Assembly (NCBI RefSeq): GCF_002217755.1
Contig: NZ_BCFL01000026.1
Location: forward strand, 310,001 to 374,000
Direction: 5' to 3'
DNA length: 64,000 nt
Source: Streptomyces hyaluromycini
GTDB lineage: Bacteria; Actinomycetota; Actinomycetes; Streptomycetales; Streptomycetaceae
The position numbers and the translations under genes are program-made. A model generated the notes under the pieces. That model was not told the origin of the DNA and ran no database searches. It was given only the letters and a program-made list of their open reading frames with translations. Positions within the stretch are counted from its first letter, which is position 1; the number at the start of each line of letters is the position of its first letter. Below, piece after piece: positions 1-64,000 of the stretch.

Positions 1-408
1 GACGACATCGCGCGCACCGTCTGGGAGCGGTACCTGCCCGGCAGCGAGGAGGAACTGGCGGCCCAGGGACTGGCGTACTTCACCTACCGGCTCGCCGACG
101 ACCGGCCGCGCGACGGCCGCACACCGCCCACCGGTGTCGCCGAACTGGTGCGCCAGGGCTGGGTACGCGCCGAACCCGTCGTCTACGAGGACTTCCTGCC
201 CCGCTCCGCCGCCGGCATCTTCCAGTCCAACCTCAGCGGCGAGGGCACCCGCGACAACGACCGGCAGGGCACCGCCTACGACGCCGACTGGCTCTCCGGC
301 GCCGTCGGCCGCGAGGTCCTCGACCCCTTCGCCCTCTACGAACAGCAGCAGAACCGCTCCCTCGCCCAGGCCGCCCGGGCCCTCGGCCTCACCGACCCCG
401 TCCGCTGA
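1..408 (+). CDS. hglS: 2-oxoadipate dioxygenase/decarboxylase (HglS/YdcJ, DUF1338), C-terminal part
   Basis: The open frame enters from the left edge and gives about 135 C-terminal residues. The stretch around VYEDFLPRSAAGIFQSN (about residues 60-76 of what is visible) is the signature C-terminal block of the DUF1338/YdcJ family, whose members are Fe(II) 2-oxoadipate dioxygenase/decarboxylases that form 2-hydroxyglutarate in lysine catabolism. The conserved Glu of the YEDF segment is of the kind that ligates the metal in this vicinal-oxygen-chelate fold. The next gene is an aminoadipate-semialdehyde dehydrogenase 24 bases downstream, so both act on the aminoadipate branch of lysine breakdown and are probably co-transcribed. 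Only the end is present, so start, length and metal site cannot be checked. Confidence 0.8.
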   Translation, partial: DDIARTVWERYLPGSEEELAAQGLAYFTYRLADDRPRDGRTPPTGVAELVRQGWVRAEPVVYEDFLPRSAAGIFQSNLSGEGTRDNDRQGTAYDADWLSGAVGREVLDPFALYEQQQNRSLAQAARALGLTDPVR

Positions 409-432
409 CCCCTCACCCCCCGGAGGACCAGG

Positions 433-1962
433 ATGACCAGCACCGTGCTGCCCACCACGGACGAACTGCGGGCCCACGCCCGGGCCTGCCTGCGGAACAT
501 CGGTGCGGAGGTGGCCGAGGGCGACGACTTCCCGGCCCGCACCCCCATCACCGGCGAGCACCTCTTCGGGCTGCGGGCGGCCACCGGAACCGACGTCGAG
601 GAAGCCCTCACGGCCGCCCGGACCGCCTTCCTCACCTGGCGCACCACCCCGGCCCCGCGCCGCGGTGACCTGGTCCGCCGCCTCGGGGAGCTGCTGCGCG
701 AGCACAAGAGCGACCTGGCCGACCTCGTCACCGTCGAGGCGGGCAAGATCCGCTCCGAGGCGCTCGGCGAGGTCCAGGAGATGATCGACATCTGCGACTT
801 CGCGGTCGGCCTGTCCCGCCAGCTGTACGGCCGTACGATCGCCTCCGAACGCCCCGGCCACCGCCTGGCCGAGACCTGGCACCCGCTCGGCGTGGTCGGT
901 GTCATCTCCGCCTTCAACTTCCCCGTCGCCGTCTGGTCCTGGAACACCGCCGTCGCCCTGGTCTGCGGCGACACCGTGGTCTGGAAGCCCTCGGAACTCA
1001 CCCCGCTGACCGCCCTGGCCTGCCACCACCTGCTCGCCCGGGCCGCCGAGGAGACCGGCGCCCCGCGCGACGTACACCGCCTGCTGCTCGGCGACCGCGC
1101 GGTCGGCGGGCGGCTCGTCGACGATCCCCGGGTGGCCCTGGTCAGCGCCACCGGCTCCACCCGCATGGGCCGCGAGGTCGGTCCGCGCGTCGCCGCCCGG
1201 TTCGGCCGCAGCCTGCTGGAGCTCGGCGGCAACAACGCCGCGATCGTCACCCCCTCCGCCGACCTCGGCCTCGCCGTCCAGAGCATCGTCTTCGCCGCGG
1301 CGGGCACGGCCGGCCAGCGCTGCACCACACTGCGCCGGCTCATCGTCCACCGGGACATCGCCGACGCCCTCGTCGAGCGCCTGACCGCCGTCTACGGAAA
1401 GCTCCCCGTCGGCGATCCGTTCGACGCCACGACACTGGTCGGCCCGCTCGTCACCACCGGCGCACTGGACCGCATGCACGACGCACTCGGCCGCGTCCGG
1501 GCCGAGGGCGGCAAGCTCCTGGCCGGCGGGAACCGCCGCCTGGCCGAGGCGGCACCCGCGGCGGCCTACACCGAGCCCGCCCTGGTACGCGTCGACGAAC
1601 AGACCGACGTCGTACGGGAGGAGACCTTCGCACCGATCCTGTACGTCCTCGGCTACGACACCCTCGACGAGGCGATCGCACTCCACAACGACGTCCCGCA
1701 GGGCCTGTCCTCCAGCATCTTCACCCGCGACCAGCGGGAGGCCGAGGTCTTCCTGTCCGCCGCCGGCTCCGACTGCGGCATCGCCAACGTCAACATCGGC
1801 ACCTCCGGAGCCGAGATCGGCGGCGCCTTCGGCGGTGAGAAGGACACCGGCGGCGGCCGCGAGTCCGGCTCCGACGCCTGGAAGGCGTACATGCGCTCCG
1901 CCACCAACACGGTCAACTACTCCGGCGAACTCACCCTGGCCCAGGGCGTCAGCTTTCTCTGA
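433..1962 (+). CDS. amaB: L-aminoadipate-semialdehyde dehydrogenase (ALDH7 type)
   Basis: Predicted NAD(P)-dependent aldehyde dehydrogenase of 509 residues that would oxidise piperideine-6-carboxylate/aminoadipate semialdehyde to aminoadipate in the cytoplasm. All ALDH catalytic positions are visible: Asn162 in FNFP, Glu263 in ELGGNN and the nucleophile Cys297 in GQRCTTLRR. The Asn after ELGG and the GQRCTTLRRL form are typical of the ALDH7/antiquitin branch, which supports the lysine assignment over a generic ALDH. The ATG at 433 has GGAGG at 421-425. It follows the HglS-family gene with 24 bases between them, consistent with one transcript. The alternative name pcd (piperideine-6-carboxylate dehydrogenase) would describe the same activity. 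Confidence 0.85.
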   Translation: MTSTVLPTTDELRAHARACLRNIGAEVAEGDDFPARTPITGEHLFGLRAATGTDVEEALTAARTAFLTWRTTPAPRRGDLVRRLGELLREHKSDLADLVTVEAGKIRSEALGEVQEMIDICDFAVGLSRQLYGRTIASERPGHRLAETWHPLGVVGVISAFNFPVAVWSWNTAVALVCGDTVVWKPSELTPLTALACHHLLARAAEETGAPRDVHRLLLGDRAVGGRLVDDPRVALVSATGSTRMGREVGPRVAARFGRSLLELGGNNAAIVTPSADLGLAVQSIVFAAAGTAGQRCTTLRRLIVHRDIADALVERLTAVYGKLPVGDPFDATTLVGPLVTTGALDRMHDALGRVRAEGGKLLAGGNRRLAEAAPAAAYTEPALVRVDEQTDVVREETFAPILYVLGYDTLDEAIALHNDVPQGLSSSIFTRDQREAEVFLSAAGSDCGIANVNIGTSGAEIGGAFGGEKDTGGGRESGSDAWKAYMRSATNTVNYSGELTLAQGVSFL

Positions 1963-1974
1963 CCACGGGTCAGG

Positions 1975-2110
1975 CATCCTCCCGGAAACGGGCGGCCAGT
2001 TCGCTTGCACGAGCGCCTGTTCGAACTCCTTGCGGGAGGTGTCGATGTCACCCCGGGCCGCGGTCAGCCGGGCCCGGGCCAGACCGAGCCGGGCCAGCGC
2101 CGAGCGCGTG
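1975..2110 (-). pseudogene. remnant of a TPR/helical-repeat protein, possibly a LuxR/AfsR-type regulator
   Basis: Reading the minus strand gives an alanine/leucine-rich helical stretch containing LARLGLARARLTAARGDI and then SRKEFEQAL, the kind of pattern seen in TPR-like repeats of large ATPase regulators and other TPR proteins. It has no start codon, no flanking domain and is less than 50 residues long. Family assignment rests only on the repeat-like pattern, so this is a weak call. Confidence 0.3.
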
Positions 2111-2117
2111 GCGGCAC

Positions 2118-2276
2118 ATCTGGCGGTGCGCGGGACAGTACGCCGACATCAGCGTCTTCGACGTCGCCGACAACGAGGCCCTCCACCGGCTTCTCCGGAA
2201 CCTGCCGCTCTTCCCCTACCTGACCATCGAGGTCACCGCCCTGGCCCAGCACCCCTCGGACCTGGCGGCCGGCTGA
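2118..2276 (+). pseudogene. C-terminal remnant of a muconolactone isomerase-like protein
   Basis: In one frame ending at the TGA 2274-2276 the sequence reads WRCAGQYADISVFDV, then LHRLLRNLPLFPYLTIEVT and HPSD. This matches the C-terminal half of muconolactone delta-isomerase (CatC family), in which WR..G.Y.N.S.FDV and LP.FPY..IEV..L..HPSD are conserved. The N-terminal half, with the start codon, is not found upstream in any frame; instead the upstream bases read as another remnant on the other strand. It is therefore a broken 3' end rather than a gene. Confidence 0.6.
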
Positions 2277-2285
2277 GGGCGTGTG

Positions 2286-3479
2286 TCACGGCAGTGGATC
2301 GCCGAACTCCCCGGCGTTCGCGTCGTCCTGGCTGCTCACCGGCGTCTCGGCCGCTCCCTCGGGCAGCAGGAAGGCGGTGAGGGCGGCCGTGTCGTCCTGC
2401 AGCTGGTCGTGGCTGTAGGCCAGCAGGTCCTGATGGAGCCGTTCCAGCAGGTCCGGGGGCGGCATGGGGCCCCACGAACGCAGCCGATGGAGCAGGGGGT
2501 AGAAGGAGCCGGCCGGGTCACGGGTCTCCGTGACGCCGTCCGTGTACAGCAGCAGCTGGTCACCGGGGCCGAAGGGGTAGGCCTCGACGCGGTAGGGATC
2601 CCCGACGAGCATGCCGAGGTTCAGCGGCGGTCCCGGCTGCCCCCGGTCCAGTTCGCGCACCTCGCCGGGGCGGATGAGCAGCGGCGGCGGGTGGCCGCAG
2701 TTGACCATGCGGACGACCCTCTCGTCCCCGGGGACCTCGGCGAAGACGGCCGTGACGAACCGCTCGCCGAGCTCGGTCCCGCCCAGCCGGTCGGCCCGCC
2801 GCGTCATGCTGATGTCCACCCGCTCCACCAGGGCCCGCAGGTCCGGTTCGTCGTGCGCGGCCTCGCGGAACGCGCCCAGCATCGCCGCCGCGGTCTCCAC
2901 CGCGAGCAGCCCCTTGCCGCGCACGTCACCGATGAGCAGCCGTACCCCGTAGGCGGTGGGCACGGCCTCGAAGAGGTCGCCGCCGATGCGTGCCTCCGCG
3001 GCGGCGGACAGGTAGAAGCTCTCCAGGAGCAGGTTGCCGATCCGGTGCGGGACCGGTCTGAGCAGGACGCGTTGCGCGATCTCGGCCACGAACCGGACGT
3101 CGGCCAGGGTGCGTTCCCTGCGGGTCCGGTGTGCCGCCAGGATCGTCCCCAGAGCGCCCACCAGGGCCGTACACGCATAGGCTGCCACGTAGTGGCGGTC
3201 CCAGAGGTAGCCGACCGAGCGCCCCGCACAGCACGGGGTTCCGGCCAGTAAAAGTTCGAGGCCGATGGCGAAGACGGTGGCGCAGGCGACGACGACCGGC
3301 GGATGCGCGAAGGCGGTCACCAGGGGCAGCGCGATCAGTGCGAAGCTCACCGGCCACTCCACGGGAGTGATCGGTTCGAGCAGCAGCACGCCGGCGACGT
3401 ACAGGACGGGAAGCCAGCGCATCCACGCGGGAGGAGCCGGGGGTGCGGGCAGTGATGGGTTGTGACCGGCGTGCCTCAC
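2286..3479 (-). CDS. membrane-anchored PP2C-type phosphatase (SpoIIE/RsbU family)
   Basis: A 397-residue protein with about four hydrophobic segments in the first 120 residues, followed by a SpoIIE/RsbU-type serine phosphatase domain. Metal-binding motifs are visible: RIGGDLFEA, GDVRGKG, NCGHPPPLL and LLYTDGVTE. Such proteins dephosphorylate anti-anti-sigma factors, so a role in sigma-factor partner switching is likely but the partner is not in this window. A longer open frame reaches 3611, but GTG 3479 has a perfect AGGAG six bases upstream and removes a non-conserved leader, so it is preferred. Codon 77 is TTA (3249-3251), rare in Streptomyces, making translation likely to depend on the bldA tRNA. 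Confidence 0.85.
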   Translation of the reverse strand: MRHAGHNPSLPAPPAPPAWMRWLPVLYVAGVLLLEPITPVEWPVSFALIALPLVTAFAHPPVVVACATVFAIGLELLLAGTPCCAGRSVGYLWDRHYVAAYACTALVGALGTILAAHRTRRERTLADVRFVAEIAQRVLLRPVPHRIGNLLLESFYLSAAAEARIGGDLFEAVPTAYGVRLLIGDVRGKGLLAVETAAAMLGAFREAAHDEPDLRALVERVDISMTRRADRLGGTELGERFVTAVFAEVPGDERVVRMVNCGHPPPLLIRPGEVRELDRGQPGPPLNLGMLVGDPYRVEAYPFGPGDQLLLYTDGVTETRDPAGSFYPLLHRLRSWGPMPPPDLLERLHQDLLAYSHDQLQDDTAALTAFLLPEGAAETPVSSQDDANAGEFGDPLP

Positions 3480-3825
3480 CCGGGACTCCTGGCATACGGA
3501 TCTCGACAAGACACCCAGCCTCCCGGGCCGTTGTCCGGAACACCGGTGATTGCTCCACTCAGCGGCATGTTCCGGCGCCCGCAGCAGCATTCGCGCCAGG
3601 CGTCGAAACATTCGGGATTTTCCTGCCGATGCAGTGGATCTTCTTCCGGTCCCCCTTCGGTCGATTCGACCCTTGGTTCACCCATTGAGTGTTCGAGCTG
3701 GGGAGATGGTCGATTCACCGCTTCGAAGGTTTCGAAATAATCACCGAAACTGTTGACAGGTGACATGGGCAGACCAAAACTCCCCACCAGGCCACACCCG
3801 CACAAGCCACACAAGGAGGCATCCC
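3480..3825. other. divergent intergenic region between phosphatase and xylanase
   Basis: This 346-bp region separates the leftward phosphatase gene and the rightward xylanase gene and must hold both promoters. Its right half is noticeably more AT-rich than the surrounding coding DNA. A cluster of TTCGAA repeats and a TTGACA hexamer near 3722-3758 is described separately. No small coding gene is convincing here. Confidence 0.5.
3722..3758 (+). promoter_or_regulatory. TTCGAA/TTTCGAAA repeats and TTGACA hexamer upstream of the xylanase
   Basis: Two self-complementary elements, TTCGAA at 3722-3727 and TTTCGAAA at 3730-3737, are followed by CCGAAA and by TTGACA at 3753-3758, a consensus -35 hexamer. 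Inverted repeats with GAA/TTC arms have been reported upstream of Streptomyces xylanase genes as repressor sites. I infer a substrate-responsive operator over the xylanase promoter; a convincing -10 is not visible. Confidence 0.4.
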
Positions 3826-4494
3826 ATGAACCCGCTCGACCACGCCCTGAGCCGAAGGAGCGCCGGCGCCTTGCTGCTGGGCGCAGCCGCCGGACTGGCC
3901 CTGCCCGGCACCGCCCGGGCCGCCACGGTCGTCACCACGAACCAGACCGGCACCAACAACGGCTACTACTACTCGTTCTGGACCGACGCGCAGGGCACGG
4001 TCTCCATGACCCTCGGCTCCGGCGGCAACTACAGCACCAGCTGGAGCAACACCGGCAACTTCGTCTGCGGCAAGGGCTGGAGCACCGGCGCCCGCCGGAA
4101 CGTCGCCTACTCGGGCGGCTTCAGCCCCTCCGGCAACGGCTACCTGTCCCTCTACGGCTGGACCTCGAACCCGCTCGTCGAGTACTACATCGTCGACAAC
4201 TGGGGCACCTACCGGCCCACCGGCACGTACAAGGGCAGCGTCACCAGCGACGGCGGCACCTACGACATCTACCTCACGACGCGGTACAACGCCCCGTCCG
4301 TCGAAGGCACCAAGACCTTCAACCAGTACTGGAGCGTCCGCCAGGCCAAGCGGACCGGCGGCACCATCACCACCGGCAACCACTTCGACGCCTGGGCCAG
4401 GGCCGGCATGTCCCTCGGCAGCTTCAGCTACTACCAGATCCTCGCGACCGAGGGCTACCAGAGCAGCGGCAGCTCGAACATCACGGTGGCGTGA
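3826..4494 (+). CDS. secreted GH11 endo-1,4-beta-xylanase
   Basis: A 222-residue secreted endoxylanase cutting beta-1,4-xylan. The N-terminus has a twin-arginine pattern (SRRSAG at 9-14), a hydrophobic stretch and an ARA cleavage site near residue 32, so Tat export is likely. The mature part is a single GH11 jelly roll with the nucleophile Glu119 in LVEYYIV and the acid/base Glu209 in ATEGYQSSG; there is no carbohydrate-binding module. The ATG at 3826 is chosen because AAGGAGG lies 6 bases upstream and the signal peptide begins there. The downstream esterase overlaps by one base (TGATG), an arrangement like the xylanase B/acetylxylan esterase pair known from Streptomyces lividans. Confidence 0.93.
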
Positions 4495-5183
4495 TGAGTG
4501 CCGTTGCGGAGCGCTCCTTACGTCCCCTGGTCGCGACCGCCGCCGCCGTCGCGCTGGCCGCCGCGGGCACCCTCGCCGTCGGTACCGTCCCCGCCGACGC
4601 CGCCACCTGCAGCGGCTACGTCGGCCTCACCTTCGACGACGGGCCGTCCACCGCCCACACCCCGGGCCTGCTCGGCGCCCTCGGGGCGAACGGACTGCGG
4701 GCCACCATGTTCAACGAGGGCCAGTACGCGGCCGCCTACCCGGCCCAGGTCAGGGCCCAGGTCGGCGCGGGCATGTGGGTCGGGAACCACAGCTACACCC
4801 ACCCGCACCTGACCCAGGAGACCCAGGCGCAGATCGACTCGGAGATCTCCCGCACCCAGTCGGCGATCGCCGCTGCCGGCGGCGGGACACCGGTCCTGTT
4901 CCGGCCGCCGTACGGCGAGACCAACGCGACCGTGCGGGCGGTCGAGGCCAAGTACGGGCTCACCGAGATCATCTGGGACGTCGACTCGCAGGACTGGAAC
5001 GGCGCGAGCACCGACGCGATCGTGCAGGCCGTCTCCCGGCTCACCAGCGGCCAGATCATCCTCATGCACGAGTGGCCGGCCAACACCCTGGCCGCGATCC
5101 CGCGCATCGCACAGACCCTCGCGGCCAAGGGGCTGTGCTCCGGGCGGATCTCCCCGCAGACCGGCCGCGCGGTCGCGCCCTGA
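4494..5183 (+). CDS. axeA: secreted CE4 acetylxylan esterase / polysaccharide deacetylase
   Basis: A 229-residue NodB-homology (CE4) deacetylase. The five family motifs are visible: TFDDG (Asp48, Asp49), HSYTH (His99, His103 for the metal), RPPYG (Arg137), DVDSQDW and the LMHEW His192. A signal peptide occupies about residues 1-37. Its start codon overlaps the stop of the GH11 xylanase (TGATG), so it is translationally coupled and most likely removes acetyl groups from xylan for the xylanase. Chitin or peptidoglycan deacetylation is the alternative for CE4 enzymes. Leucine codon 9 is TTA (4518-4520), so the esterase, but not the xylanase in front of it, should need the bldA tRNA. Confidence 0.88.
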   Translation: MSAVAERSLRPLVATAAAVALAAAGTLAVGTVPADAATCSGYVGLTFDDGPSTAHTPGLLGALGANGLRATMFNEGQYAAAYPAQVRAQVGAGMWVGNHSYTHPHLTQETQAQIDSEISRTQSAIAAAGGGTPVLFRPPYGETNATVRAVEAKYGLTEIIWDVDSQDWNGASTDAIVQAVSRLTSGQIILMHEWPANTLAAIPRIAQTLAAKGLCSGRISPQTGRAVAP

Positions 5184-5198
5184 GAGCCCACGGCACGA

Positions 5199-5250
5199 GT
5201 GGCCATGAACGGCCACGAGCGGCGCGGCGGTGTCCGTCAACCGCCGCGCC
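5199..5250 (+). terminator. hairpins downstream of the xylanase/esterase pair
   Basis: Two consecutive hairpins follow the esterase stop: a 6-bp stem GTGGCC/GGCCAC (5199-5216) and a stronger perfect 11-bp stem with arms at 5221-5231 and 5240-5250 around an 8-base loop. This GC-rich hairpin is a typical Streptomyces terminator. Confidence 0.65.
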
Positions 5251-5312
5251 CTTCTCATGACTTCGGATGAACGGGAATCATCCGTCCGGTCCGCGTCGGT
5301 AGGTTCGTCGCC

Positions 5313-6971
5313 GTGGACTACTACGACCTGGGCAGTCACAGCCGGCGCGTGACGACGTCGTCCCCCGAGGCGCAGACCTGGTTCGACCGGGGGCTGAACT
5401 GGGCCTACGCCTTCAACCACGAGGAGGCCGTCCGCTGTTTCGAGGCGGCCGGCGCGGCGGACCCGGACTGCGCCATGGCCGACTGGGGCGTGGCCTACGC
5501 CCTCGGCCCCAACTACAACAAACCCTGGGAGTTCTTCGACCAGGAGGACCTGGCGCACACGGTGGAGCGGACGCACGCCGCCGTGGAACGCGCCCACGCC
5601 AAGGCCGCGCACGCGACTCCCGTCGAACGCGCCCTGATCGAGGCGCTGCGCGCCCGCTACCCGCAGGCCGCGGCCCCCGACGCGGCAGCCTGCTCGGTGT
5701 GGAACACCGCCTACGCCGACAGCATGCGAACCGCGTACGAACTGGCCCCCGACGACCTCGACGTCGCGACCCTCCACGCGGACGCCCTGATGAACCTCAC
5801 CCCCTGGCAGCTCTGGGACATCCGCAGCGGCCGGCCGGCCGCCGGGGCCCGCACCGAGGAGGCGAAGGCCGTGCTGGAGCGGGCCCTCGGGACCGAGGCC
5901 GGCACCGGGCACCCCGGGCTGCTGCACATGTACATCCACCTCATGGAGATGTCGCCCACGCCCGAGAGCGCCCTGCCGGTCGCCGACCTGCTGCGCGACC
6001 TCGTGCCCGACGCCGGGCACCTCCAGCACATGCCCTCGCACCTGGAAGTGCTCTGCGGCGACTACCGGCGCGTCGTCTCCGACAACGCCGCGGCCCTCGC
6101 CGCCGACGAGAAGTACCACGCCCGCGCCGGCGCGATGAACTTCTACACCCTCTACCGCTGCCACAACCTGCACTTCGGGATCTACGGCGCGATGTTCCTG
6201 GGCCGCCTCCAGGACGCCCTCGCCACGGCCGAACGGCTCGAAGCCGCCGTACCGGAAGAACTGCTGCGCGTGCAGAGCCCGCCGATGGCCGACTGGCTGG
6301 AGGGCTTCCTGGCCATGCGGGTGCACGTCCTGGTCCGCTTCGGCCGCTGGGACGACATCCTGCGCCTGCCACTGCCCGCCGACCCCCTGCTGTACTGCGT
6401 GACCACCGCGATGCTGCACTACGCGCGCGGTGTCGCCCACGCGGCCACAGGCCGGATCCCGGAGGCCGAGACCGACCGGGCCCGCTTCCGGGACGCGGTC
6501 GCCGCGGTCCCGGAGACCCGCATGCTGTTCAACAACACCTGCACGGACATCCTGGAGATCGCCTCCGCCATGCTCGACGGCGAACTCGCCTACCGCAAAG
6601 GCGACTTCGACACGGCCTTCACCGCCCTGCGCCGCTCCGTCGACCTGGACGACAACCTCCCGTACGACGAACCCTGGGGCTGGATGCAGCCCACCCGGCA
6701 CGCCTACGGCGCCCTGCTCCTCGAACGCGGCCGGATCGCCGAGGCCGAGGCGGTCTACCGCGCCGACCTCGGCCTGGACGACACCCTGCCCCGGCCGTTG
6801 CAGCACCCGGGCAACGTCTGGGCCCTGCACGGCTTCCACGAGTGCCTCCGGCGGCTTGGCAAGGAGGGCGAGGCGCGGATCGTGGGGCAGCAGCTGAAGC
6901 TTGCCGCGGCTACCGCGGACGTGCCGATCAGGGCGTCGTGCTTCTGTCGTGCGGAGTGCTGCGCTTCGTAG
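5313..6971 (+). CDS. tetratricopeptide-repeat protein of unknown function
   Basis: A 552-residue soluble protein without signal peptide or membrane segment. It is built of repeated helical pairs, for example WFDRGLNWAYAFNHEEAVRCF near residue 24 onward (a TPR-like Cys/His-containing start), and later GELAYRKGDFDTAF-type repeats near residue 430 and a LLERGRIAEAEAVYRADL repeat near 475. I recognise it as a conserved actinobacterial TPR protein but no catalytic motif is evident, so a scaffold role is the most that can be said. GTG at 5313 is the first plausible start. The last ten or so residues (SCFCRAECCAS) run into a dispersed intergenic repeat, so the C-terminus may have been altered by that repeat. 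Confidence 0.75.
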   Translation: MDYYDLGSHSRRVTTSSPEAQTWFDRGLNWAYAFNHEEAVRCFEAAGAADPDCAMADWGVAYALGPNYNKPWEFFDQEDLAHTVERTHAAVERAHAKAAHATPVERALIEALRARYPQAAAPDAAACSVWNTAYADSMRTAYELAPDDLDVATLHADALMNLTPWQLWDIRSGRPAAGARTEEAKAVLERALGTEAGTGHPGLLHMYIHLMEMSPTPESALPVADLLRDLVPDAGHLQHMPSHLEVLCGDYRRVVSDNAAALAADEKYHARAGAMNFYTLYRCHNLHFGIYGAMFLGRLQDALATAERLEAAVPEELLRVQSPPMADWLEGFLAMRVHVLVRFGRWDDILRLPLPADPLLYCVTTAMLHYARGVAHAATGRIPEAETDRARFRDAVAAVPETRMLFNNTCTDILEIASAMLDGELAYRKGDFDTAFTALRRSVDLDDNLPYDEPWGWMQPTRHAYGALLLERGRIAEAEAVYRADLGLDDTLPRPLQHPGNVWALHGFHECLRRLGKEGEARIVGQQLKLAAATADVPIRASCFCRAECCAS

Positions 6972-7052
6972 TAGGCGCCGCGATGGGCCGTCGGTCGACC
7001 GCGGCGCCGTCGTGGCTGGTCGCGCAGTTCCCCGCGCCACTTACGGGGCGCT
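6930..7052 (-). repeat. dispersed Streptomyces-type intergenic repeat, copy A
   Basis: Read on the minus strand, 6993-7052 contains GCGGGGAACTGCGCGACCAG followed by CCACGACGGCGCCGC, nearly identical to a second copy at 28697-28800. In its spurious reading frame it encodes APSWLVAQFPAPL, as does the other copy. Weaker similarity continues to about 6930 (CATCGCGGC, CGAAGCGC). Such short hairpin-containing repeats are common between Streptomyces genes. The hairpin at the outer end lies 3' of both the TPR gene and the SpoIIE gene and may act as a terminator. Confidence 0.7.
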
Positions 7053-7068
7053 GATCTTCGGGGCGTTG

Positions 7069-9126
7069 TCAGAGTGCCCGGGCCACCAGCAGTGCCACGT
7101 CGTCGTGGTCGTCGGGGTGGCGCAGGCCGTGGAGGAGGAGGTCGCAGGTCTCCTCCAGGGGGCGGTGGGGCTCGTCGAGGAAGCCCAGGAGGACGTCGAG
7201 GCGGTCGTCGATGGGGTGGCGGCGGGTCTCGACCAGGCCGTCGGTGTAGAGCACCAGCAGGTCACCCGGGTCCAGGCCGACGGTCGTGGTCTCGAAGGGA
7301 ATGCCGCCGACGCCGAGCGGGGCGGCCGTCGGCAGCTCCAGCAGGGCCGGCGGCCGGCCGGAGTGCACCAGCGCGGGCGGCATGTGGCCCGCGTTGGCGA
7401 TCTCGCAGCTCCTGGTGTGCGGGTCGTAGACCGCGTACAGGCAGGTGACGATGTAGTGCTCCAGATCGCAGGTGATCCGGTCCAGGTGCCGCAGCACCGC
7501 GGCCGGGGGCAGCTCCAGGTCCGCGTAGGCGCAGGTGGCGGTACGCAGCCGGCCCATGGTGGCGGCCGCGTCGATGCCGTTGCCCATCACGTCGCCGACC
7601 ACCAGCGCGGTCCTGTCCTGCGACAGCGGGATCACGTCGTACCAGTCGCCGCCCACCTCGCTGGTCGCCTGGGCCGGTTCGTAGCGGGACGCCAGTTCGA
7701 GACCGGTGTGCTCGGGCGGATGGTCGGGCAGCAGGCTGCGCTGGAGGGTGAGGGCGGTGTTGCGGACGCTCTGGAACCAGCGGGCGTTGTCGATGGCCAC
7801 GGCCGCCCGGCCCGCCAGCTCGGTGGCGAGGACGACGTCGTCCTCGTCGAAGGGAAGCGGATTGCGGGTCCGTTTGAGGTCGAGGGCGCCCAGCACCTCG
7901 CCGTGCGCGATCAGCGGCACCACGAGATACGAGTGGACGCCCGCCTGCTCCAGCAGGGCGCCGGCCTCCGGGCTGCGCGCGATGCGCGGCAGATCGTGCT
8001 TGCCCACCCGCGGCACCAGCACCGGGCGGGCGGTGTGCACGCACAGCGTGACCAGCCGGTCGCCGTCATAGGCGGCGAGGTCGCCGGGCGGGTCGGCCGC
8101 CCGCAGGGCGACCGTGGGGTGGTCCGCCTTGAGGGCGAGGGCGCGGAACAGCTCCGGGCCGTTGTCCGGACGCCGCGAGCGGCGCAGGGCCAGCGCCGCG
8201 TCCAGCACGTCCACCGCGACCACGTCCGCGAGCACCGGGGTGGCGATCTCGGCCAGCTCGTGCGCCGTGCGCTCCACCTCCAGCGAGGTGCCCACCCGCG
8301 CCGAGGCGTCGGCGATCAGGGCGAGGCGGCGCCGGGCCCGGTCGGCCTCGGCGGCCGCGCGGTGCCGTTCCGTCACGTCGACGACCGAGATCGCGGCGCC
8401 CAGGACCCGGCCGCCGGGATCCTCCAGCCGGTAGAACGACAGCGACCAGGCATGCTCGTTCTCCGAATCGGCCGGCGGACGGCCCACGTGGTACTGGTCG
8501 AGCAGCGGCGTGCCCGTCGTGAGCACCTGGCGCAGCGCCGACTCCACGGTGTCGATGTCCGGCAGCGGCAGCGTCTCCCGCAGATGACGCCCGATGTGCT
8601 CCTCGGCGGGCACGCCGTCGATCCGCTCCAGCGCCGGGTTCACCAGGAGATAACGCAGGTCCGGGTCGAGCAGGGCCAGGCCGATCGGGGACTGGCTGAT
8701 CAGCCGCTCGCACAGCGCCAGGTCGGTCTCCACCCGCTGCAGCAGGGTGTGGTCGGCGACGATGCCCAGGGCATAGACATCCCCGAGATCGTCCAGCAGC
8801 CGCATGGTGCGGAACTCCATCAGCCGGCTGCTGCCGTCCTTGTGCCGGACCGGGAAGGCACCGGCCCAGCTGCGCCCGGTCTCCAGCACCTCCGTGAAGA
8901 CCTTCACCGCGGCCTTCAGATGCTCCGGGTGAACGAGCAGTCGCGCCGCGTTCTTGCGGAGGGCCTCCTCGGACGTGTAGCCGAAGAGCTCCTCGGCCTG
9001 AGGGGTCCAGAACACGATCCGGCCCTGCGAGTCCAGCGCCACCGCGGCCACGCTCAGCACGTCCAGCAGACTGGTCGTACGCGGTCTGCCGGGACTGTCG
9101 GCGTCACCGGACCGCAGGGATTCCAT
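7069..9126 (-). CDS. PAS-PAS-GAF-SpoIIE serine phosphatase
   Basis: A 685-residue soluble signalling phosphatase. Order: PAS at about 20-130 (IVFWTPQAEELFGYTSEEA), second PAS at about 140-255 ending in VVDVTERH, GAF at about 275-440, and SpoIIE/PP2C at about 455-680 with GGDWYDVIPL, GDVMGNG, NAGHMPPAL, LYTDGLVETR and HDDVALLVAR. It would dephosphorylate an anti-anti-sigma factor in response to a signal sensed by PAS/GAF. The open frame begins at 9132, but the second ATG at 9126 has GAGGG six bases upstream whereas the first has none at usable distance. It is divergent from a similar protein at 9344, suggesting an ancestral duplication. Confidence 0.9.
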   Translation of the reverse strand: MESLRSGDADSPGRPRTTSLLDVLSVAAVALDSQGRIVFWTPQAEELFGYTSEEALRKNAARLLVHPEHLKAAVKVFTEVLETGRSWAGAFPVRHKDGSSRLMEFRTMRLLDDLGDVYALGIVADHTLLQRVETDLALCERLISQSPIGLALLDPDLRYLLVNPALERIDGVPAEEHIGRHLRETLPLPDIDTVESALRQVLTTGTPLLDQYHVGRPPADSENEHAWSLSFYRLEDPGGRVLGAAISVVDVTERHRAAAEADRARRRLALIADASARVGTSLEVERTAHELAEIATPVLADVVAVDVLDAALALRRSRRPDNGPELFRALALKADHPTVALRAADPPGDLAAYDGDRLVTLCVHTARPVLVPRVGKHDLPRIARSPEAGALLEQAGVHSYLVVPLIAHGEVLGALDLKRTRNPLPFDEDDVVLATELAGRAAVAIDNARWFQSVRNTALTLQRSLLPDHPPEHTGLELASRYEPAQATSEVGGDWYDVIPLSQDRTALVVGDVMGNGIDAAATMGRLRTATCAYADLELPPAAVLRHLDRITCDLEHYIVTCLYAVYDPHTRSCEIANAGHMPPALVHSGRPPALLELPTAAPLGVGGIPFETTTVGLDPGDLLVLYTDGLVETRRHPIDDRLDVLLGFLDEPHRPLEETCDLLLHGLRHPDDHDDVALLVARAL

Positions 9127-9343
9127 CGCCATCCCTCAACCACCTCCACCGGCCGCCGGACCGATGCCGATGTCACGGCCCTTCCATGCTGCCCCCGCCC
9201 GCGCCCCGCCCCAACTCCAGACCGGGTACCCCGGACCGCGCAGGACCCCACCCGGCGCGTCCACCCGCCCGTCCCGGTACCGCGCGGGCCATGCGCAACG
9301 GGTGGACAAGCAGGAACATGGGGGTACGTACAGGATGTAGCCA

Positions 9344-11818
9344 ATGGATTCTCCGCAAGAAGACCGAGAAGACTTCGACGTGCCGACCGCCGTGGGGCCG
9401 CACGACCTCCTGGACGCCTCCAGCGACGCTGCGGCGGTGCTGTCGGCCGAGGGCGACGTGATCGGCTGGACCCGTGGCGCCGAGACCCTGCTCGGCCGTC
9501 CGGCCGCCGCGGTGCTGGGCCGCCCCGCGGCGCGGCTGCTCGCCATGCGCGTCGACCCGGCCCGTGCCGCCGGTGTCGCCGAGCGCTGCCGCTCCGGCAT
9601 GGGATGGAGCGGGCTCGTCCCGGTACGGCACCACGACGGCCGCAGTGTCGTCGTCGACCTGCGGGTCTCCGCGGCCTTCCGGATCGCCGGCGAGGAGTGC
9701 TTCCTGCTCTCGGCGCGAGAGCAGCGCCCGCAGTGGACGGTGGGCCAGTCCGTCCTCGACGGGTTCCTCACCCGCTCACCGATCGGCATGGCCGTGATGG
9801 ACCTGGAGCTGCGGTACGTCTGGCTGAACGACACCCTGGAGCAGTTCGGCGGCGTCCCGCGCGAGCAGCGCCTGGGCCGCCGGCTGACAGAACTGCTGCC
9901 CGGGCTGCAGGGGACCACCATCGAAGGCCTGATGCGCAAGGTGCTGTCGACCCGGGAGCCGGTCACCGACTACGAGTACCTCGGCTGGAGCTGGTCCGAC
10001 CCGCACCGCCAGCGTGCCTATTCGACGTCGTTCTTCCCTCTCGTCGACCCCGAGGACTCCGTCACCGGCGTCTGCTACATGGTCTCGGACGTCACCGAAC
10101 GCTGGAACGCCCGCCAGTTGCTGTCACTGGTCAACGAGGCCGGCACCCGCATCGGCACCACCCTCGACGTGCTGCGCACCGCCCAGGAGCTGGCCGACTT
10201 CGCCGTTCCCCGCTTCGCCGACTTCGTCATCGTCGACCTCCTGGAGCCCGTCCTCGCCGAGGGGCACGGCGCCTGGCCGACCGACGCGGGTCCGGCGCCC
10301 GCCCGGCCGGCGATGCGGCGCGCCGCGCTGCGGACCGTCCGCGAGGGCAGCCCCGAGGCCGTGGCGCGGATCGGCGACCAGGTCGACTTCCTGCCCCCGC
10401 CGCACGGCGTCGACCTGCTCATCAACGGCGAGCCGGTCCTCATCCCCGAACTCGACGCCGAGGACCGCCTGTGGGTCACCCACCAGCCCGCGCGGACGGC
10501 CCGTATCCGGGAGTTCGGACTGCACACCCTCATCTCGGTGCCGATGCGGGCGCGCAACACCGTCCTGGGCCTCACCACGTTCGCCCGCTCGCTCAACCCG
10601 GTCTCCTTCGGACCCGACGACGTCCTGCTCGCCCGGGAACTGGTCGCCCGTGCCGCGCTCTGCGTCGACAACGCCCGCCGCTACACCAGGGAGCACACGG
10701 CGGCCGTCACCCTCCAACGCAGCCTGCTGCCCCAGGTTCTGGCCGGCGGCACGGCCCTGGACGTGGCCTCCTCCTACCTGCCGGCGGACGCGACGGACGG
10801 CGTCGGCGGCGACTGGTTCGACGTGATCCCGCTGTCCGGTGCCCGGGTCGCCCTGGTCGTCGGCGACGTGGTCGGCCACGGCCTCACCGCGGCGGCGAGC
10901 ATGGGCCGGCTGCGCACCGCCGTGCAGACCCTCGCCGACATGGACATGCCCCCCGACGAGCTCCTCGCCCACCTCGACGACCTCGTGCTGCGGCTGGGCG
11001 ACGAGGAGAACGCGGGCGCGGTCGCGGAGGGCAGCACGGACACGTTCGTCGGGGCGACCTGCCTGTACGCCGTCTACGACCCGGTGACCCGGCGGTGCGC
11101 GATGGCCCGGGCCGGACACCCGCCGCCGGTCGTCGTCTCGCCCGACGGGCACGTGCACTTTCCCGAGATCCCCGCCGGACCGCCGCTCGGACTCGGCGGC
11201 ATGGCCTTCGAGGCCACCGAGATCGAACTCGCCGAGGGCAGTCTGTTCGGCCTCTACACCGACGGCCTCATCGAAGGCGCCGACCAGGACGTCGAGCTGG
11301 GCATGGCCCGCCTCCGGGGCGCGCTGGCCAGCCCCGGTGCCGACCTCGACACGCTGTGCACGTCGGCCGTGCACCAGCTGCTCCCCGTTCCCCAGCCCGA
11401 CGACATCGCCCTGCTGCTGGCCCGCACCCACGCCCTGGGCGCCGGCCACGTCGTCTCCTGGGAGGTGCCCGTCGACCCGTCCGCCGTCGCCGACGTCCGG
11501 GCCGAGGCGGTACGCCAGGTGACCGCGTGGGGCTACGACGAGCTGGCGACGACCACCGAACTCATCGTCAGCGAACTGGTCACCAACGCCATCCGCTATG
11601 CCGAACCCCCCATCCGGCTACGGCTGTTGCGCGACTCCCGGCTGACCTGCGAGGTCGCCGACGGCAGCAGCACCGCACCCCGGCTGCGGCATGCCCGCAG
11701 CACCGACGAGGGCGGCCGCGGTCTCTTCCTCGTCGCCCAGCTCGCCCATCGCTGGGGCGCCCGCTACACCGGAGAAGGCAAGATCATCTGGGCCGAGCAG
11801 GAGATCCCCGGGGTGTGA
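9344..11818 (+). CDS. PAS-PAS-GAF-SpoIIE phosphatase with C-terminal anti-sigma-type ATPase domain
   Basis: An 824-residue protein: PAS at about 20-125, second PAS at about 135-255 (ending VSDVTERW), GAF about 265-440, SpoIIE/PP2C about 455-690 (GGDWFDVIPL, GDVVGHG, RAGHPPPVV, LYTDGLIEG, PDDIALLLAR), then a HATPase_c domain about 700-820 with TTELIVSELVTNAIRYA and DEGGRGLFLV. The last domain is the RsbW-like serine kinase/anti-sigma fold, so kinase and phosphatase for partner switching are joined in one chain. The phosphatase half is about the same layout as the divergent neighbour. Start ATG 9344 has AGGA nine bases before it. The target anti-anti-sigma factor is not encoded here. Confidence 0.9.
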   Translation: MDSPQEDREDFDVPTAVGPHDLLDASSDAAAVLSAEGDVIGWTRGAETLLGRPAAAVLGRPAARLLAMRVDPARAAGVAERCRSGMGWSGLVPVRHHDGRSVVVDLRVSAAFRIAGEECFLLSAREQRPQWTVGQSVLDGFLTRSPIGMAVMDLELRYVWLNDTLEQFGGVPREQRLGRRLTELLPGLQGTTIEGLMRKVLSTREPVTDYEYLGWSWSDPHRQRAYSTSFFPLVDPEDSVTGVCYMVSDVTERWNARQLLSLVNEAGTRIGTTLDVLRTAQELADFAVPRFADFVIVDLLEPVLAEGHGAWPTDAGPAPARPAMRRAALRTVREGSPEAVARIGDQVDFLPPPHGVDLLINGEPVLIPELDAEDRLWVTHQPARTARIREFGLHTLISVPMRARNTVLGLTTFARSLNPVSFGPDDVLLARELVARAALCVDNARRYTREHTAAVTLQRSLLPQVLAGGTALDVASSYLPADATDGVGGDWFDVIPLSGARVALVVGDVVGHGLTAAASMGRLRTAVQTLADMDMPPDELLAHLDDLVLRLGDEENAGAVAEGSTDTFVGATCLYAVYDPVTRRCAMARAGHPPPVVVSPDGHVHFPEIPAGPPLGLGGMAFEATEIELAEGSLFGLYTDGLIEGADQDVELGMARLRGALASPGADLDTLCTSAVHQLLPVPQPDDIALLLARTHALGAGHVVSWEVPVDPSAVADVRAEAVRQVTAWGYDELATTTELIVSELVTNAIRYAEPPIRLRLLRDSRLTCEVADGSSTAPRLRHARSTDEGGRGLFLVAQLAHRWGARYTGEGKIIWAEQEIPGV

Positions 11819-11840
11819 CCGGGGCGGTACGGACCGTCGT

Positions 11841-11884
11841 CGTACCCTGTCGAATTCGCACGTATGGCCGTACACTGTCAATTC
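11841..11884 (+). promoter_or_regulatory. pair of direct repeats upstream of the membrane protein gene
   Basis: CGTACCCTGTCGAATTC (11841-11857) is repeated as CGTACACTGTCAATTC (11869-11884), offset by 28 bases, in the 98-base gap before the next gene. The spacing is near three helical turns. I read this as a possible tandem regulator or promoter site; no known box is matched. Confidence 0.35.
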
Positions 11885-11916
11885 ATAGGGATTCGGCAGC
11901 AATTGGGGGAGCCGCC

Positions 11917-13587
11917 ATGTCCGGGGACGTGTACGGTCCGCGCCAGGAACCGCCCGACCAGGGACCGCCGAGCCACGGCCTTCCGAACCAGGGCTTCCCG
12001 AATCAGGGCTTTCCGAACCAAGGCTTTCCGAACCAGGGTTTCGCGGGCCCGGGTTCCTTCGTGCCGCCCATGCCGTCGGGTCCGCCGCCCGCACCGCCGG
12101 ACGCCCTGCGCGCCACCGCCGTGGCCCTGCTCAACCTGAGCGGCCTAGGCCTCGGCTACCTGCTCCTGCGAAGATGGATCCCGACGGCCGCGTGTCTGGC
12201 GGCCACCGTCGTCCTGCTGCTCGTGGCCCTGCCCGCGGACGCCGACGGCGTGTCCGGAACCGCGCTCGCCCTGTACGCCGTGTTCCTCCTGCTGGCCGCC
12301 GTCCACGGCTGGTTCGCCGGCCTGCGCACCCGCCTGGTGTGGCCGGGACAGCGGCCCGTCGCGCTCGTGCTGGGCATCGCCCTGCTCGCGGTCCCTGTCG
12401 GCGGTGCGCTCTGGTACGACAGCGCACAGAACGAAGCCGTCGAACGCGCCCTCCTCACCCGTCTCGACCGCGCCGACCAACAGGTCAGCGCGGCCGGCCG
12501 GCAGGACTTCGCCACCGCCAAGTCCGGCTACCGGGACGCCCTGGCCGTCTACCGCGACCTCGCCGTCCACCACTCCGGCTCCCGCGCCGCCGCCCAGGTC
12601 CCCGACCGCCTGAAGACCTACTACACGACGGTCGCGGCGGCCTACAGCCACCGCGACTACTGCTCGGCCGTCGAACCGCTCCAGTTCCTGCGGACGGTGC
12701 CCGACTCCATGCCGAAGGACCAGCTCGGCACGCTCGCCCACTGGCCCGACGACCGGCTGGCCACCTCGCTGTACGAGTGCGGTGCGGACGGCCTCGCCAA
12801 AGGCGGGACCGACTGGGTCACCCAGTTCGGCGACCTGCTGAGCACCTTCCCCGACTCCGGCCAGGCCGCCAAGGTGGCACCCGCCGTGGACGCGGCCGAG
12901 AAGAAGGTCGCCAAGGCCGTCTCCGGCAAGTCCCCCTGCACCGCCGTCACGCGGCTGCACACGCTGAACACCCAGATCATCCAGCTGTCGAACGGGACGT
13001 CCGCACAGGCCGACAAGCTGACCGCGGTCGCCGGCCGCGCCGACCGCAGCGGTGACTCGGGGGAGTACGAGTGCGGCGTCAAGCAGTACCAGGACGGTGA
13101 CTTCGAGCAGGCGCAGCAGACCATGCAGCAGTTCATCACGGACAACCCGCACCACAAGAACCTCGCCCGGGCCCGGAAGATATCCATCGGCGCCGAGGTC
13201 GCCCAGACCCTCCCGGCCGCCGGCAAGAAGCTGCCCACCACCGCCTCCGGCGGCGGCATCCCCGTGACCGTCAAGAACGACAGTCCCGACGACATCACCG
13301 TCCTGTACACGGGCCCGGTCACCGGCAGCTTCACCCTGAAGGCGTGCGGCAGTTGCAAGGCGTACTCGTTCGCCAGCTCGCTCATCAGCGGCTGGGAGCC
13401 GTGCAGCGACAGCGGCAAGAACTACCCGCAGCGCACGATCAGCCTGCCGCCCGGCACCACGTACTTCGTGCACAAGCCGAAGAACGACAGCACCGCCACC
13501 CCGGGCTCCGACACCGCCAAACTGCGCTACGGCTACATCTACACGGAGTGCGCCTACACGACGCAGTCGCTGGGGTCCGGTTACTGA
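11917..13587 (+). CDS. multi-pass membrane protein with extracytoplasmic domain, unknown function
   Basis: A 556-residue protein. Residues 1-60 are Gly/Pro/Gln-rich with four tandem NQGFP units (about 24-43). Three or four hydrophobic segments follow at about 68-170 (including LLNLSGLGLGYLLLRRW and ALVLGIALLAVPVGGALWY). The remaining ~380 residues are probably outside the membrane: a helical region with paired cysteines (CSAVEPL, ECGADGL, CTAVTRL, ECGVKQY) and a C-terminal beta-rich part with CGSCKAY. I do not recognise the family. The preceding phosphatase and following Ser/Thr kinase hint at signalling. Start ATG 11917 has GGGGGA eight bases upstream. Confidence 0.7.
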   Translation: MSGDVYGPRQEPPDQGPPSHGLPNQGFPNQGFPNQGFPNQGFAGPGSFVPPMPSGPPPAPPDALRATAVALLNLSGLGLGYLLLRRWIPTAACLAATVVLLLVALPADADGVSGTALALYAVFLLLAAVHGWFAGLRTRLVWPGQRPVALVLGIALLAVPVGGALWYDSAQNEAVERALLTRLDRADQQVSAAGRQDFATAKSGYRDALAVYRDLAVHHSGSRAAAQVPDRLKTYYTTVAAAYSHRDYCSAVEPLQFLRTVPDSMPKDQLGTLAHWPDDRLATSLYECGADGLAKGGTDWVTQFGDLLSTFPDSGQAAKVAPAVDAAEKKVAKAVSGKSPCTAVTRLHTLNTQIIQLSNGTSAQADKLTAVAGRADRSGDSGEYECGVKQYQDGDFEQAQQTMQQFITDNPHHKNLARARKISIGAEVAQTLPAAGKKLPTTASGGGIPVTVKNDSPDDITVLYTGPVTGSFTLKACGSCKAYSFASSLISGWEPCSDSGKNYPQRTISLPPGTTYFVHKPKNDSTATPGSDTAKLRYGYIYTECAYTTQSLGSGY

Positions 13588-13630
13588 GCAGGGTGAGAGG
13601 CTGTCGGACCGGCCAACTAAGCTCCCGCGC

Positions 13631-15295
13631 ATGAACGACGAGGGCAGGGACGACCCCGCGAGACGGGTCGTCGACGGGCGGTTCGAGCTGGCGGCACGGC
13701 TCGGTGGCGGCGGCATGGGCATGGTGTGGCGGGCCACCGACCTGGTGCTGCGGCGCAGCGTGGCCGTGAAGGAGGTCAGACCGTCCGACCCCGGGCTCGC
13801 CGAGTGGGACCCGGAGGCCGCGCGGCTGCTGCGGGAACGGGTGCTGCGGGAGGCCCGCGCCCTGGCCCGGCTCGACCACCCGAACGTGGTGACGATCCAT
13901 CACATCGTCGACGGCGGCCCGGGGACCTACCCGTGGATCGTCATGGAACTCGTGACCGGCGGCTCGCTGGCCGACCGCCTCGCCGCCGGCCCGATGAACC
14001 CGGTCGAGGCCGCGCGCATCGGCCGCGAGGTGCTGGCCGCGCTCCGCGCCGCCCACGAGGCGGGCATCGAACACCGCGACGTGAAGCCGGCCAACGTCCT
14101 GCTGCGCCCCGACGGCCGGCCCGTGCTCACCGACTTCGGCATCGCCGCCGTCCGCGAGGCCACCGCCCTCACCGCCACCGGGTCGGTCATCGGCACACCC
14201 GACTACATGGCACCGGAGCGCGTCTCCGGCAAGGACGGCGGGCCGGCCGCGGACCTGTGGTCCCTCGCGATGATGCTGTACGTCGCCGTCGAAGGCCACC
14301 ATCCGCTGCGCCGGGGCACGACCCTCGCCACGCTCGCCGCGGTCCTCGGCGAGGACGTCCCGCCACCGGTCCGGGCCGGGGTCCTGACGGACGTCCTCAC
14401 CCGCGTCCTCGTCCGCGACCCGGCGGCCCGCCCCGGCGCCGCCGAACTGGAGCGGATGCTGGCCCGGGCCGCGCGGCAGACCGACTCCCCGACGTCCTTC
14501 CCCCTGCAACCCCCGTCCGCGCCACCGCAGGACGTCCCACCGCAGGGCGCCTCACCACAGGACGTCCTGCCCCGGGACACCTCGCCGCAGGACGCGCCGC
14601 CCCAGGGCGCCGTACCGCAGGACACCGCGCCCACGTCCCCCCGGCCCGCCCCGCGCCGCCGGCTGCTCCTCCTGCTGCCCACGGCCGCGGTGGCCGTCGC
14701 CGGCGCGCTCGTGTGGACGCACCTGCCGGACACCGGCAGCCACACGTCCGGGGCCACGGACTCCGGCACCGCGCCCGCGACGACATCGCCCTCGGCCGGG
14801 AGCACCGCCTCGCCCACCGCCGCGCGGACGGCCGCCACCACCGACCTGCTCACCCCGCAGGGCATCCGCACCGCCGCCGCGGCCTTCCAGAAGCAGACCG
14901 GCCGGGACCGGTTCGGCAAGTTCGCGGTGTACCCCGACTACGTCATCGCCTGGGTGATGGTGAAGGGCAGCGACACCGCGTACGACATGTACACCTACCG
15001 CCCCGGCCAGGGCGTGCAGAAGGACATCATCGAGGGCGACCTGTCCGGCGACGGGACGCCCGTCCGCCTCGACGGCTTCGACTGGGACAAGGTCCCCTCG
15101 CTGCTGGCCCAGGCCCGCAAGCAGCTCAAGGTGCCCCACCCGACCAGCCGCTACCTGCTGGTGGACCTGCCGGGCAACGCCTTCGGCGACCCCGCCGGGA
15201 TGTCCGTCTACCTCAGCAACGAACACAGCCAGGGCGGGTACCTCCAGACGGACACGAAGGGCAAGGTCGTCAGGGTGATGCCGTACGACGGCTGA
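13631..15295 (+). CDS. transmembrane Hanks-type Ser/Thr protein kinase
   Basis: A 554-residue receptor-like kinase. The kinase domain (about 18-285) shows the P-loop GGGGMGMVW, Lys47 in VAVKEV, the catalytic loop HRDVKPANVLL, DFGIA and GTPDYMAPE. A Pro/Gln-rich linker made of repeated PQD/PPQ units (about 295-335) leads to one membrane segment (LLLLLPTAAVAVAGALVW), then an S/T/A-rich stalk and a ~140-residue extracytoplasmic domain of unknown fold with no PASTA repeats. It follows the membrane protein by 43 bases and could phosphorylate it. The convergent neighbour begins 112 bases downstream. Confidence 0.9.
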   Translation: MNDEGRDDPARRVVDGRFELAARLGGGGMGMVWRATDLVLRRSVAVKEVRPSDPGLAEWDPEAARLLRERVLREARALARLDHPNVVTIHHIVDGGPGTYPWIVMELVTGGSLADRLAAGPMNPVEAARIGREVLAALRAAHEAGIEHRDVKPANVLLRPDGRPVLTDFGIAAVREATALTATGSVIGTPDYMAPERVSGKDGGPAADLWSLAMMLYVAVEGHHPLRRGTTLATLAAVLGEDVPPPVRAGVLTDVLTRVLVRDPAARPGAAELERMLARAARQTDSPTSFPLQPPSAPPQDVPPQGASPQDVLPRDTSPQDAPPQGAVPQDTAPTSPRPAPRRRLLLLLPTAAVAVAGALVWTHLPDTGSHTSGATDSGTAPATTSPSAGSTASPTAARTAATTDLLTPQGIRTAAAAFQKQTGRDRFGKFAVYPDYVIAWVMVKGSDTAYDMYTYRPGQGVQKDIIEGDLSGDGTPVRLDGFDWDKVPSLLAQARKQLKVPHPTSRYLLVDLPGNAFGDPAGMSVYLSNEHSQGGYLQTDTKGKVVRVMPYDG

Positions 15296-15378
15296 GCGGG
15301 CTCACCTGCCCGGAGCGGTCGTCGAACCCGACGGGGACCACTGGAGACGGGCGCGAGATGGGCGACGCCCTCGCGGGA

Positions 15379-15412
15379 CACATGGGGCCATCAGGCACAT
15401 GGGGCCATCAGG
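15379..15412. repeat. 17-bp perfect tandem duplication
   Basis: The 17-mer CACATGGGGCCATCAGG occurs twice back to back (15379-15395 and 15396-15412). The right copy contains the stop codon of the leftward dehydrogenase gene (15408-15410), so the duplication copied the extreme 3' end of that gene. It looks like a recent slippage event. Confidence 0.85.
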
Positions 15413-16349
15413 AAATGGTCCGGACCGGCGTGCCGGCCTGCCACGCCGCGATGTCCTCGACCGCGTCCCGGTAGAACACCTCGTACAGATCCCGGCTGAC
15501 ATAGCCGATGTGAGGGGTCACCACGGCGTTCGGCAGGGAACGCAGCGGGTGGTCGGACGGCAGGGGCTCGCGATCGAAGACGTCCAGCGCCGCCGAGGCG
15601 ATACTCCCCTCGGTCAATGCCCTGATCAGCGCCGCCTCCTCCACCACGGGCCCGCGTGAGGTGTTCACCAGGATCGCCGTCGGCTTCATGAGGCCCAGCT
15701 CGCGGGCACCCACCAGGCCCCGGGTGCGCTCGCTGAGCACGACGTGAATGCTCAGCACGTCGGAGCGCTCGAACAACTCGTCTCGTGCAACGTAGGTCAC
15801 CCCCTTCGCCTGCGCATCCGCAGGCGTCAGGTGCTGACTCCAGGCGATGCACCGCATGCCGAAGGCGCGCCCCACTTCCGTCACCGCGGTCCCCAGCCGG
15901 CCGAGGCCCAGCACTCCCAGCGTGGCGCCCCGCAGGCTCGTCCCCAGGCCCTCCTGCCAGCCGCCCCGGCGCACCGAGTCCACCTGCTGCGGGATCAGGC
16001 GCGCCGCGGAAAGGATGAGCCCCCAGGTGAGCTCGGCCGTCGGGTACGACAAGTACCCGGTACCGCAGACCGTGATCCCCAGCCGGCGCGCGGCGTCCAC
16101 GTCGATCGCCGCGTTGACCGGCCCGGTCGTGACCAGCAGCTTCAGGCGCGGCAGCTTGCCCAGGGTCGACGACGGAAAGGGGGTGCGCTCGCGCATGGCC
16201 ACGACCACCTCGTGGTCGGCGAGCGCGGCGACCACCTCGCCTTCGCTGTCGAAGGCATCCGTGAAGACGTGCACGTCGGCGCCGAGCGAGTCCCAGTCCG
16301 CCAGGCTCAGTGCCACGCCCTGATAGTCGTCCAGGATCGCGATCCGCAT
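15408..16349 (-). CDS. D-isomer-specific 2-hydroxyacid dehydrogenase
   Basis: A 313-residue NAD(P)-dependent dehydrogenase reducing 2-oxoacids or oxidising D-2-hydroxyacids. The Rossmann motif GVLGLGRLGTAV lies at about 145-156, and the catalytic triad is visible: Arg in NTSRGPVVEE, Glu in DREPLP and His in TPHIGYV. ATG 16349 is chosen because IAILDDYQG is the usual N-terminus and GAGAGG lies 10 bases upstream; the ATG three codons earlier sits directly against that ribosome site. It resembles the phosphoglycerate-dehydrogenase-like group, but a neighbouring pathway that would fix the substrate is missing. Confidence 0.87.
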   Translation of the reverse strand: MRIAILDDYQGVALSLADWDSLGADVHVFTDAFDSEGEVVAALADHEVVVAMRERTPFPSSTLGKLPRLKLLVTTGPVNAAIDVDAARRLGITVCGTGYLSYPTAELTWGLILSAARLIPQQVDSVRRGGWQEGLGTSLRGATLGVLGLGRLGTAVTEVGRAFGMRCIAWSQHLTPADAQAKGVTYVARDELFERSDVLSIHVVLSERTRGLVGARELGLMKPTAILVNTSRGPVVEEAALIRALTEGSIASAALDVFDREPLPSDHPLRSLPNAVVTPHIGYVSRDLYEVFYRDAVEDIAAWQAGTPVRTIS

Positions 16350-16562
16350 GGTGCGCATTCCTCTCGTTCTCGGCTCCGGTGCCCAGGCTGGCACCCGGGC
16401 CGTGCCCGAGGCATCCCGTGCGGCACGTGGTCTGCGGGGCAGGCCGCGCCGATGCCGGTCATGCCGGTCATGCCGGAGACGGTGATGCCGGATGACACAG
16501 CCGAGCTGTCCATGGTCGTGTCGTCCAGTCTATGGTTCGGAACGATCACCTCGAACGATGTG

Positions 16563-17180
16563 TCAGCCGACGTCCTGCAGCAGCAGATGCCTCCCGCTGA
16601 GCGGGCCGTCCAGCTGCATGAGCCGTCCACCGTCCCGCAGACCGCCGAGGTCCAGGGCGGCGAACCCGAACGAGCCCAGCACATCGGCCACGGCTGCCTT
16701 CGCACCGGCATCGTCACCCGCGTAGAACGCGACCTGCCGGCCCTCGGGGTGCCGGGGGTCCGCGGCGATGAACGGGGCGAACAGGGTGTTGAGCGCCTTC
16801 ACCACCCGGGCGCCGGGAAGATGCCGGGCGACCCACTCGCTGCCCGTCAGGTCACCGACGTCGTACCGGCCCCGCCAGGGGCCGGCCGCGGCGAACTGGT
16901 TGGTCGTGTCGACGACGATCTTCCCTGCCCAGGCGGTGAGGCCGGTCAGCTCCGGAACGGCGAAGAACGGCACCGCGAGAAACACGAGTTCCGGTTGCGC
17001 GGCCTCCTCGGCCGTCCCCGCGCGGGCCGTCGGCCCCAGCCCGCTCACGAGGGCCTGGAGGGAGGCCGGGCCCCGGCTGTTGCCGATGACCACCTCATGA
17101 CCGTGCCGGACGGCCTGGCCGGCGACGGCCCGGCCCACCTCGCCCGCGCCGAGTACACCGATGATGCCGTGCATGGCCAT
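16563..17180 (-). CDS. NADPH:F420 oxidoreductase-like NAD(P)-binding protein
   Basis: A 205-residue Rossmann protein beginning with IIGVLGAGEVGRAVAGQA (dinucleotide motif at 6-16) and containing FLAVPFFAV, VVDTTNQF and VVKALNTLFA, all characteristic of the F420-dependent NADP reductase (NpdG/FNO) superfamily. Many members are not true F420 enzymes, so only an oxidoreductase role is claimed. It lies 18 bases downstream of the medium-chain dehydrogenase gene on the same strand, so the two probably form an operon controlled by the divergent HxlR regulator. Confidence 0.8.
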   Translation of the reverse strand: MAMHGIIGVLGAGEVGRAVAGQAVRHGHEVVIGNSRGPASLQALVSGLGPTARAGTAEEAAQPELVFLAVPFFAVPELTGLTAWAGKIVVDTTNQFAAAGPWRGRYDVGDLTGSEWVARHLPGARVVKALNTLFAPFIAADPRHPEGRQVAFYAGDDAGAKAAVADVLGSFGFAALDLGGLRDGGRLMQLDGPLSGRHLLLQDVG

Positions 17181-17198
17181 GATGCTCTTCCTCCGTCG

Positions 17199-18173
17199 TC
17201 ACGCGCGGCGGGGGTTGAAGTCCAGGAGGACCTTGCCGCCCTGCCGCAGGTGGGCGAGGGCCTCGGGGAAGTCCGCGGCCCGGTGGACGGGAGCGGGGGG
17301 CAGGGTCAGCCTGCCCTCGGCGACCAGGCGCGCGGACTCCGCGCCGAGGGCCGGATGGCGGGGCAGGTACTTGTCCTCGTACATCCAGAACTCGGTCGTG
17401 GTGATGTCCTTCGCCCGCAGTACGTTGCGGTCGGGGGCGAAGGGCTCGCCGCTCATGTAGCCGTAGAGCACCAGCAGGGCGCCGTCGCTGAGCACGTCCA
17501 GAAGCAGTGCGGTGGCCTTCCCGCTGACGCCGTCGAGTCCCAGGAGGACCGGTTCGCCGCCGACGGCCGCCCGCACGCGGGTGGCCACGTCCGGGTGGTC
17601 GACGCATACGAGGTCGGCGCCCAGGTCCTGGAGCTCGGTGACCAGGTTCTCGCGCCGGACGATGTTGATCGTGCGCAGCCCGCGCTCCCGGGCGAACGCG
17701 ATGACGGACCGGCCGACCCCGCTGTTCGCCGCGTTCTGCACCACCCAGGATCCGGCCGGCAGGTCACGCGACTCCACCAGCAGGCCCGCGGTGGTGGGGT
17801 TGACGGTGAGCATCGCGGCCTGTTCGAGGCCGATGGATTTGTCGAGGGCCGTCAGCTTCGCGGCCTCCGTCAGGACCCGCTCGGACCAGGAGAAGGTGCC
17901 GAAGGGGAGCAGAACGGTGTCGCCGGGGCGGACCCGCGTCACGTCCGGCCCGACGGCCAGGACCGTGCCCGCTCCCTCGTTGCCGATCACGCTGGGCAGC
18001 TCCGGGCGGACCGGATAGACGCCCCGTGCGAGCAGCAGGTCGTGGTGGTCGAGCGGGGCGTACTCGACCTGGACCAGCGCCTGGCCGGAGGCCGGAGCCT
18101 GCGGCTCGGGCAGGTCGACGACCTTCAGGCTCTGCTCGGGCTCCCCGAACTGCGTGAGCTGAATCGCGAGCAT
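17199..18173 (-). CDS. medium-chain dehydrogenase/reductase, enoyl reductase or quinone reductase type
   Basis: A 324-residue protein of the zinc-independent MDR branch: an N-terminal GroES-like domain (YAPLDHHDLLLARGVYP, GNEGAGTV), cofactor domain with QNAANSGVGRSVIAFA at about 140-155, and no structural zinc cysteines. The overall form resembles mitochondrial-type 2-enoyl reductases and quinone reductases. ATG 18173 has AAGGAG nine bases upstream. It is first in a two-gene unit with the F420-reductase-like protein and is divergent from an HxlR regulator, a common layout for redox- or electrophile-responsive reductases. Confidence 0.85.
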   Translation of the reverse strand: MLAIQLTQFGEPEQSLKVVDLPEPQAPASGQALVQVEYAPLDHHDLLLARGVYPVRPELPSVIGNEGAGTVLAVGPDVTRVRPGDTVLLPFGTFSWSERVLTEAAKLTALDKSIGLEQAAMLTVNPTTAGLLVESRDLPAGSWVVQNAANSGVGRSVIAFARERGLRTINIVRRENLVTELQDLGADLVCVDHPDVATRVRAAVGGEPVLLGLDGVSGKATALLLDVLSDGALLVLYGYMSGEPFAPDRNVLRAKDITTTEFWMYEDKYLPRHPALGAESARLVAEGRLTLPPAPVHRAADFPEALAHLRQGGKVLLDFNPRRA

Positions 18174-18472
18174 GTGACTCGTCTCCTTGCCCCGGATGCC
18201 TGCGCCCGGGCCACCCGTCGCCGCCGACACCTCGCCGCTCACCCACACTGCCGTATGCGGCCCGGCGCCGCATCACGTGCGGTGCGTGGTGGTACGCGGC
18301 GCACCACCACGTGACCGCCGGACACCGTCCGGCGCGGTCAGACGTAACGGAGGTCGCTCAGAGGCACGTGCTGTCCCACGGCATCCCGTGCGGTCCGTAG
18401 CCCGCGGCCGCCCAGTTCGCTCACCGGATCCAGTCAATGGACCCGTGGTGCCCGCTGTGGTTCCATGGCGGA
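18174..18472. other. divergent intergenic region between reductase and HxlR regulator
   Basis: About 300 bases with both promoters of the divergent pair. I see no strong palindrome that could be named an operator; the left half is C-rich. An ATG at 18437 in frame with the regulator is a possible earlier start. Confidence 0.4.
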
Positions 18473-19033
18473 GTGTTGCCCAGCACTTACACGAATCAGG
18501 ACTGCCCGCTGGCGCGCGCCCTTGAGGTGGTCGGTGAGCGCTGGACGCTGCTGGTCATGCGCGACGCCTTCTACGGTGTCCGCCGCTTCAACGACTTCTC
18601 CGCGCACCTCGGCGCGCCCCGGTCCGTGCTGAGCGCCCGGCTGGCCGCCCTGGTCGACGCGGGCCTGCTCGAACGCCGGCCCGACCCGGCGCACGGCGGG
18701 CGCCGGCTGTACGAGGTCACGGACAAGGGGAAGACGCTGTGGCCGCCGCTGTACGCCCTGCGCGCCTGGGGCGAGGCGTATGCGGCCGGTGACCGCGAGC
18801 CCCGCCGGACGTTCACGCATGCACACTGCGGCGAGCCGCTCGACCCCACCGCACGCTGTGCCCCATGCGACGTGGTCCCGGAGCCGCAGGACGTCATGGT
18901 GAGCTCCCTGGAGACCCCGGCCGAGGGCGGGCACACGGATCCGGTCGAGCTCGGGCTGCGCGGGCCCCATCGCCTCCTCGACCCCCTTCCGGGCACGGAC
19001 ACCCGGCCGGGAAGGCGGCCCGAGGCCCGCTGA
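18473..19033 (+). CDS. HxlR-family transcriptional regulator
   Basis: A 186-residue winged-helix regulator. The HxlR signature begins CPLARALEVVGERWTLLVMRD near residue 11, with FNDFSAHLGAPRSVLSARLAALVDAGLLERR as the DNA-reading part and a wing with GGRRLYEVTDKGK. Two Cys pairs in the tail (HCGEPL, CAPC) could bind metal. GTG 18473 is preferred since the family starts close to the CP motif; ATG 18437 would add 12 unconserved residues. It is divergent from the reductase gene pair at 16563-18173 and is likely their regulator. Confidence 0.85.
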   Translation: MLPSTYTNQDCPLARALEVVGERWTLLVMRDAFYGVRRFNDFSAHLGAPRSVLSARLAALVDAGLLERRPDPAHGGRRLYEVTDKGKTLWPPLYALRAWGEAYAAGDREPRRTFTHAHCGEPLDPTARCAPCDVVPEPQDVMVSSLETPAEGGHTDPVELGLRGPHRLLDPLPGTDTRPGRRPEAR

Positions 19034-19074
19034 CCGTCACACAGGGCGCCAGGGCGGTGCTGCCGCCGGTGCGC

Positions 19075-19119
19075 ACTTGGTCTGCACCATTGACATGTAC
19101 GCGCGCCCGGGCCTTCAAT
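19075..19119 (+). promoter_or_regulatory. dre-like DasR site overlapping a TTGACA-N18-TTCAAT promoter
   Basis: TGGTCTGCACCA (19078-19089) matches 10 of 12 core bases of the DasR-responsive element (TGGTCTAGACCA). It abuts TTGACA (19090-19095), followed after 18 bases by TTCAAT (19114-19119), a plausible -35/-10 pair. DasR is the GlcNAc-responsive GntR regulator of Streptomyces. The ThuA-lectin gene begins 51 bases after the -10, so repression by DasR is inferred. Confidence 0.55.
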
Positions 19120-19170
19120 GCGGCTCACCCGCATATGTATCCGACGGTCACGTATGAGGAAGGCCCCCGC

Positions 19171-20415
19171 ATGCTCACCCCCCACCCGCACCTCGCCTGG
19201 CCCCGCACCCTGTTAAGACTGTTCGCCCTGGTCGCGGTCGTCCTCGGCATCCAGGCCGGCCCCGCCCCCAACGCCCACGCCGCCACCACCGTCAACGTGA
19301 TCGCCTTCTACGACGGCACGTACGACGCCGCGCACATCAGCTTCGACCACGAGGCCAACACCTGGTTCCCGCAGGCCGGCGCGCAGAACGGCTTCACGTA
19401 CACCGCGACCACGGACTGGAGCCGGCTCAACGCCTCGACCCTGGCCAACTACCAGGTCGTCATGTTCCTCGACGACTATCCCCACACCGCCTCGCAACAG
19501 TCCGCCTTCCAGACCTACATGGCGGGCGGCGGCGGTTTCATCGGCTTCCACGTCTCCGCGTACAACGACAACACCAGCGACTGGCCCTGGTACCACAACA
19601 CGTTCCTCGGCACCGGCACCTTCAAGAGCAACACCTGGGGACCGACGCAGGAGACCCTGCAGATCGACGACCCCTCGCACCCGGCGACCGCGAACCTGCC
19701 GTCCACCATCACGTCCTCGGTCAGCGAGTGGTACAGCTGGCAGAACGACCTGCGGCAGAACCCGGCCATCGACATCCTCGCCTCGATGGCCCCGTCCACC
19801 TTCCCGATCGGCACCGACCCCAACCAGACCTGGTACAGCGGCTACTACCCGATCGTCTGGTCCAACCGCAACTACAAGATGGTCTACAACAACTTCGGCC
19901 ACAACGCGATGGACTACTCGACCAACACCACGTTGTCCTCGACCTTCGCGAGCGCCCAGCAGAACCAGCTCCTGCTGCAGGAGATCAAGTGGGCGTCCGG
20001 CCAGTCCGGTCCGGTCACCCCGCCCACCGGCGCCACCGGCCCGATCCACGGGTACGGCGGCAAGTGCGTGGACGTGGCGGGCGCGAGCAGCACCAACGGC
20101 ACCGCCGTACAGCTCTACGACTGCAACGGCACCACCGCGCAGAACTGGACGGTGGGCAGCTCCGGCACGCTCACCGCGCTCGGCAAGTGCATGGACGTCA
20201 CCGGGGCCGGCACCGCCGACGGCATCAAGGTGCAGCTGTACGACTGCAACGGCACGGGATCACAGGTCTGGCAGCCCGGCACGAACGGCTCCCTGGTCAA
20301 CCCGCAGTCGGGCAAGTGCCTCGACGCCACCGGCCCGAGCTCGGCCAACGGCACCCGGCTCCAGATCTGGTCCTGCTCGGGAGCCGCCAACCAGAACTGG
20401 ACCCTCCCTTCCTGA
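19171..20415 (+). CDS. secreted ThuA-like protein with ricin-type lectin domain
   Basis: A 414-residue exoprotein. Signal peptide at about 1-38 (LLRLFALVAVVLGIQAG, then AHAA). A ThuA-like/class I amidotransferase-like domain spans about 40-275 (VIAFYDGTYDAAH, GGGGFIGFHVSAYND, WYHNTFLG, YNNFGHNAMDY), followed by a ricin B-type beta-trefoil lectin at about 285-414 with three GKC-D and QNW/QVW repeats. ThuA-like domains are implicated in sugar metabolism, and the lectin should hold it to a glycan. ATG 19171 has GAGGAAGG seven bases upstream. Leucine codon 15 is TTA (19213-19215), so synthesis is probably bldA-dependent; a dre-like element precedes it. Confidence 0.87.
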   Translation: MLTPHPHLAWPRTLLRLFALVAVVLGIQAGPAPNAHAATTVNVIAFYDGTYDAAHISFDHEANTWFPQAGAQNGFTYTATTDWSRLNASTLANYQVVMFLDDYPHTASQQSAFQTYMAGGGGFIGFHVSAYNDNTSDWPWYHNTFLGTGTFKSNTWGPTQETLQIDDPSHPATANLPSTITSSVSEWYSWQNDLRQNPAIDILASMAPSTFPIGTDPNQTWYSGYYPIVWSNRNYKMVYNNFGHNAMDYSTNTTLSSTFASAQQNQLLLQEIKWASGQSGPVTPPTGATGPIHGYGGKCVDVAGASSTNGTAVQLYDCNGTTAQNWTVGSSGTLTALGKCMDVTGAGTADGIKVQLYDCNGTGSQVWQPGTNGSLVNPQSGKCLDATGPSSANGTRLQIWSCSGAANQNWTLPS

Positions 20416-20435
20416 ACCGCCCAGCACTCCCACGG

Positions 20436-20477
20436 GACGCGGGCATGCCACCACGCAGCACATGGCATGCCCGCGTC
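20436..20477 (+). terminator. 14-bp perfect hairpin after the ThuA-lectin gene
   Basis: Arms GACGCGGGCATGCC (20436-20449) and its exact complement (20464-20477) enclose a 14-base loop, 21 bases after the stop codon. Confidence 0.75.
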
Positions 20478-20812
20478 TCACGCAGTCCCCGAGCAGGGCA
20501 CCTCCAGGGGCAAAGGGGCAGGCGTCAGCGCCGTTCACCTTAGGTTGCAGGTCCAAGGGCATCTCCGCAGGCGGCACGTCGGTATACGGTCCGTAGCGCT
20601 TGCCCCGACAGAAGTGGCTCACCGTCAATGGAGATTCCGGCCGAACCCGCCGCGCAGGCGCCGCGCGGACGGCAGCCGGGACCGACATGACGCGGCTCCC
20701 GCTGTCGGCCCGGCGGCAGAGCCGCGGTGAAACCTTCGATCGGGAGTCGACGGGTCACCCCAGCGCCGCCCCCCGTACGTCGCCCTGTCACTCCACTGCT
20801 CCGAGGTGCCCT
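20478..20812. other. intergenic region upstream of the DHA2 transporter
   Basis: This 335-bp stretch holds a short inverted repeat TACGG-T-CCGTA (20585-20595) and a CCTTAGG...CCAAGG partial dyad near 20537-20559. Either could be an operator for the transporter. No gene is convincing, although an open frame runs through from 20600. Confidence 0.4.
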
Positions 20813-22423
20813 GTGGCCATGCCTTCTCCTGCCTCGTCCCCGTCCGCGCCGCCCGACACCGGCAACCGGCACATCACGGCCACCATCGTGCTGGCCTGCC
20901 TCGGGGTGTTCGTCTCCTACCTGCCGGTCGTCGGCGTCTCCGTCGCGCTCCCCGTCATGCAACAGGCACTCGACGCCTCCACCGAGGGCCTGCAGTGGAT
21001 CACCGACGCCTTCATCCTGCCCACCGCGGCCCTGCTGCTGACCTGCGGCATGGTGGGTGACCTGTACGGGCGCAAGAAGACCTATCTCGCCGGGCTCGTG
21101 CTGTTCTGCCTCGGCTGCCTGGTCTGCCTGACCGCCGGGAGTGTCGTACAGGTCTGTGTCGGCCAGGCCCTCACTGGCGTCGGCACCGCCGCGCTGCTTC
21201 CGTCCACGCTCGCCCTGATCGGCCATGTCATCCCGGACCCCCGCAAACGCGCCCGTGCGATAGCCCTGTGGACGGCCGCCCTCGGCCTCGGACTGACCCT
21301 CGGCCCGGTGGTCAACGGCGTGATCGTGGCGCACGCGAGCTGGCGCTGGATCTTCCTGCCCTCGCTCGTCCTCGCCGTGGTCACGGCCGTGATCGGCGCC
21401 GTCGTCCTGACCGACTCCCGCTCGGACCGCGAACGCCACCTGGACATCCCGGGCCAGCTGCTGGCCGTCGTCGCCATCACCGGACTGGTCTACGGCGTCA
21501 TCGAGGGCGGCAGCGCCGGCTGGTCGTCCGCCCAGGTCGTGATCGCCTTCGTGGCCGCCGCACTCGGCGCCGTCGGCTTCGTCCTCGTGGAACTCCGCTC
21601 CGCCTGCCCGATGCTGGACATGCGCCTCTTCAAGTCGTCGGCGTTCTCCGGCGCGGCGCTCGTCATGGCCGTCACCCTGTTCGCCCAGGTCGGCCTGGTC
21701 TTCGCGCTCAGCGAGTACTTCGGGCTCGTCCACCACGCCTCGACGCTGGACATCGGCATCCGGCTCATCGCCATCAACGGCTTCACGGTGGTGCTCGGCC
21801 CGCTGGTCGGACGGCTGATGAACCGGGCCACACCCGGGCTGCTGCTGGTCACGGGCCTGGTGATCGGCGGGATCGGGGCGCTCCTCATGAACGCCTTCCA
21901 GGCCGACACCGGCACCGGCGAGGCCGCCCTGGTCATCGGCGTCCTCGGCATCGGCATCGCGCTCGCCATGGCACCGATCACCACCATCGCCATGGACGCC
22001 CTGCCGCACCGGCTCGGGGGCACCGCCGCCGCGGCCAACAGCGCGCTGCGCCAGATCGGCAGCGCCCTCGGCCCCGCCGTCTTCGGCGTCATCCTCACCC
22101 ACCGCACCCTGGCCACCCTGCCCGGTCACCTCGCCGCGTCCGGGCTGAGCCCCGCCGACCAGGGCCAGGTGAGCGGACTGGTGTCCAACGTCGGCATCCA
22201 GGCGGGCGCCTTCCTGCACCTGAAGACCCCGGCGAGCACCGGACAGGCGCAGGCCGCCTATGGCGCGAGCTTCACCGACGCCCTGCACACCTGCGCCCTC
22301 GTCGGCGGTGTCGGGATGCTGGTGGCCGCGGTGATCGCCGTGGCGCTCATCGGGATCCGCCCGGCGCGGGCCCCGCAGGCGGCGCCGGAGGCCGCGGCGC
22401 ACCCCGCCGGGGCCGCGAGCTGA
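20813..22423 (+). CDS. MFS drug-efflux transporter (DHA2, EmrB/QacA type)
   Basis: A 536-residue transporter with about 14 hydrophobic segments, including the DHA2 signature ALPVMQQALDAS...LQWITDAFILPTA in helices 1-2 and the loop motif GDLYGRKK. Helix 5 carries a motif C-like GLGLTLGPVVNG. It would export hydrophobic compounds with the proton gradient. GTG 20813 has GAGG six bases upstream and is preferred to ATG 20819 and to the much longer open frame from 20600, whose leader is not hydrophobic or conserved. No dedicated regulator is adjacent, so inducer and substrate are unknown. Confidence 0.88.
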   Translation: MAMPSPASSPSAPPDTGNRHITATIVLACLGVFVSYLPVVGVSVALPVMQQALDASTEGLQWITDAFILPTAALLLTCGMVGDLYGRKKTYLAGLVLFCLGCLVCLTAGSVVQVCVGQALTGVGTAALLPSTLALIGHVIPDPRKRARAIALWTAALGLGLTLGPVVNGVIVAHASWRWIFLPSLVLAVVTAVIGAVVLTDSRSDRERHLDIPGQLLAVVAITGLVYGVIEGGSAGWSSAQVVIAFVAAALGAVGFVLVELRSACPMLDMRLFKSSAFSGAALVMAVTLFAQVGLVFALSEYFGLVHHASTLDIGIRLIAINGFTVVLGPLVGRLMNRATPGLLLVTGLVIGGIGALLMNAFQADTGTGEAALVIGVLGIGIALAMAPITTIAMDALPHRLGGTAAAANSALRQIGSALGPAVFGVILTHRTLATLPGHLAASGLSPADQGQVSGLVSNVGIQAGAFLHLKTPASTGQAQAAYGASFTDALHTCALVGGVGMLVAAVIAVALIGIRPARAPQAAPEAAAHPAGAAS

Positions 22424-22437
22424 CGTACCGAGTACAG

Positions 22438-22479
22438 CACTGAGCGGTCGGCCACCGGACGGCGGCCGACCGCTCAGTG
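22438..22479. terminator. 16-bp perfect bidirectional hairpin
   Basis: Arms at 22438-22453 (CACTGAGCGGTCGGCC) and 22464-22479 are exact complements around a 10-base loop. It lies between the convergent transporter and GAPDH genes and should terminate both. Confidence 0.85.
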
Positions 22480-22493
22480 CCGGTCAGTACCCC

Positions 22494-23489
22494 TTAACGC
22501 GCGAGCAGTTCCAGTGTGTCGATCACCCGGTTCGAGAAACCCCACTCGTTGTCGTACCAGGCGACCACCTTGACGTGGCGGCCGTCGACGCGGGTGAGGG
22601 CCGAGTCGAAGATCGACGAGGCCGGGTTGCCGGTGATGTCCGACGACACCAGCGGGTCGTCGGAGTACTCGAGGACGCCCGCGAGCGGCCCCTCCGCCGC
22701 CGCGCGGTACGCGGCCAGCACCTCGTCGCGCGTCACGTCACGGGACACGGTCGTGTTGAGCTCCACGATCGAACCCACCGGCACCGGTACCCGGATCGAG
22801 TCGCCCGACAGCTTGCCGTCGAGGTTCGGCAGCACCAGACCGATCGCCTTGGCGGCGCCCGTCGTGGTCGGCACGATGTTGACCCCGGCGGCACGGGCGC
22901 GCCGGGGGTCGCGGTGCGGACCGTCCTGGAGGTTCTGCTCCTGCGTGTAGGCGTGCACCGTGGTCATGAACCCGTGCTCGATACCGGCGAGTTCGTCGAG
23001 GACGGCGGCCAGCGGCGCGAGCGCGTTGGTCGTGCACGAGGCGTTGGAGACGATCGTGTGCAGCTCCGCGTCGTACGCGTCGGTGTTCACGCCGTACGCC
23101 AGCGTCACGTCGGCACCGTCCGACGGCGCGCTGACCAGCACCTTGCGGGCGCCCGCGTCGAGGTGGGCACGCGCGGCCTTCGCCGAGGTGAAGCGGCCGG
23201 TCGACTCCAGCACGATGTCCACGCCGAGGTCGGCCCACGGCAGCTGCGCCGGCTCGCGCTCGGCGAGCACCTTGATGCGCCGGCCGTCGACGACGAGGAC
23301 GTCTCCTTCGACGCTCACCGGGCGCCCGAGGCGGCCGGCCGTGGAGTCGAAGGCGAGCAGCCGCGCGAGGGCGGCCGGCTCCGTGAGGTCGTTGACGGCG
23401 ACGATCTCCAGGCTGCTGTCCCGCTCCAGCAGGGCCCGCAGCACATTGCGTCCGATGCGGCCGAATCCGTTGACGGCGATACGAGTCAT
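22494..23489 (-). CDS. gap: glyceraldehyde-3-phosphate dehydrogenase
   Basis: A 331-residue NAD-dependent GAPDH. Visible features: NGFGRIGRN (7-15), Asp34 in VNDL (NAD preference), the active-site SNASCTTNAL with Cys152, His179 in TTVHAYT, and the C-terminal WYDNEWGFSNR. Start ATG 23489 follows GAAGGG and gives the canonical N-terminus; the longer frame to 23567 adds unrelated residues. It stands alone rather than with pgk/tpi, so it is probably an additional isozyme of the kind Streptomyces often carries. Confidence 0.96.
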   Translation of the reverse strand: MTRIAVNGFGRIGRNVLRALLERDSSLEIVAVNDLTEPAALARLLAFDSTAGRLGRPVSVEGDVLVVDGRRIKVLAEREPAQLPWADLGVDIVLESTGRFTSAKAARAHLDAGARKVLVSAPSDGADVTLAYGVNTDAYDAELHTIVSNASCTTNALAPLAAVLDELAGIEHGFMTTVHAYTQEQNLQDGPHRDPRRARAAGVNIVPTTTGAAKAIGLVLPNLDGKLSGDSIRVPVPVGSIVELNTTVSRDVTRDEVLAAYRAAAEGPLAGVLEYSDDPLVSSDITGNPASSIFDSALTRVDGRHVKVVAWYDNEWGFSNRVIDTLELLAR

Positions 23490-23597
23490 AAGTGGTGTCC
23501 CTTCGCTACGCCTCCAGGTTCGCGGCCCCCGCCCGTCCGTGACAGCGGCGAGATCGCCATGGTTCAAAAGGATCCCGCCAGCCTCACCCGGGCAGCC

Positions 23598-24554
23598 CTA
23601 CTCGCCCTTGGTGAAGGTGCGCCGGTAGTCGCTCGGCGTCGTGCCGAGAATCCGCTGGAAGTGCAGCCGCAGGTTCGCCCCGGTGCCGAGACCGACGTCG
23701 TCGGCGATCTGCTCGACGCTCCGCTCCGACCGTTCCAGGAGTTCCCGGGCCGTATCGATCCGGGCGCGCATCACCCACTGCATCGGCGTGTACCCGGTGT
23801 CCTCCACGAACCGCCGCGAGAAGGTGCGCGCCGACACCCCCGCGTGCCGGGCGAGCGCGTCCAGGGTGAGCGGCTCGGCGAGCCGGTGCAGCGCCCACTC
23901 GCGGGTCGCGGCGAACCGCTCGCCGAGCGGCTCGGGCACGCTGCGCGGCACGTACTGCGCCTGACCGCCGCTGCGGTAGGGGGCGGCCACCAGCCGGCGG
24001 GCCGCGTGGTTGGAGGCGGCCACGCCGAGGTCGCCGCGCAGGATGTGCAGGCACAGGTCGATCCCGGAGGCCGCGCCGGCCGACGTCAGTACGCTGCCCT
24101 CGTCGACGAACAGCACGTTCTCGTCGACCTTGACCAGCGGATGCCGCTCGGCGAGGGCCCGCGTGTAGTGCCAGTGCGTGGTGGCGCGCCTGCCGTCGAG
24201 CAGCCCGGTCGCCGCGAGCGCGAAGGCGCCGGTCGAGATGGCGGCCAGCCGGGCCCCTCGCTCATGCGCGGCGAGCAGCGCGGCCACGACCGCCGGCGGC
24301 GGATCCTCCCGGTCCGGGAACCGGTATCCGGGCACGAACACGATCTCCGCCCACTCCAGCGCTTCCAGGCCATGGGCCACGTGGTACGACAGCCCGTCAC
24401 CGCCGGTGACCAGACCGGGCGCGGCACCGCACACCCGCACCTCGTACGGCATGCTCGCCCGGGTCGTGAACACCTGCGCCGGGATACCGACGTCGAGTGG
24501 CTTCGCCCCCTCCAGCACAAGGACGGCGACGCGATGCAGGCGGACGGCAGACAC
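23598..24554 (-). CDS. GlxA-family (DJ-1/PfpI plus AraC) transcriptional regulator
   Basis: A 318-residue regulator with an N-terminal class I amidotransferase-like domain (about 8-175; HRVAVLVLEGAKPLDVG, VFVPGYRF, STGAFALAATGLLDGRRATTHW) and a C-terminal AraC DNA-binding domain with two helix-turn-helices (LTLDALARHAGVSARTFSRRF, VEQIADDVGLGTGANLRLHF). The usual nucleophile Cys of DJ-1 is replaced by Thr in STGAF, so it is not an active amidase. GTG 24554 is the best start in this frame. It is divergent from the FAD monooxygenase gene and may control it. Confidence 0.85.
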   Translation of the reverse strand: MSAVRLHRVAVLVLEGAKPLDVGIPAQVFTTRASMPYEVRVCGAAPGLVTGGDGLSYHVAHGLEALEWAEIVFVPGYRFPDREDPPPAVVAALLAAHERGARLAAISTGAFALAATGLLDGRRATTHWHYTRALAERHPLVKVDENVLFVDEGSVLTSAGAASGIDLCLHILRGDLGVAASNHAARRLVAAPYRSGGQAQYVPRSVPEPLGERFAATREWALHRLAEPLTLDALARHAGVSARTFSRRFVEDTGYTPMQWVMRARIDTARELLERSERSVEQIADDVGLGTGANLRLHFQRILGTTPSDYRRTFTKGE

Positions 24555-24677
24555 ATCGAACAGGGTACGAGGACCCGCCCCGCGCCCGGCGCACCCGGCC
24601 CACGGCCTCGGTACTCGTTCGGGTGGCGGCCCGCGGGCGACGAGTGCGGCCGGCCGCCGGCACCGGATGATGGAGCC

Positions 24678-26249
24678 ATGTCTGGAGCGGACGCAGAGGT
24701 GCCGGTGCTGATCGTCGGCGGGGGACCGGTCGGGCTCACCGCGCGGGCGCTGCTGGAGCGCTGGGGTGTGCCGGCTCTGCTGGTCGAGAAGCACCGGGAG
24801 CTGTCCCCGTTTCCCCGGTCCCGCCTGGTCAACGTGCGGTCCATGGAGATCTTCCGGCAGCTCGGGATCGCCGCCGGGGTGACGGCGGACGCGTTCGCAC
24901 CCGAGTACGGACGGGTGCGCTTCCGGGACACCCTGTACGACCCGGACTTCGCCAGCGCCGCGATGGTCGGGGTACGGGCCCCGGTCGCCGAGAGCCCGGT
25001 CGTCGGCGTGGTCACCTCGCAGGACCGGCTGGAGCCCACCCTGCTCGCCGCCGCCGGGGGAGAGGTGCGGTTCGGGACCGAGCTCCTGGACCTGGAGGAG
25101 GACGCGGAGGGCGTTCTCGCCGTGCTCGTCGACGGCCAGAACGGCGCGGAGACCAGCGTCCGGGCCCAATACGTGGTCGCCGCCGACGGCGCGAACTCCA
25201 CCGTCCGCGAGCGGCTGGGCATCGCCATCGCCGGCCCCGGAGCGCTCGGCGACTACACCACCGTCGTGTTCGACGCCGACCTGGCCCGCTGGTGCGCGCA
25301 CCAGCCCGCCGGGGTCTACTTCACCGCGTTCGGCACCTTCACCCCGCTCTACCCGGAGGGCGGCTGGGCCTGGTTCGGCGCCACGCCCGACGGCAACGGG
25401 CAGACCGACTGGTCCGGCCGCGTCTCGCACGCGCTCGGTCCCGGTGCCGGCGTACGGGCCGACGTGGTGCGGGTCCAGCACTGGTCGATGACCGCGTACG
25501 TCGCCGAGGGCTTCGGGCGGGGCCGGGTGCTGCTGGCCGGCGACGCCGCGCACGCCGTCCCGCCGATCGGCGGCCTCGGCATGAACGCCGGCGTCGCGGA
25601 CGCGCACAACCTGTCCTGGAAACTGGCCGGCGTGCTCCAGGGCTGGGCCGCGCCCGCCCTGTTGGAGACATACGAGGCGGAGCGGCGGCCGGTGGCCCAC
25701 GAGACCCTCCGCCAGGCGGTCGCCAACACCCACCTCCTGCTCCAGGTGCAGAACCTGCGCAAGGAACAGCTCCGCAGCGGCTCCTCGGCGCAGGTCGAAC
25801 TACCCTGGTCGGAAAGGTACTTCGCACAGCTGGGCCTGGTGCTCGGCACGGCGTACGACTCCGCCGCCGTCCTCGGCCACGACGGCGGCCCGCCCGAGGC
25901 CGCCGGCACCGAGTACGTGCCCACCGCGGAGCCGGGGCACCGCATGCCCCACCACTGGGTCACCCCCGACCGTTCCACGCTCGACGCGTTCGGGGAGTGG
26001 TTCACCGTGCTCACCCCGGACCCCGGCCGCTGGCGGCAGCACGCCACCGGGCCATGGCCGCTGCGCGTCGAACCGCTGCCCCGGGAACACGCCGAGGCCT
26101 ACGGCCTGAGCCCGCAGGGCGGCGCGGTCCTCGTCCGCCCCGACGGCCACATCGCCGCCCGCTGGGACGGCCCCCCGTCGGCCGGCTCGGTCCTCCACGA
26201 CGCCCTGACCGCCGTCACCTCGTGCGCGGCGGGGCGGTGCTGTCCCTGA
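24678..26249 (+). CDS. FAD-dependent aromatic hydroxylase (PheA/TfdB-like)
   Basis: A 523-residue flavin monooxygenase. The FAD-binding GGGPVGLT lies at about 14-21, the middle SQDRLEPTLL at about 115-124, and the second FAD motif GDAAHAVPPIGGLGMNAGVADAHNL near 292-316, followed by a C-terminal thioredoxin-like domain typical of phenol and polyketide hydroxylases. It should insert one oxygen atom from O2 into an aromatic substrate using NAD(P)H. The ATG at 24678 follows ATGGAGCC. It is divergent from the GlxA-type regulator 123 bases away. Its 3' end overlaps the convergent LacI gene by 35 bases. Confidence 0.86.
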   Translation: MSGADAEVPVLIVGGGPVGLTARALLERWGVPALLVEKHRELSPFPRSRLVNVRSMEIFRQLGIAAGVTADAFAPEYGRVRFRDTLYDPDFASAAMVGVRAPVAESPVVGVVTSQDRLEPTLLAAAGGEVRFGTELLDLEEDAEGVLAVLVDGQNGAETSVRAQYVVAADGANSTVRERLGIAIAGPGALGDYTTVVFDADLARWCAHQPAGVYFTAFGTFTPLYPEGGWAWFGATPDGNGQTDWSGRVSHALGPGAGVRADVVRVQHWSMTAYVAEGFGRGRVLLAGDAAHAVPPIGGLGMNAGVADAHNLSWKLAGVLQGWAAPALLETYEAERRPVAHETLRQAVANTHLLLQVQNLRKEQLRSGSSAQVELPWSERYFAQLGLVLGTAYDSAAVLGHDGGPPEAAGTEYVPTAEPGHRMPHHWVTPDRSTLDAFGEWFTVLTPDPGRWRQHATGPWPLRVEPLPREHAEAYGLSPQGGAVLVRPDGHIAARWDGPPSAGSVLHDALTAVTSCAAGRCCP

Positions 26250-27309
26250 TCACCAGGCGGGCCGGGACGAGGTCGGTGCCGGGCCGGGAGTCGTCGCGGG
26301 TGCGGATCTGGCGCAGGACGCCCTCCACGCAGCGGCGGCCGACCTCGGCGAAGTCCTGGTGGACGGTGGTGAGGGGCGGGATGAAGAAGGCCGCGTCCGG
26401 GGTGTCGTCGAAGCCCACCACGCTGATCTCCGCGGGGACGGGGCGGCCCCGTTCGTGGAAGGCGCGCAGCAGGCCCAGGGCCATCTGGTCGTTGGACGCG
26501 AACACGGCGGTACAGTCCGGCTCTTCGGCGAGCGCCAGCCCGGCCGCGTAACCGGACTCGGCCGACCAGTCGCCGCGCAGGGGCGCCGGAACCGGGCACC
26601 CCGCCGCCTCCAGCGCCGCCCGCCAGGCCTCGGTACGGCGCTGGGCCGCGTACGAGGAGCCGGGACCCGCCACATGCCACACCGTCCGGTGGCCCAGCTC
26701 CAGCAGGTGCCGTACGGCCCTGCGCGCGCCGTCGGCCTGGTCGGTGTCGACCACGCTGTGGCGGTCCCCGGCGTCCGAGTCCACGACCACCACATGGACA
26801 CCGGGCGGCAGTTGCACGGTGGCCGTGTCGAGCAGATGGATCTCCATGATGACGATGACGGCGTCCACCGCCAGCTCGCCCATCCGCGTGAAGGCGCCCA
26901 GCACATTGTCCTGCGTGGCCACGTCGACGGGGATGAGCGTGATCGCGTAGCCCTCGGCGGCGGCATGCGTGGCGATCGCCTCCACGGTGCGGCTGTTGCC
27001 CGTGGAGGACAGGCTGAACAGGATCACGCCGATGGTGTTGAACCGGCCGTAACGCAGGGCGCGCGCCGCGCTGTTGGGCCGGTAGCCGAGGTCCCGCATC
27101 GCGGCCAGCACCTGCTCCCGGGTGGAAGTGATCACCCCGGGATGCCCGTTGGAGACCCGCGACACCGTCTGCGAGGAGACACCGGCGAGCTTGGCGACGT
27201 CCGCCATGGAGACACCCTGCTTGCGGCGCCCGCCGGGTACCCCCGACCCGCCCCGCCGCACACCGTCCGCGGCCGGTGTGACCCGCTGCTCCGGCCCGTT
27301 CAGGTCCAT
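26215..27309 (-). CDS. LacI-family transcriptional regulator
   Basis: A 364-residue regulator: helix-turn-helix VSMADVAKLAGVSSQTVSRV with hinge YRPNSAARALR, then a periplasmic-binding-type sugar domain (IGVILFSLSSTGNS, VFASNDQMALGLLRAFHERG, VVGFDDTPDAAFFIPPLTTVHQ). ATG 27309 has GAGGGG seven bases upstream and is chosen over the frame start at 27339. It is divergent from a GH5 hydrolase gene; three palindromic sites lie between them. It most likely represses the hydrolase and itself until an oligosaccharide binds. Confidence 0.9.
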   Translation of the reverse strand: MDLNGPEQRVTPAADGVRRGGSGVPGGRRKQGVSMADVAKLAGVSSQTVSRVSNGHPGVITSTREQVLAAMRDLGYRPNSAARALRYGRFNTIGVILFSLSSTGNSRTVEAIATHAAAEGYAITLIPVDVATQDNVLGAFTRMGELAVDAVIVIMEIHLLDTATVQLPPGVHVVVVDSDAGDRHSVVDTDQADGARRAVRHLLELGHRTVWHVAGPGSSYAAQRRTEAWRAALEAAGCPVPAPLRGDWSAESGYAAGLALAEEPDCTAVFASNDQMALGLLRAFHERGRPVPAEISVVGFDDTPDAAFFIPPLTTVHQDFAEVGRRCVEGVLRQIRTRDDSRPGTDLVPARLVIRDSTAPPRTR

Positions 27310-27405
27310 CGCCTCACCCCTCAAGTCTCCTTCGCACACCGGATGTTACGGAGCGGGAAACCTTGACGGCCGCAGGAGCGGATGCCACGATTCCGACGCT
27401 TTCGA

Positions 27406-27510
27406 GTTTACGTAAACATCGCCGCGTGACCAGCCCCGACGGAGATCCCGCCGGCGCGGTCGCAGAGGAGATGTTCACGTGAACATGCCGCGTCGATGTT
27501 CACGTAAACA
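27406..27510. promoter_or_regulatory. three LacI-type palindromic operators
   Basis: Perfect palindromes GTTTACGTAAAC (27406-27417) and ATGTTCACGTGAACAT (27471-27486), and a near-perfect TGTTCACGTAAACA (27497-27510), share the half-site TGTTYAC with a central CG, as LacI-family operators do. Sites 2 and 3 are 25 bases apart centre to centre, sites 1 and 2 are 67 apart. They sit between lacI and the GH5 gene. The motif differs from the CebR box (TGGGAGCGCTCCCA). Confidence 0.75.
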
Positions 27511-27567
27511 CGCGGTCGGGCCCGCAAGCCCGTGCGTCGAGCCGCCGTCTTCCGAAAGGGCACGTTG

Positions 27568-28632
27568 ATGCGCAAGACCCCCGCCAGAACCCGTATCGCC
27601 CCCCGCACCCGTGCCGCCCTCGCGGCGGTCGCGATCGCCGCGGTCGGCGCCACGACCCTCACCGGCGGCCCCGCCTCGGCCTCCGCCGCCGTACCGGGCC
27701 ACGGCACCAGCCAGTTCAAGGGCGTCAACTGGGCCGACCCGCGCGACAACTACGCCGACGACCCCGTGGTCCTCTCCGGCCTGTCGCTCTCCGACACGTA
27801 CGCCCAGACCTACGCCAAGGCGACCCGGGTGATCGCGGCCTTCCGCGCCAACCTCGGCGCCAACACCGTACGGCTGCCCATCAACCCGTACACGGTCAAC
27901 GGCGCGTACTGGAAGTCGTACCGCGGGGTCATCGACGCGGCCTCGGCGCAGGGCTTCAAGGTGATCGTCTCCTACTGGGAGGGCACCGGCGCCGACAAGG
28001 ACGGCTTCATCGACGACGAAGCCACCTACTGGCCCATGTGGGACACCGTCGTGAAGGCCTACCGGCACGATGCGCACGTCTACTTCGAGCCGATGAACGA
28101 GCCGCACGGCTACACCGACGCCGAGTGGGCCGACCTGGCGGCGAAGTGGCTGGCAACCTACCCGTCCGTCCCGCACGACCGCGTCTTCGTCAGCGGCGCC
28201 GGCTACAACGACCACGTCACCACCGTCTGCGCCGACCCGCGCCTGAAGGGCACCTATCTCTCCCTCCACCACTACGGCTTCTGGAAGAGCTACGCCACCT
28301 ACGACCAGTGGGCGGCCGACCTGAAGGAGCGGCTCGGCGACTGCGCGGGCCGTACCGTCGCCGACGAGTTCGGCGCCCCGATGACCACGGGCCTCGACTA
28401 CGACAAGCCCGCTCCCGACGACAACTCCGTCAACTTCATCCAGGCCGACACGGACACCTTCCGCAAGCTCGGCATGGGCTCGGTGTACTGGCCGGGCCTG
28501 CGCACCGACGACACGTACTCGATCCAGAAGCTGATCGGCGACGCGTCCCGCCCCTGGCTGGCCACCACCAACCAGTCCGGCGCCGACCGCCTCGCCTGGG
28601 CCTGGGGCCGCGGCAGGCCGGTCAGCGGCTGA
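27568..28632 (+). CDS. secreted GH5-family glycoside hydrolase (cellulase/mannanase type)
   Basis: A 354-residue secreted clan-A hydrolase. Signal peptide at about 1-40 (RAALAAVAIAAVGATTL, ASASA). The TIM barrel follows with the catalytic acid/base Glu178 in FEPMNEPHG and the nucleophile Glu267 in VADEFGAP, and the substrate-contact residues HHYGFW. It is a single-domain enzyme with no binding module. GH5 covers endoglucanases, beta-mannanases and others, and substrate cannot be fixed by inspection. ATG 27568 follows AAAGGG at seven bases. Control by the divergent LacI regulator via the three operators is inferred. Confidence 0.86.
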   Translation: MRKTPARTRIAPRTRAALAAVAIAAVGATTLTGGPASASAAVPGHGTSQFKGVNWADPRDNYADDPVVLSGLSLSDTYAQTYAKATRVIAAFRANLGANTVRLPINPYTVNGAYWKSYRGVIDAASAQGFKVIVSYWEGTGADKDGFIDDEATYWPMWDTVVKAYRHDAHVYFEPMNEPHGYTDAEWADLAAKWLATYPSVPHDRVFVSGAGYNDHVTTVCADPRLKGTYLSLHHYGFWKSYATYDQWAADLKERLGDCAGRTVADEFGAPMTTGLDYDKPAPDDNSVNFIQADTDTFRKLGMGSVYWPGLRTDDTYSIQKLIGDASRPWLATTNQSGADRLAWAWGRGRPVSG

Positions 28633-28696
28633 CGGTCTCCTCGGCGACCGCGGTGCCGACGAGCACCGCGGCCGCCGTGCAGCAGGCGGCTCGGCA

Positions 28697-28714
28697 GCGC
28701 CCCCGAAGGGGCGC
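28697..28714 (+). terminator. 7-bp GC hairpin after the GH5 gene
   Basis: GCGCCCC (28697-28703), a CGAA loop and GGGGCGC (28708-28714). It forms the outer end of the dispersed repeat that continues to about 28800 and lies between two convergent genes. Confidence 0.6.
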
Positions 28715-28800
28715 GGGGAACTGCGCGACCAGCCACGATGGCGCCGCAGACGAATGTCGGCGCATCGCGGCAAGGTCGGCGAAGCGCTCAGGGCTCCCGT
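28697..28800 (+). repeat. dispersed Streptomyces-type intergenic repeat, copy B
   Basis: Second copy of the element described at 6930-7052, in opposite orientation. It starts with a hairpin, then GCGGGGAACTGCGCGACCAG and CCACGATGGCGCCGC, with fainter similarity on to about 28800. Its antisense spurious frame also encodes APSWLVAQFPAPL. It fills the space between GH5 and the GNAT gene. Confidence 0.7.
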
Positions 28801-28808
28801 GTGCATGC

Positions 28809-29294
28809 CTACGGTTGGAGACGCCGCACATACGTCAGCCCCGGTCGACCGGAGAGCCGTGTCTCACCGGTGACGGTGAACCCCGTACGGGCCAGCACGG
28901 CCCGGGACGCCGCGTTGTCGACTCTGGCCGCAGCCCGTAGCGTGGTCAATCCGTAGCCGGTGGCGGCGAGTTCGCACACCTCCCGCACGCCCCAGGTGGC
29001 GAGGCCCCGCCCGGCGGCACGCTCCGCGATCCGGTACCCCAGGTCGGCACCGCCGTCCTCGACGTCCACCAGATTGACCCGCCCCAGCACCTCGCCCGGG
29101 GCGTCGACCAGCACATGGAAGTAGCAGATCCCAGCCTTCTGTTCGGCCAGCAGCGCCCGGAGCCGCTCGTCGAACCGGGCGAAGAAGTCGTCGCCGCGAT
29201 CAGGAACGGTCGCCGCGAAATAGGCGCGGTTCTCCTGCTCGAAGGCGAGCAGTGCCGGAAGGTGGTCCGGGCGGAGCAACTGGAGTTCGGGCAT
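28809..29294 (-). CDS. GNAT-family N-acetyltransferase
   Basis: A 161-residue RimJ/RimL-like acetyltransferase that would use acetyl-CoA. Motif A is visible as LGYRIAERAAGRGLATWGVREVCELA, preceded by GEVLGRVNLVDVEDGGADL and followed by LRAAARVDNAASRAVLARTGFTVTGE, the motif B segment. ATG 29294 is preferred; a GTG six codons earlier is possible and neither has a clear ribosome site. The substrate is unknown. It stands alone between two convergent or unrelated units. Confidence 0.82.
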   Translation of the reverse strand: MPELQLLRPDHLPALLAFEQENRAYFAATVPDRGDDFFARFDERLRALLAEQKAGICYFHVLVDAPGEVLGRVNLVDVEDGGADLGYRIAERAAGRGLATWGVREVCELAATGYGLTTLRAAARVDNAASRAVLARTGFTVTGETRLSGRPGLTYVRRLQP

Positions 29295-29336
29295 GGGGAG
29301 GACGGTAGGCACCCCGGCCGCCGGCCCGCCAACAAA

Positions 29337-30683
29337 TTAGGGCTTGCGCAGGTCCTTCACCCGGCGGAGCTTGCCGAGCGAGCGCTCCAGCGTCTCCGGT
29401 TCGACGACGGCGACCTCCACGGTGACCCCGACGCCGTCCTTGATGCCCTGGGCGATGGTCCGTACGGCGGCCTCACGGTCGGCGGGGCCGGCGTCCGGCC
29501 GTGCCTCCACCCGGACCGTCATGTGGTCCATCCGTCCGCGCCGGCTGATCTGGATCTGGAAGTGCGGGGCCACCCCCGGCGTCCGCAGCACGATCTCCTC
29601 CACCTGGCTGGGGAAGACGTTGACCCCCCGAAGGATGATCATGTCGTCGCACCGGCCGGTGATCTTCTCGATACGGCGGAACCCGGGACGCGCCGTACCG
29701 GGCAGCAGCCGGGTCAGGTCCCGGGTGCGGTAGCGGATGATCGGCAGCGCCTCCTTCGTGAGCGAGGTGAAGACCAGCTCGCCGCTCTCGCCCTCGGCCT
29801 GCACCTCGTCGCCCAGCGGGTCCACGACCTCCGGGTAGAAGTGGTCCTCCCAGACGTGCAGCCCGTCCTTGGTCTCCACGCACTCCTGCGCGACCCCGGG
29901 GCCGATGACCTCGGACAGCCCGTAGATGTCGACCGCGTGGATGTCCAGGCGCTCCTCGATCTCGCGGCGCATCTCCTCCGTCCACGGCTCCGCGCCGAAG
30001 ATGCCGACCTTCAGGGAGGTGGAGCGGGGATCGATGCCCTGCTTCTCGAACTCGTCGAGGAGGGTGAGCATGTAGGAGGGCGTGACCATGATGATCTCGG
30101 GCTTGAAGTCCTGGATGATCTGGACCTGGCGGGCGGTCATGCCGCCGGAGGCGGGGATCACGGTACAGCCGGCGCGCTCGGCGCCGTAGTGGGCGCCCAG
30201 ACCGCCGGTGAACAGGCCGTAGCCGTAGGAGACATGGACCTTGTGGCCCGGGCGGCCGCCCGCGGCCCGGATGGAACGGGCGACGACGTCCGCCCACATG
30301 GACAGGTCGTTCTCGGTGTAGCCGACCACGGTGGGGCGGCCGGTGGTGCCGCTGGAGGCGTGCACACGCCGTACCTCGGACATCGGCACGGCGAACATGC
30401 CGAAGGGGTAGGTGTCCCGCAGGTCCGCCTTGGTCGTGAAGGGGAAGCGGGCGAGGTCGGCGAGGGTGCGGCAGTCGTCCGGGCGCACGCCGGCCGCGTC
30501 GAACTTCCTGCGGTACAGCTCCACGTTGTCGTACGCGTGCCGCAGCGTCGCGCGCAGCCTGGTGAGCTGGAGCGCCTGGACCTCCTCGCGGGACATCCGC
30601 TCGGCGTCGTCCAGCAGTGCCTCGGGAAGCGGCTCTCCCCGGCGGACGCCCCTGGGTCCGGACGCGGTCACTTCGCTGCTCAT
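29337..30683 (-). CDS. paaK: phenylacetate-CoA ligase
   Basis: A 448-residue adenylate-forming ligase activating phenylacetate with ATP and CoA, first step of the pathway. Family features: SSGTTGRPTVVGYTENDL (P-loop, about 113-130), YGLSEVIGPGVAQEC with the ATP-contact Glu, RTRDLTRLL, and the C-terminal GVNVFPSQVEE with KLRRVKDLRK carrying the lysine. ATG 30683 overlaps the stop of paaI by four bases (ATGA) and has AGAGGAG six bases upstream. Located next to genes for the later steps of phenylacetate catabolism, which makes the assignment firm. Confidence 0.95.
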   Translation of the reverse strand: MSSEVTASGPRGVRRGEPLPEALLDDAERMSREEVQALQLTRLRATLRHAYDNVELYRRKFDAAGVRPDDCRTLADLARFPFTTKADLRDTYPFGMFAVPMSEVRRVHASSGTTGRPTVVGYTENDLSMWADVVARSIRAAGGRPGHKVHVSYGYGLFTGGLGAHYGAERAGCTVIPASGGMTARQVQIIQDFKPEIIMVTPSYMLTLLDEFEKQGIDPRSTSLKVGIFGAEPWTEEMRREIEERLDIHAVDIYGLSEVIGPGVAQECVETKDGLHVWEDHFYPEVVDPLGDEVQAEGESGELVFTSLTKEALPIIRYRTRDLTRLLPGTARPGFRRIEKITGRCDDMIILRGVNVFPSQVEEIVLRTPGVAPHFQIQISRRGRMDHMTVRVEARPDAGPADREAAVRTIAQGIKDGVGVTVEVAVVEPETLERSLGKLRRVKDLRKP

Positions 30684-31111
30684 TGCGGCTCCTCTTTCTG
30701 CGTGCGGAGGGTGCGACTGCGGCCGCGGAACTCCGCGATCACCTCGTCGCCGCGCACGACACTCACGTCGTAGACACCGCTGCGGCCGAACCGGACGCGC
30801 TCCCGCGCGGTGGCGACGAGCACATCGCCCTCGTACGCGGGCGCGACGAAGTCGATGTCGGCCCCGGCGGCGACCGTCACCGGCCCGTGGCTGTTGCAGG
30901 CACAGGCGAACGCCGTGTCGGCGAGCAGGAACACATGGCCGCCGTGGGCGATCCGGTGTCCGTTGACCTGCGAGGCGGTCACGGTCATCCGCAGCACGGC
31001 CGTCCCCTCGCCATGCTCCAGCAACTCGATTCCCAGTCGCCGGGACGCCTCGTCCGCGGCGAACATCGTCTCGACGGGGCCAGGTGTCGTCCCGGGTACC
31101 TGGGGCGTCAT
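30680..31111 (-). CDS. paaI: PaaI-type hotdog-fold acyl-CoA thioesterase
   Basis: A 143-residue hotdog protein with the PaaI signature ASQVNGHRIAHGGHVFLLADTAFACACNSHG (the HGG and the Asp of LADTA are catalytic in relatives). It hydrolyses hydroxyphenylacetyl-CoA type intermediates to rescue CoA when the ring-opening pathway stalls. ATG 31111 has AAGG eight bases upstream; upstream GTG codons are in frame but less likely. It is the first gene of a two-gene unit with paaK, overlapping by four bases. A palindromic operator candidate starts about 20 bases upstream. Confidence 0.92.
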   Translation of the reverse strand: MTPQVPGTTPGPVETMFAADEASRRLGIELLEHGEGTAVLRMTVTASQVNGHRIAHGGHVFLLADTAFACACNSHGPVTVAAGADIDFVAPAYEGDVLVATARERVRFGRSGVYDVSVVRGDEVIAEFRGRSRTLRTQKEEPQ

Positions 31112-31131
31112 TTCCACCACCTTGTGAACCG

Positions 31132-31145
31132 ACCGAACATTCGGT
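31132..31145. promoter_or_regulatory. ACCG-N6-CGGT operator, paaI/thiolase divergent region
   Basis: ACCGAACATTCGGT has perfect 6-base arms (ACCGAA/TTCGGT) around CA. Flanking bases (ACCG before, TAGC after) extend the similarity to the PaaR motif I recall from corynebacteria (ACTNACCG-N6-CGGTNAGT). It lies in the 207-base divergent gap between paaI and the thiolase gene. A related sequence precedes paaA. Confidence 0.6.
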
Positions 31146-31318
31146 TAGCGTGCGGTTCGGCCAAGGTAATCCAGCAACACACCTGCATGTCAAGAGGCGG
31201 ACCGCAGGCCGCCGAAGCGCCCCGCGCCGCCCCTGTCCGACGCCCTCTTCGCCACCGGCCGCTGTGCCGTCCCGAAGCCGCGGCGACCCGTCCACCCCGA
31301 AGCCGAGGAGACTGCCCG

Positions 31319-32539
31319 ATGCCCGACGTCTACCTGATCGACGGGGCCCGCACCCCGCAGGGCCGCTACGGCGGCGCCCTGGCAGCCGTACGGCCCGACG
31401 ACCTCGCCGCCCTCGTCGTCGGCGAGGCCGTCCGGCGCGCCGGGACCCCCGGCGAGGCAGTGGACGAGGTGATCCTCGGCGCGGCCAACCAGGCCGGCGA
31501 GGACAACCGGGACGTGGCCCGGATGGCGGTGCTGCTCGCCGGACTGCCGCACACCGTGCCCGGCTACACCGTCAACCGGCTGTGCGCGTCGGGCCTCACG
31601 GCCGTCGCCTCGGCTGCCCAGACGATCCGGGCCGGCGAGGCGGACCTCGTGGTCGCCGGGGGAGTGGAGTCCATGACCCGGGCGCCCTGGGTCATGGAGA
31701 AGCCCGGCACCCCGTGGGCCAAGCCGGGGCAGGTGCACGACACCGCCCTGGGCTGGCGGTTCACCAACCCGCGCTTCACCGCCGCCGACCGCGCCGTGCC
31801 CGGGGACGCCGGACCCGAAGCGGCCAGGGTCACGCTCTCCATGGGGGAGACCGCGGAGGAGGTCGCCGCCCTCGACGGCATCACCCGCGCCGACTCCGAC
31901 GCCTTCGCCCTGCGCAGCCACCAGCGGGCCGTGGCCGCCCAGGAGGCGGGCCGCTTCGACCGCGAGATCGTGCCCGTACCGGTGCGCGACGGCGAGGTCA
32001 CCCGGGACGAGGGCCCCCGCCCCTCGACCACCCTGGAGAAGCTGGGCTCGCTGCGCACCGTCTTCCGCGCGGACGGTGTCGTCACGGCGGGCTCCTCCTC
32101 GCCGCTGTCCGACGGCGCGGCCGCCCTGGTGGTCGCGAGTGCGGAGGCGGTCGAGCGGTACGGCCTCACCCCGCGGGCCCGCATCGTCGCCTCGGCCTCC
32201 GCCGGTGTGCAGCCCAACCTCATGGGCCTGGGCCCGGTCCCCGCCACCGAGAAGGCCCTGGCCCGCGCTGGCTGGCAGACCGGCGACCTGGACGCCGTGG
32301 AGCTCAACGAGGCCTTCGCCGTCCAGGCGCTGGCGGTGATCCGCCGCCTCAAGCTCGACGAGGACAGGGTCAACGCCGACGGCGGGGCGATCGCCCTCGG
32401 TCATCCGCTCGGCTGCTCCGGCGCCCGCATCCTGCTCACCCTGCTCGGCCGCCTCGAAAGGGAGAACGGCCGCCGCGGCCTGGCCACGCTCTGCGTCGGC
32501 GTGGGCCAGGGCGTCGCGCTGCTCGTGGAGCGGGTGTGA
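31319..32539 (+). CDS. paaJ: beta-ketoadipyl-CoA thiolase
   Basis: A 406-residue acyl-CoA thiolase. The nucleophile Cys89 lies in NRLCASGL, with GGVESMTRAPWVM, His362 in GHPLGCSGAR and Cys392 in LCVGVGQGVAL. The CVGVGQG form, rather than CxGGGxG, is usual in 3-oxoadipyl-CoA thiolases (PaaJ/PcaF), which fits cleavage to succinyl-CoA and acetyl-CoA. ATG 31319 follows GAGGAG by eight bases. It leads a three-gene unit with the crotonase (two bases apart) and the 3-hydroxyacyl-CoA dehydrogenase. Confidence 0.93.
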   Translation: MPDVYLIDGARTPQGRYGGALAAVRPDDLAALVVGEAVRRAGTPGEAVDEVILGAANQAGEDNRDVARMAVLLAGLPHTVPGYTVNRLCASGLTAVASAAQTIRAGEADLVVAGGVESMTRAPWVMEKPGTPWAKPGQVHDTALGWRFTNPRFTAADRAVPGDAGPEAARVTLSMGETAEEVAALDGITRADSDAFALRSHQRAVAAQEAGRFDREIVPVPVRDGEVTRDEGPRPSTTLEKLGSLRTVFRADGVVTAGSSSPLSDGAAALVVASAEAVERYGLTPRARIVASASAGVQPNLMGLGPVPATEKALARAGWQTGDLDAVELNEAFAVQALAVIRRLKLDEDRVNADGGAIALGHPLGCSGARILLTLLGRLERENGRRGLATLCVGVGQGVALLVERV

Positions 32540-32541
32540 GC

Positions 32542-33351
32542 ATGTCGTACGACACCCTGCTGGTCGAGGAGCGCGCCGACCGGGTCGTCGTCACCCTGCA
32601 CCGGCCCGAGGCCCGCAACGCCATCAGCGGCCGGATGATCAGCGAACTGCACCAGGTCTGCGAGCGGCTCGAGCGGGATCCCAAGCTGCTGCTCCTGACC
32701 GGCCACGGCGGGGTCTTCGCGGGCGGCGCCGACATCGCCGAACTGCTGGAGCGCGGCCGGGACCAGGCGCTGCAGGGCATCAACAGCCGGTTGTTCGAAC
32801 GCGTCCGGCGGCTGCCCATGCCCACCCTGGCCGCCGTCGAGGGTTGGGCCCTGGGCGGCGGGGCCGAGCTGGCCTACGCCTGTGACCTGCGGATCGCCGG
32901 GCCCGGTGCGGTCTTCGGCAACCCCGAGCCCGGTCTCGGCATCCTCGCGGCGGCCGGCGCCTGCTGGCGGCTGCCGGAACTGGTCGGGGAGTCGGTCGCC
33001 AAGCAGATCCTGCTCGCCGGCCGCAATCTCGACGCCCCGGCCGCGCTCGCCGCGGGCCTGGTCATCGACGTCGTCCCCGCCGAGGAGCTGCCGGCGGCGG
33101 CCCACGCGCTGCTCGACCGGATGGCACGGTCCTCGGCCACGGCCCTGCGGCTGACGAAGCTCGTCGTCGACTCGCCCGGCGCCCACCCCGTCGCCGACGA
33201 CCTGGCACAGGCCGTGCTCTTCGAGGGCCAGGACAAGAGGGACCGCATGACGCGTTTCCTGGAGAAGAACAGGTCCAAGAACACGTCCGAGAGGGCGTCG
33301 CAGAGCAAGGACACGTCGGAGAACCCGGAACAGGAGAGGAACCGCGCATGA
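32542..33351 (+). CDS. enoyl-CoA hydratase/isomerase (crotonase family, PaaF/PaaG-like)
   Basis: A 269-residue crotonase. The oxyanion-hole segments AGGADIAEL and WALGGGAELAYACDLRIA are visible, and both catalytic glutamates of hydratases are retained (GGAEL and GNPEPGLG). It should hydrate 2,3-dehydroadipyl-CoA (PaaF role), although the ring-isomerase role (PaaG) cannot be excluded from sequence. Residues after about 240 are a charged, Asn/Ser/Glu-rich tail (KNRSKNTSERASQSKDTSEN) not found in typical members. The stop overlaps the next start by four bases. Confidence 0.9.
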   Translation: MSYDTLLVEERADRVVVTLHRPEARNAISGRMISELHQVCERLERDPKLLLLTGHGGVFAGGADIAELLERGRDQALQGINSRLFERVRRLPMPTLAAVEGWALGGGAELAYACDLRIAGPGAVFGNPEPGLGILAAAGACWRLPELVGESVAKQILLAGRNLDAPAALAAGLVIDVVPAEELPAAAHALLDRMARSSATALRLTKLVVDSPGAHPVADDLAQAVLFEGQDKRDRMTRFLEKNRSKNTSERASQSKDTSENPEQERNRA

Positions 33352-34199
33352 CGTCGGCACCCAGGACCGTCGCGGTCATCGGCGGCGGCCGCATGGGCGC
33401 GGGGATCGCCCAGTCCTTCGCCACCGCCGGCTCGGCCGTCACCGTGGTGGAGAGCGGGGCGGAGGCCGCCGCCGCGGCGCTGGAGCGGATCGGCGGCAGC
33501 CTGCGGCGGGCCGCGGAGCGGGGACATCTGGCCGAGGCCGCGGGGCTGGTGGCCGGCCGGGTGACCGTCGTACCCACGGTGGCGGCCCTGCCGCCGGAGG
33601 CCGAGCTGGTCGTGGAGGCCGTACCCGAGGACGCGGCGCTCAAGGCCCGGCTCCTGAAGGCCGCCGAGGAGGCCGTGGGCGACACCACCGTGCTGGCCAC
33701 CAACACCAGTTCCCTGTCGGTGACCGACCTGGCCGCCGTCCTGCGGCGCCCGGAGCGCTTCCTCGGGATGCACTTCTTCAACCCGGTGCCCGCCTCCGCG
33801 CTCGTCGAGATCGTCGTCGCCCCCGGCACCGCCCCGCGCACCGTCGAGGCCGCCCTGGAATGGACCAGGGCGCTGGGCAAGCAGGACGTGGTCGTCAAGG
33901 ACTCGCCCGGCTTCGCCAGCAGCCGCCTCGGCCTGGCTCTGGGGCTGGAGGCGATCCGCATGGTCGAGGAGGGGGTCGCCGGGCCCGAGGCCATCGACGA
34001 CGCCATGCGGCTCGGCTACAAGCACCCCATGGGCCCGCTGCGCCTGACCGACCTGGTCGGACTCGACGTACGGCTCGCCATCGCCGAGTACCTGCACACG
34101 ACCCTCGGCGACCGTTTCGCACCGCCGCAGCTGCTGCGCGACAAGGTGGCCCGCGGCGAACTCGGACACAAGACGGGGCAGGGTTTCTACACATGGTGA
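33348..34199 (+). CDS. paaH: 3-hydroxyacyl-CoA dehydrogenase
   Basis: A 283-residue NAD-dependent dehydrogenase: VAVIGGGRMGAGIAQSFA at 8-25, the TNTSSLSV segment (catalytic Ser), FLGMHFFNPVP with the catalytic His, and the dimerisation domain with GYKHPMGPLRLTDLVGLDV. The usual Asn of the GFVVNR segment is Ser here (GFASSRL), seen in a subset of the family. It oxidises 3-hydroxyadipyl-CoA to 3-oxoadipyl-CoA, the substrate of the thiolase. ATG overlaps the crotonase stop (ATGA). Confidence 0.92.
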   Translation: MTSAPRTVAVIGGGRMGAGIAQSFATAGSAVTVVESGAEAAAAALERIGGSLRRAAERGHLAEAAGLVAGRVTVVPTVAALPPEAELVVEAVPEDAALKARLLKAAEEAVGDTTVLATNTSSLSVTDLAAVLRRPERFLGMHFFNPVPASALVEIVVAPGTAPRTVEAALEWTRALGKQDVVVKDSPGFASSRLGLALGLEAIRMVEEGVAGPEAIDDAMRLGYKHPMGPLRLTDLVGLDVRLAIAEYLHTTLGDRFAPPQLLRDKVARGELGHKTGQGFYTW

Positions 34200-34324
34200 C
34201 CGCGGCGGGCCGGTGCGGCGCGGTGCCCCCTGCGGTGCACCCCTTCGGTACCCGGCAGCCGTGCTGCTCACCGCACTGATCGGCGCAGACCCTTGCCAGA
34301 CCGGGGAGGGCGCACCTTATGATG

Positions 34325-34344
34325 AACCGAACGAATGGTCGGTT
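34325..34344. promoter_or_regulatory. PaaR-like operator upstream of paaA
   Basis: AACCGA (34325-34330) and TCGGTT (34339-34344) are inverted copies. Within it, AACGAATGGTCGGT differs from the ACCG-N6-CGGT form in one base. It ends 14 bases before the paaA start codon, so binding here would block transcription start or translation. It shares its arms with the site at 31132-31145. Confidence 0.55.
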
Positions 34345-34358
34345 GGGAGTTGGTGGAG

Positions 34359-35330
34359 ATGACTGAAGCGGCCGGAAGGGACGCCGAGCACGATCTGGAG
34401 TCCCGTTTCGAGGCGACGATCTCGCGTGACCAGCGGATCGAGCCGCGCGACTGGATGCCGGAGGGCTACCGCAGGACGCTGATCCGGCAGATCGCCCAGC
34501 ACGCGCACTCGGAGATCATCGGCATGCAGCCGGAGGGCGAGTGGATCACCAGGGCGCCCTCGCTGCGCCGCAAGGCGATCCTGTTCGCCAAGGTCCAGGA
34601 CGAGGCCGGCCACGGCCTGTACCTGTACTCGGCTGCCGAGACCCTCGGCATCGACCGCGCGGAGCTCACCGAGCGCCTCCTGGAAGGCCGCCAGAAGTAC
34701 TCGTCGATCTTCAACTACCCGACGCTCAGCTACGCGGACGTCGGTGTCATCGGCTGGTTCGTCGACGGCGCGGCCATCTGCAACCAGGTGCCGCTGTGCC
34801 GCAGCTCGTACGGCCCCTACGCCCGCGCGATGGTGCGGATCTGCAAGGAGGAGTCCTTCCACCAGCGGCAGGGCTACGAACTGCTGATGACCATGATGCG
34901 CGGCACCGACGCCCAGCGGGAGATGGTGCAGGACGCGGTGGACCGCTGGTGGTGGCCCTCCCTGATGATGTTCGGCCCGCCCGACGACGACTCGCCCAAC
35001 TCCGCCCAGTCGATGGCCTGGAAGATCAAGCGGCACAGCAACGACGAACTGCGCCGCCGCTTCGTCGACATGACCGTGCCGCAGGCCGCCAAGCTCGGCG
35101 TGACCCTGCCCGACCCCGAACTGCGCTGGAACGAGGAGCGCGGCCACCACGACTTCGGCACCCCCGACTTCAGCGAGCTGAAGGAAGTCATCAGCGGCAA
35201 CGGCCCGTGCAACACGGAGCGGATCGAGCGCCGGCGGGCCGCCCACGAGGAAGGTGCCTGGGTGCGTGCGGCCGCCAGTGCCCACGCCGCCAAGCAGGCC
35301 GCCCGAGCCCGCGAGGAGGCAGTGGCATGA
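34359..35330 (+). CDS. paaA: 1,2-phenylacetyl-CoA epoxidase, catalytic subunit A
   Basis: A 323-residue ferritin-like diiron subunit of the PaaABCE monooxygenase that forms ring-1,2-epoxyphenylacetyl-CoA. The Glu/His iron ligands lie in [18 protein letters not shown] (EAGH) and [15 protein letters not shown] (EESFH), with [15 protein letters not shown] and the strongly conserved [22 protein letters not shown] 34359 has GGGAG nine bases upstream. It heads the paaABCDE operon and overlaps paaB by four bases. Confidence 0.97.
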
Positions 35331-35617
35331 GCGACTCCGAGAACTGGCCCCTGTACGAGATCTTCATCCGCGGCAAGCGCGGCCTGAACCACGTCCACGT
35401 CGGCTCGCTGCACGCGGCGGACGACCAGATGGCCCTCACCCACGCCCGCGACCTGTACACCCGACGCAACGAGGGCGTCAGCATCTGGGCCGTGCGCTCC
35501 GAGTACATCGCCGCCTCCACCCGGGACGAGAAGGACCCCTTCTTCGCCCCCAGCGCCGACAAGGTCTACCGGCACCCGACCTTCTACGACATCCCCGACG
35601 ATGTCCCGCACATCTAG
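35327..35617 (+). CDS. paaB: phenylacetyl-CoA epoxidase subunit B
   Basis: A 96-residue small subunit, with the family signature [20 protein letters not shown] near the start, [20 protein letters not shown], and [19 protein letters not shown] at the end. It bridges PaaAC dimers in the epoxidase complex and is non-catalytic. ATG overlaps the paaA stop, and ten bases separate it from paaC. Confidence 0.96.
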
Positions 35618-35626
35618 GAGCCGGTG

Positions 35627-36457
35627 ATGAGCGACGACCACGTCTACCTGAGCCTGGCCGAGGGCCACGACGACAGCGACGCGCGCTGGGCGTTCGGCAC
35701 CGGCTTCGAGGACCCGCTGTACGGCGTCGACACCGCCGTGCCCGAGGGCCTCGACGCCGCCGCACTGGCCGCGGACTGCCTGGCGCTCGGCGACGACGCC
35801 CTGGTGCTGGCCCAGCGGCTCGCCGAATGGGTCACCCGCGCCCCCGAGCTGGAGGAGGAGGTGGCACTGGCCAACATCGGACTCGACCTGCTCGGTCAGG
35901 CCCGCCTGCTCTACTCCCGCGCCGGCCAGACCGACGGCACCGGCCGCACCGAGGACGCCTACGCCTACTTCCGCGACGCCGCCGACTTCCGCAACGTACG
36001 CCTCGCCGAACTCCCCAACGGCGACTTCGCCTTCTCCGTGCTGCGGCTCCTGGTGTTCGCCAGCTGGCGGCTCGCCCACTTCACCGAACTGGCCTCCGCG
36101 CCCGACCCGGTGCTCGCGGCGATCGCGGCCAAGGGCGTCAAGGAGCTCGCCTACCACCGGCAGTACGCCGCCGAGTGGGTCGTACGCCTGGGCGACGGCA
36201 CGGCGGAGTCGCACGCCCGGATGCTGACGGCCCTGGAAGCGCAGGCACCGTACTGGGAGGAACTGTTCGCCGCCCACGACGTGCGCGAGGCGGTGCTGGC
36301 GGATCTCCGCCAGGTCCTCGACGCGGCCGGGCTCCCCATGCCGGCTGTCCCGCCGCTCCCCGGCCAGGGCCGCGGCGGCGGGCACACCGACCACCTGGCC
36401 CCGCTCCTCGCCGAGTTGCAGAGCGTGGCCCGCGCCCACCCGGAGGCGACATGGTGA
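35627..36457 (+). CDS. paaC: phenylacetyl-CoA epoxidase subunit C
   Basis: A 276-residue ferritin-like structural partner of PaaA. Visible are EVALANIGLDLLGQARLLY, the FRNVRLAELPNGDFAFSVLRLLVFA segment and KELAYHRQYAAEWVVRLGDGTAES, all conserved in PaaC. ATG 35627 is favoured over GTG 35624 since AGGAG stands six bases before it. The gene's end overlaps paaD by seven bases. It stabilises PaaA and takes part in substrate binding. Confidence 0.95.
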   Translation: MSDDHVYLSLAEGHDDSDARWAFGTGFEDPLYGVDTAVPEGLDAAALAADCLALGDDALVLAQRLAEWVTRAPELEEEVALANIGLDLLGQARLLYSRAGQTDGTGRTEDAYAYFRDAADFRNVRLAELPNGDFAFSVLRLLVFASWRLAHFTELASAPDPVLAAIAAKGVKELAYHRQYAAEWVVRLGDGTAESHARMLTALEAQAPYWEELFAAHDVREAVLADLRQVLDAAGLPMPAVPPLPGQGRGGGHTDHLAPLLAELQSVARAHPEATW

Positions 36458-36966
36458 CCGTCCTGACCGACGTCCGGCGAGCCCGGCACATCGCCGAACA
36501 GGTGCCCGACCCGGAACTTCCCATGCTCACCCTCGCGGACCTCGGAGTGCTGCGGGACGTCACCGTCGAGCCGGACGGCACGGTGGTCGCCGACCTCACC
36601 CCGACCTACTCGGGCTGCCCCGCCATGGCCGAGATGCGGGCCGGGGTCGCCGCCCGCCTGCGGGACGCCGGCTTCGGGCGCGTGGCGATCCGCACGGTCC
36701 TCGACCCGCCGTGGACCAGTGACTGGATCACCCCCGAAGGCCGCCGCAAACTCGCCGAGCACGGCATCGCACCGCCCAACAGGGCCCCGCGGCGCCCCGC
36801 GGGTCCCGTCCCGCTGGATCTGTCGCCGACCCGGCGCACGGTTCTGTGCCCCCGCTGCGGATCGGCCGCCACCGAGGAGACCTCCCGGTTCGCGGCCACC
36901 TCCTGCAAGGCACTGTGGCGGTGCCTCAGCTGCCAGGAGCCGTTCGAGTACGTCAAGGAGATCTGA
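36451..36966 (+). CDS. paaD: PaaD, iron-sulfur assembly factor for the epoxidase
   Basis: A 171-residue protein with an N-terminal MIP18/DUF59 domain (VPDPELPMLTLADLGVLRDV, PTYSGCPAM) and a C-terminal zinc-ribbon-like CPRCGS...CLSCQEPF. In E. coli PaaD is needed for maturation of the Fe-S or diiron centres of the complex. ATG 36451 is four bases after GGAGG; GTG 36454 would give better spacing and is possible. The stop overlaps the start of paaE (TGATG). Confidence 0.94.
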   Translation: MVTVLTDVRRARHIAEQVPDPELPMLTLADLGVLRDVTVEPDGTVVADLTPTYSGCPAMAEMRAGVAARLRDAGFGRVAIRTVLDPPWTSDWITPEGRRKLAEHGIAPPNRAPRRPAGPVPLDLSPTRRTVLCPRCGSAATEETSRFAATSCKALWRCLSCQEPFEYVKEI

Positions 36967-38078
36967 TGGCAGAGCTGACGGCACCGACCGCCGGTGCCCC
37001 CGCGACGACAGCCCGCCGGCGCCGCCCTGCCTTCCATCCCCTGCGCGTCGCCGCCGTCCAGCCGCTGTGCGAGGACGCGGTGGCGGTCACCTTCGACATC
37101 CCCGCCGCCCTGACGGAGGAGTTCGCCTTCGGCCCAGGCCAGTCGCTCACCCTCCGCCGCGAGGTCGACGGGCGCGACGAGCGGCGCTCCTACTCGATCT
37201 GCTCGCCGGCCGGCGCCCCGCCCCGCATCGGCGTCCGCGAAGTGCCCGGCGGACTCTTCTCCTCCTGGCTGGTCCACGAGGTACGGCCGGGCGACACCGT
37301 CCAGGTGATGGCCCCCACCGGAGCCTTCACCCCCGACCTCACGGTCCCCGGCCACCACGTGCTCATCGCGGCCGGCTCGGGCATCACCCCCATGATGTCC
37401 ATCGCCGAGTCGGTCCTCGCCGCCGACGACCGCTCGAAGGTGACGCTGTTCTACGGCAACCGCCGCACCGACACCGTGATGTTCGCCGACGAACTGGCCG
37501 ACCTGAAGGACGAGTACCGCACCCGCTTCCACCTCGCCCACGTCCTCTCGCGCGAGCCCCGCGAGGCCGAGCTCCTCTCCGGCCGCCTCGACGGCGACCG
37601 CCTGGGCGCGCTCATCGACGGCCTGGTCGACATCGAGGGCGCCGGCCACTGGTGGCTGTGCGGCCCGCACGGCATGGTCCTCGACGCGCAGAAGGTGCTC
37701 GCGGAACTGGGCGTCCCCGCCCACCGGATCCACCAGGAGCTCTTCTTCGCCGACGAGCCGATCGAGCCCGTCCGGCACGAGGAGGCGGTGGCGACCGGTC
37801 CGGCCAGCGAGGTCACCGTCACCCTGGACGGCCGCTCCACCACCGCACGGCTCCCGCGCGGGCGCACCATCCTCGACTCCGCCGCCCGCATCCGCCCGGA
37901 CCTGCCGTTCGCCTGCAAGGGCGGCGTGTGCGGGACGTGCCGGGCCCGCATCACGGACGGCGAGGCCGACATGCGCCGCAACTACGCCCTGGAACCCGCC
38001 GAGGTGGACGCCGGCTACGTCCTGACCTGCCAGTCCTACCCGGTCTCCGAGTCGTTGACGGTCGACTACGACAGCTGA
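36966..38078 (+). CDS. paaE: phenylacetyl-CoA epoxidase reductase subunit
   Basis: A 370-residue NADPH-dependent oxidoreductase delivering electrons to PaaA. It has a ferredoxin-reductase half (FAD: RSYSICS at about 74-80; NAD: GSGITPMMSI, FYGNR, CGPHGMV) and a C-terminal plant-type [2Fe-2S] ferredoxin with CKGGVCGTCRA and a fourth Cys in LTCQSYP. It is the last gene of paaABCDE and overlaps paaD by one base. The following gene starts 128 bases downstream. Confidence 0.95.
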   Translation: MAELTAPTAGAPATTARRRRPAFHPLRVAAVQPLCEDAVAVTFDIPAALTEEFAFGPGQSLTLRREVDGRDERRSYSICSPAGAPPRIGVREVPGGLFSSWLVHEVRPGDTVQVMAPTGAFTPDLTVPGHHVLIAAGSGITPMMSIAESVLAADDRSKVTLFYGNRRTDTVMFADELADLKDEYRTRFHLAHVLSREPREAELLSGRLDGDRLGALIDGLVDIEGAGHWWLCGPHGMVLDAQKVLAELGVPAHRIHQELFFADEPIEPVRHEEAVATGPASEVTVTLDGRSTTARLPRGRTILDSAARIRPDLPFACKGGVCGTCRARITDGEADMRRNYALEPAEVDAGYVLTCQSYPVSESLTVDYDS

Positions 38079-38206
38079 CGGCCCACGCTCTCCGTCCACG
38101 GCCTCCTCCGACGGCCCCGGAATTCCGTCGCGCATCCCGCGGGGAGTCGTTACCCTCCGCCTGACGCGTGACGGGACGGGACGGGTGACCGCGAGGGGAG
38201 CCAGGC

Positions 38207-38911
38207 ATGGGGACCGGCCGACTGGACTTGCTGCTCGACCAGTTCGACTGGGCCAGGGAGAGGGCACAGGTACGTCTGACGGGCCTCGGCGACGAGGAGT
38301 ACCTGTGGGAACCGGTACCGGGCTGCTGGTCGATCCGGCCGCGCGGCGAGGCGACGACGCCCAGAGCGTACGGTCCCGGTGACTGGGTGCTCGACCTGGG
38401 CGCCCCGGACATCCCGGCCGGCGAGTACGCCGAGGTCGCCCGGCAGGCGGCCGCCGGCATGACCGTCGCCAAGATCGCCGACGACTGGAGCGTGAGCGTC
38501 GAACGGGTCGAGGAGATCCTCGACCACACGGGCCCGCCGGAGCCCGACCGGACCGCGGTGACGACGATCGCCTGGCGGCTGGGACATCTGCACTCGGGCT
38601 TCGCGGGCGGATGGGAGTGGACCTTCGGCGAACGCCGCCGGGATCCGCGGCAGATGGTCGACTTCACCCCCAGCGCCACCCTGGCCCTCGACCGGTTCTG
38701 GGCGGAGGTGGACCGCTGGCGTGACAGCGTCGCCACCGTCACCGACGAGCAGCTCGACACCGTCGGCTTCTCCCAGTACCCGTACGGCTCCGACCCCGAC
38801 GACCCCTTCGTCGACGTACTGTGCGGCACCAACCTCGAATTCATCCACCACATGGCCGAGATCGCCCTGCTCCGCGACCTGTGGCAGGCCCGCCGCCCCT
38901 CCTGTACCTAG
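38207..38911 (+). CDS. DinB/YfiT-like putative metal-dependent protein
   Basis: A 234-residue protein with a DinB four-helix pattern: LLDQFDWARERAQVRLTGLGDEEYLWEPVPGCWSIR at the N-terminus, WRLGHLHSGFAGGWEW in the middle and EFIHHMAEIALLRDLW at the end. The spaced histidines (GHLH, IHHM) correspond to the usual metal triad. Relatives act in thiol (mycothiol, bacillithiol) transfer reactions, but no partner gene supports this here. Its stop overlaps the stop of the convergent TetR gene by four bases. Confidence 0.8.
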   Translation: MGTGRLDLLLDQFDWARERAQVRLTGLGDEEYLWEPVPGCWSIRPRGEATTPRAYGPGDWVLDLGAPDIPAGEYAEVARQAAAGMTVAKIADDWSVSVERVEEILDHTGPPEPDRTAVTTIAWRLGHLHSGFAGGWEWTFGERRRDPRQMVDFTPSATLALDRFWAEVDRWRDSVATVTDEQLDTVGFSQYPYGSDPDDPFVDVLCGTNLEFIHHMAEIALLRDLWQARRPSCT

Positions 38912-39594
38912 TCCTTCGAAGGTGCGGGCCGTACCAGGCCCATCACCTGCTCCACCAGTTCGTTGCTCAGGCTGGGTGTCGTCAGGGGAGGGTCGTCGGG
39001 ACGCTGCCGCAGGCCGTTCAGGAGGATCTCGATGTAGCGGCGCCAGATGTCGGGCCGCCGGCCCTGGGTGAACTGGGCGGCGGCGCTGAGCATCTGCTGG
39101 ATCACGGGGATGTCGGAGGCGGTCACCTCCGGCCGCAGCTGCCCGCTGTCCTGGGCCCGGTGGATCAGCGCCTCCAAGAACGGGAGCATGCCTCCGCGGG
39201 CCGTCTCCATGGGCTCGGAACTGTGGCTCCCCAGCATGATGACCTCGTGCAGGCCGCGGTTCTCGGCGAGATCGGCCGCCATCGTCATGAGGAAGTCGAC
39301 GAGCCCCTGCCAGGGATCGGGATGGGCGAGGGCCTGCTCCGCGGACTCCTGCCGCATCGCGAGGTCCTGCTCGAACACGGCCCGTACCAGGGCTTCCTTG
39401 GTGGGGAAGCGGCGATACATCGTGCCCACGCCGACTCCGGCGTGCTTGGCGACGTCGTCCAGGGTCACCCCCAGTCCGCGCCGGCCGAAGACCTCCCGCG
39501 CCGCCAGCAGGATCCGTTCCCGGTTGCGGGCGGCGTCGCGCCGCAGGGGACGTTCGCCGTCCTTCGACGTGCTCTCCTGGGAACCCTCGGCCAT
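38908..39594 (-). CDS. TetR/AcrR-family transcriptional regulator
   Basis: A 228-residue regulator with the TetR helix-turn-helix AARNRERILLAAREVFGRRGLGVTLDDVAKHAGVGVGTMYRRFPTKEALVRAVF at about 20-68 and a C-terminal ligand domain of the SbtR-like kind. The start is uncertain: ATG 39594 is used, GTG 39600 has AGGG nearby, and the frame opens at 39624. It could control the adjacent DUF1684 gene, which ends about 20 bases upstream on the same strand, or act elsewhere. It is not obviously PaaR. Confidence 0.85.
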   Translation of the reverse strand: MAEGSQESTSKDGERPLRRDAARNRERILLAAREVFGRRGLGVTLDDVAKHAGVGVGTMYRRFPTKEALVRAVFEQDLAMRQESAEQALAHPDPWQGLVDFLMTMAADLAENRGLHEVIMLGSHSSEPMETARGGMLPFLEALIHRAQDSGQLRPEVTASDIPVIQQMLSAAAQFTQGRRPDIWRRYIEILLNGLRQRPDDPPLTTPSLSNELVEQVMGLVRPAPSKD

Positions 39595-39645
39595 GGGCAC
39601 ATCGTAGCCCTGTGGATCATGCATGCCGAAGGGCTGCCGCCCGGG

Positions 39646-40470
39646 TCAGGAACCGCCGCGCTCGCGCGGGATCTTCTGACCGGCCTCGACCGCCACCGGC
39701 AGCCGGTTCTCGGCCGGCGGCAGCGGGCAGGTGGCCAGGTCCGTGTAGGCGCACGGCAGGTTCGCTGCGCGGTTGAAGTCCAGGACCACCGTGCCGTCGG
39801 CGGCGGGCGGCCCGACGGTGAGGACCCGGTTGGCGGCGTAGGTGGTGACCCCGGAGGTCGCGTCGGTGAACAGCACCGTCAGCCCGCCGGGACCGCGCCC
39901 CGGGAACGCCGTCAGGGACAGCTGCCGCCCCTCCAGCTCGAACTCGACCCGGCCCGGGGCGTCGTACACGTGCTCAAGGCCCTCCACCGCGGCGCCCACG
40001 GTGGTCGGCCGAGGTTCGTCGAAGGGGACGTACCGGCCGGTCACGGCCCAGCGCGGGTCGGGAGCGTAGGCGGGTGTGCCGGTGAAGGCGGTGCGCAGCG
40101 GAGCGTCCGGGTGCCGGGGGCGCACGATGTCGTTGCCGCCGCGCTTGGCGACCTCGATGACGGCGTCGCCCCAGACCGCGTCGACGCCGCTGCGCTCGGC
40201 AAGCACGCCGAAGCGGTGTTCGCCCCGCACCGGCGTTCCGTCGACGACCAGTTCCTCCCCGTCGTCCAGGGTGACGACGACGCCGTCGGGGCCGGTGTGC
40301 CAGGCGCCGGGAGCGTCGGGGAAGCGCTGCGGCCGGTCGTCGAGCCAGTGCAGACCGGTGATGGCCAGGAACCCGTGCGGGGCGGAGATGCGGTCCTCCT
40401 GGGCGCGGTGCCAGTCCTGCCAGCTCGCGGTGAAGACCTGGGGATCCGTCGTGGTGGCCTCAGTCGTCAT
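39646..40470 (-). CDS. DUF1684 domain protein
   Basis: A 274-residue protein of the DUF1684 family, recognisable from WQDWHRAQEDRISAPHGFLAITGLHWL, YVPFDEPRPTTVGAAVEGLEHVYDAPG and the C-terminal LDFNRAANLPCAYTDLATCPLPPAENRLPVAVEAGQ. These proteins occur in bacteria and fungi and have no established function. There is no signal peptide, so it is cytoplasmic. The 5' region contains a TGTCACA element (40574-40580), see findings. Confidence 0.85.
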   Translation of the reverse strand: MTTEATTTDPQVFTASWQDWHRAQEDRISAPHGFLAITGLHWLDDRPQRFPDAPGAWHTGPDGVVVTLDDGEELVVDGTPVRGEHRFGVLAERSGVDAVWGDAVIEVAKRGGNDIVRPRHPDAPLRTAFTGTPAYAPDPRWAVTGRYVPFDEPRPTTVGAAVEGLEHVYDAPGRVEFELEGRQLSLTAFPGRGPGGLTVLFTDATSGVTTYAANRVLTVGPPAADGTVVLDFNRAANLPCAYTDLATCPLPPAENRLPVAVEAGQKIPRERGGS

Positions 40471-40580
40471 GCGTCCTCCTTCGTCGGGCTCGGCTCTTCA
40501 ACTGCCGTGCCAGTCAGAACGGGGGCGGACGAACCCGCATTCCGGTCCACGTATGACAGCTTCTTGTCAGTCATGTGACA

Positions 40581-40618
40581 CGGTGGCCCGGGTCCCGGCG
40601 CCGGGACCCGGGCCACCG
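40581..40618. terminator. 38-bp perfect palindrome
   Basis: The sequence from 40581 to 40618 is fully self-complementary (arms start CGGTGGCCCGGGTCCCGGC), with no unpaired centre. It lies ten bases beyond the stop of the leftward peptidase gene and is a strong terminator. As a perfect palindrome it could also form a cruciform. Confidence 0.85.
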
Positions 40619-40627
40619 CCCGGTCGT

Positions 40628-42418
40628 TCAGGACGCGGGCCCCCAGGAGCTGTCGCTCGGGTGTGCCGTGCCGGGGGACGTCAGGGGCAGGTTCACGAAC
40701 GACGCGGCGTCCGCCGAGCGCTCGACCGTGTACACGCCGCCGGCGAGGTCGGCCAGTTGCCGTGGGGTGGGGGAGACCGGGTAGTGGAAGTCGGCCGGCG
40801 GCCCGCTGGTGAGGGAGACGCGGATGCGGTAGCCGGCCGGGATCCTCGTGAGGCTGGGCAGGAGGGAGATGTCGTACCGGGTCGTCCTGCCGGGGGTCAC
40901 GGGCTGTTGCGAGGCCTGGGTGAAGGGGTGGACGGGCTTGAGCAGCGTCCCGTTCGCGCCGTACCAGCTCTGCTCGGTGTCCACGGCGCGCCGGCTGCCC
41001 AGCAGCACGCCGTCGGCCTGTTTGGTCACCGTTCCGTCCGGCGCGACGATGCTCAGCGTCGCCGACAGTTCGGTCTCGGGCGTGGTCGCCTCGGCGTAGA
41101 CGGTGACGTCGGCCGGACCGTCGAGCAGCGCCGCCTCGGTGAGCGGGGCGGTGGTGTAGGTCAGGGTGTCGTCCGAGGTGCTGGACACGGCCCAGGCGAG
41201 CCGGTCGTCCCCTTGCCCCGCCGGCCTGGCCGCCGTGAGGGACCCGTCGCCGAGGTAGTAGGTCCGGGCCCGCGGTGACAGCGGCCAGGCGGCGCTGTCG
41301 GTCCAGGAGCCGGCGCCGTTCTCGAAGAGGTGCAGGGGCGTCGACGTGTCGGCCATGCCGGTCGGCGCGTCCTTGAGCCAGGTCTCGAACCACTCCAGCC
41401 GGATGGCCTGCAGCGTCGCCTCGTCGGCGTGCTCGCCGTGGGTCCAGGGGCCGACGATCGCCTGGTACCGGCCGGTGACGGGTTCGCCCGCCCTGATCGG
41501 AGCGGTCGACGGCCGGCCGAAGCAGGCGTTCTGGGCGGCCGCGTAGGCGCCGAGATTCCCGCCGGGGAACAGGTCCTGCCACCCGGCCTCGCTGAGCGCC
41601 GGAATGCCGTTGCGCACGATCCGCGGCATGAGCTTCTGGACGTTCCGGTCCTGCCAGTAGGCGTCGTCGTACGCGCGTGAGCCGCCGGCGGCCTGCTGGG
41701 CGACGGTCACGGACTGCGGGTCGGTGGCCGGATCGTCCTCGGGACCGCGGGGCTCGGCCCGGCCGATGCCGGCCACGAAGGAGGTGGGGATGCCGCCGTC
41801 GGCCGTCAGGTCGTTGTAGAAGTCGGAGTCGGTGCAGAACGGCGCGATGGCCTTGAGCGGGGAGTCCTTGCCCACGGCCGCCGCCGTGAACCACTGGTTC
41901 ACCCCGAGATAGGAGCAGCCCTCCAGTCCCACCTTGCCGTCGGACCCCGGCAGGGTGTGGGCCGCCCAGTCGACCAGCGCGGCGCCGTCCTCGCCCTGCC
42001 GGTCACCGAACCAGTCGACCTGTCCGCCGGAGTCCCCCGTGCCGCGGACCGCCGAGGCCACGTAGACGTAGCCGCGCCGGACGAAGTAGGCGCCGTTGTC
42101 CGCCGGGTCGGAGCGCTGTGTGCCGTACGGGTTCTGGGTCAGCAGCACCGGGAACGTGCCGGACGCGCGCTCCCCGGTGCCCGGGTCCGTCGGGTAGACG
42201 ATCTCGACGGCGATGCGCACACCGTCGTCCATGGTCACCGTGGTGTGCACGGGTTGGCTCACCGCGTACGAGGCCGCGGGCGGCTGCCATGCGAGGGGCT
42301 GTGCGGTCGCGGTCGCCGTCTGTCCTGCCGCCACCAGCACCAGCGCGGCCGAACTGCCCGTCAGCACCGAGACGGTGCGGGACGAGCCCAACCTGTAACG
42401 GGCCTTGCTCTTCGTCAT
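40628..42418 (-). CDS. secreted S15-family Xaa-Pro dipeptidyl-peptidase / CocE-type hydrolase
   Basis: A 596-residue secreted alpha/beta hydrolase. A signal peptide with TVSVLTGSSAALVLVAAGQTA occupies about 1-40. The S15/CocE domain follows with VLLTQNPYGTQRSD, SAVRGTGDSGGQVD, the nucleophile Ser in LEGCSYLGVNQW and the catalytic His in GPWTHGEH, ending in the C-terminal jelly roll of the family. It should release X-Pro dipeptides or hydrolyse esters outside the cell. ATG 42418 follows AAGGAA at six bases. A palindromic ACCG-N6-CGGT element lies 60 bases upstream, resembling the paa operators. Confidence 0.86.
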   Translation of the reverse strand: MTKSKARYRLGSSRTVSVLTGSSAALVLVAAGQTATATAQPLAWQPPAASYAVSQPVHTTVTMDDGVRIAVEIVYPTDPGTGERASGTFPVLLTQNPYGTQRSDPADNGAYFVRRGYVYVASAVRGTGDSGGQVDWFGDRQGEDGAALVDWAAHTLPGSDGKVGLEGCSYLGVNQWFTAAAVGKDSPLKAIAPFCTDSDFYNDLTADGGIPTSFVAGIGRAEPRGPEDDPATDPQSVTVAQQAAGGSRAYDDAYWQDRNVQKLMPRIVRNGIPALSEAGWQDLFPGGNLGAYAAAQNACFGRPSTAPIRAGEPVTGRYQAIVGPWTHGEHADEATLQAIRLEWFETWLKDAPTGMADTSTPLHLFENGAGSWTDSAAWPLSPRARTYYLGDGSLTAARPAGQGDDRLAWAVSSTSDDTLTYTTAPLTEAALLDGPADVTVYAEATTPETELSATLSIVAPDGTVTKQADGVLLGSRRAVDTEQSWYGANGTLLKPVHPFTQASQQPVTPGRTTRYDISLLPSLTRIPAGYRIRVSLTSGPPADFHYPVSPTPRQLADLAGGVYTVERSADAASFVNLPLTSPGTAHPSDSSWGPAS

Positions 42419-42874
42419 ACGGGTTCCTTGTGATGGGGGGATCTCCGTCTGAGCTGCACCATGGCCATGAGTCATCGACCGAATGGTCGGTAGCCTGAGA
42501 AGTGCGCGCGGGGACTGTCAAGGTCCGCAGAGCGGGGAGAAGTGCGGCCCTCCGGAGGCTTCCGCCGGGGCCTAAGTGGAGATACTCTCTCCGTCTTGAG
42601 GTGGCTCTGTCCAGCCGGTGGAGGCAGGTGGCGACGGCGCGCGGGATCACGCCGTGCCGACACCCTTGCGGCTGCGTGCGGAACTTGCCACGCTGGTCTT
42701 TCGCACCGTTTGCTCCAGCTCCCGCCACGGCGTTCGCGAGACCGCCGGCCCGACCAGTCCCGGCTCGATACGTTCGTGCGCGCTGCTCTCCCTCCCGGCG
42801 CTGATGCGCGTACACCGCGCCCGAGCACCACAGCGACCGGCCGGACAGCCGCCGCCTCACCTGCGGAGCACACC
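42419..42874. other. 456-bp divergent intergenic region
   Basis: Contains the ACCG-N6-CGGT element at 42478-42491 and an imperfect GGAGA...TCTCC inverted repeat near 42575-42589. No further coding region is convincing; an open frame runs through from 42542 but its residues look noncoding. The length suggests a long leader for the small membrane protein. Confidence 0.45.
42478..42491. promoter_or_regulatory. ACCG-N6-CGGT operator upstream of the S15 peptidase
   Basis: ACCGAATGGTCGGT has perfect ACCGA/TCGGT arms around ATGG. It shares CGAATGGTCGGT with the site upstream of paaA. TetR-family binding is inferred. Confidence 0.5.
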
Positions 42875-43216
42875 ATGGACACGAGCGAGGAGGCCGCCCG
42901 CGGCCTGACCGACATCCAGGACTTCCTGTACCAGCAGGCCCATCTGCGAGCGGCACGCCGACGCGTCTCGGACTTCGTCGCACGCGAACCGGGGCTGACG
43001 CGGGAGCAGAAGTCGGACATCGAGCGCTGGTATCTCCAGGAACAGACCTACGTGGCCCACATGGTGACCGAGCACATCGCCGCCAGCGTCAGCGCGGTGG
43101 AACGGCGGCATCGGGCCCGCTTCGGGCACTGGCTGCGCGGAACGCTGACCGCCATGCTCCTGATCACCGCGGCGATGGCGATCTGCGTCACCGTGGTGCT
43201 GGTCGGCGCGTCGTAG
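42875..43216 (+). CDS. small tail-anchored membrane protein
   Basis: A 113-residue protein. The first 85 residues are charged and helical (DIQDFLYQQAHLRAARRRV, REQKSDIERWYLQEQTYVA) and the last 25 form one membrane segment (TAMLLITAAMAICVTVVLV), leaving only four residues outside, so it is a C-tail-anchored protein with a cytoplasmic coiled region. I do not recognise the family. ATG 42875 follows CGGAG by seven bases. A hairpin follows the stop. Confidence 0.7.
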   Translation: MDTSEEAARGLTDIQDFLYQQAHLRAARRRVSDFVAREPGLTREQKSDIERWYLQEQTYVAHMVTEHIAASVSAVERRHRARFGHWLRGTLTAMLLITAAMAICVTVVLVGAS

Positions 43217-43236
43217 GCAGGGGAGCGCAAAGGAAA

Positions 43237-43262
43237 GGGGCCCGGCGTGCGCGCCGGACCCC
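43237..43262. terminator. 11-bp hairpin between convergent genes
   Basis: Arms 43237-43247 and 43252-43262 pair with one mismatch around a 4-base loop. It lies between the small membrane protein and the epimerase-like gene and can serve both. Confidence 0.65.
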
Positions 43263-43270
43263 TGCGCGGC

Positions 43271-44017
43271 CTACCGCTGCCGGGCGAGCCAGTCGGCGAA
43301 CCGGACCTCGCCGAGGTGCGCGTCCGGGCCCGGCAGGAGTGTGTCCTCCTGGAGCTCGGCACCCCAGTACGTCGCCCGCGGATCCGTGACGATCTTGCGG
43401 GAGTCGTTCTGGGCGGCGAGCCCCATGCGGATGAACTCCTCCAGCTCGAACACCTCCGGGCCGGCCACCTCGACCACGCCGTTCACCGGGGCGCCGACCG
43501 CGGCGCGTGCCACGGCCGCGGCCACGTCGTCGGAGACGATGGGCCGGATCCGGCCGGCGGGCAGGCGCACGGTGTCGCCCTCGGTGACCCCGTCGGCGAG
43601 CCCCTTCGCGAACTCGAAGAACTGCGTCGCGTGGACGATGGACCAGGCAGTGCCGGACGCCTTGATCAGCTCTTCCTGGACCTGCTTGGCCCGGAAGTAC
43701 CCGCTCCCCTGGAGCCGGTCGGTGCCCACCACGGACAGCGCCACATGGTGCCCCACACCCGCCTCGGCCTCCGCCTTGAGGAGGTTCGCCGTGGAGGCGC
43801 GGAAGAAGTCCATGACGGCCTGGTCGTCGAACGACGGGGAGTTGGACACGTCGACCACCACCGGGGCGCCCTCCAGGACCTCGGCCAGCCCCTCGCCGGT
43901 GAGGGTGTCGACGCCGGTGCTCGGCGAGGCGACCACCGCCTCGTGCCCCTGCTCGCCGAGCCTGCGGACCAGCTTCGAGCCGATGAGCCCGGTGCCACCG
44001 ATCACTACGACCTTCAT
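43271..44017 (-). CDS. NmrA/SDR-type NAD(P)-binding epimerase-like protein
   Basis: A 248-residue atypical short-chain dehydrogenase: VVVIGGTGLIGSKLVRRLGEQGHE at 3-26 binds the dinucleotide, followed by VVVDVSNSPSFDD, GHHVALSVVGTDRL and YFRAKQVQEELIKASG with a YxxxK-like active site. It lies directly downstream of an ECF41 sigma gene; such genes (carboxymuconolactone decarboxylase, oxidoreductase or epimerase, COE type) are the usual ECF41 partners. ATG 44017 is chosen on the GGTGLIG N-terminus. Its promoter region contains the ECF41 recognition motif. Confidence 0.87.
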   Translation of the reverse strand: MKVVVIGGTGLIGSKLVRRLGEQGHEAVVASPSTGVDTLTGEGLAEVLEGAPVVVDVSNSPSFDDQAVMDFFRASTANLLKAEAEAGVGHHVALSVVGTDRLQGSGYFRAKQVQEELIKASGTAWSIVHATQFFEFAKGLADGVTEGDTVRLPAGRIRPIVSDDVAAAVARAAVGAPVNGVVEVAGPEVFELEEFIRMGLAAQNDSRKIVTDPRATYWGAELQEDTLLPGPDAHLGEVRFADWLARQR

Positions 44018-44061
44018 GACGGAATTCCTCTCGGGATCTCTCTGGTGCTTCCACTTGAAGA

Positions 44062-44088
44062 GACCGGGCAGCCTCCTCGCGTGTGACA
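44062..44088 (-). promoter_or_regulatory. ECF41-type promoter TGTCACA-N16-GGTC
   Basis: On the minus strand TGTCACA (44088 to 44082) is followed after 16 bases by GGTC (44065 to 44062). The reported ECF41 promoter is TGTCACA-N16-CGTC, so one base differs. It is about 45 bases upstream of the epimerase start codon. Confidence 0.6.
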
Positions 44089-44119
44089 CGCGGCCCGAGA
44101 AGCCGGGAGGACGGGAGCC

Positions 44120-45016
44120 TCACCCGTCCAGCGACGCCACGTAGGGAGCCAGCTTGGCGGGGTTCATCACCCACATGAGGCGTTCGATGCCGCGCGCCGA
44201 CACGTCGGCGGAGAGCAGGGCCACCGCGGTCCCCGAGGCCGAGACCAGGACGGCCGGCCTGCCGTTGGCCTCGACCCAGCGCACCTGAGCCTGCGGCCAG
44301 AAGCGCGGGGCGAAGGCGACGAGGTACCGGGAGACGTGCGGCCGCCCGAGCACCGGGATCTTCGACGCCCCGCGGATTCCGCCACCGTCGGCGTAGCTGA
44401 CCACGTCCTCGGTGAGCACCTCCTCCAGCACCGGCAGGTCGCCGTTCTGCGCGGCGGCGAGAAACACCTCGAGAAAACGCCGGTGCTCGGCGGAGCCGAC
44501 CGGCTCCCGGCGCTCCGCCGACAGCCGCTTGCGGGCCCGGCTCACCAGCTGGCGGGCATTGGCCTCACTCGTCTCCACGATGTCCGCGATCCGCCGGTAC
44601 GTGTAGTCGAACGCCTCCCGCAGCACGTACGCGGCCCGCTCCACCGGGTTCAGCTTCTCCAGCAGGAACAGGACCGCCATGTCGAGCGCCTCCGCGCGCT
44701 CCGCGCCCAGCTGCGGATCCGCGCTCGTGTCGACGGGCTCGGGCAGCCAGGGGCCGACGTACGACTCCCGGCGCACCCGGGCCGACTGCGTGAAGTTGAT
44801 CGCCAGCCGGGCGGTCACCGTGGCCAGGAAGGCGGCCGGCTCCCGGACGCCGGCACGGTCGGTGTTCTGCCACCGCACCCACGCCTCCTGGACGATGTCC
44901 TCGGCCTCCGCCGCGCTGCCGATCACGCGATAGGCGATGCCGAAGAGCTGCGGACGTGCCGCGACGAACTCCTTCGTCGCCCGGTCAAGGGAGTCGGCGT
45001 GGTCACCGGCGTGCAT
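44120..45016 (-). CDS. ECF41-family RNA polymerase sigma factor with SnoaL-like C-terminal domain
   Basis: A 298-residue extracytoplasmic-function sigma factor. Sigma2 (about 12-80: GIAYRVIGSAAEAEDIVQEAWVRW), the WLPEP linker, and sigma4 (about 118-165: LNPVERAAYVLREAFDYTYRRIADIVETSEANARQLVSRARKRL) are followed by a ~110-residue SnoaL-like extension with the ECF41 hallmarks YADGGG and WVMNPAKL. That extension acts in place of an anti-sigma factor in this family. Start ATG 45016 has GGAGG six bases upstream. It should drive the adjacent epimerase gene. Confidence 0.93.
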   Translation of the reverse strand: MHAGDHADSLDRATKEFVAARPQLFGIAYRVIGSAAEAEDIVQEAWVRWQNTDRAGVREPAAFLATVTARLAINFTQSARVRRESYVGPWLPEPVDTSADPQLGAERAEALDMAVLFLLEKLNPVERAAYVLREAFDYTYRRIADIVETSEANARQLVSRARKRLSAERREPVGSAEHRRFLEVFLAAAQNGDLPVLEEVLTEDVVSYADGGGIRGASKIPVLGRPHVSRYLVAFAPRFWPQAQVRWVEANGRPAVLVSASGTAVALLSADVSARGIERLMWVMNPAKLAPYVASLDG

Positions 45017-45191
45017 CGATGTCCTCCAGGGTCGGACCAGCATGCTACAAGTCGGCCCCGCCCCGCCCCGTCCGGCGCACGGCCGCCGGGGTGTCGCCGG
45101 CCCCCGGAGGTCAAGGGCGGGGCGGATTCCGGTAAAGGCACGGGCATGGGTCGGTCTTGCCGGCCTGATGCCTGACGTGTGATGGCCGTGT

Positions 45192-45213
45192 GGTCATGTG
45201 GCGTTCATGTGGC
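45192..45213 (+). promoter_or_regulatory. PHO-box-like direct repeat
   Basis: Two adjacent 11-base units, GGTCATGTGGC (45192-45202) and GTTCATGTGGC (45203-45213), match the direct-repeat unit layout of the Streptomyces PhoP box (GTTCAcc type, 11-base period). They stand 61 bases before the phosphatase start. I infer phosphate-starvation control. Confidence 0.6.
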
Positions 45214-45274
45214 AGCAGTTGGGCTGGGCCAGGGTGCGGTCGTTGTCTGCTCAGGTGCACGTCGGGAGGGCGTC

Positions 45275-46886
45275 ATGACCACACACAGAGTCGACAGAGG
45301 ACAGATCCGCGGGGGGCCAGGAGGGACTCAGCCGTCGTCACGCGCTGGGGCTGCTCGGGACCGCGGGGGCGGGCGCCGCCGCCACCGGCCTGCTGGGGGC
45401 GGGTACGGCACAGGCCGCACCGCTCGCCGCTCCGGCCTTCCACATCACCGCGGACTCCTCCGGCGCGCCCCCCGTCCAGGGCCTGCACCTGACCTTCGGG
45501 GCCGACCCCCGCACCCAGATGACGGTGTCCTGGATCACGGACCGTCCGGTGACCAAGCCCGTCGTGCGCTACGGCACCCTGGAGCACGGCTTCGGCTCCA
45601 GCAAGAAGGCCCAGACCGTCACCTACGTCGACGGCACCTCGAACCGCACCGTCTACGTCCACCACGCCCTGCTCAAGGGGCTCACCCCGGACACGGACTA
45701 CCTGTACCTCGCCACGCACGAGGGGGCGACCCCCGACAGCGGTACGTTCCGCACGGCTCCGCAGGGCCGCCGGCCGGTCACCTTCACCAGCTTCGGCGAC
45801 CAGTCCGCCACGCAGGTCACCTGGGCGGCCGACGGCAGCGTCGGCCTGGACGCCAACTCCACTCCCGCGACGAAGGACATCGTCACCGGCATCGAGCAGG
45901 TCGCCCCGCTGTTCCACCTGCTCAACGGCGACCTCTGCTATGCCAACCTGGACGTCGACCGGGTACGCACCTGGAACAACTTCTTCACCAACAACACCCG
46001 TTCGGCGCGCTTCCGCCCCTGGATGCCGGCGGCCGGCAACCACGAGATCGAGAAGGCCAACGGCCCGCTCGGCCTCGGCGCCTTCCAGACGTACTTCTCG
46101 CTGCCCTCCACCGAGACCGACGCCGAACTCGCCAACCTGTGGTATGCGTTCACGGCGGGCTCGGTGCGGGTCATCGTGCTGCAGAACGACGACAACTGCC
46201 TCCAGGACGGCGGCGACGTCTACATCAGCGGCTACTCGGGCGGCCGCCAGCTCGCCTTCCTTGAGAAGGAACTGAATGCGGCCCGCTCCTCGAAGGACGT
46301 CGACTGGGTGGTCGTGGCCATGCACCAGGTCATGGTCAGCTCCTCGGACGCCAACGGCGCGGACCTCGGCCTGCGCGAGAAGTACGGCCCGCTGTTCGAC
46401 CGGTACGGCGTCGACCTGGTGCTCTGCGGTCACGAGCACAACTACGAGCGTTCGCTGGCCGTGCGCGGCGTCGTCAACGGCAGCGAGACCCTGACGCCCA
46501 ACCCGGTCTCCCAGGCCACCGACGACATCGACGCCAACCTGGGCACCGTGCACATGATCCTCGGCGGCGGCGGTGTCTCGGGCACCACGAACCAGAAGTT
46601 CTTCAACGACGGCACGGGCAAGGTGATCACCGCCGTGTCGTCGACCGCCGGGTCGAACGGCAAGCGCACCTCCACCTACGTGCAGGAGAAGGCGGTGTGG
46701 GTGGGCGTCCGGGACGTCGAACACCCCTACGGGTTCGCGGCGTTCACCGTCGACCCCGGCCGGCACGCCGGTGACACCACCCGGATGCACGTCACGTACT
46801 ACAACGTGAACAAGCCGAACGGCGAACTGTCGGTCTTCGAGACCTTCAGCCTGCACCGCAAGCGCTCCGACGGCCACGCCGGCTGA
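45275..46886 (+). CDS. purple acid phosphatase-like metallophosphoesterase, frameshifted in its signal peptide
   Basis: ATG 45275 has GGGAGGG before it but its frame soon diverges. The Tat-type signal (LSRRHALGLLGTAGA), N-terminal fibronectin-like domain (GLHLTFGADPRTQMTVSWI) and metallophosphatase domain (SFGDQSAT, NGDLCYANLD, AAGNHE, AMHQVM, CGHEHNYER) are all in the next frame, which has no start codon before an internal ATG at 45519. Removing one G from the G6 run at 45311-45316 joins the two into an ORF of about 536 residues. The metal ligands are intact. So either there is a sequence error, the gene is off, or translation slips. The enzyme would be extracellular and release phosphate from monoesters, in line with the PHO box. 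Confidence 0.8.
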
Positions 46887-46901
46887 TCGCGCGACCAGAG
46901 C

Positions 46902-46946
46902 GGAACGCGGGCCGGGCGGCGACCGCCCGGGCCCGCGCCACGTTCC
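46902..46946. terminator. long hairpin between convergent genes
   Basis: GGAACG (46902-46907) pairs with CGTTCC (46941-46946). Inside, a GC-rich stem of about 13 bp with a single-base bulge closes on a CGA loop. It lies between the phosphatase and transporter genes. Confidence 0.75.
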
Positions 46947-46949
46947 GGT

Positions 46950-48569
46950 TCAGGGCTCGCGTACGACGCCCTCGAACCCGTCCGTGACGTCTGCCGCCTC
47001 CGCCGCACCGCCGGGCCGTGCCGGTGCCGTCACCACGACGGCCTCCGGTACCGGCGTCTCCCGCCGGATCGTCAGGAGCGCGACCACCGCGCAGACGCCC
47101 GCGGCGACCGCCCCGATGCGCAGGATGTCGTCGAGCCCGGAGGCGGTGGCCACCCGGGCCGCCTCGGTGACGGCGGGCCGCAGCGGCCCGGGGACCCCGG
47201 CCGCGGCACGGGCACCCGCACCGGAGCCGACCGCCTCGGACAGCGCCGCGATCGTGTCGTGCGGCAGCCCGGTGGCGGCGAGCCGGTCGCTCATGGCGTC
47301 GGTGACCCGCCGCTGGAAGACGGAGCCGAGCACGGCGACGCCGGTGGCCAGGCCGATCTGGCGCATGGTGTTCACCGTTCCGGTCGCCATGCCGGTGCGC
47401 GAGGGCTCGGCCAGGGACAGCGCCGCGTTGGAGGTGGCGGCGCTCCCCGCGCCGAGGCCGACGCCGGCGACGACGAACCCGGCGACCAGCGCGGTCCACC
47501 CGGAGCCGCCGTCGAGCCGGGCGGTCAGCGCCAGCCCGGCCGCCGTCAGCGCGAGACTCCCGCCGATGGTCAGCCGCGGCGGCACCCGGTCGGCGAGGGC
47601 GGCGGTCACCGGCGCGGCGACGAAGGAGGCGACGGTGAGCGGCAGGAAACGCAGACCTGTGGCCGAGGGACCGTAGCCCAGCGTGTTGGCGACGTAGAGC
47701 GCCGCGTAGTTCATGGCCGCGACCAGCGTGGCCATCATGGCGAACACGGCGACCGCGACCCCCAGGAAGGACGGACGCGTGAACAGCCGCAGGTCCAGCA
47801 TGGGTTCGGCCGTCCGCGACTCCCGGACGAGCAGCGCCGTCAGCAGGATCGCCGCCGTCGCGAAGAGCGCGAGGATCGGCGCCGAGGCCCACCCCTCGTC
47901 GTTCCCGCGGATGACGGCCAGCAGCAGCGCGAACAGGCCCGCGGTGAGCAGCACGGCCCCCGGCGCGTCGGTGCCGCGGACGGCGGCGGAGCGGGACTCG
48001 CGCAGCCGCAGCCGTCCCGCGGCCAGCGTCGCCAGCCCGATCGGCACGTTGACCAGGAAGATCCAGCGCCAGCCCGGTCCCTGCACGAGATAGCCGCCGA
48101 CGAGCGGGCCCACCGCGGTGGCGGCGGCCATGGTGGCGCCGAACGCCCCTATCGCACCGGCCCGTTCCCGGGCCTGCGGGAAGGCCTCGCCGAGCAGCGG
48201 CAGCGCCACCCCGAACAGCAGGGCGCCGCCCGCACCCTGTGCGGCACGGGTGATGTCGAGGGAGAGGGACGACCAGGCGAGCGCGCAGCCGAGCGAGCCG
48301 GCGGTGAACAGGGTCATCCCGGTGAGGAAGACCCGGCGCCGGCCGATGCGGTCGCCCAGGGTGCCCGCGGTGAGCAGCAGCCCGGCGAGCGGCACGGTAT
48401 AGGCGTCGACGACCCATTGCAGGGAGCCCAGGCCGGAGTGGAAGTCCGCCTGGATGCTGCTGAGGGCCACGAAGACGACGGTGAGGTCGAGGAGGAGCAT
48501 GAACGTCGCCGTGCACACCACGGCGAGGGTCCAGCGCTGGACGTTCCAGGTGGGGGGAGAGTCGGACAT
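46950..48569 (-). CDS. MFS drug-efflux transporter (DHA2 family)
   Basis: A 539-residue, ~14-helix transporter with LLLDLTVVFVALSSIQADFHS...LQWVVDAYTVPLAGL, GDRIGRRRVFL and the helix 5 segment GPLVGGYLV. It is a proton-driven multidrug exporter type. ATG 48569 is placed where the conserved N-terminus begins; the frame opens further upstream at 48713 without support. A weak GGAAG is 12 bases upstream. No regulator is adjacent. Confidence 0.88.
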   Translation of the reverse strand: MSDSPPTWNVQRWTLAVVCTATFMLLLDLTVVFVALSSIQADFHSGLGSLQWVVDAYTVPLAGLLLTAGTLGDRIGRRRVFLTGMTLFTAGSLGCALAWSSLSLDITRAAQGAGGALLFGVALPLLGEAFPQARERAGAIGAFGATMAAATAVGPLVGGYLVQGPGWRWIFLVNVPIGLATLAAGRLRLRESRSAAVRGTDAPGAVLLTAGLFALLLAVIRGNDEGWASAPILALFATAAILLTALLVRESRTAEPMLDLRLFTRPSFLGVAVAVFAMMATLVAAMNYAALYVANTLGYGPSATGLRFLPLTVASFVAAPVTAALADRVPPRLTIGGSLALTAAGLALTARLDGGSGWTALVAGFVVAGVGLGAGSAATSNAALSLAEPSRTGMATGTVNTMRQIGLATGVAVLGSVFQRRVTDAMSDRLAATGLPHDTIAALSEAVGSGAGARAAAGVPGPLRPAVTEAARVATASGLDDILRIGAVAAGVCAVVALLTIRRETPVPEAVVVTAPARPGGAAEAADVTDGFEGVVREP

Positions 48570-48725
48570 GGTGGTCTGGTGTCTTCCGTTTCTTCCGCTC
48601 GGTGGGCCCGGGACGCGGGCAGGCGTCATCGCGCGAAGCGGTGCGCGCACGGGGACGCGCGGCGCCGGTCCGCGGGAGCCGGGTCGGACAGGGGTGCTTC
48701 GGCCCGGTGACACCGGGCCGGGGGC

Positions 48726-49724
48726 TCAGCGGCTCTGGTCCACCCGGCTCATGAGCTTGCGCAGCTCACGGCCGGTGGTCTCCAGCAGATGCTCGCCGTC
48801 GGCCTTCCGGTATTCGTGGTACCGGGGCAGGCCCGCCCGGTACTCGGTCATCCACGCGGCCGCGAAGGACCCGTCCTGGATCTCCGCGAGGATCTCCCGC
48901 ATCTCGGCCTTCACCGCGTCCGTGACGATGCGCGGCCCGGTGACGTAGTCGCCCCACTCGGCGGTCTCGGAGACGGACCGGCGCATCTTCTCCAGACCGC
49001 CCTCGTACATGAGGTCGACGATCAGCTTGAGTTCGTGCAGGCATTCGAAATACGCGACCTCCGGCTGGTACCCGGCGTTCACCAGCGTCTCGAACCCGGC
49101 CTTCACCAACGCGCTGGTCCCGCCCGCCAGTACGGCCTGCTCGCCGAACAGGTCCGTCTCCGCCTCCTCGGTGAAGGTGCTCCGGACGACCCCGGCCCGG
49201 GTGCCGCCGATGGCCTTGGCGTAGGACAGGCCGAGCGCCAGCGCGCCCCCGGTGGCGTCGTGGTCGACGGCCACCAGGCACGGCACGCCCAGGCCCGCCT
49301 CGTACTGGCGGCGCACCAGCTGTCCCGGCCCCTTCGGCGCCACCATCACCACGTCCACGTCCGCCGGCGGATCGATGAACCCGAAGCTGACGTTGAACCC
49401 GTGGGCGAAGAACAGCGCGTCGCCGGGCCGGAGCCGGGGCTCCACCGCCGCGGTGTAGACGTCGGCCTGGACCGGGTCCGGCACGAGCATCATGACGACG
49501 TCCGCCTCGGCGGCGGCCCGCTCCGGGGTGAGCACCCGCAGGCCCCGCGCCTTGGCCCGCGCCCGCGAGGCGGAGCCCTCCCGCAGCCCGACGCGGACGT
49601 CCGCACCGGAGTCCCGCAGGGACAGCGCGTGGGCGTGCCCCTGGCTGCCGTATCCGATCACCGCGACCTTCCGGCCCCGGATGACGGACAGGTCCGCATC
49701 GTCGTCGTAGAACATTTCGGCCAT
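48726..49724 (-). CDS. ilvC: ketol-acid reductoisomerase (class I)
   Basis: A 332-residue NADPH enzyme of valine/isoleucine synthesis, converting acetolactate to dihydroxyisovalerate. Visible: [19 protein letters not shown] near 22-40, [14 protein letters not shown], and the metal-binding [14 protein letters not shown] with the later [22 protein letters not shown]. Its length matches the short class I form. It is not linked to ilvB/ilvN here, so it may be a second copy. ATG 49724 matches the usual [13 protein letters not shown]-terminus. Confidence 0.95.
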
Positions 49725-49815
49725 GGCGGACACGCCTTTCCTGGGAGTGGAAGTGGGAGCGGGGGTGAGAGGTGACGAAGGTGCGCCGCGCCCGCGGTCG
49801 CGCGGGCGGTCGCGG

Positions 49816-51024
49816 CTACGGGGTCTCTGTCGTGCGCCGCGGGTTCTGCCTGAGCGCGTAGAGCGCGATGCAGAGTTCGGCGATCCCGTGCGGCTCGGAG
49901 GTCGAACGGCCGGTGTACTCGGTGATCCGGCGGAAGCGCTGGCGCACGGTGTTGGGGTGGCAGTACATGCGGCGGGCGGTCTCCTCGGTCGAGCCGCCGC
50001 AGGCCAGCCAGGTCTCCAGGGTGTCGAGCAGGACGTCCCGTTCGGCCTGCTGGAGGGTGTCGAGCGGGCCGAAGACGTTGCGGGCCAGGCGCCGGCTGAT
50101 CTCCGGCGCGGCCGCGGCGGCGACCGCCACCAGGCAGTCGTCGAACACGGTGACGGCGCAGCCGCCCGCGCGTCCGCCCTGCATGGCGGTCTTCGCGTAC
50201 CAGAGGCTGGTGCCGGTGTCGTACAGGTCCTCGTACGGCGGGCTGACGCCGGTCCTGCTGACCGCCTCGCCCTCCAGCACCTCGACGAGCTGGTCGTACT
50301 GCCGGTCCGTGCCGAGCTGGACGATGCCGACGTGGGTGTCCGGACGCAGATGCCAGACCGAGTGGATACCGCTTCTGCGCAGGGCCTGTTCGGTCCTCGC
50401 CAGCGGGTGGCGGCCGAACGACGACACCTCCGCCGCCACCACCGCGAAGCGGCCGTAGCGCGGCATGCGCAGCACGTCGATGGCGGCCAGCAGCGTGCCG
50501 GCGTCGAGGCTGCGGTTGGTGAGGAGGGCTTCGAGCAGCGCGGAGCGCTCCTGCTCGGCGTTGCGGAGCAGTTCGGTCGTGGCCTCGCGGTGCCCGGCGA
50601 TGGTCTCCTCGATCAACCGGTCCTGCACGGCCCAGATCGAGGACACCGCGGTGACCAGGCCTTCGTGGTCGACCAGTCCGGTCTCGGCCGCCTCCGCGAT
50701 CAGCAGCTCCCAGATGAACCTGATGCCCACGCGGTAGCTCGCGATCAGCGTGGTCTCCGGCACGTTCTGCCGGGCGCGTCTGCGTCCCGTGTCGGCGCCG
50801 AGCGAGGGGTCGAGCGGGGCCTGCCCGGCGAGCGCCCGCAGCACGTTGCGCAGCTCCACGCGGCACGACTCGCGCAGTTCAGCCAGCGGAACGCAGTTCC
50901 CGCCGTGGTCGCTGGCCTCGGACCGGATGCGCTCGGCCATGGCGTCGCCGAGTTCGTCCGCCCGCTCCAGGAGACCGGCCACGAGCTTGGCGAGACCGTC
51001 GGCGGGTCCGTCCGTCACCTTCAC
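49816..51024 (-). CDS. PucR/CdaR-type transcriptional regulator
   Basis: A 402-residue regulator. The central GGDEF-like portion (about 190-290) and the C-terminal PucR helix-turn-helix ([41 protein letters not shown]) are characteristic, as is the N-terminal RsbRD-like helical domain ([23 protein letters not shown]). Start is GTG 51024. It is divergent from an aldehyde dehydrogenase gene 232 bases away, and a palindrome overlaps that promoter, so it probably controls the dehydrogenase. Confidence 0.86.
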
Positions 51025-51163
51025 ACCTCAGTCCTGCCGCTCCGGCCCCGGCCGGTCGCCGGGGCGCTGTCCCCAGGATGATCGGCCGCACGTCCGGCTG
51101 TCGATGTGCCCCGCAACAGGCTTGTCCTGCCCGCACAGTGGATTCCCACCGCACCCTCAAGAT

Positions 51164-51197
51164 TTGCTTTACAAAGCAAGTATGTGGCTCCTAGTCT
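51164..51197 (+). promoter_or_regulatory. palindrome TTGCTTTACAAAGCAA overlapping a TTTACA-N18-TAGTCT promoter
   Basis: The 16-base element 51164-51179 has perfect 7-base arms around AC. Its TTTACA (51168-51173) can serve as -35 with TAGTCT (51192-51197) as -10, 18 bases apart. It lies 60 bases before the aldehyde dehydrogenase start in an unusually AT-rich patch. Confidence 0.5.
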
Positions 51198-51256
51198 CTC
51201 GCCGGGAGGGGCACACAACTCGGTGTGAAGCCCGGTGCTGTGGAGGTAGTGACGCG

Positions 51257-52720
51257 ATGTACGGCAACGACGGGACGGCCCGGCACTGGATAGACGGGCA
51301 GTGGCGGGACTCGGCCGCCGTCTCCGAGTCGGTCAATCCGGCCGACGGCGAGGTCGTGGGGGAGTACGCGGACGGCGGGCGCGCGGAAGCGGTGGCGGCC
51401 GTGGCCGCGGCCCGCCGCGCCTTCGACTCGACCGCCTGGTCCACGGACCGGGACCTGCGCCGCACGGTGCTCACCGAGCTGGCGGCCGCCTTCGACACCC
51501 ATGCCGAGGAACTGGCCCGGACCCTCACCGCGGAGAACGGCAAACTGCTCCGCGAGTCCCGGCTGGAGGCACGTTTCGCGACCGGCGCGCTGAGATACGC
51601 GATCGCCGACCTGACCACCGACACGGGATCGTTCGCGCAGACCGACCGGCACATCTGGTTCAGCAGCCTGCGCGAGCCCCTGGGCGTCGTGGCGATCATC
51701 GTGCCGTGGGAGTCGCCGATCGCGCTGTTCCTGCGTTCGCTCGGCCCCGCCCTGGCCGCGGGCAACGCCGTGGCGGTGAAGCTGCCGGGGCAGACGGCAC
51801 AGACCAACGCGCTGATGGCGCGCATCATCTCCGAGGTGCCCTCGCTTCCCGCCGGGGTGGTCAACATGTTCACCGAGTCCGGCAACACCGGGTCCCCGTT
51901 CCTGGTCGCCTCGTCCGAGGTGGACGCGGTCAGCTACACCGGCAGCACCGCCATCGGCCGGCTGGTGGTCGCCACCGGCGCGGTCACCCTGAAGCGGATG
52001 AACATGGCGCTGGGCGGCAAGACCCCCATGATCCTCTTCGCGGACGCCGACCTCGACCACGCCCTGCCCCTGCTGACGCTGGGCGTCACCCTGGGCGCCG
52101 GTCAGTTCTGCATGGCCGGCAGCCGCATCCTCGTCCACCGCTCCATCGCCGACCAGGTCCGCGAACGGCTGGGAGCCGCCCTGGAGTCGGTCGTCGTCGG
52201 TCCCGGGGACGACGAAGGCTCCCAGATGGGCCCGCTCGTCGACCGCAACGCCGTGTGCCGGGTCGACGCCCTCGTCGAGGAGTCCCTGGAACAGGGCGGC
52301 AAGGCCGTCGTGCGCGGCGGACCGGTCACCGAAGGGCCGCTCGCCGCGGGTGCGTTCTACCGACCCAGCCTGATCGAGATCGCCGACCTCGACGCCACCC
52401 TGGTCCAGGAGGAGGTCTTCGGACCGGTCGCCACCTTCGAGGTCTTCGACGACGAGGCCGAGGCGGTGCACCGCGCCAACGCGACCGAGTTCGGCCTGGC
52501 GGCCGCCGTCTTCACCCGCGACGGCGACCGCGCCCGGCGGGTCGGCCGCGCGGTACGGGCGGGCACCGTCTGGACCAACTCCTGGTTCGTGCTGGACGAG
52601 GGCTTCCCCGAGGGCGGCTTCAAGCAGAGCGGCCTGGGCCGGCTGCGCGGACCCTTGTCCCTCGCCGAGTTCCAGGAGACCAAGACCTATGTCCACGTCG
52701 CCCTCCCCGAGACCGCCTGA
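51257..52720 (+). CDS. aldehyde dehydrogenase-family protein with altered active-site residues
   Basis: A 487-residue ALDH-superfamily protein with the nucleophile Cys285 in GQFCMAGSR and the NAD-fold segments TGSTAIGR and EVFGPVATFE. Two positions differ from nearly all ALDHs: the oxyanion-hole Asn of PWNFP is Glu152 (PWESP), and the general-base Glu of ELGGK is Ala251 (ALGGK); the ribose-contact Glu of KPAEQT is also lost (KLPGQT). Glu152 may have taken over the base role. ATG 51257 follows GGAGG by ten bases. It is divergent from a PucR regulator. Substrate unknown. Confidence 0.85.
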   Translation: MYGNDGTARHWIDGQWRDSAAVSESVNPADGEVVGEYADGGRAEAVAAVAAARRAFDSTAWSTDRDLRRTVLTELAAAFDTHAEELARTLTAENGKLLRESRLEARFATGALRYAIADLTTDTGSFAQTDRHIWFSSLREPLGVVAIIVPWESPIALFLRSLGPALAAGNAVAVKLPGQTAQTNALMARIISEVPSLPAGVVNMFTESGNTGSPFLVASSEVDAVSYTGSTAIGRLVVATGAVTLKRMNMALGGKTPMILFADADLDHALPLLTLGVTLGAGQFCMAGSRILVHRSIADQVRERLGAALESVVVGPGDDEGSQMGPLVDRNAVCRVDALVEESLEQGGKAVVRGGPVTEGPLAAGAFYRPSLIEIADLDATLVQEEVFGPVATFEVFDDEAEAVHRANATEFGLAAAVFTRDGDRARRVGRAVRAGTVWTNSWFVLDEGFPEGGFKQSGLGRLRGPLSLAEFQETKTYVHVALPETA

Positions 52721-52731
52721 CCGCCGACGCA

Positions 52732-52774
52732 CCGCGGGGGTGGAGCGGCGGCAGCCGCCGGCCCACCCCCGCGG
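52732..52774. terminator. 12-bp perfect hairpin between convergent units
   Basis: Arms CCGCGGGGGTGG (52732-52743) and its exact complement (52763-52774) surround a loop that itself contains a short CGGC/GCCG stem. It lies between the aldehyde dehydrogenase gene and the end of the glycan operon. Confidence 0.8.
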
Positions 52775-52784
52775 ATCCTCGGAG

Positions 52785-55691
52785 TCAGCCGATGCTCACG
52801 TCGTCGACGTAGCCGCGGTACCCGCCCGTGGCCCCCGAGCGGTCGAAGCCGAGGAGCACCTTGCTGACCGCCTGCCCCGCCTTGACCGTGCCGAGGTCCA
52901 CGGTCACGTGGTTCCAGGTGTCCGGCGTCAGATGCCCGCACTGCTCGGCCGGATGGATGCCGTTGCCGGACCCGTCGGTGGCACCGGAGTCCCGCAGGGC
53001 ACTGCCGTCGGTGAAGACCAGGTCGACGGCGACGCAGGTGCTGTTGTCGGAACCGGCGTCCACCCATGGGGTGGTGGCGTTTGACTGCGGGAAGATCCAG
53101 TAGCTGAGCGTCGTGTCGCCGCGGACGGTGAGCGGCGCGCCGTTGAAGCCGTAGACCTGCAGGTAGGCGTGGTCGTACGAACCGCCGTTGGCGTAGCCCG
53201 AGTACATCAGCGCGGCGTCGCCCGTGTGGGCCTGTTCGCCGGTGCGCACGGCTGCCTGGGGCCCTGTGAGGCCGCAGCACAGGCCGGTGATGTTGTAGTT
53301 GCCGTCGCCGTGGGTGTCGGCGTTGTCGACGGTGTCGGTCCAGGTCGGCTGGGTCTGCCCGGTCTCGAAGCCGGTGGTGAGCGACGTGGTCGTCGCGGCC
53401 TTGGCCGGCTGGGACAACTGGTGCCGGACGGTGGCCTCGCTGGTGCCGGCCGGGGCGAGATCGATGGTCTCGCCGACGGTGGTGTGCAGCTTGATCGTGC
53501 TGCCCGAGAGGGTGCCCTTGTGGACGCCGTCCGCGTAGTACTCCACGGTCCTGCCGGGCCACGGGTTGGTGACCGTGACGTTCCCGCCGGACCGGCTGGT
53601 GAGCCGGACGTACTCGACGGCGTTGTCCCGGATGCTGCTGGAGACCAGGACGTTGCCGTAGGCGAGCAGGCCGCCGAACTTGGCGTTCGAGTCGGTGGGC
53701 CAGTTCGGGAAGACCTTGATGTCGTGCTGCACGGACTGGAGGAGCATCTCGTCGAGCCCCGACGTGGTGACGTTGAGGTTCTCGATGCCGCCGCCGTAGT
53801 GGTGCACCGCCATGTTCGGGTACGAGTGGGCGGTGGCCTCGGCGTGCAGCTCGTCCATCAGCGTGCTGGGGTTGTAGCCGACCATCGCCGCGGCCGCGTA
53901 CAGGGTGGCCGGGGAGTTGTCGCTGTGCCAGTTGTTGAGCTGCGCGACGGTGTTCCGGGCGGTCTGCAGCAGGTCGGCCGAACTGTTCAGCCCCACTTGC
54001 AGACCGGGGTAGACGGCCTGGACGGCGACGTCGTTGCCGTCACTGACCCAGCCGGAGCCCTCGGAGGTCTGCCGGAAGACGGTCTGGCCGTTCCGCGACA
54101 TCGTGGGCAGCGGCGCGAGGTTGCTGTCGATGTGCTGCCAGGCCGGGACGAGTGAGTCGTTGATGTGCAGGTCGCGGCTCATGTCGATCAGGCCCTGGAA
54201 CAGCAGGTGCACAAGGCCGAGCGAGAGGATGCTGTTGGTCTGCGGGTACACGCCGCCTTCCTGCGGCGCGTCGTTCTCGATGATGTACGTGCCCGTGGCC
54301 GCGTCCCAGGTCAGGTAGTGCTGCCAGAACAGCCCGACCTGCTGGAGGTAGGGAAGGACCTTGCGCGCGTAGGAGGCGCTGCGGGTGTACTCGTACTTCA
54401 TGACCATGTCGCTGGCGAAGTTCACGGCGTCGGACTTCTGGTTGTACAGGTCGTCGGCGGCGCTGGTGCCGTTGGGCGAGATGCCCACGGGGTAGAGCAC
54501 GCCCTGGTAGCCGGCGGCCGCGGCCTTCGCCCTGCCTCTGGGTATCCAGTCCAGGACCGGGTCGTCGTAGGAACCCATCTGGGCCACGTGGTTGGTCGAC
54601 AGCGCCGGGTAGAACGCCGCTTCGTAGTTGTAGTTGGCGTGGTAGTCGCCGTACCAGTTCATGTCGCCGGTGATCCAGTTGCCCCACAGGCCCGGGGCGT
54701 ACTTCCCGGCGCGGGAGACCGAGCCCAGCAGATAGAGCGAGCCGTACCAGCTCTTCTCCACGGCCTGGTCGGGGATCTGCACGAACGACCGGGACCAGTA
54801 CTCCCGCCACCAGGACTCGTGGTCCGCGTACAGCCTGGCCAGCGAGCCGCCGGTCAGCGTGGCGGCCGCCGCGTGGGCGACGGATTGGTAGCGGGGTGTG
54901 TCGTGGCTGCTCCGGATCGCCGCGGCGACGGTGTAGGTGACGCCAGGTTCGAGGGTGAGGCTGATCCGGTTGCCCGACACGCTCGCGGCGGTGCCGCGCA
55001 CGCTCGTCGCGATACGGGCGTGGGGGTTGCCCGGCGCGTCGGTGGTGCCGGCCTGCACGTCGGCGTCGAGTACCCCGTTCTCGCCCGACGTCGCCGGGGT
55101 CTTCCCGTGGCCGTCCTGCACGGTGACGGTCGCCTGCTGCGGGCGTGAGCCGGACAGCCGCAGGGTGGTGACGAACAGGTTCCGGGTCGCCGCGACCCAG
55201 CTCCTGGACGAGAGCTGCTCGTCGCCGAGCGTGTAGGTGCCCTCGACCTGCGCCTGCGCGATGTTCTGTACGACGCGATAACCGGAGCCGGCCAGGCCCG
55301 GGACGGACAGCACGATCCGGCCCAGCGGCTCGATGCCGTTGGTGGCGGTGGAGAAGAAGTCGTTCTTGCCGAGGTAGAAGGTCTGGTCGTCGACGGAACC
55401 GCCGACCGCGACGCCGACATCGCCGTTGCCCAGCAGCGGGGCGTCGACGGTCTCGCCGTTCGCCAGCGTGGTGGGCGGGGAGTCCCACACGCCCTGGAAC
55501 TGCGCCACGGTACGCAGCGCCTGGGCCGGCGTGGGATCACCGGCGCTCTGTGCGGCGGCGGACGAACCGCCCTGGACGGCGCTCAGGCCGACGGCCACGA
55601 GCGCCGCGGCCAGCAGCGTGCCGACCCGTCTCCGGTAACGAAGTGAGGATGTCACTGCGGTGTGACCTTTCTTCTCGTCCGGTCTTCTCAT
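52785..55691 (-). CDS. secreted GH95-like glycoside hydrolase with C-terminal beta-sandwich
   Basis: A 968-residue exported enzyme. Signal peptide: RYRRRVGTLLAAALVAVGLSAV. An N-terminal sandwich domain (PLLGNGDVGVAVGGSVDDQTFYLGKNDFF, about 70-98) resembles Glyco_hyd_65N_2, followed by an (alpha/alpha)6 barrel with GLWGNWITGDMNWYGDYHANYNYEAAFYPAL (Asn/Tyr-rich, like the GH95 active site) and HHYGGGIENL. The last ~200 residues look like a ConA-type module (HAYLQVYGFNGAPL, GYRGYVDDVS). GH95 includes alpha-L-fucosidases and galactosidases; this is a distant member. ATG 55691 overlaps the ROK stop (ATGA); GTG 55655 with AAAGG is the alternative. Confidence 0.75.
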   Translation of the reverse strand: MRRPDEKKGHTAVTSSLRYRRRVGTLLAAALVAVGLSAVQGGSSAAAQSAGDPTPAQALRTVAQFQGVWDSPPTTLANGETVDAPLLGNGDVGVAVGGSVDDQTFYLGKNDFFSTATNGIEPLGRIVLSVPGLAGSGYRVVQNIAQAQVEGTYTLGDEQLSSRSWVAATRNLFVTTLRLSGSRPQQATVTVQDGHGKTPATSGENGVLDADVQAGTTDAPGNPHARIATSVRGTAASVSGNRISLTLEPGVTYTVAAAIRSSHDTPRYQSVAHAAAATLTGGSLARLYADHESWWREYWSRSFVQIPDQAVEKSWYGSLYLLGSVSRAGKYAPGLWGNWITGDMNWYGDYHANYNYEAAFYPALSTNHVAQMGSYDDPVLDWIPRGRAKAAAAGYQGVLYPVGISPNGTSAADDLYNQKSDAVNFASDMVMKYEYTRSASYARKVLPYLQQVGLFWQHYLTWDAATGTYIIENDAPQEGGVYPQTNSILSLGLVHLLFQGLIDMSRDLHINDSLVPAWQHIDSNLAPLPTMSRNGQTVFRQTSEGSGWVSDGNDVAVQAVYPGLQVGLNSSADLLQTARNTVAQLNNWHSDNSPATLYAAAAMVGYNPSTLMDELHAEATAHSYPNMAVHHYGGGIENLNVTTSGLDEMLLQSVQHDIKVFPNWPTDSNAKFGGLLAYGNVLVSSSIRDNAVEYVRLTSRSGGNVTVTNPWPGRTVEYYADGVHKGTLSGSTIKLHTTVGETIDLAPAGTSEATVRHQLSQPAKAATTTSLTTGFETGQTQPTWTDTVDNADTHGDGNYNITGLCCGLTGPQAAVRTGEQAHTGDAALMYSGYANGGSYDHAYLQVYGFNGAPLTVRGDTTLSYWIFPQSNATTPWVDAGSDNSTCVAVDLVFTDGSALRDSGATDGSGNGIHPAEQCGHLTPDTWNHVTVDLGTVKAGQAVSKVLLGFDRSGATGGYRGYVDDVSIG

Positions 55692-56653
55692 CCGGTGTCC
55701 CGCCTTTGCCGAGCGGGTGTTTCCGAGCGGCCTGGTGCGGCCGCCCGGCCGTACGTCGTGGCCAGGTAGGCCGCGCCCAGCAGCGGGGCCCCGGCCGGTT
55801 GCCGCGCCGCGGTGACGACGAGCTGCCCGTCGCGGACCCCGCCCGCCTCGGCGAGCCCGGCCCGCAGCGGTTCGGCGACGAGGTCCCAGGCCCCCGCGAT
55901 GGCACCCCCGACCACGAGAACCGTCGGTTCGAAGGCCGCGACACACGGCCCGAGCACGCCGCCCAGCGCACGGAACGCCCCGGCGAACACACCGGCCGCG
56001 GCACGGTCCCCCTGCCGCGCCCGGCGGGCGATCTCCCTTACGTCCGGAGCCTGTTGGCCGGTGGACCGGGCGTAGGCCCGGCGCAGGGCACGTCTGGACA
56101 CCGTCTCCTCCAGCGGGGCGTCCGCGTACCGCAGGGCGTGGAGCCGCCCGTCCGGCGGGACCCCGGGCCCGTGCCGGACGATGCGGCCGTCGCGCAGGAA
56201 GCAGGAGCCCACCCCGGTTCCGAGGGTGATCCCGACGGCACTCCGGTGCCCGCGCGCCGCCCCGGCCCACCACTCGCCGAGGGCGAACGCGTCCGCGTCG
56301 TTCCAGAAGCTGACTCCCGAGGCGCCGGGCAGCGCCGACGTCAGCGCGGCCCGGAGATCGAACCCGCGCAGGGCGTCGAACTTGCCGACCCCCTCGTACC
56401 GGCCGACGCCCCGCGCGTAGTCGAAGGGACCTGGCAGCGCCACCGCCCACCGGGCCGGGCCCCGCACGGACAGCCGGGCGGCGCAGCGGACCAGGGCCGA
56501 CACGAAGTCCTCGGCACTGCCGTCACCGTCCACCGCCTCCCGGAACAACCGGTCCTCCCGCAGGGCGCGGCCTGCGACGTCCACGCTCGCCGCGGTCACA
56601 TGGGTGCCGCCGACCTCCAGCACCGGTACGACGGTCGCGTCGCCGGGGCTCAT
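55688..56653 (-). CDS. ROK-family sugar kinase
   Basis: A 321-residue ROK protein without a DNA-binding domain: VLEVGGTHVTAASVDV (ATP phosphate 1), FWNDADAFALGEWW with the catalytic Asp, LGTGVGSCFL (phosphate 2). The zinc-binding CxCGxxGCxE motif of many ROK kinases is missing. It phosphorylates a hexose released in the cytoplasm. The start overlaps the preceding gene by four bases (ATGA), and its stop overlaps the GH95-like gene start in the same way. Confidence 0.82.
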   Translation of the reverse strand: MSPGDATVVPVLEVGGTHVTAASVDVAGRALREDRLFREAVDGDGSAEDFVSALVRCAARLSVRGPARWAVALPGPFDYARGVGRYEGVGKFDALRGFDLRAALTSALPGASGVSFWNDADAFALGEWWAGAARGHRSAVGITLGTGVGSCFLRDGRIVRHGPGVPPDGRLHALRYADAPLEETVSRRALRRAYARSTGQQAPDVREIARRARQGDRAAAGVFAGAFRALGGVLGPCVAAFEPTVLVVGGAIAGAWDLVAEPLRAGLAEAGGVRDGQLVVTAARQPAGAPLLGAAYLATTYGRAAAPGRSETPARQRRDTG

Positions 56654-58353
56654 CGCACCAGCGCCTTGACGTACCGCACCGGCCCCGCGCCGAGGGCCCG
56701 CACCCGGTAGGCGCCGGCCGCGGCGGGCACGGTCAGGGTCTCGGCGTAGGCCAGCACCCGACGGTCCCCGCCGCTCGTCTCCAGCAGGATCCCGTCGCCC
56801 GCCACGACGTTGACGACATGGAAGCGGTGCTCCGTGTCGTCGTCCACGACGGCGTCCGGAGCCAGTTCGAGGCGCCGCACCTCGAAGAACATCTCCGGAA
56901 GACGCCCAATGACGTCCTCGCGCCAGCCCTCGCCCGAGCGCAGCGTCCGGGGTTCCTGGACCAGGTCCCTGACCACGGCCTCCCCGGACCGGGCGGGATC
57001 GAGGTTCTCGAAGGCGTGGCCCACATGGACCGGCCGCTGCCTGCCCGCGCCGTCCCTGCGCAGCCAGTCGTAGAAGCGAAGGCTGTACAGGTACGGCGTC
57101 GCGCTGATCTCCAGGACGACATTGCCCGCCCCGCTGCCGTGCGGGGTGCCGCCCGGGATGAGGAAGAGCTGGTGCCGGTCGGCGGGGAAGGTCTGCACAT
57201 AGCGCTCGATGTCGAACGGCACACCCTCGTGGACCGCCCGGTCCGCCTCCCGCCGGAAGGCCGCGAGGTCGGCGCCCTCGCGCAGCCCCAGGAACACCTG
57301 GCTGTCGGCTCCGCCAAGCATCATGTAGTAGGTCTCGTGCTGGGTGTACGGCCAGCCGAACACCCGCCGCATGTAGTCGGACTGCGGATGGCAGTGCACG
57401 GACAGGTTGCCGCCGCCGACGGTGTCGAGATAGTCGAATCGGATCGGGAACGAGGTGCCGAACATCGCGTGCACGGGTCCCCCGAGGACCTCCTCGGGGT
57501 GCAGCGCGACCAGCGCCTGCAGCGGGACCTCGACCCGCGGTCCGTCCGGCCTGCCGACGAGGATTCCGCTCTCCGGCGCGATGAGCTCGTAGCCCAGCGC
57601 GGTGTTGGCCGCCTCCCGGTTGAAGCCGAGCCGTTCCTGGGCCCAGTGCCCGCCCCACGAGGTGGTGTTGAAGGTGGGGCGGGTACGGAAGGGCCGGCGG
57701 GCCAGGCCGGCCAGGGCGTCGCGCAGGGCGGTGCCGTCCAGCCAGGCCGGAGCCTGCGGGTCCTGGACGTCCAGCCACAGGTCGACGCCGGCGAGGAGGG
57801 TGTCGCGATGCCGGTCCAGGACGGGCCAGTCGATGTAGAACAGCCGGCGTGTCGTACCCGCCCCGGTACCGGCCGGCTGCCCCAGATTGCGGCCGCTCCC
57901 ACCGGTGATCCCGGCCTCGGCGTACCGCTTGGGCAGGTCGGCGTACCAGAGCCGGTCGTGCGGCACCAGCGCCGCCCCCGGCCCCACGACGACGGTGACC
58001 GCGTCGGCGGCGGCCCCGGGCTCAGGCAGCCCGGTGAAGAAGTCGGCGAGGCCCGCCCGGGACAACGGAGCGAAGTCCGGGTCGTCCTCCAGTACGGCGG
58101 ACCCGGTGCGGGCGAGGATGTCCGGCCAGGGCGCGAAGTGCTCCCGCATGTCGATCTGCTTCACCGCGACACCGCGGGCGGCCAGCGCCTCGCTGATCCC
58201 GGCGGCGACCGTCTCCCAGTCGACGGCCACCGGGCCGTCCACGGCGAGGACCGGCCCGGGAGCGAATCCGGCGAGCGCGTCGCGGTATCCGGTGCCGACC
58301 TCCCCGGTGATGCGGTGGCAGGGTTCGGCTTCGTAGCCACGGACTGCAGACAT
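56650..58353 (-). CDS. mannose-6-phosphate isomerase-like protein with N-terminal extension
   Basis: A 567-residue protein, larger than normal class I isomerases (about 390). The C-terminal two thirds carry zinc ligands and cupin motifs: SVHCHPQSDYM, TQHETYYMMLGG, FLIPGGTPHGSGAG. Residues 1-200 form a Rossmann/kinase-like region (VLAVDGPVAVDWETVAAGISEAL) in which a P-loop GKS/T is not present. A RLFYIDWPVLDRHRD segment joins the halves. It should interconvert a ketose and aldose phosphate; with the ROK kinase, mannose-6-P to fructose-6-P is the simplest reading. Overlaps the ROK gene by four bases. Confidence 0.75.
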   Translation of the reverse strand: MSAVRGYEAEPCHRITGEVGTGYRDALAGFAPGPVLAVDGPVAVDWETVAAGISEALAARGVAVKQIDMREHFAPWPDILARTGSAVLEDDPDFAPLSRAGLADFFTGLPEPGAAADAVTVVVGPGAALVPHDRLWYADLPKRYAEAGITGGSGRNLGQPAGTGAGTTRRLFYIDWPVLDRHRDTLLAGVDLWLDVQDPQAPAWLDGTALRDALAGLARRPFRTRPTFNTTSWGGHWAQERLGFNREAANTALGYELIAPESGILVGRPDGPRVEVPLQALVALHPEEVLGGPVHAMFGTSFPIRFDYLDTVGGGNLSVHCHPQSDYMRRVFGWPYTQHETYYMMLGGADSQVFLGLREGADLAAFRREADRAVHEGVPFDIERYVQTFPADRHQLFLIPGGTPHGSGAGNVVLEISATPYLYSLRFYDWLRRDGAGRQRPVHVGHAFENLDPARSGEAVVRDLVQEPRTLRSGEGWREDVIGRLPEMFFEVRRLELAPDAVVDDDTEHRFHVVNVVAGDGILLETSGGDRRVLAYAETLTVPAAAGAYRVRALGAGPVRYVKALVR

Positions 58354-58401
58354 GGCGATGTCGGCCTTTCTGTGGGGCCTTGGCGGTGCGGCTCGGGCTG
58401 T

Positions 58402-61056
58402 TCAGGCGACCGGGCCGAGATGGGTGAGCGTCCCGATGCCCTCGACGGACAGGGCGGCGGGCAGTCCTGCGATGCGGCCGGTCCCGAACGCCGGGTTGAT
58501 GTCGAACAGGGCCGAGAGCACCGCCTCGGCTCCGGCCGCGCCCGCGATGTTGTCACGGGTCGCGGTGCCGCGTTCGGCCACGCGGGCCCGGTGCCGGCCG
58601 TCCGGCCCGGTGACGATCTCCATGGCCTGTCCCCACAGCCCGCCCGAGGCGGCGGACGGGAGGTCGCGCAGCAGAGCGACCGCCCGGTCGCGATGGCCGA
58701 GCAGCGCCAGGCCATGGGCGGTGACGCCGGGCCAGGCGGCGAAGGCACCGGCCGCGCCGTGGTCGGGACGGTCGGAGGCGGCGGCGATCGGATCGTCGGG
58801 ACTCAGCGCCCGCATCCAACCGCCCACCAGCAGACGTCCGGTGACGAAGTCGGCCATCTCCCGCCGGGTCCGGTCCGGGAGTTCGCGGTGCAGGGCGGAG
58901 GCGACCAGACCGAAGTCCAGACAGTGCCCGATCGTGTCGGTCCCGTCCGGGCGGAGGATCCGCCAGCGTCCCGACCCGGCGTACAGGTCCAGCAGCGCCT
59001 CGGCCAGCCGACCGGCCTCGGCCTCGGCCCGCTCGGCGTCCTCGTGCCGGCCGAGCAGCCGGTACAGACCGGCCAGCGAACGCGTCGAGGCGACGTACGC
59101 GGCGTTGAAGGAGGCGACGACACCGGTGTAGGTGGGCACACACTCCAGCAGCTGCCACGGATCGTCCCCGAAGTCGGCGAGCACGCCCCCGGTGGCCGCG
59201 GCACGCCTGTCCCGCCACCCGAACCCGAGCCGCTCCAGGTGCCCGAGGACGGTCGTGCCGCCGGGCGTCTCGTCCAGGAAGGCGAGGTCGCCGGTGACGC
59301 AGACGTAGTGCTCGACGAGCCGGAACAGGGCGTGGTCGTTGGCGCTGTAGGCGTTGCCCAGGGGCCCGCCGCCGAGGTTCTCGACCCCGAAGGAGTCACC
59401 GTACGGCCCGGCCAGCACCCGCAGCAGCCAGGAGCGCAGCCCGGCCGGTTCCAGCAGGGCGTACAGGCGGCTCCACTCGCAGTGGTCCCAGAAGTAGGTG
59501 GTGGTCGGCCCGAGCCGGGGGCCGCCGGTGAGGAACACCGGCTCGCCGGGCCGGATCCGGGTGGTGCGCAGGTACAGCGCCTGCAGGGCCCCCATGTAGT
59601 AGGTGCGCGCGAGGCCGGCGTCCTCGGTGGTGAAGGTGGGCAGGTGCCCGGAGAAGTCGGGATTGCCCGGGGTGAACATGGCGGCCCACAGCCGGCGCCA
59701 CCCGTCCCGGCCGGCCCGCGTCGTCGCCTCGAAGTCCTCCGCCGCGGCCCGGGCCTGTGCCGCGACCGTGCCGGCGTCGGTTCCGTACGCGCAGGCGATC
59801 CCGATGACCACGCTTCGGCCGGGCTCGATCCGGCAGGTCCAGGTCGCCCGGCGGCCGGCGCCCTCGGCCCGCAGCTCGCCGGCCGGCCCGGCGAAGGCGA
59901 AGGCGGCGCGGGCCGGCGACCGGGAGTCCGCGAAGGCGACCGTGCCGTCCTCGACGCGGGACATCCAGCGGCGCGACTCGGTCCAGTGCCGGGTACGGGC
60001 CGTCTCGGCACCGGCGAGGCGCAGCACGACCTCGTCCGCCGCCACCTGTATACGGACGTGGTGCCAGCTCCCGACGGCGAGTTCGGTGTCGGTGGGCTCC
60101 CGCTCCCCGGTGATGCCGAGCCACAGCCGGCCGTCCTCGACACCGATCTGGAGCGAGTCGGGGTGGTTGCCGTGGGTGAGGACGGTCCCGGACTGCCCCG
60201 CCGCGTCGAGCCGCAGCTCGAACTCGATCGTCAGGCCGGGGGAGAGCACGAAGGATTCCAGGTTCGTCTCGCCGTCGGGGGTCAACGCGATCGTCCCGTC
60301 GGCCCGCAGGATCGCACCGCCGTCGGCGCCCGTCACCCCGAGCCCGCGCACGGCCCCGGCCACGCCGGTCCGCGGCTCCGGCTCCTTGTCGTGGCTGACG
60401 TGTGCCGGGAGCGCGTCGTCCAGGAGCATCGGACCGTGGTCCTCGTCCCGTTGGATCCCCGGCACCCGGGGCCTGCCCAGCCTGAGCCGCCGTGGCGCCG
60501 GGGAGAGCAGGTAGTGCCGCCCGCCGCCGCCCGTGGTGGCCCGGATGCGCTCCAGCGCCATGAAGTCGTGGTGCATGCCGTGGTTCCACGGACCGTCGTA
60601 CAGCCAGCCGTATCCGACCTCCGAGTGGGCGGCCATCGCGAACAGGTCCTGGGCCAGTTCGACCGTCCTGGGCTCGTCGCTCTCGTTGGTGACCTCGATC
60701 CGCCACAGGAGCAGGTCCCGGGAGAGCGCCATGCGGGTGTCGGTGGTCAGCAGCAGCCCGTCCGGGCGGCGGTGTTCGCGCAGCACGCCCCACGGCTTCC
60801 AAAGGAAGCGCTGCGCGGCCGGGACCACGCCGTCCACCTGCAGCTCACCGGTGTGGTAGCCGAAGGTGAACGGCGGCGCGGCCAGCCAGGACAGCGAGGT
60901 CAGGTCGTGGTTGACGTGCGCCTGCCCCTGCTGGTTGCGCAGGGAGGGCAGGTGCGCGATCTCGCCCAGGCCGACCCAGTGCCCGGCGACGTCGTCCAGG
61001 TCCGGGACACCGGCCCGGCCGAGGGTCGCGGGTCCGGCGGCGGTCTGCGCGGTCAC
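58402..61056 (-). CDS. large (alpha/alpha)6-type glycoside hydrolase of unassigned family, with LamG-like insert
   Basis: An 884-residue protein without signal peptide. An N-terminal sandwich part (about 1-220; VNHDLTSLSWLAAPPFTFGYHTGEL) is followed at about 255-385 by an inserted concanavalin-like domain (PGLTIEFELRLDAAGQSGTVLTHG, VGSWHHVRIQV), then an (alpha/alpha)6 barrel with TTTYFWDHCEWSRLYALLEP, in which the WDxxxW resembles the catalytic Asp segment of clan GH-G (GH63/GH37-like), and GPLGNAYSANDHALFRLV. Family and substrate are not identifiable. GTG 61056 overlaps the permease stop (GTGA). Cytoplasmic location suggests hydrolysis of the imported oligosaccharide. Confidence 0.65.
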   Translation of the reverse strand: MTAQTAAGPATLGRAGVPDLDDVAGHWVGLGEIAHLPSLRNQQGQAHVNHDLTSLSWLAAPPFTFGYHTGELQVDGVVPAAQRFLWKPWGVLREHRRPDGLLLTTDTRMALSRDLLLWRIEVTNESDEPRTVELAQDLFAMAAHSEVGYGWLYDGPWNHGMHHDFMALERIRATTGGGGRHYLLSPAPRRLRLGRPRVPGIQRDEDHGPMLLDDALPAHVSHDKEPEPRTGVAGAVRGLGVTGADGGAILRADGTIALTPDGETNLESFVLSPGLTIEFELRLDAAGQSGTVLTHGNHPDSLQIGVEDGRLWLGITGEREPTDTELAVGSWHHVRIQVAADEVVLRLAGAETARTRHWTESRRWMSRVEDGTVAFADSRSPARAAFAFAGPAGELRAEGAGRRATWTCRIEPGRSVVIGIACAYGTDAGTVAAQARAAAEDFEATTRAGRDGWRRLWAAMFTPGNPDFSGHLPTFTTEDAGLARTYYMGALQALYLRTTRIRPGEPVFLTGGPRLGPTTTYFWDHCEWSRLYALLEPAGLRSWLLRVLAGPYGDSFGVENLGGGPLGNAYSANDHALFRLVEHYVCVTGDLAFLDETPGGTTVLGHLERLGFGWRDRRAAATGGVLADFGDDPWQLLECVPTYTGVVASFNAAYVASTRSLAGLYRLLGRHEDAERAEAEAGRLAEALLDLYAGSGRWRILRPDGTDTIGHCLDFGLVASALHRELPDRTRREMADFVTGRLLVGGWMRALSPDDPIAAASDRPDHGAAGAFAAWPGVTAHGLALLGHRDRAVALLRDLPSAASGGLWGQAMEIVTGPDGRHRARVAERGTATRDNIAGAAGAEAVLSALFDINPAFGTGRIAGLPAALSVEGIGTLTHLGPVA

Positions 61057-61961
61057 TTGGTCGCTCCCGAGGTGAGTCCGGCGATGAACTGCTTCTGCAG
61101 GGCGAGGTAGCCGGCCACGGGAACGACCGCCGCCAGCAGCATCACCCCGAACAACTGGGCGTAGTCGGTGGAGAACTGGCCGACCGACAGATAGATCCCG
61201 GTGGTGATCGTCTGGCCGTGCAGCGGGCCGAGGATGAACTGCGGGTTCATGAAGTCGTTCCAGATCCACAGCGACAGGAAGATCGCGACGGTCGCGGTGG
61301 CCGGGCGCAGCAGCGGCATCACGATCGTCCACCAGACCCGCAGCGGGCCGGCGCCGTCCACGGTCGCGGCCTCCACGATCTCGCCGGGGACCGACCGCAG
61401 GAAGCCGGAGTAGACGAACACCGCGAACGACAGGTAGCCGCCGCCGGCATTGGCCAGGATCAGTCCCGGATAGGTGTGGTCCAGGTGCAGGAAGGCGAGG
61501 ATGCGGATGGTCGGCAGCAGGACCACCGCGGGCGGGATCATCAGACCGGCGGCGAAGCCGGCCAGGACGATGCGGCGCAGCCGGGCCGAGCGCCGGGTCA
61601 GCCAGAAACCGAGCGCCGAGCCCAGCGGGATGACCAGCAGCACCGAGACGACGACGGTGACCACGGAGTTGGTCAGTCCGATCTGCACGATCCTGTCCGG
61701 CCGGGCCAGGGCGTCCGTCAAGTTGTGCGTGGTGGGCGGGGCGGGCGGGGCCGCCGGGTCGCGGATGATCTGGTCCTGTGTCTTGAAGGCGTTGACGAGG
61801 GTGAGATAGACGGGGCTGACGAAGGCCAGCGTGAGCAGGGCGGCTGCCGTGAGGTGCCCGCGCGTGACCCAGGCGCGGCGGCTCACGCGCGGCGCGGCCG
61901 CGACCGGTGGCATCGGTGCCCTCCTGAGGACCGCAGGCCGTTGAGACGTCGACGTGCTCAC
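61053..61961 (-). CDS. sugar ABC transporter permease (MalG/CUT1 type)
   Basis: A 302-residue inner-membrane permease with six hydrophobic segments (first LTAAALLTLAFVSPVYLTLVNAF). The EAA loop EAATVDGAGPLRVWWTIVMPLLRP at about 205-228 docks the ATPase. The start GTG 61961 overlaps the stop of the partner permease by four bases. No ATPase gene lies in this window; CUT1 systems of Streptomyces commonly share the MsiK ATPase encoded elsewhere. Confidence 0.92.
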   Translation of the reverse strand: MSTSTSQRPAVLRRAPMPPVAAAPRVSRRAWVTRGHLTAAALLTLAFVSPVYLTLVNAFKTQDQIIRDPAAPPAPPTTHNLTDALARPDRIVQIGLTNSVVTVVVSVLLVIPLGSALGFWLTRRSARLRRIVLAGFAAGLMIPPAVVLLPTIRILAFLHLDHTYPGLILANAGGGYLSFAVFVYSGFLRSVPGEIVEAATVDGAGPLRVWWTIVMPLLRPATATVAIFLSLWIWNDFMNPQFILGPLHGQTITTGIYLSVGQFSTDYAQLFGVMLLAAVVPVAGYLALQKQFIAGLTSGATK

Positions 61962-62863
61962 AGGTCCACCTCCCGGCGGCGCAGCAGGGCGGTCACCGAC
62001 AGCGCGATGACGACCGAGACGACGAGCAGCAGCATCGAGACGGCCGACGCGTAGCCGTACCGGTCGTCCGTGAAAGCGAGCTGGATGATGTAGAGAGCGG
62101 TCGACTGGGTGGAGTCGGCCGGGCCGCCCGAGGTGAGCACCGCGATGATGTCGTACAGCTTCAGCATCGTGATCAGCGAGATGGTGACGCTGATGGTGGT
62201 GCCCGGGGCGAGCATCGGGAACGTGATCCGCCGGAACCGCTGCCAGCGGCCGGCTCCGTCGACCATCGCGGCCTGGTACAGCTCGACGGGGATCGACTGG
62301 AGCGCGGCCAGATGGACGACGGTGGTGAATCCCGTCAGCACCCAGGCGGCCACGATCCCGACGGACAGCACGGCCAGGTGCGGGCTGCCCAGCCAGGTGA
62401 CCGGCCTGTCGATGACGCCGAGCGAGACCAGGACGTGGTTGAGGATGCCGTCCCGGGCCAGGATATAGCGCCAGACGTAGCCGACGATGACCCCGGACAG
62501 CACCTGGGGCAGGAACGCGACGGTGCGCATCATCCGGAAGCTCAGCGACGTCCTGTTGAGCAGCATCGCGAACCCGATGCCGGCGGCGTTGGCCACGACG
62601 GTCACCGCGCCGGCCAGCAGGAGGGTGAAGCCGAGACTTGCGGTCAGGGCACTGTCGTGCGCCATCTCCCGGTAGTTGGAGAGGCCGACGAAGTCGGCAC
62701 GGGCCAGCAGCGGGTTCTCGTTCGTGAGGCTCTTCCAGGCGCTCATCAGCACCGGAACGACGATGAACAGGACGTACAGGCCCAGCGCGGCCAGCGCGAC
62801 CGCGCTCAGGGCGGGGTCGCCACGGCGTGGGCGGACTCGAATGGACACGGCTCGGGTGGTCAT
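61958..62863 (-). CDS. sugar ABC transporter permease (MalF/CUT1 type)
   Basis: A 301-residue six-helix permease. First segment AALGLYVLFIVVPVLMSAW, and the EAA-like loop PVELYQAAMVDGAGRWQRFRRITFPML at about 195-222. It forms the membrane channel with the MalG-like protein downstream. Start ATG 62863 has GGAAGAG upstream, 66 bases after the binding-protein stop. Confidence 0.93.
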   Translation of the reverse strand: MTTRAVSIRVRPRRGDPALSAVALAALGLYVLFIVVPVLMSAWKSLTNENPLLARADFVGLSNYREMAHDSALTASLGFTLLLAGAVTVVANAAGIGFAMLLNRTSLSFRMMRTVAFLPQVLSGVIVGYVWRYILARDGILNHVLVSLGVIDRPVTWLGSPHLAVLSVGIVAAWVLTGFTTVVHLAALQSIPVELYQAAMVDGAGRWQRFRRITFPMLAPGTTISVTISLITMLKLYDIIAVLTSGGPADSTQSTALYIIQLAFTDDRYGYASAVSMLLLVVSVVIALSVTALLRRREVDL

Positions 62864-62929
62864 GGCTCTTCCCTCGGAGGAGATCTGCGGCGCCGCAGCC
62901 GGTGGTGCGGCCGGGGCCGGTGACGTGGC

Positions 62930-64000
62930 CTACTTGGTCGCCGAGTCCCAGGCGGCGTCCAGCTTGGCGAGCTGCCCGTCGACGTCGTCAGAGGAGAACA
63001 GCGCCTGACTGGCCGAGTAGAAGGCGTTGTTGAGCCCGGAGGGCATGGAGTCGTCGTTGGTGGCCCAGCCGAACGCGGAGACCTTCGTGTTCGGCTGGGT
63101 GACGTAGGAGTACGAGTCCTTGAAGACCTTGGTGACGTGCACGCCGTAGTCGTCCAGGGTCTTGCCCTTGAGCATCGGGAACGCGCCGTCACCCTCGATC
63201 AGGGCCTTGTAGTTGGCCGGGTCCAGCGACCAGGCCTCGGCGAACGCGGTCGCCTTGGCGGGGTCGGAGGTCTTGGCGCTGATCGCCATGGAGCCGCCCA
63301 CCGAGAACGGCACCACGAGCGAGCCGTCCTCGGTGGGGGTGAGGAAGGCGCCGTAGTCGTCGGCGTGGTCCTTGGGCACCGAACCGAGGAACCAGCTGCC
63401 CATCATGTACATCGCGGCCTTGCCGGACGTGAAGTTCGTGATGGAGTCGGCGTACTTGACCCCGAGGGCGCCGTCCTCGAAGTAGCCCTTCTTCACCATC
63501 GTCCGGTACTTGGTGGCTGCCGCCTTGACGTTGGCGTCGGTGAAGTGGACCTTGCCGGCGTAGCGTTCCTTCAGCCAGTTCGGGTCCTTCCCCAGCACAT
63601 CGGCGGAGAGGATGCCGACCAGCGGCATCGACGCCGCGAACGGATCGCCGCCGCCCAGCTCGACCGGGGTGACACCGGCGGCCTTGAGCTTGGCGCACAC
63701 GGCCATGAACTGCGACCACGTCTTCGGCGGCGCGGCGATGTGGGCCTTGGCGAACAGCTTCTTGTCGTAGAAGACCTCGGGGATGATCTGCGAGTTGGTC
63801 GGCGGGATGTACACCTTGCCCTGGTAGGCGTTGCCCAGGGGCAGCAGGAAGTTGGCGTTCACCCACTTCTGGTCGTACGGCCTGAGCAGCCCGGCCGTGG
63901 CGAACGTCGACGGGGTGATCGACTGGAGCAGATCCGGGAACTGCCCCGACGCCTGCAACTGCTTGGCGTACGCGTCCCGGTCCGTGCTCGGCGCGACGAT
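62930..64000 (-). CDS. sugar ABC transporter substrate-binding protein, C-terminal part
   Basis: About 356 residues, running off the right edge so the lipoprotein signal is not visible. Type 1 extracellular solute-binding fold: FPDLLQSITPSTFATAGLLRPY, PPTNSQIIPEVFYDKKLFAKAHI, PPKTWSQFMAVCAKLKAAGVTPV, NFTSGKAAMYMMGSW, which are CUT1 binding-protein features. It is the first visible gene of the operon with the two permeases and three or more catabolic genes. Ligand not predictable. Confidence 0.9.
   Translation of the reverse strand: MVAPSTDRDAYAKQLQASGQFPDLLQSITPSTFATAGLLRPYDQKWVNANFLLPLGNAYQGKVYIPPTNSQIIPEVFYDKKLFAKAHIAAPPKTWSQFMAVCAKLKAAGVTPVELGGGDPFAASMPLVGILSADVLGKDPNWLKERYAGKVHFTDANVKAAATKYRTMVKKGYFEDGALGVKYADSITNFTSGKAAMYMMGSWFLGSVPKDHADDYGAFLTPTEDGSLVVPFSVGGSMAISAKTSDPAKATAFAEAWSLDPANYKALIEGDGAFPMLKGKTLDDYGVHVTKVFKDSYSYVTQPNTKVSAFGWATNDDSMPSGLNNAFYSASQALFSSDDVDGQLAKLDAAWDSATK

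Follow-up and report, generated by a model that had tools for sequence, protein, structure and literature searches.

A seven-gene sugar-uptake operon in Streptomyces hyaluromycini, probably for a mannose-containing oligosaccharide, encodes an enzyme of predicted GH94-like fold outside Pfam and NCBIfam families

We analysed a window of 64,000 nucleotides from Streptomyces hyaluromycini (NZ_BCFL01000026.1, positions 310,001 to 374,000, forward strand), at one end of which lies a seven-gene operon on the minus strand. With a probability of roughly 0.6, the operon serves, under LacI control, the breakdown of a mannose-containing oligosaccharide, from which a cytoplasmic enzyme (hydrolase A) yields D-mannose for a ROK-family kinase and a phosphomannose isomerase (PMI) fusion downstream. 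An exported GH95-like enzyme would trim the glycan outside the cell, and a binding protein and two permeases, with an ATPase encoded elsewhere, would import the oligosaccharide. Hydrolase A, with a GH94 fold and D628 as its acid, would release D-mannose in the cytoplasm, the ROK kinase would convert this to mannose-6-phosphate and the PMI fusion would turn mannose-6-phosphate into fructose-6-phosphate. The analysis itself establishes which genes lie here and in what order, the families of their proteins, the folds predicted for hydrolase A and the PMI, and the conservation of gene linkages and of a palindrome. We infer the enzyme activities, mannose as product, hydrolysis over phosphorolysis, the order of steps and control by the neighbouring LacI; the ‘two-step attack’ on an ‘uncommon oligosaccharide’ that a sequence-only reading of this DNA had proposed may likewise apply.

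A broader proposal, to which we give slightly less than even odds, is that hydrolase A is the founding member of a glycoside hydrolase family that is new (judged against Pfam and NCBIfam) and has a GH94 fold. Its members would act by hydrolysis, be dedicated to the release of mannose and occur in Actinomycetota, Bacteroidota, Ignavibacteria and Planctomycetota, linked either to a phosphorylating route for mannose (ROK kinase and PMI fusion) or to an oxidizing one (short-chain dehydrogenase (SDR) and dehydratase). If true, a widespread group of enzymes with no Pfam or NCBIfam match here would gain a function, a fold known mainly from phosphorylases would be seen to include a hydrolase, and soil actinomycetes would be using a mannose-containing glycan by means of an enzyme that belongs to none of the customary mannosidase families.

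Literature searches turned up no characterised homologue of the operon. In the xanthan cluster of Microbacterium sp. XT11, which has GH38, an ABC importer is paired with an enzyme that releases mannose in the cytoplasm (PMC10881899), an arrangement that we propose for this operon too. Unlike that cluster, the seven genes include no GH9, PL8, GH3 or GH38 in Pfam or NCBIfam searches, and the cytoplasmic enzyme is a different one.

Operon structure and control

All seven minus-strand genes listed by the sequence-only reading are present in the order that it gave, as seen from open reading frames and junctions, and Pfam matches of the binding protein (SBP) and both permeases support its call of sugar uptake:

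62930–64000, running past the window to about 64201, minus strand: lipoprotein SBP of a sugar ABC importer (Pfam SBP_bac_1, 6.1e-24)
61958–62863, minus strand: ABC permease 1 (Pfam BPD_transp_1, 2.1e-20)
61053–61961, minus strand: ABC permease 2 (Pfam BPD_transp_1, 6.1e-15), GTGA overlap with permease 1
58402–61056, minus strand: hydrolase A, 884 amino acids (predicted fold), GTGA overlap with permease 2
56650–58353, minus strand: PMI fusion, 567 amino acids (predicted fold), one half a type I phosphomannose isomerase
55688–56653, minus strand: ROK-family kinase, a proposed mannokinase (Pfam ROK, 6.3e-23), ATGA overlap with the PMI gene
52785–55691, start likelier at 55655, minus strand: exported GH95/DUF5703-like enzyme (Pfam GH95 catalytic domain and DUF5703_N)

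The SBP start and its LTGC lipobox, beyond the window edge, were read in locus L009. Non-coding gaps separate the SBP gene from permease 1 (66 nt) and hydrolase A from the PMI gene (48 nt). Four of the six junctions had been claimed to overlap by four bases; the three listed above are secure and also occur in all four close-group relatives with the PMI gene (L124, L125, L126 and L128), with GTGA as the PMI/ROK overlap in L126. The fourth, an ATGA between the ROK and GH95-like genes, depends on an uncertain ATG at 55691 and is possible in L128 and absent in L124. GTG at 55655 is the likelier start because AGAAAGG stands ahead of the codon in L124 and L128 as well as in the window, and the signal peptide is opened directly. 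Joint translation of the whole set, as had been proposed, exceeds this evidence; a single transcript covering all seven is likely. All seven genes recur in unchanged order in Streptomyces xylophagus (L124) and S. hokutonensis (L128) at 74–93% protein identity, which rules out a chance arrangement.

Scans of the window found no RNA families or tRNA, no promoters (0.3 expected) and two terminators (2.1 expected), both on the strand opposite the operon. Just beyond the window edge lie lacI, divergent from the operon, and a palindrome resembling an operator. The exact palindrome has a single copy in the 11.5-Mb genome, in the interval from lacI to the SBP gene. Of the 26 close-group loci 18 contain the pattern GAYAACGTTRTC, as does L104, a conservation that we count towards a mannose operon. 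The operon is probably under LacI control, and this particular LacI may be the one that exerts it. Two other copies were set aside: that in L162, from which hydrolase A lies several hundred bases downstream, was not counted as regulatory, and that in L133, within the hydrolase A gene, looks like chance. Among the matches listed in a literature search with the operator letters, none was about Streptomyces by title.

PMI fusion, ROK kinase and alpha-mannosidase neighbours

The isomerase-like fusion suggested from sequence is borne out: its C-terminal half (about residues 214–567) is, to judge from the predicted model, clearly a type I PMI, and an extra domain occupies about residues 1–213. The model (pLDDT 91.7) matches 1qwr_B over residues 219–566 (Z 33.4, 309 residues aligned, rmsd 2.4), so that the fusion shares the catalytic domain and PMI cupin fold of the Bacillus subtilis type I enzyme, but it differs in the additional N-terminal domain of about 213 residues and in a His in place of the Gln of LSxQxHP. 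Across 48 aligned rows H405 is invariant and H322 and E340 are kept in at least 90%; these residues and the LSxQxHP Gln we take to correspond to the PMI metal ligands. The fusion matched nothing in Pfam or NCBIfam up to E 0.1, and a sequence search with the N-terminal domain gave no match (best E 0.074). That domain was barely covered by the whole-model fold search and aligned badly in L068; its secondary structure has a kinase-like look, an impression that we do not advance as a claim.

The kinase has a ROK domain at 82.1 bits (Pfam cut-off 22.9). Its translation, on reading, retains the active-site Asn-Asp and lacks CxCGxxGC, the zinc motif of ROK kinases. In NCBIfam, the models for glucokinase, for beta-glucoside kinase and for N-acetylmannosamine kinase all match below cut-off.

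Strong PMI-fusion matches in the genus numbered 30 outside the own genome; one, on a 4.3-kb contig, was omitted. In 24 of the remaining 29 loci the same 20 kb holds a GH38, GH76 or GH92 cluster, in many cases on the opposite strand; each cluster was assigned by running Pfam on a single representative. Because the fusion shares its surroundings with these alpha-mannosidase genes, and as its isomerase half is of type I, mannose is the likely product, in agreement with the hexose suggested by the sequence-only reading. We count against the mannose-operon reading the five loci without any of the three clusters, three of which have a GH141-like and an enolase-type gene, and the lack of hydrolase A and the GH95-like gene in all 29.

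Relatives of hydrolase A occur in several phyla, and we analysed the best 80 of 151 confirmed loci. Gene presence was also checked by tblastn because the simple gene caller missed genes, including the ROK gene in the window. By tblastn the PMI fusion is present in 34 of these 80, including two from Ignavibacteria and a planctomycete metagenome-assembled genome; such linked-locus counts are not independent, given the relatedness of the loci and near-duplicate pairs among them (L152/L157 and L178/L189). GH92 adjoins hydrolase A in L152, L157 and L162, and a GH38-like gene lies near it in L174, L178, L189 and L196. We count these linkages for a mannose operon; against it stand the rarity of the PMI gene in the close group (4 of 26 loci) and the same-genus locus L104, which has lacI, the SBP gene, both permeases and hydrolase A at 76–84% and no PMI or ROK gene in its 20 kb.

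It is rather unlikely that the operon is an ordinary one for alpha-mannosides, with hydrolase A merely substituting for GH38 in the same reaction on the same substrate. This would explain why, elsewhere in the genus, PMI and ROK, together with lacI-type and ABC genes, come with GH38 and without hydrolase A, but hydrolase A co-occurs with GH38-type or GH92 genes in L152, L157, L162, L163, L174, L178, L189 and L196, and this proximity suggests that it performs a different step.

Hydrolase A and the GH94 fold

We read hydrolase A as a putative mannose-releasing hydrolase whose family is unassigned in Pfam and NCBIfam. The cytoplasmic enzyme had been described as an (alpha/alpha)6 protein of no familiar family, and both points hold: no Pfam family exceeds its cut-off (only a weak LamG match) and no NCBIfam family matches, and the predicted model (pLDDT 90.6) combines a beta-sandwich with an (alpha/alpha)6 domain. 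No signal peptide was seen, and a laminin-G-like insert is possible at about residues 270–360.

The nearest solved folds are GH94 phosphorylases (2cqs_A, Z 21.9, 608 residues aligned, rmsd 4.1, identity 15%), and this raises the question of hydrolysis or phosphorolysis. Just behind rank hydrolases, with the amylo-alpha-1,6-glucosidase 7vma at Z 20.7, followed by members of GH15, GH78 and GH65. None of the 50 fold matches listed is by title a GH92, GH125 or GH47 entry, which is no evidence against these families. The beta-sandwich and (alpha/alpha)6 architecture of GH94 is found in hydrolase A, although it is common to other families.

A phosphorylase that splits a hexosyl-mannose with phosphate into hexose-1-phosphate and mannose, for the ROK kinase and PMI to process, would account for this similarity, and for a profile search that matched chitobiose and cellobiose phosphorylases, mainly over the N-terminal sandwich. 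D628, invariant in 62 of 62 family rows, aligns with the GH94 catalytic Asp of DWND (hhalign, probability 85); we propose from this alignment that it is the catalytic acid, with D765 as a possible base. In GH94 the SWxTG loop has a role with phosphate. The motif is invariant in all seven aligned GH94 rows, but its Thr and Gly are replaced by Ile and Ala in the hydrolase A of the window, and the equivalent stretch varies, with Thr and Gly not kept, among the 21 rows shown out of 62; in favour of a phosphorylase, a shorter group of relatives retains a Trp near this position (DWxCSSxG and similar). The 15% identity and the close scores of the hydrolases also speak against phosphorolysis, which we consider improbable. 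Hydrolase A resembles GH94 cellobiose and chitobiose phosphorylases over about 600 residues and in the Asp at D628, but differs in its insert, its SWxTG loop and its linkage to mannose catabolism genes. GH94 enzymes are phosphorylases acting on beta-linkages; their poor fit with alpha-mannosidase neighbours is a point that we count against the mannose-operon reading.

GH94 models of Pfam and NCBIfam matched neither hydrolase A (up to E 0.1) nor its L116 homologue (up to 0.01), and PF17167 has no match anywhere in the own genome. Because a family-level search gave weak matches only (8 of 61 genomes), the true GH94 proteins for comparison came from a phylum search (7 of 119), in which L215 was omitted as incomplete and seven proteins were aligned.

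A possible oxidative route

Six of the best 80 of the 151 hydrolase A loci, and 11 of another 20, contain an enolase-type dehydratase cluster; none of these loci also has the PMI fusion. In L116 the SDR beside the dehydratase has as its closest PDB chains 3vtz and 2dtd/2dtx, named glucose 1-dehydrogenase, which we take to be Thermoplasma aldohexose dehydrogenases. In L150 an SDR, UxuA (D-mannonate dehydratase, Pfam 1.4e-51; no NCBIfam match at 1e-40), a binding-protein-like gene and hydrolase A stand in a row. UxuA also serves glucuronate pathways. AldT oxidizes mannose (PMC6901390). The L150 SDR is not specifically AldT-like, and the SDR-locus dehydratase scores highest as glucarate dehydratase, below every curated cut-off. 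We count the SDR and UxuA genes for the mannose-operon reading, and the glucarate-dehydratase-like loci and the possible glucuronate role of SDR and UxuA against it. That the released sugar is another hexose or a uronic acid, with PMI and ROK specificities shifted, is very doubtful: the dehydratase, UxuA and kinase scores that single out no substrate would allow it, but the GH38, GH76 and GH92 clusters around the same PMI fusion, and the aldose-dehydrogenase-like SDR, UxuA, GH92 and GH38-like genes near the hydrolase A family, fit mannose.

The exported enzyme

The proposed export of a GH95-like enzyme is supported by a signal peptide and by the Pfam GH95 catalytic domain (7.5e-18, 65.1 bits against a cut-off of 27), with DUF5703_N at 1.6e-6 and the GH95 C-terminal domain model below cut-off. 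A literature search for DUF5703 found nothing. Profile matches to 2rdy (E 1.8e-25) and 9hmb (2e-25) place it with the GH95/DUF5703 enzymes (2rdy, 4ufc and 9hmb), as do N353, N355 and E478, invariant in 18 GH95-like rows and aligned with what we take to be the GH95 Asn pair (NxN) and acid Glu. Unlike those enzymes, it has no Asp aligned with the presumed GH95 base, in any of the 18 rows; the base is kept in just one of three own-genome comparison rows, which makes this a weak comparison. Fucosidase activity is therefore not to be assumed, and we rejected that label. A further difference is the C-terminal domain (residues 821–967), which resembles the CBM-like domain of NnGH92 (7nsn, 1.5e-13), a GH92 alpha-1,2-mannosidase (PMC10167667), and which we also count towards a mannose operon.

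Gene organization of the operon

The seven-gene operon is well supported, by gene neighbourhood and protein family, as a system that imports and degrades a mannose-containing oligosaccharide. The window (72% GC; contig C25, 310001-374000, of an 11.5-Mb genome in 51 contigs) carries all seven minus-strand genes in the order given by the sequence-only reading, as gene coordinates and translations confirmed. Features within and just beyond the window include:

49816-51024 (-), PucR-type regulator, divergent from the aldehyde dehydrogenase
51257-52720 (+), aldehyde dehydrogenase, just downstream of the operon
56650-58353 (-), fusion of an N-terminal domain with a type I phosphomannose isomerase (PMI fusion)
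58402-61056 (-), cytoplasmic hydrolase A
L009 (own-genome stretch reaching past the window), about 8201, start of the solute-binding protein (SBP) gene, just beyond the window
L009:8369-9391, lacI, divergent from the SBP gene, just beyond the window

The close group of 26 loci (L124-L149), within the best 80 of 151 hydrolase A loci, mostly shares lacI, the SBP, the permeases and hydrolase A. The GH95-like gene occurs in 21 of the 26 (weak in L127 and L146, cut in L136) and the PMI fusion in four (L124, L125, L126 and L128), all four of which also have the ROK gene; L124 (S. xylophagus) and L128 (S. hokutonensis) have all seven genes in the same order. L104, from the same genus, carries lacI, the SBP, the permeases and hydrolase A without the PMI or ROK genes.

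Of the four 4-base overlaps proposed earlier, three are secure and recur in all of L124, L125, L126 and L128. The fourth, between the ROK and GH95-like genes, requires an ATG that is unlikely to be the GH95-like start: 36 nt past it lies a GTG that begins the signal peptide and, in L124 and L128 as in the window, is preceded by AGAAAGG. The ATGA overlap is possible in L128 and not in L124.

Transport and regulation

The SBP and both permeases match sugar ABC importers (Pfam and NCBIfam). None of the seven genes encodes an ATPase; the importer may use a shared one such as MsiK. The ROK protein scores above its Pfam cut-off, and its translation lacks CxCGxxGC, which we take to be a ROK motif.

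The palindrome CGCGATAACGTTATCTCG lies outside the window, between lacI and the SBP start, and the operator pattern recurs in L104 and in 18 of the 26 close-group loci (again within the best 80 of 151). A copy precedes the GH95-like gene by 153 nt in L137, and one precedes an S15-type hydrolase gene by 100 nt in L129. The exact palindrome occurs once in the genome; one mismatch adds two sites, one 3' of lacI and one on contig C20 with no recognized sugar gene adjoining, and the reversed pattern, used as a control, gives one site per strand. The copy 3' of lacI falls before the next gene (L009:9849-11756, outside the window), whose product starts with an FHA domain and weakly matches an FAD-binding model.

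A probable second phosphomannose isomerase

The PMI fusion (567 residues) matched no Pfam or NCBIfam model up to E 0.1. Its profile found the PMI structure 1qwr at 7e-14, and its structural model (pLDDT 91.7) aligned with 1qwr_B at Z 33.4 across residues 219-566; no sequence match was found for the N-terminal domain. Apart from the fusion, the genome has one gene, on contig C18, that the ordinary PMI model (PF20511) detects; the fusion would then be an additional isomerase dedicated to this operon.

Within the genus, 40 of 199 genomes (own included) matched the PMI fusion at E 0.001, and in 30 of these the match was strong (6.6e-88 or better). Strong loci besides our own numbered 30 in 29 genomes, and 29 were analysed, excluding one on a 4.3-kb contig. 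Counted by gene clusters with one Pfam-scanned representative each, a GH38-type gene occurs in 22 of the 29, GH76 in 8, GH92 in 2 and at least one of these in 24, all inside the fusion's 20-kb stretch, though often on the opposite strand. In L042, L043 and L052 their place is taken by one GH141-like gene and one of enolase type, and none of these five types lies near the fusion in L057 and L068. Neither hydrolase A nor the GH95-like gene was found in any of the 29 (tblastn, 1e-8). In L050 and L056, genes for a family 8 polysaccharide lyase (Pfam-scanned in L050) and for GH92 (scanned in L056) neighbour the fusion, as does a sugar MFS transporter.

Hydrolase A and its neighbours

Hydrolase A exceeds no Pfam cut-off (weak laminin-G only), has no NCBIfam match and, as a single sequence, matched nothing in the PDB up to E 10. 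With a 62-sequence profile, chitobiose phosphorylase was reached at 2e-5, followed by weaker matches to cellobiose phosphorylases, of which the strongest fell in the N-terminal sandwich. The closest folds to its model (pLDDT 90.6) are GH94 phosphorylases (8hob, E 3.3e-17; 2cqs_A, Z 21.9, rmsd 4.1, 608 aligned, 15% identity), with hydrolases close behind: amylo-alpha-1,6-glucosidase 7vma (Z 20.7), glucodextranase and rhamnosidase (both 19.4), GH65 alpha-glucosidase (19.1), GH116 (18.6) and GH63 (18.1).

An hhalign comparison with seven GH94 proteins (probability 85) aligns D628 with their catalytic Asp, and D628, like E638, D714, D755, D765 and H766, is invariant in 62/62 rows. In contrast to GH94, the Thr and Gly of the SWxTG loop, which presumably has a phosphate role there, are Ile and Ala in the window's enzyme and are not retained in the 21 family rows (of 62) that were inspected; a shorter group of relatives keeps a Trp there. 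The pattern leans towards hydrolysis rather than phosphorolysis, short of proof. Two same-genus relatives (L105:3441-6320 and L106:8095-10977) have a twin-arginine-like signal at their start, so that export is possible for them.

Hydrolase A is rare in the genus, occurring in 4 of 295 genomes; in the class it occurs in 24 of 296 (own included in both). Among 20 loci taken from these searches, three have the PMI fusion (L107, L108 and L123), 11 have an enolase-type dehydratase and none has both. A scan of genome contigs confirmed 151 loci, and the best 80, a few of which repeat the earlier set, include 34 with the PMI fusion (tblastn), among them Ignavibacteria L193 and L196 and planctomycete MAG L156. 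Rough arithmetic from the genus search puts the chance of finding the fusion in any random 20 kb at about 0.0004, or ~0.03 per 80 loci; as the loci are related, this is not a p-value. The dehydratase cluster occurs in six of the best 80, none with the fusion. A different enolase-type gene, outside that cluster, follows hydrolase A in L132, and yet another occurs in L135 and L166, the latter also with the fusion; in L170 the fusion is accompanied by SDR and SGL lactonase genes.

The nearest PDB chains to the L116 SDR (3vtz, 2dtd/2dtx) are named glucose 1-dehydrogenase, and it matches the NCBIfam aldose dehydrogenase model below cut-off; the L116 dehydratase is nearest to glucarate-dehydratase-like proteins, under every cut-off. 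Mucilaginibacter L150 has consecutive SDR, UxuA, binding-protein-like and hydrolase A genes, the SDR with no specific AldT likeness in comparison.

Mannosidase-type genes also accompany hydrolase A: GH92 follows it in L152 and L157 (two genes each) and L162 (one), and GH38-like genes lie near it in L174, L178, L189 and L196 (labels from Pfam on one gene each from L152, L162, L174 and L178), with a GH38-type gene at greater distance in L163. There is good reason to predict that hydrolase A releases mannose. As side observations, a DUF4185-like cluster (one representative scanned) occurs in 28 of the 45 loci L159-L203, within the best 80 of 151, and hydrolase A relatives repeatedly have esterase genes, of GDSL or other type, as neighbours.

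Exported enzyme and candidate substrate

The profile of the GH95-like protein matches GH95 (2rdy, 1.8e-25) and DUF5703 (9hmb, 2e-25) alike. The GH95 Asn pair and acid align in it, with no aligned base Asp, a residue kept by just one of the three own-genome comparison rows (L223 gave no usable row). The match for residues 821-967 is a CBM-like domain in NnGH92, a GH92 alpha-1,2-mannosidase, whose authors could not place this domain in a CBM family and also found it in clostridial GH38 enzymes (PMC10167667).

Fungal mannan is a reasonable candidate substrate, one among several. A study of a Streptomyces attacking yeast describes induced genes for secreted GH92 and intracellular GH38 alpha-mannosidases, although the single mannosidase assayed in that work did not act on the mannan provided (PMC13170338).

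Elsewhere in the window, SpoIIE-type phosphatase genes with PAS domains form a divergent pair at 7069-9060 (-) and 9380-11818 (+).
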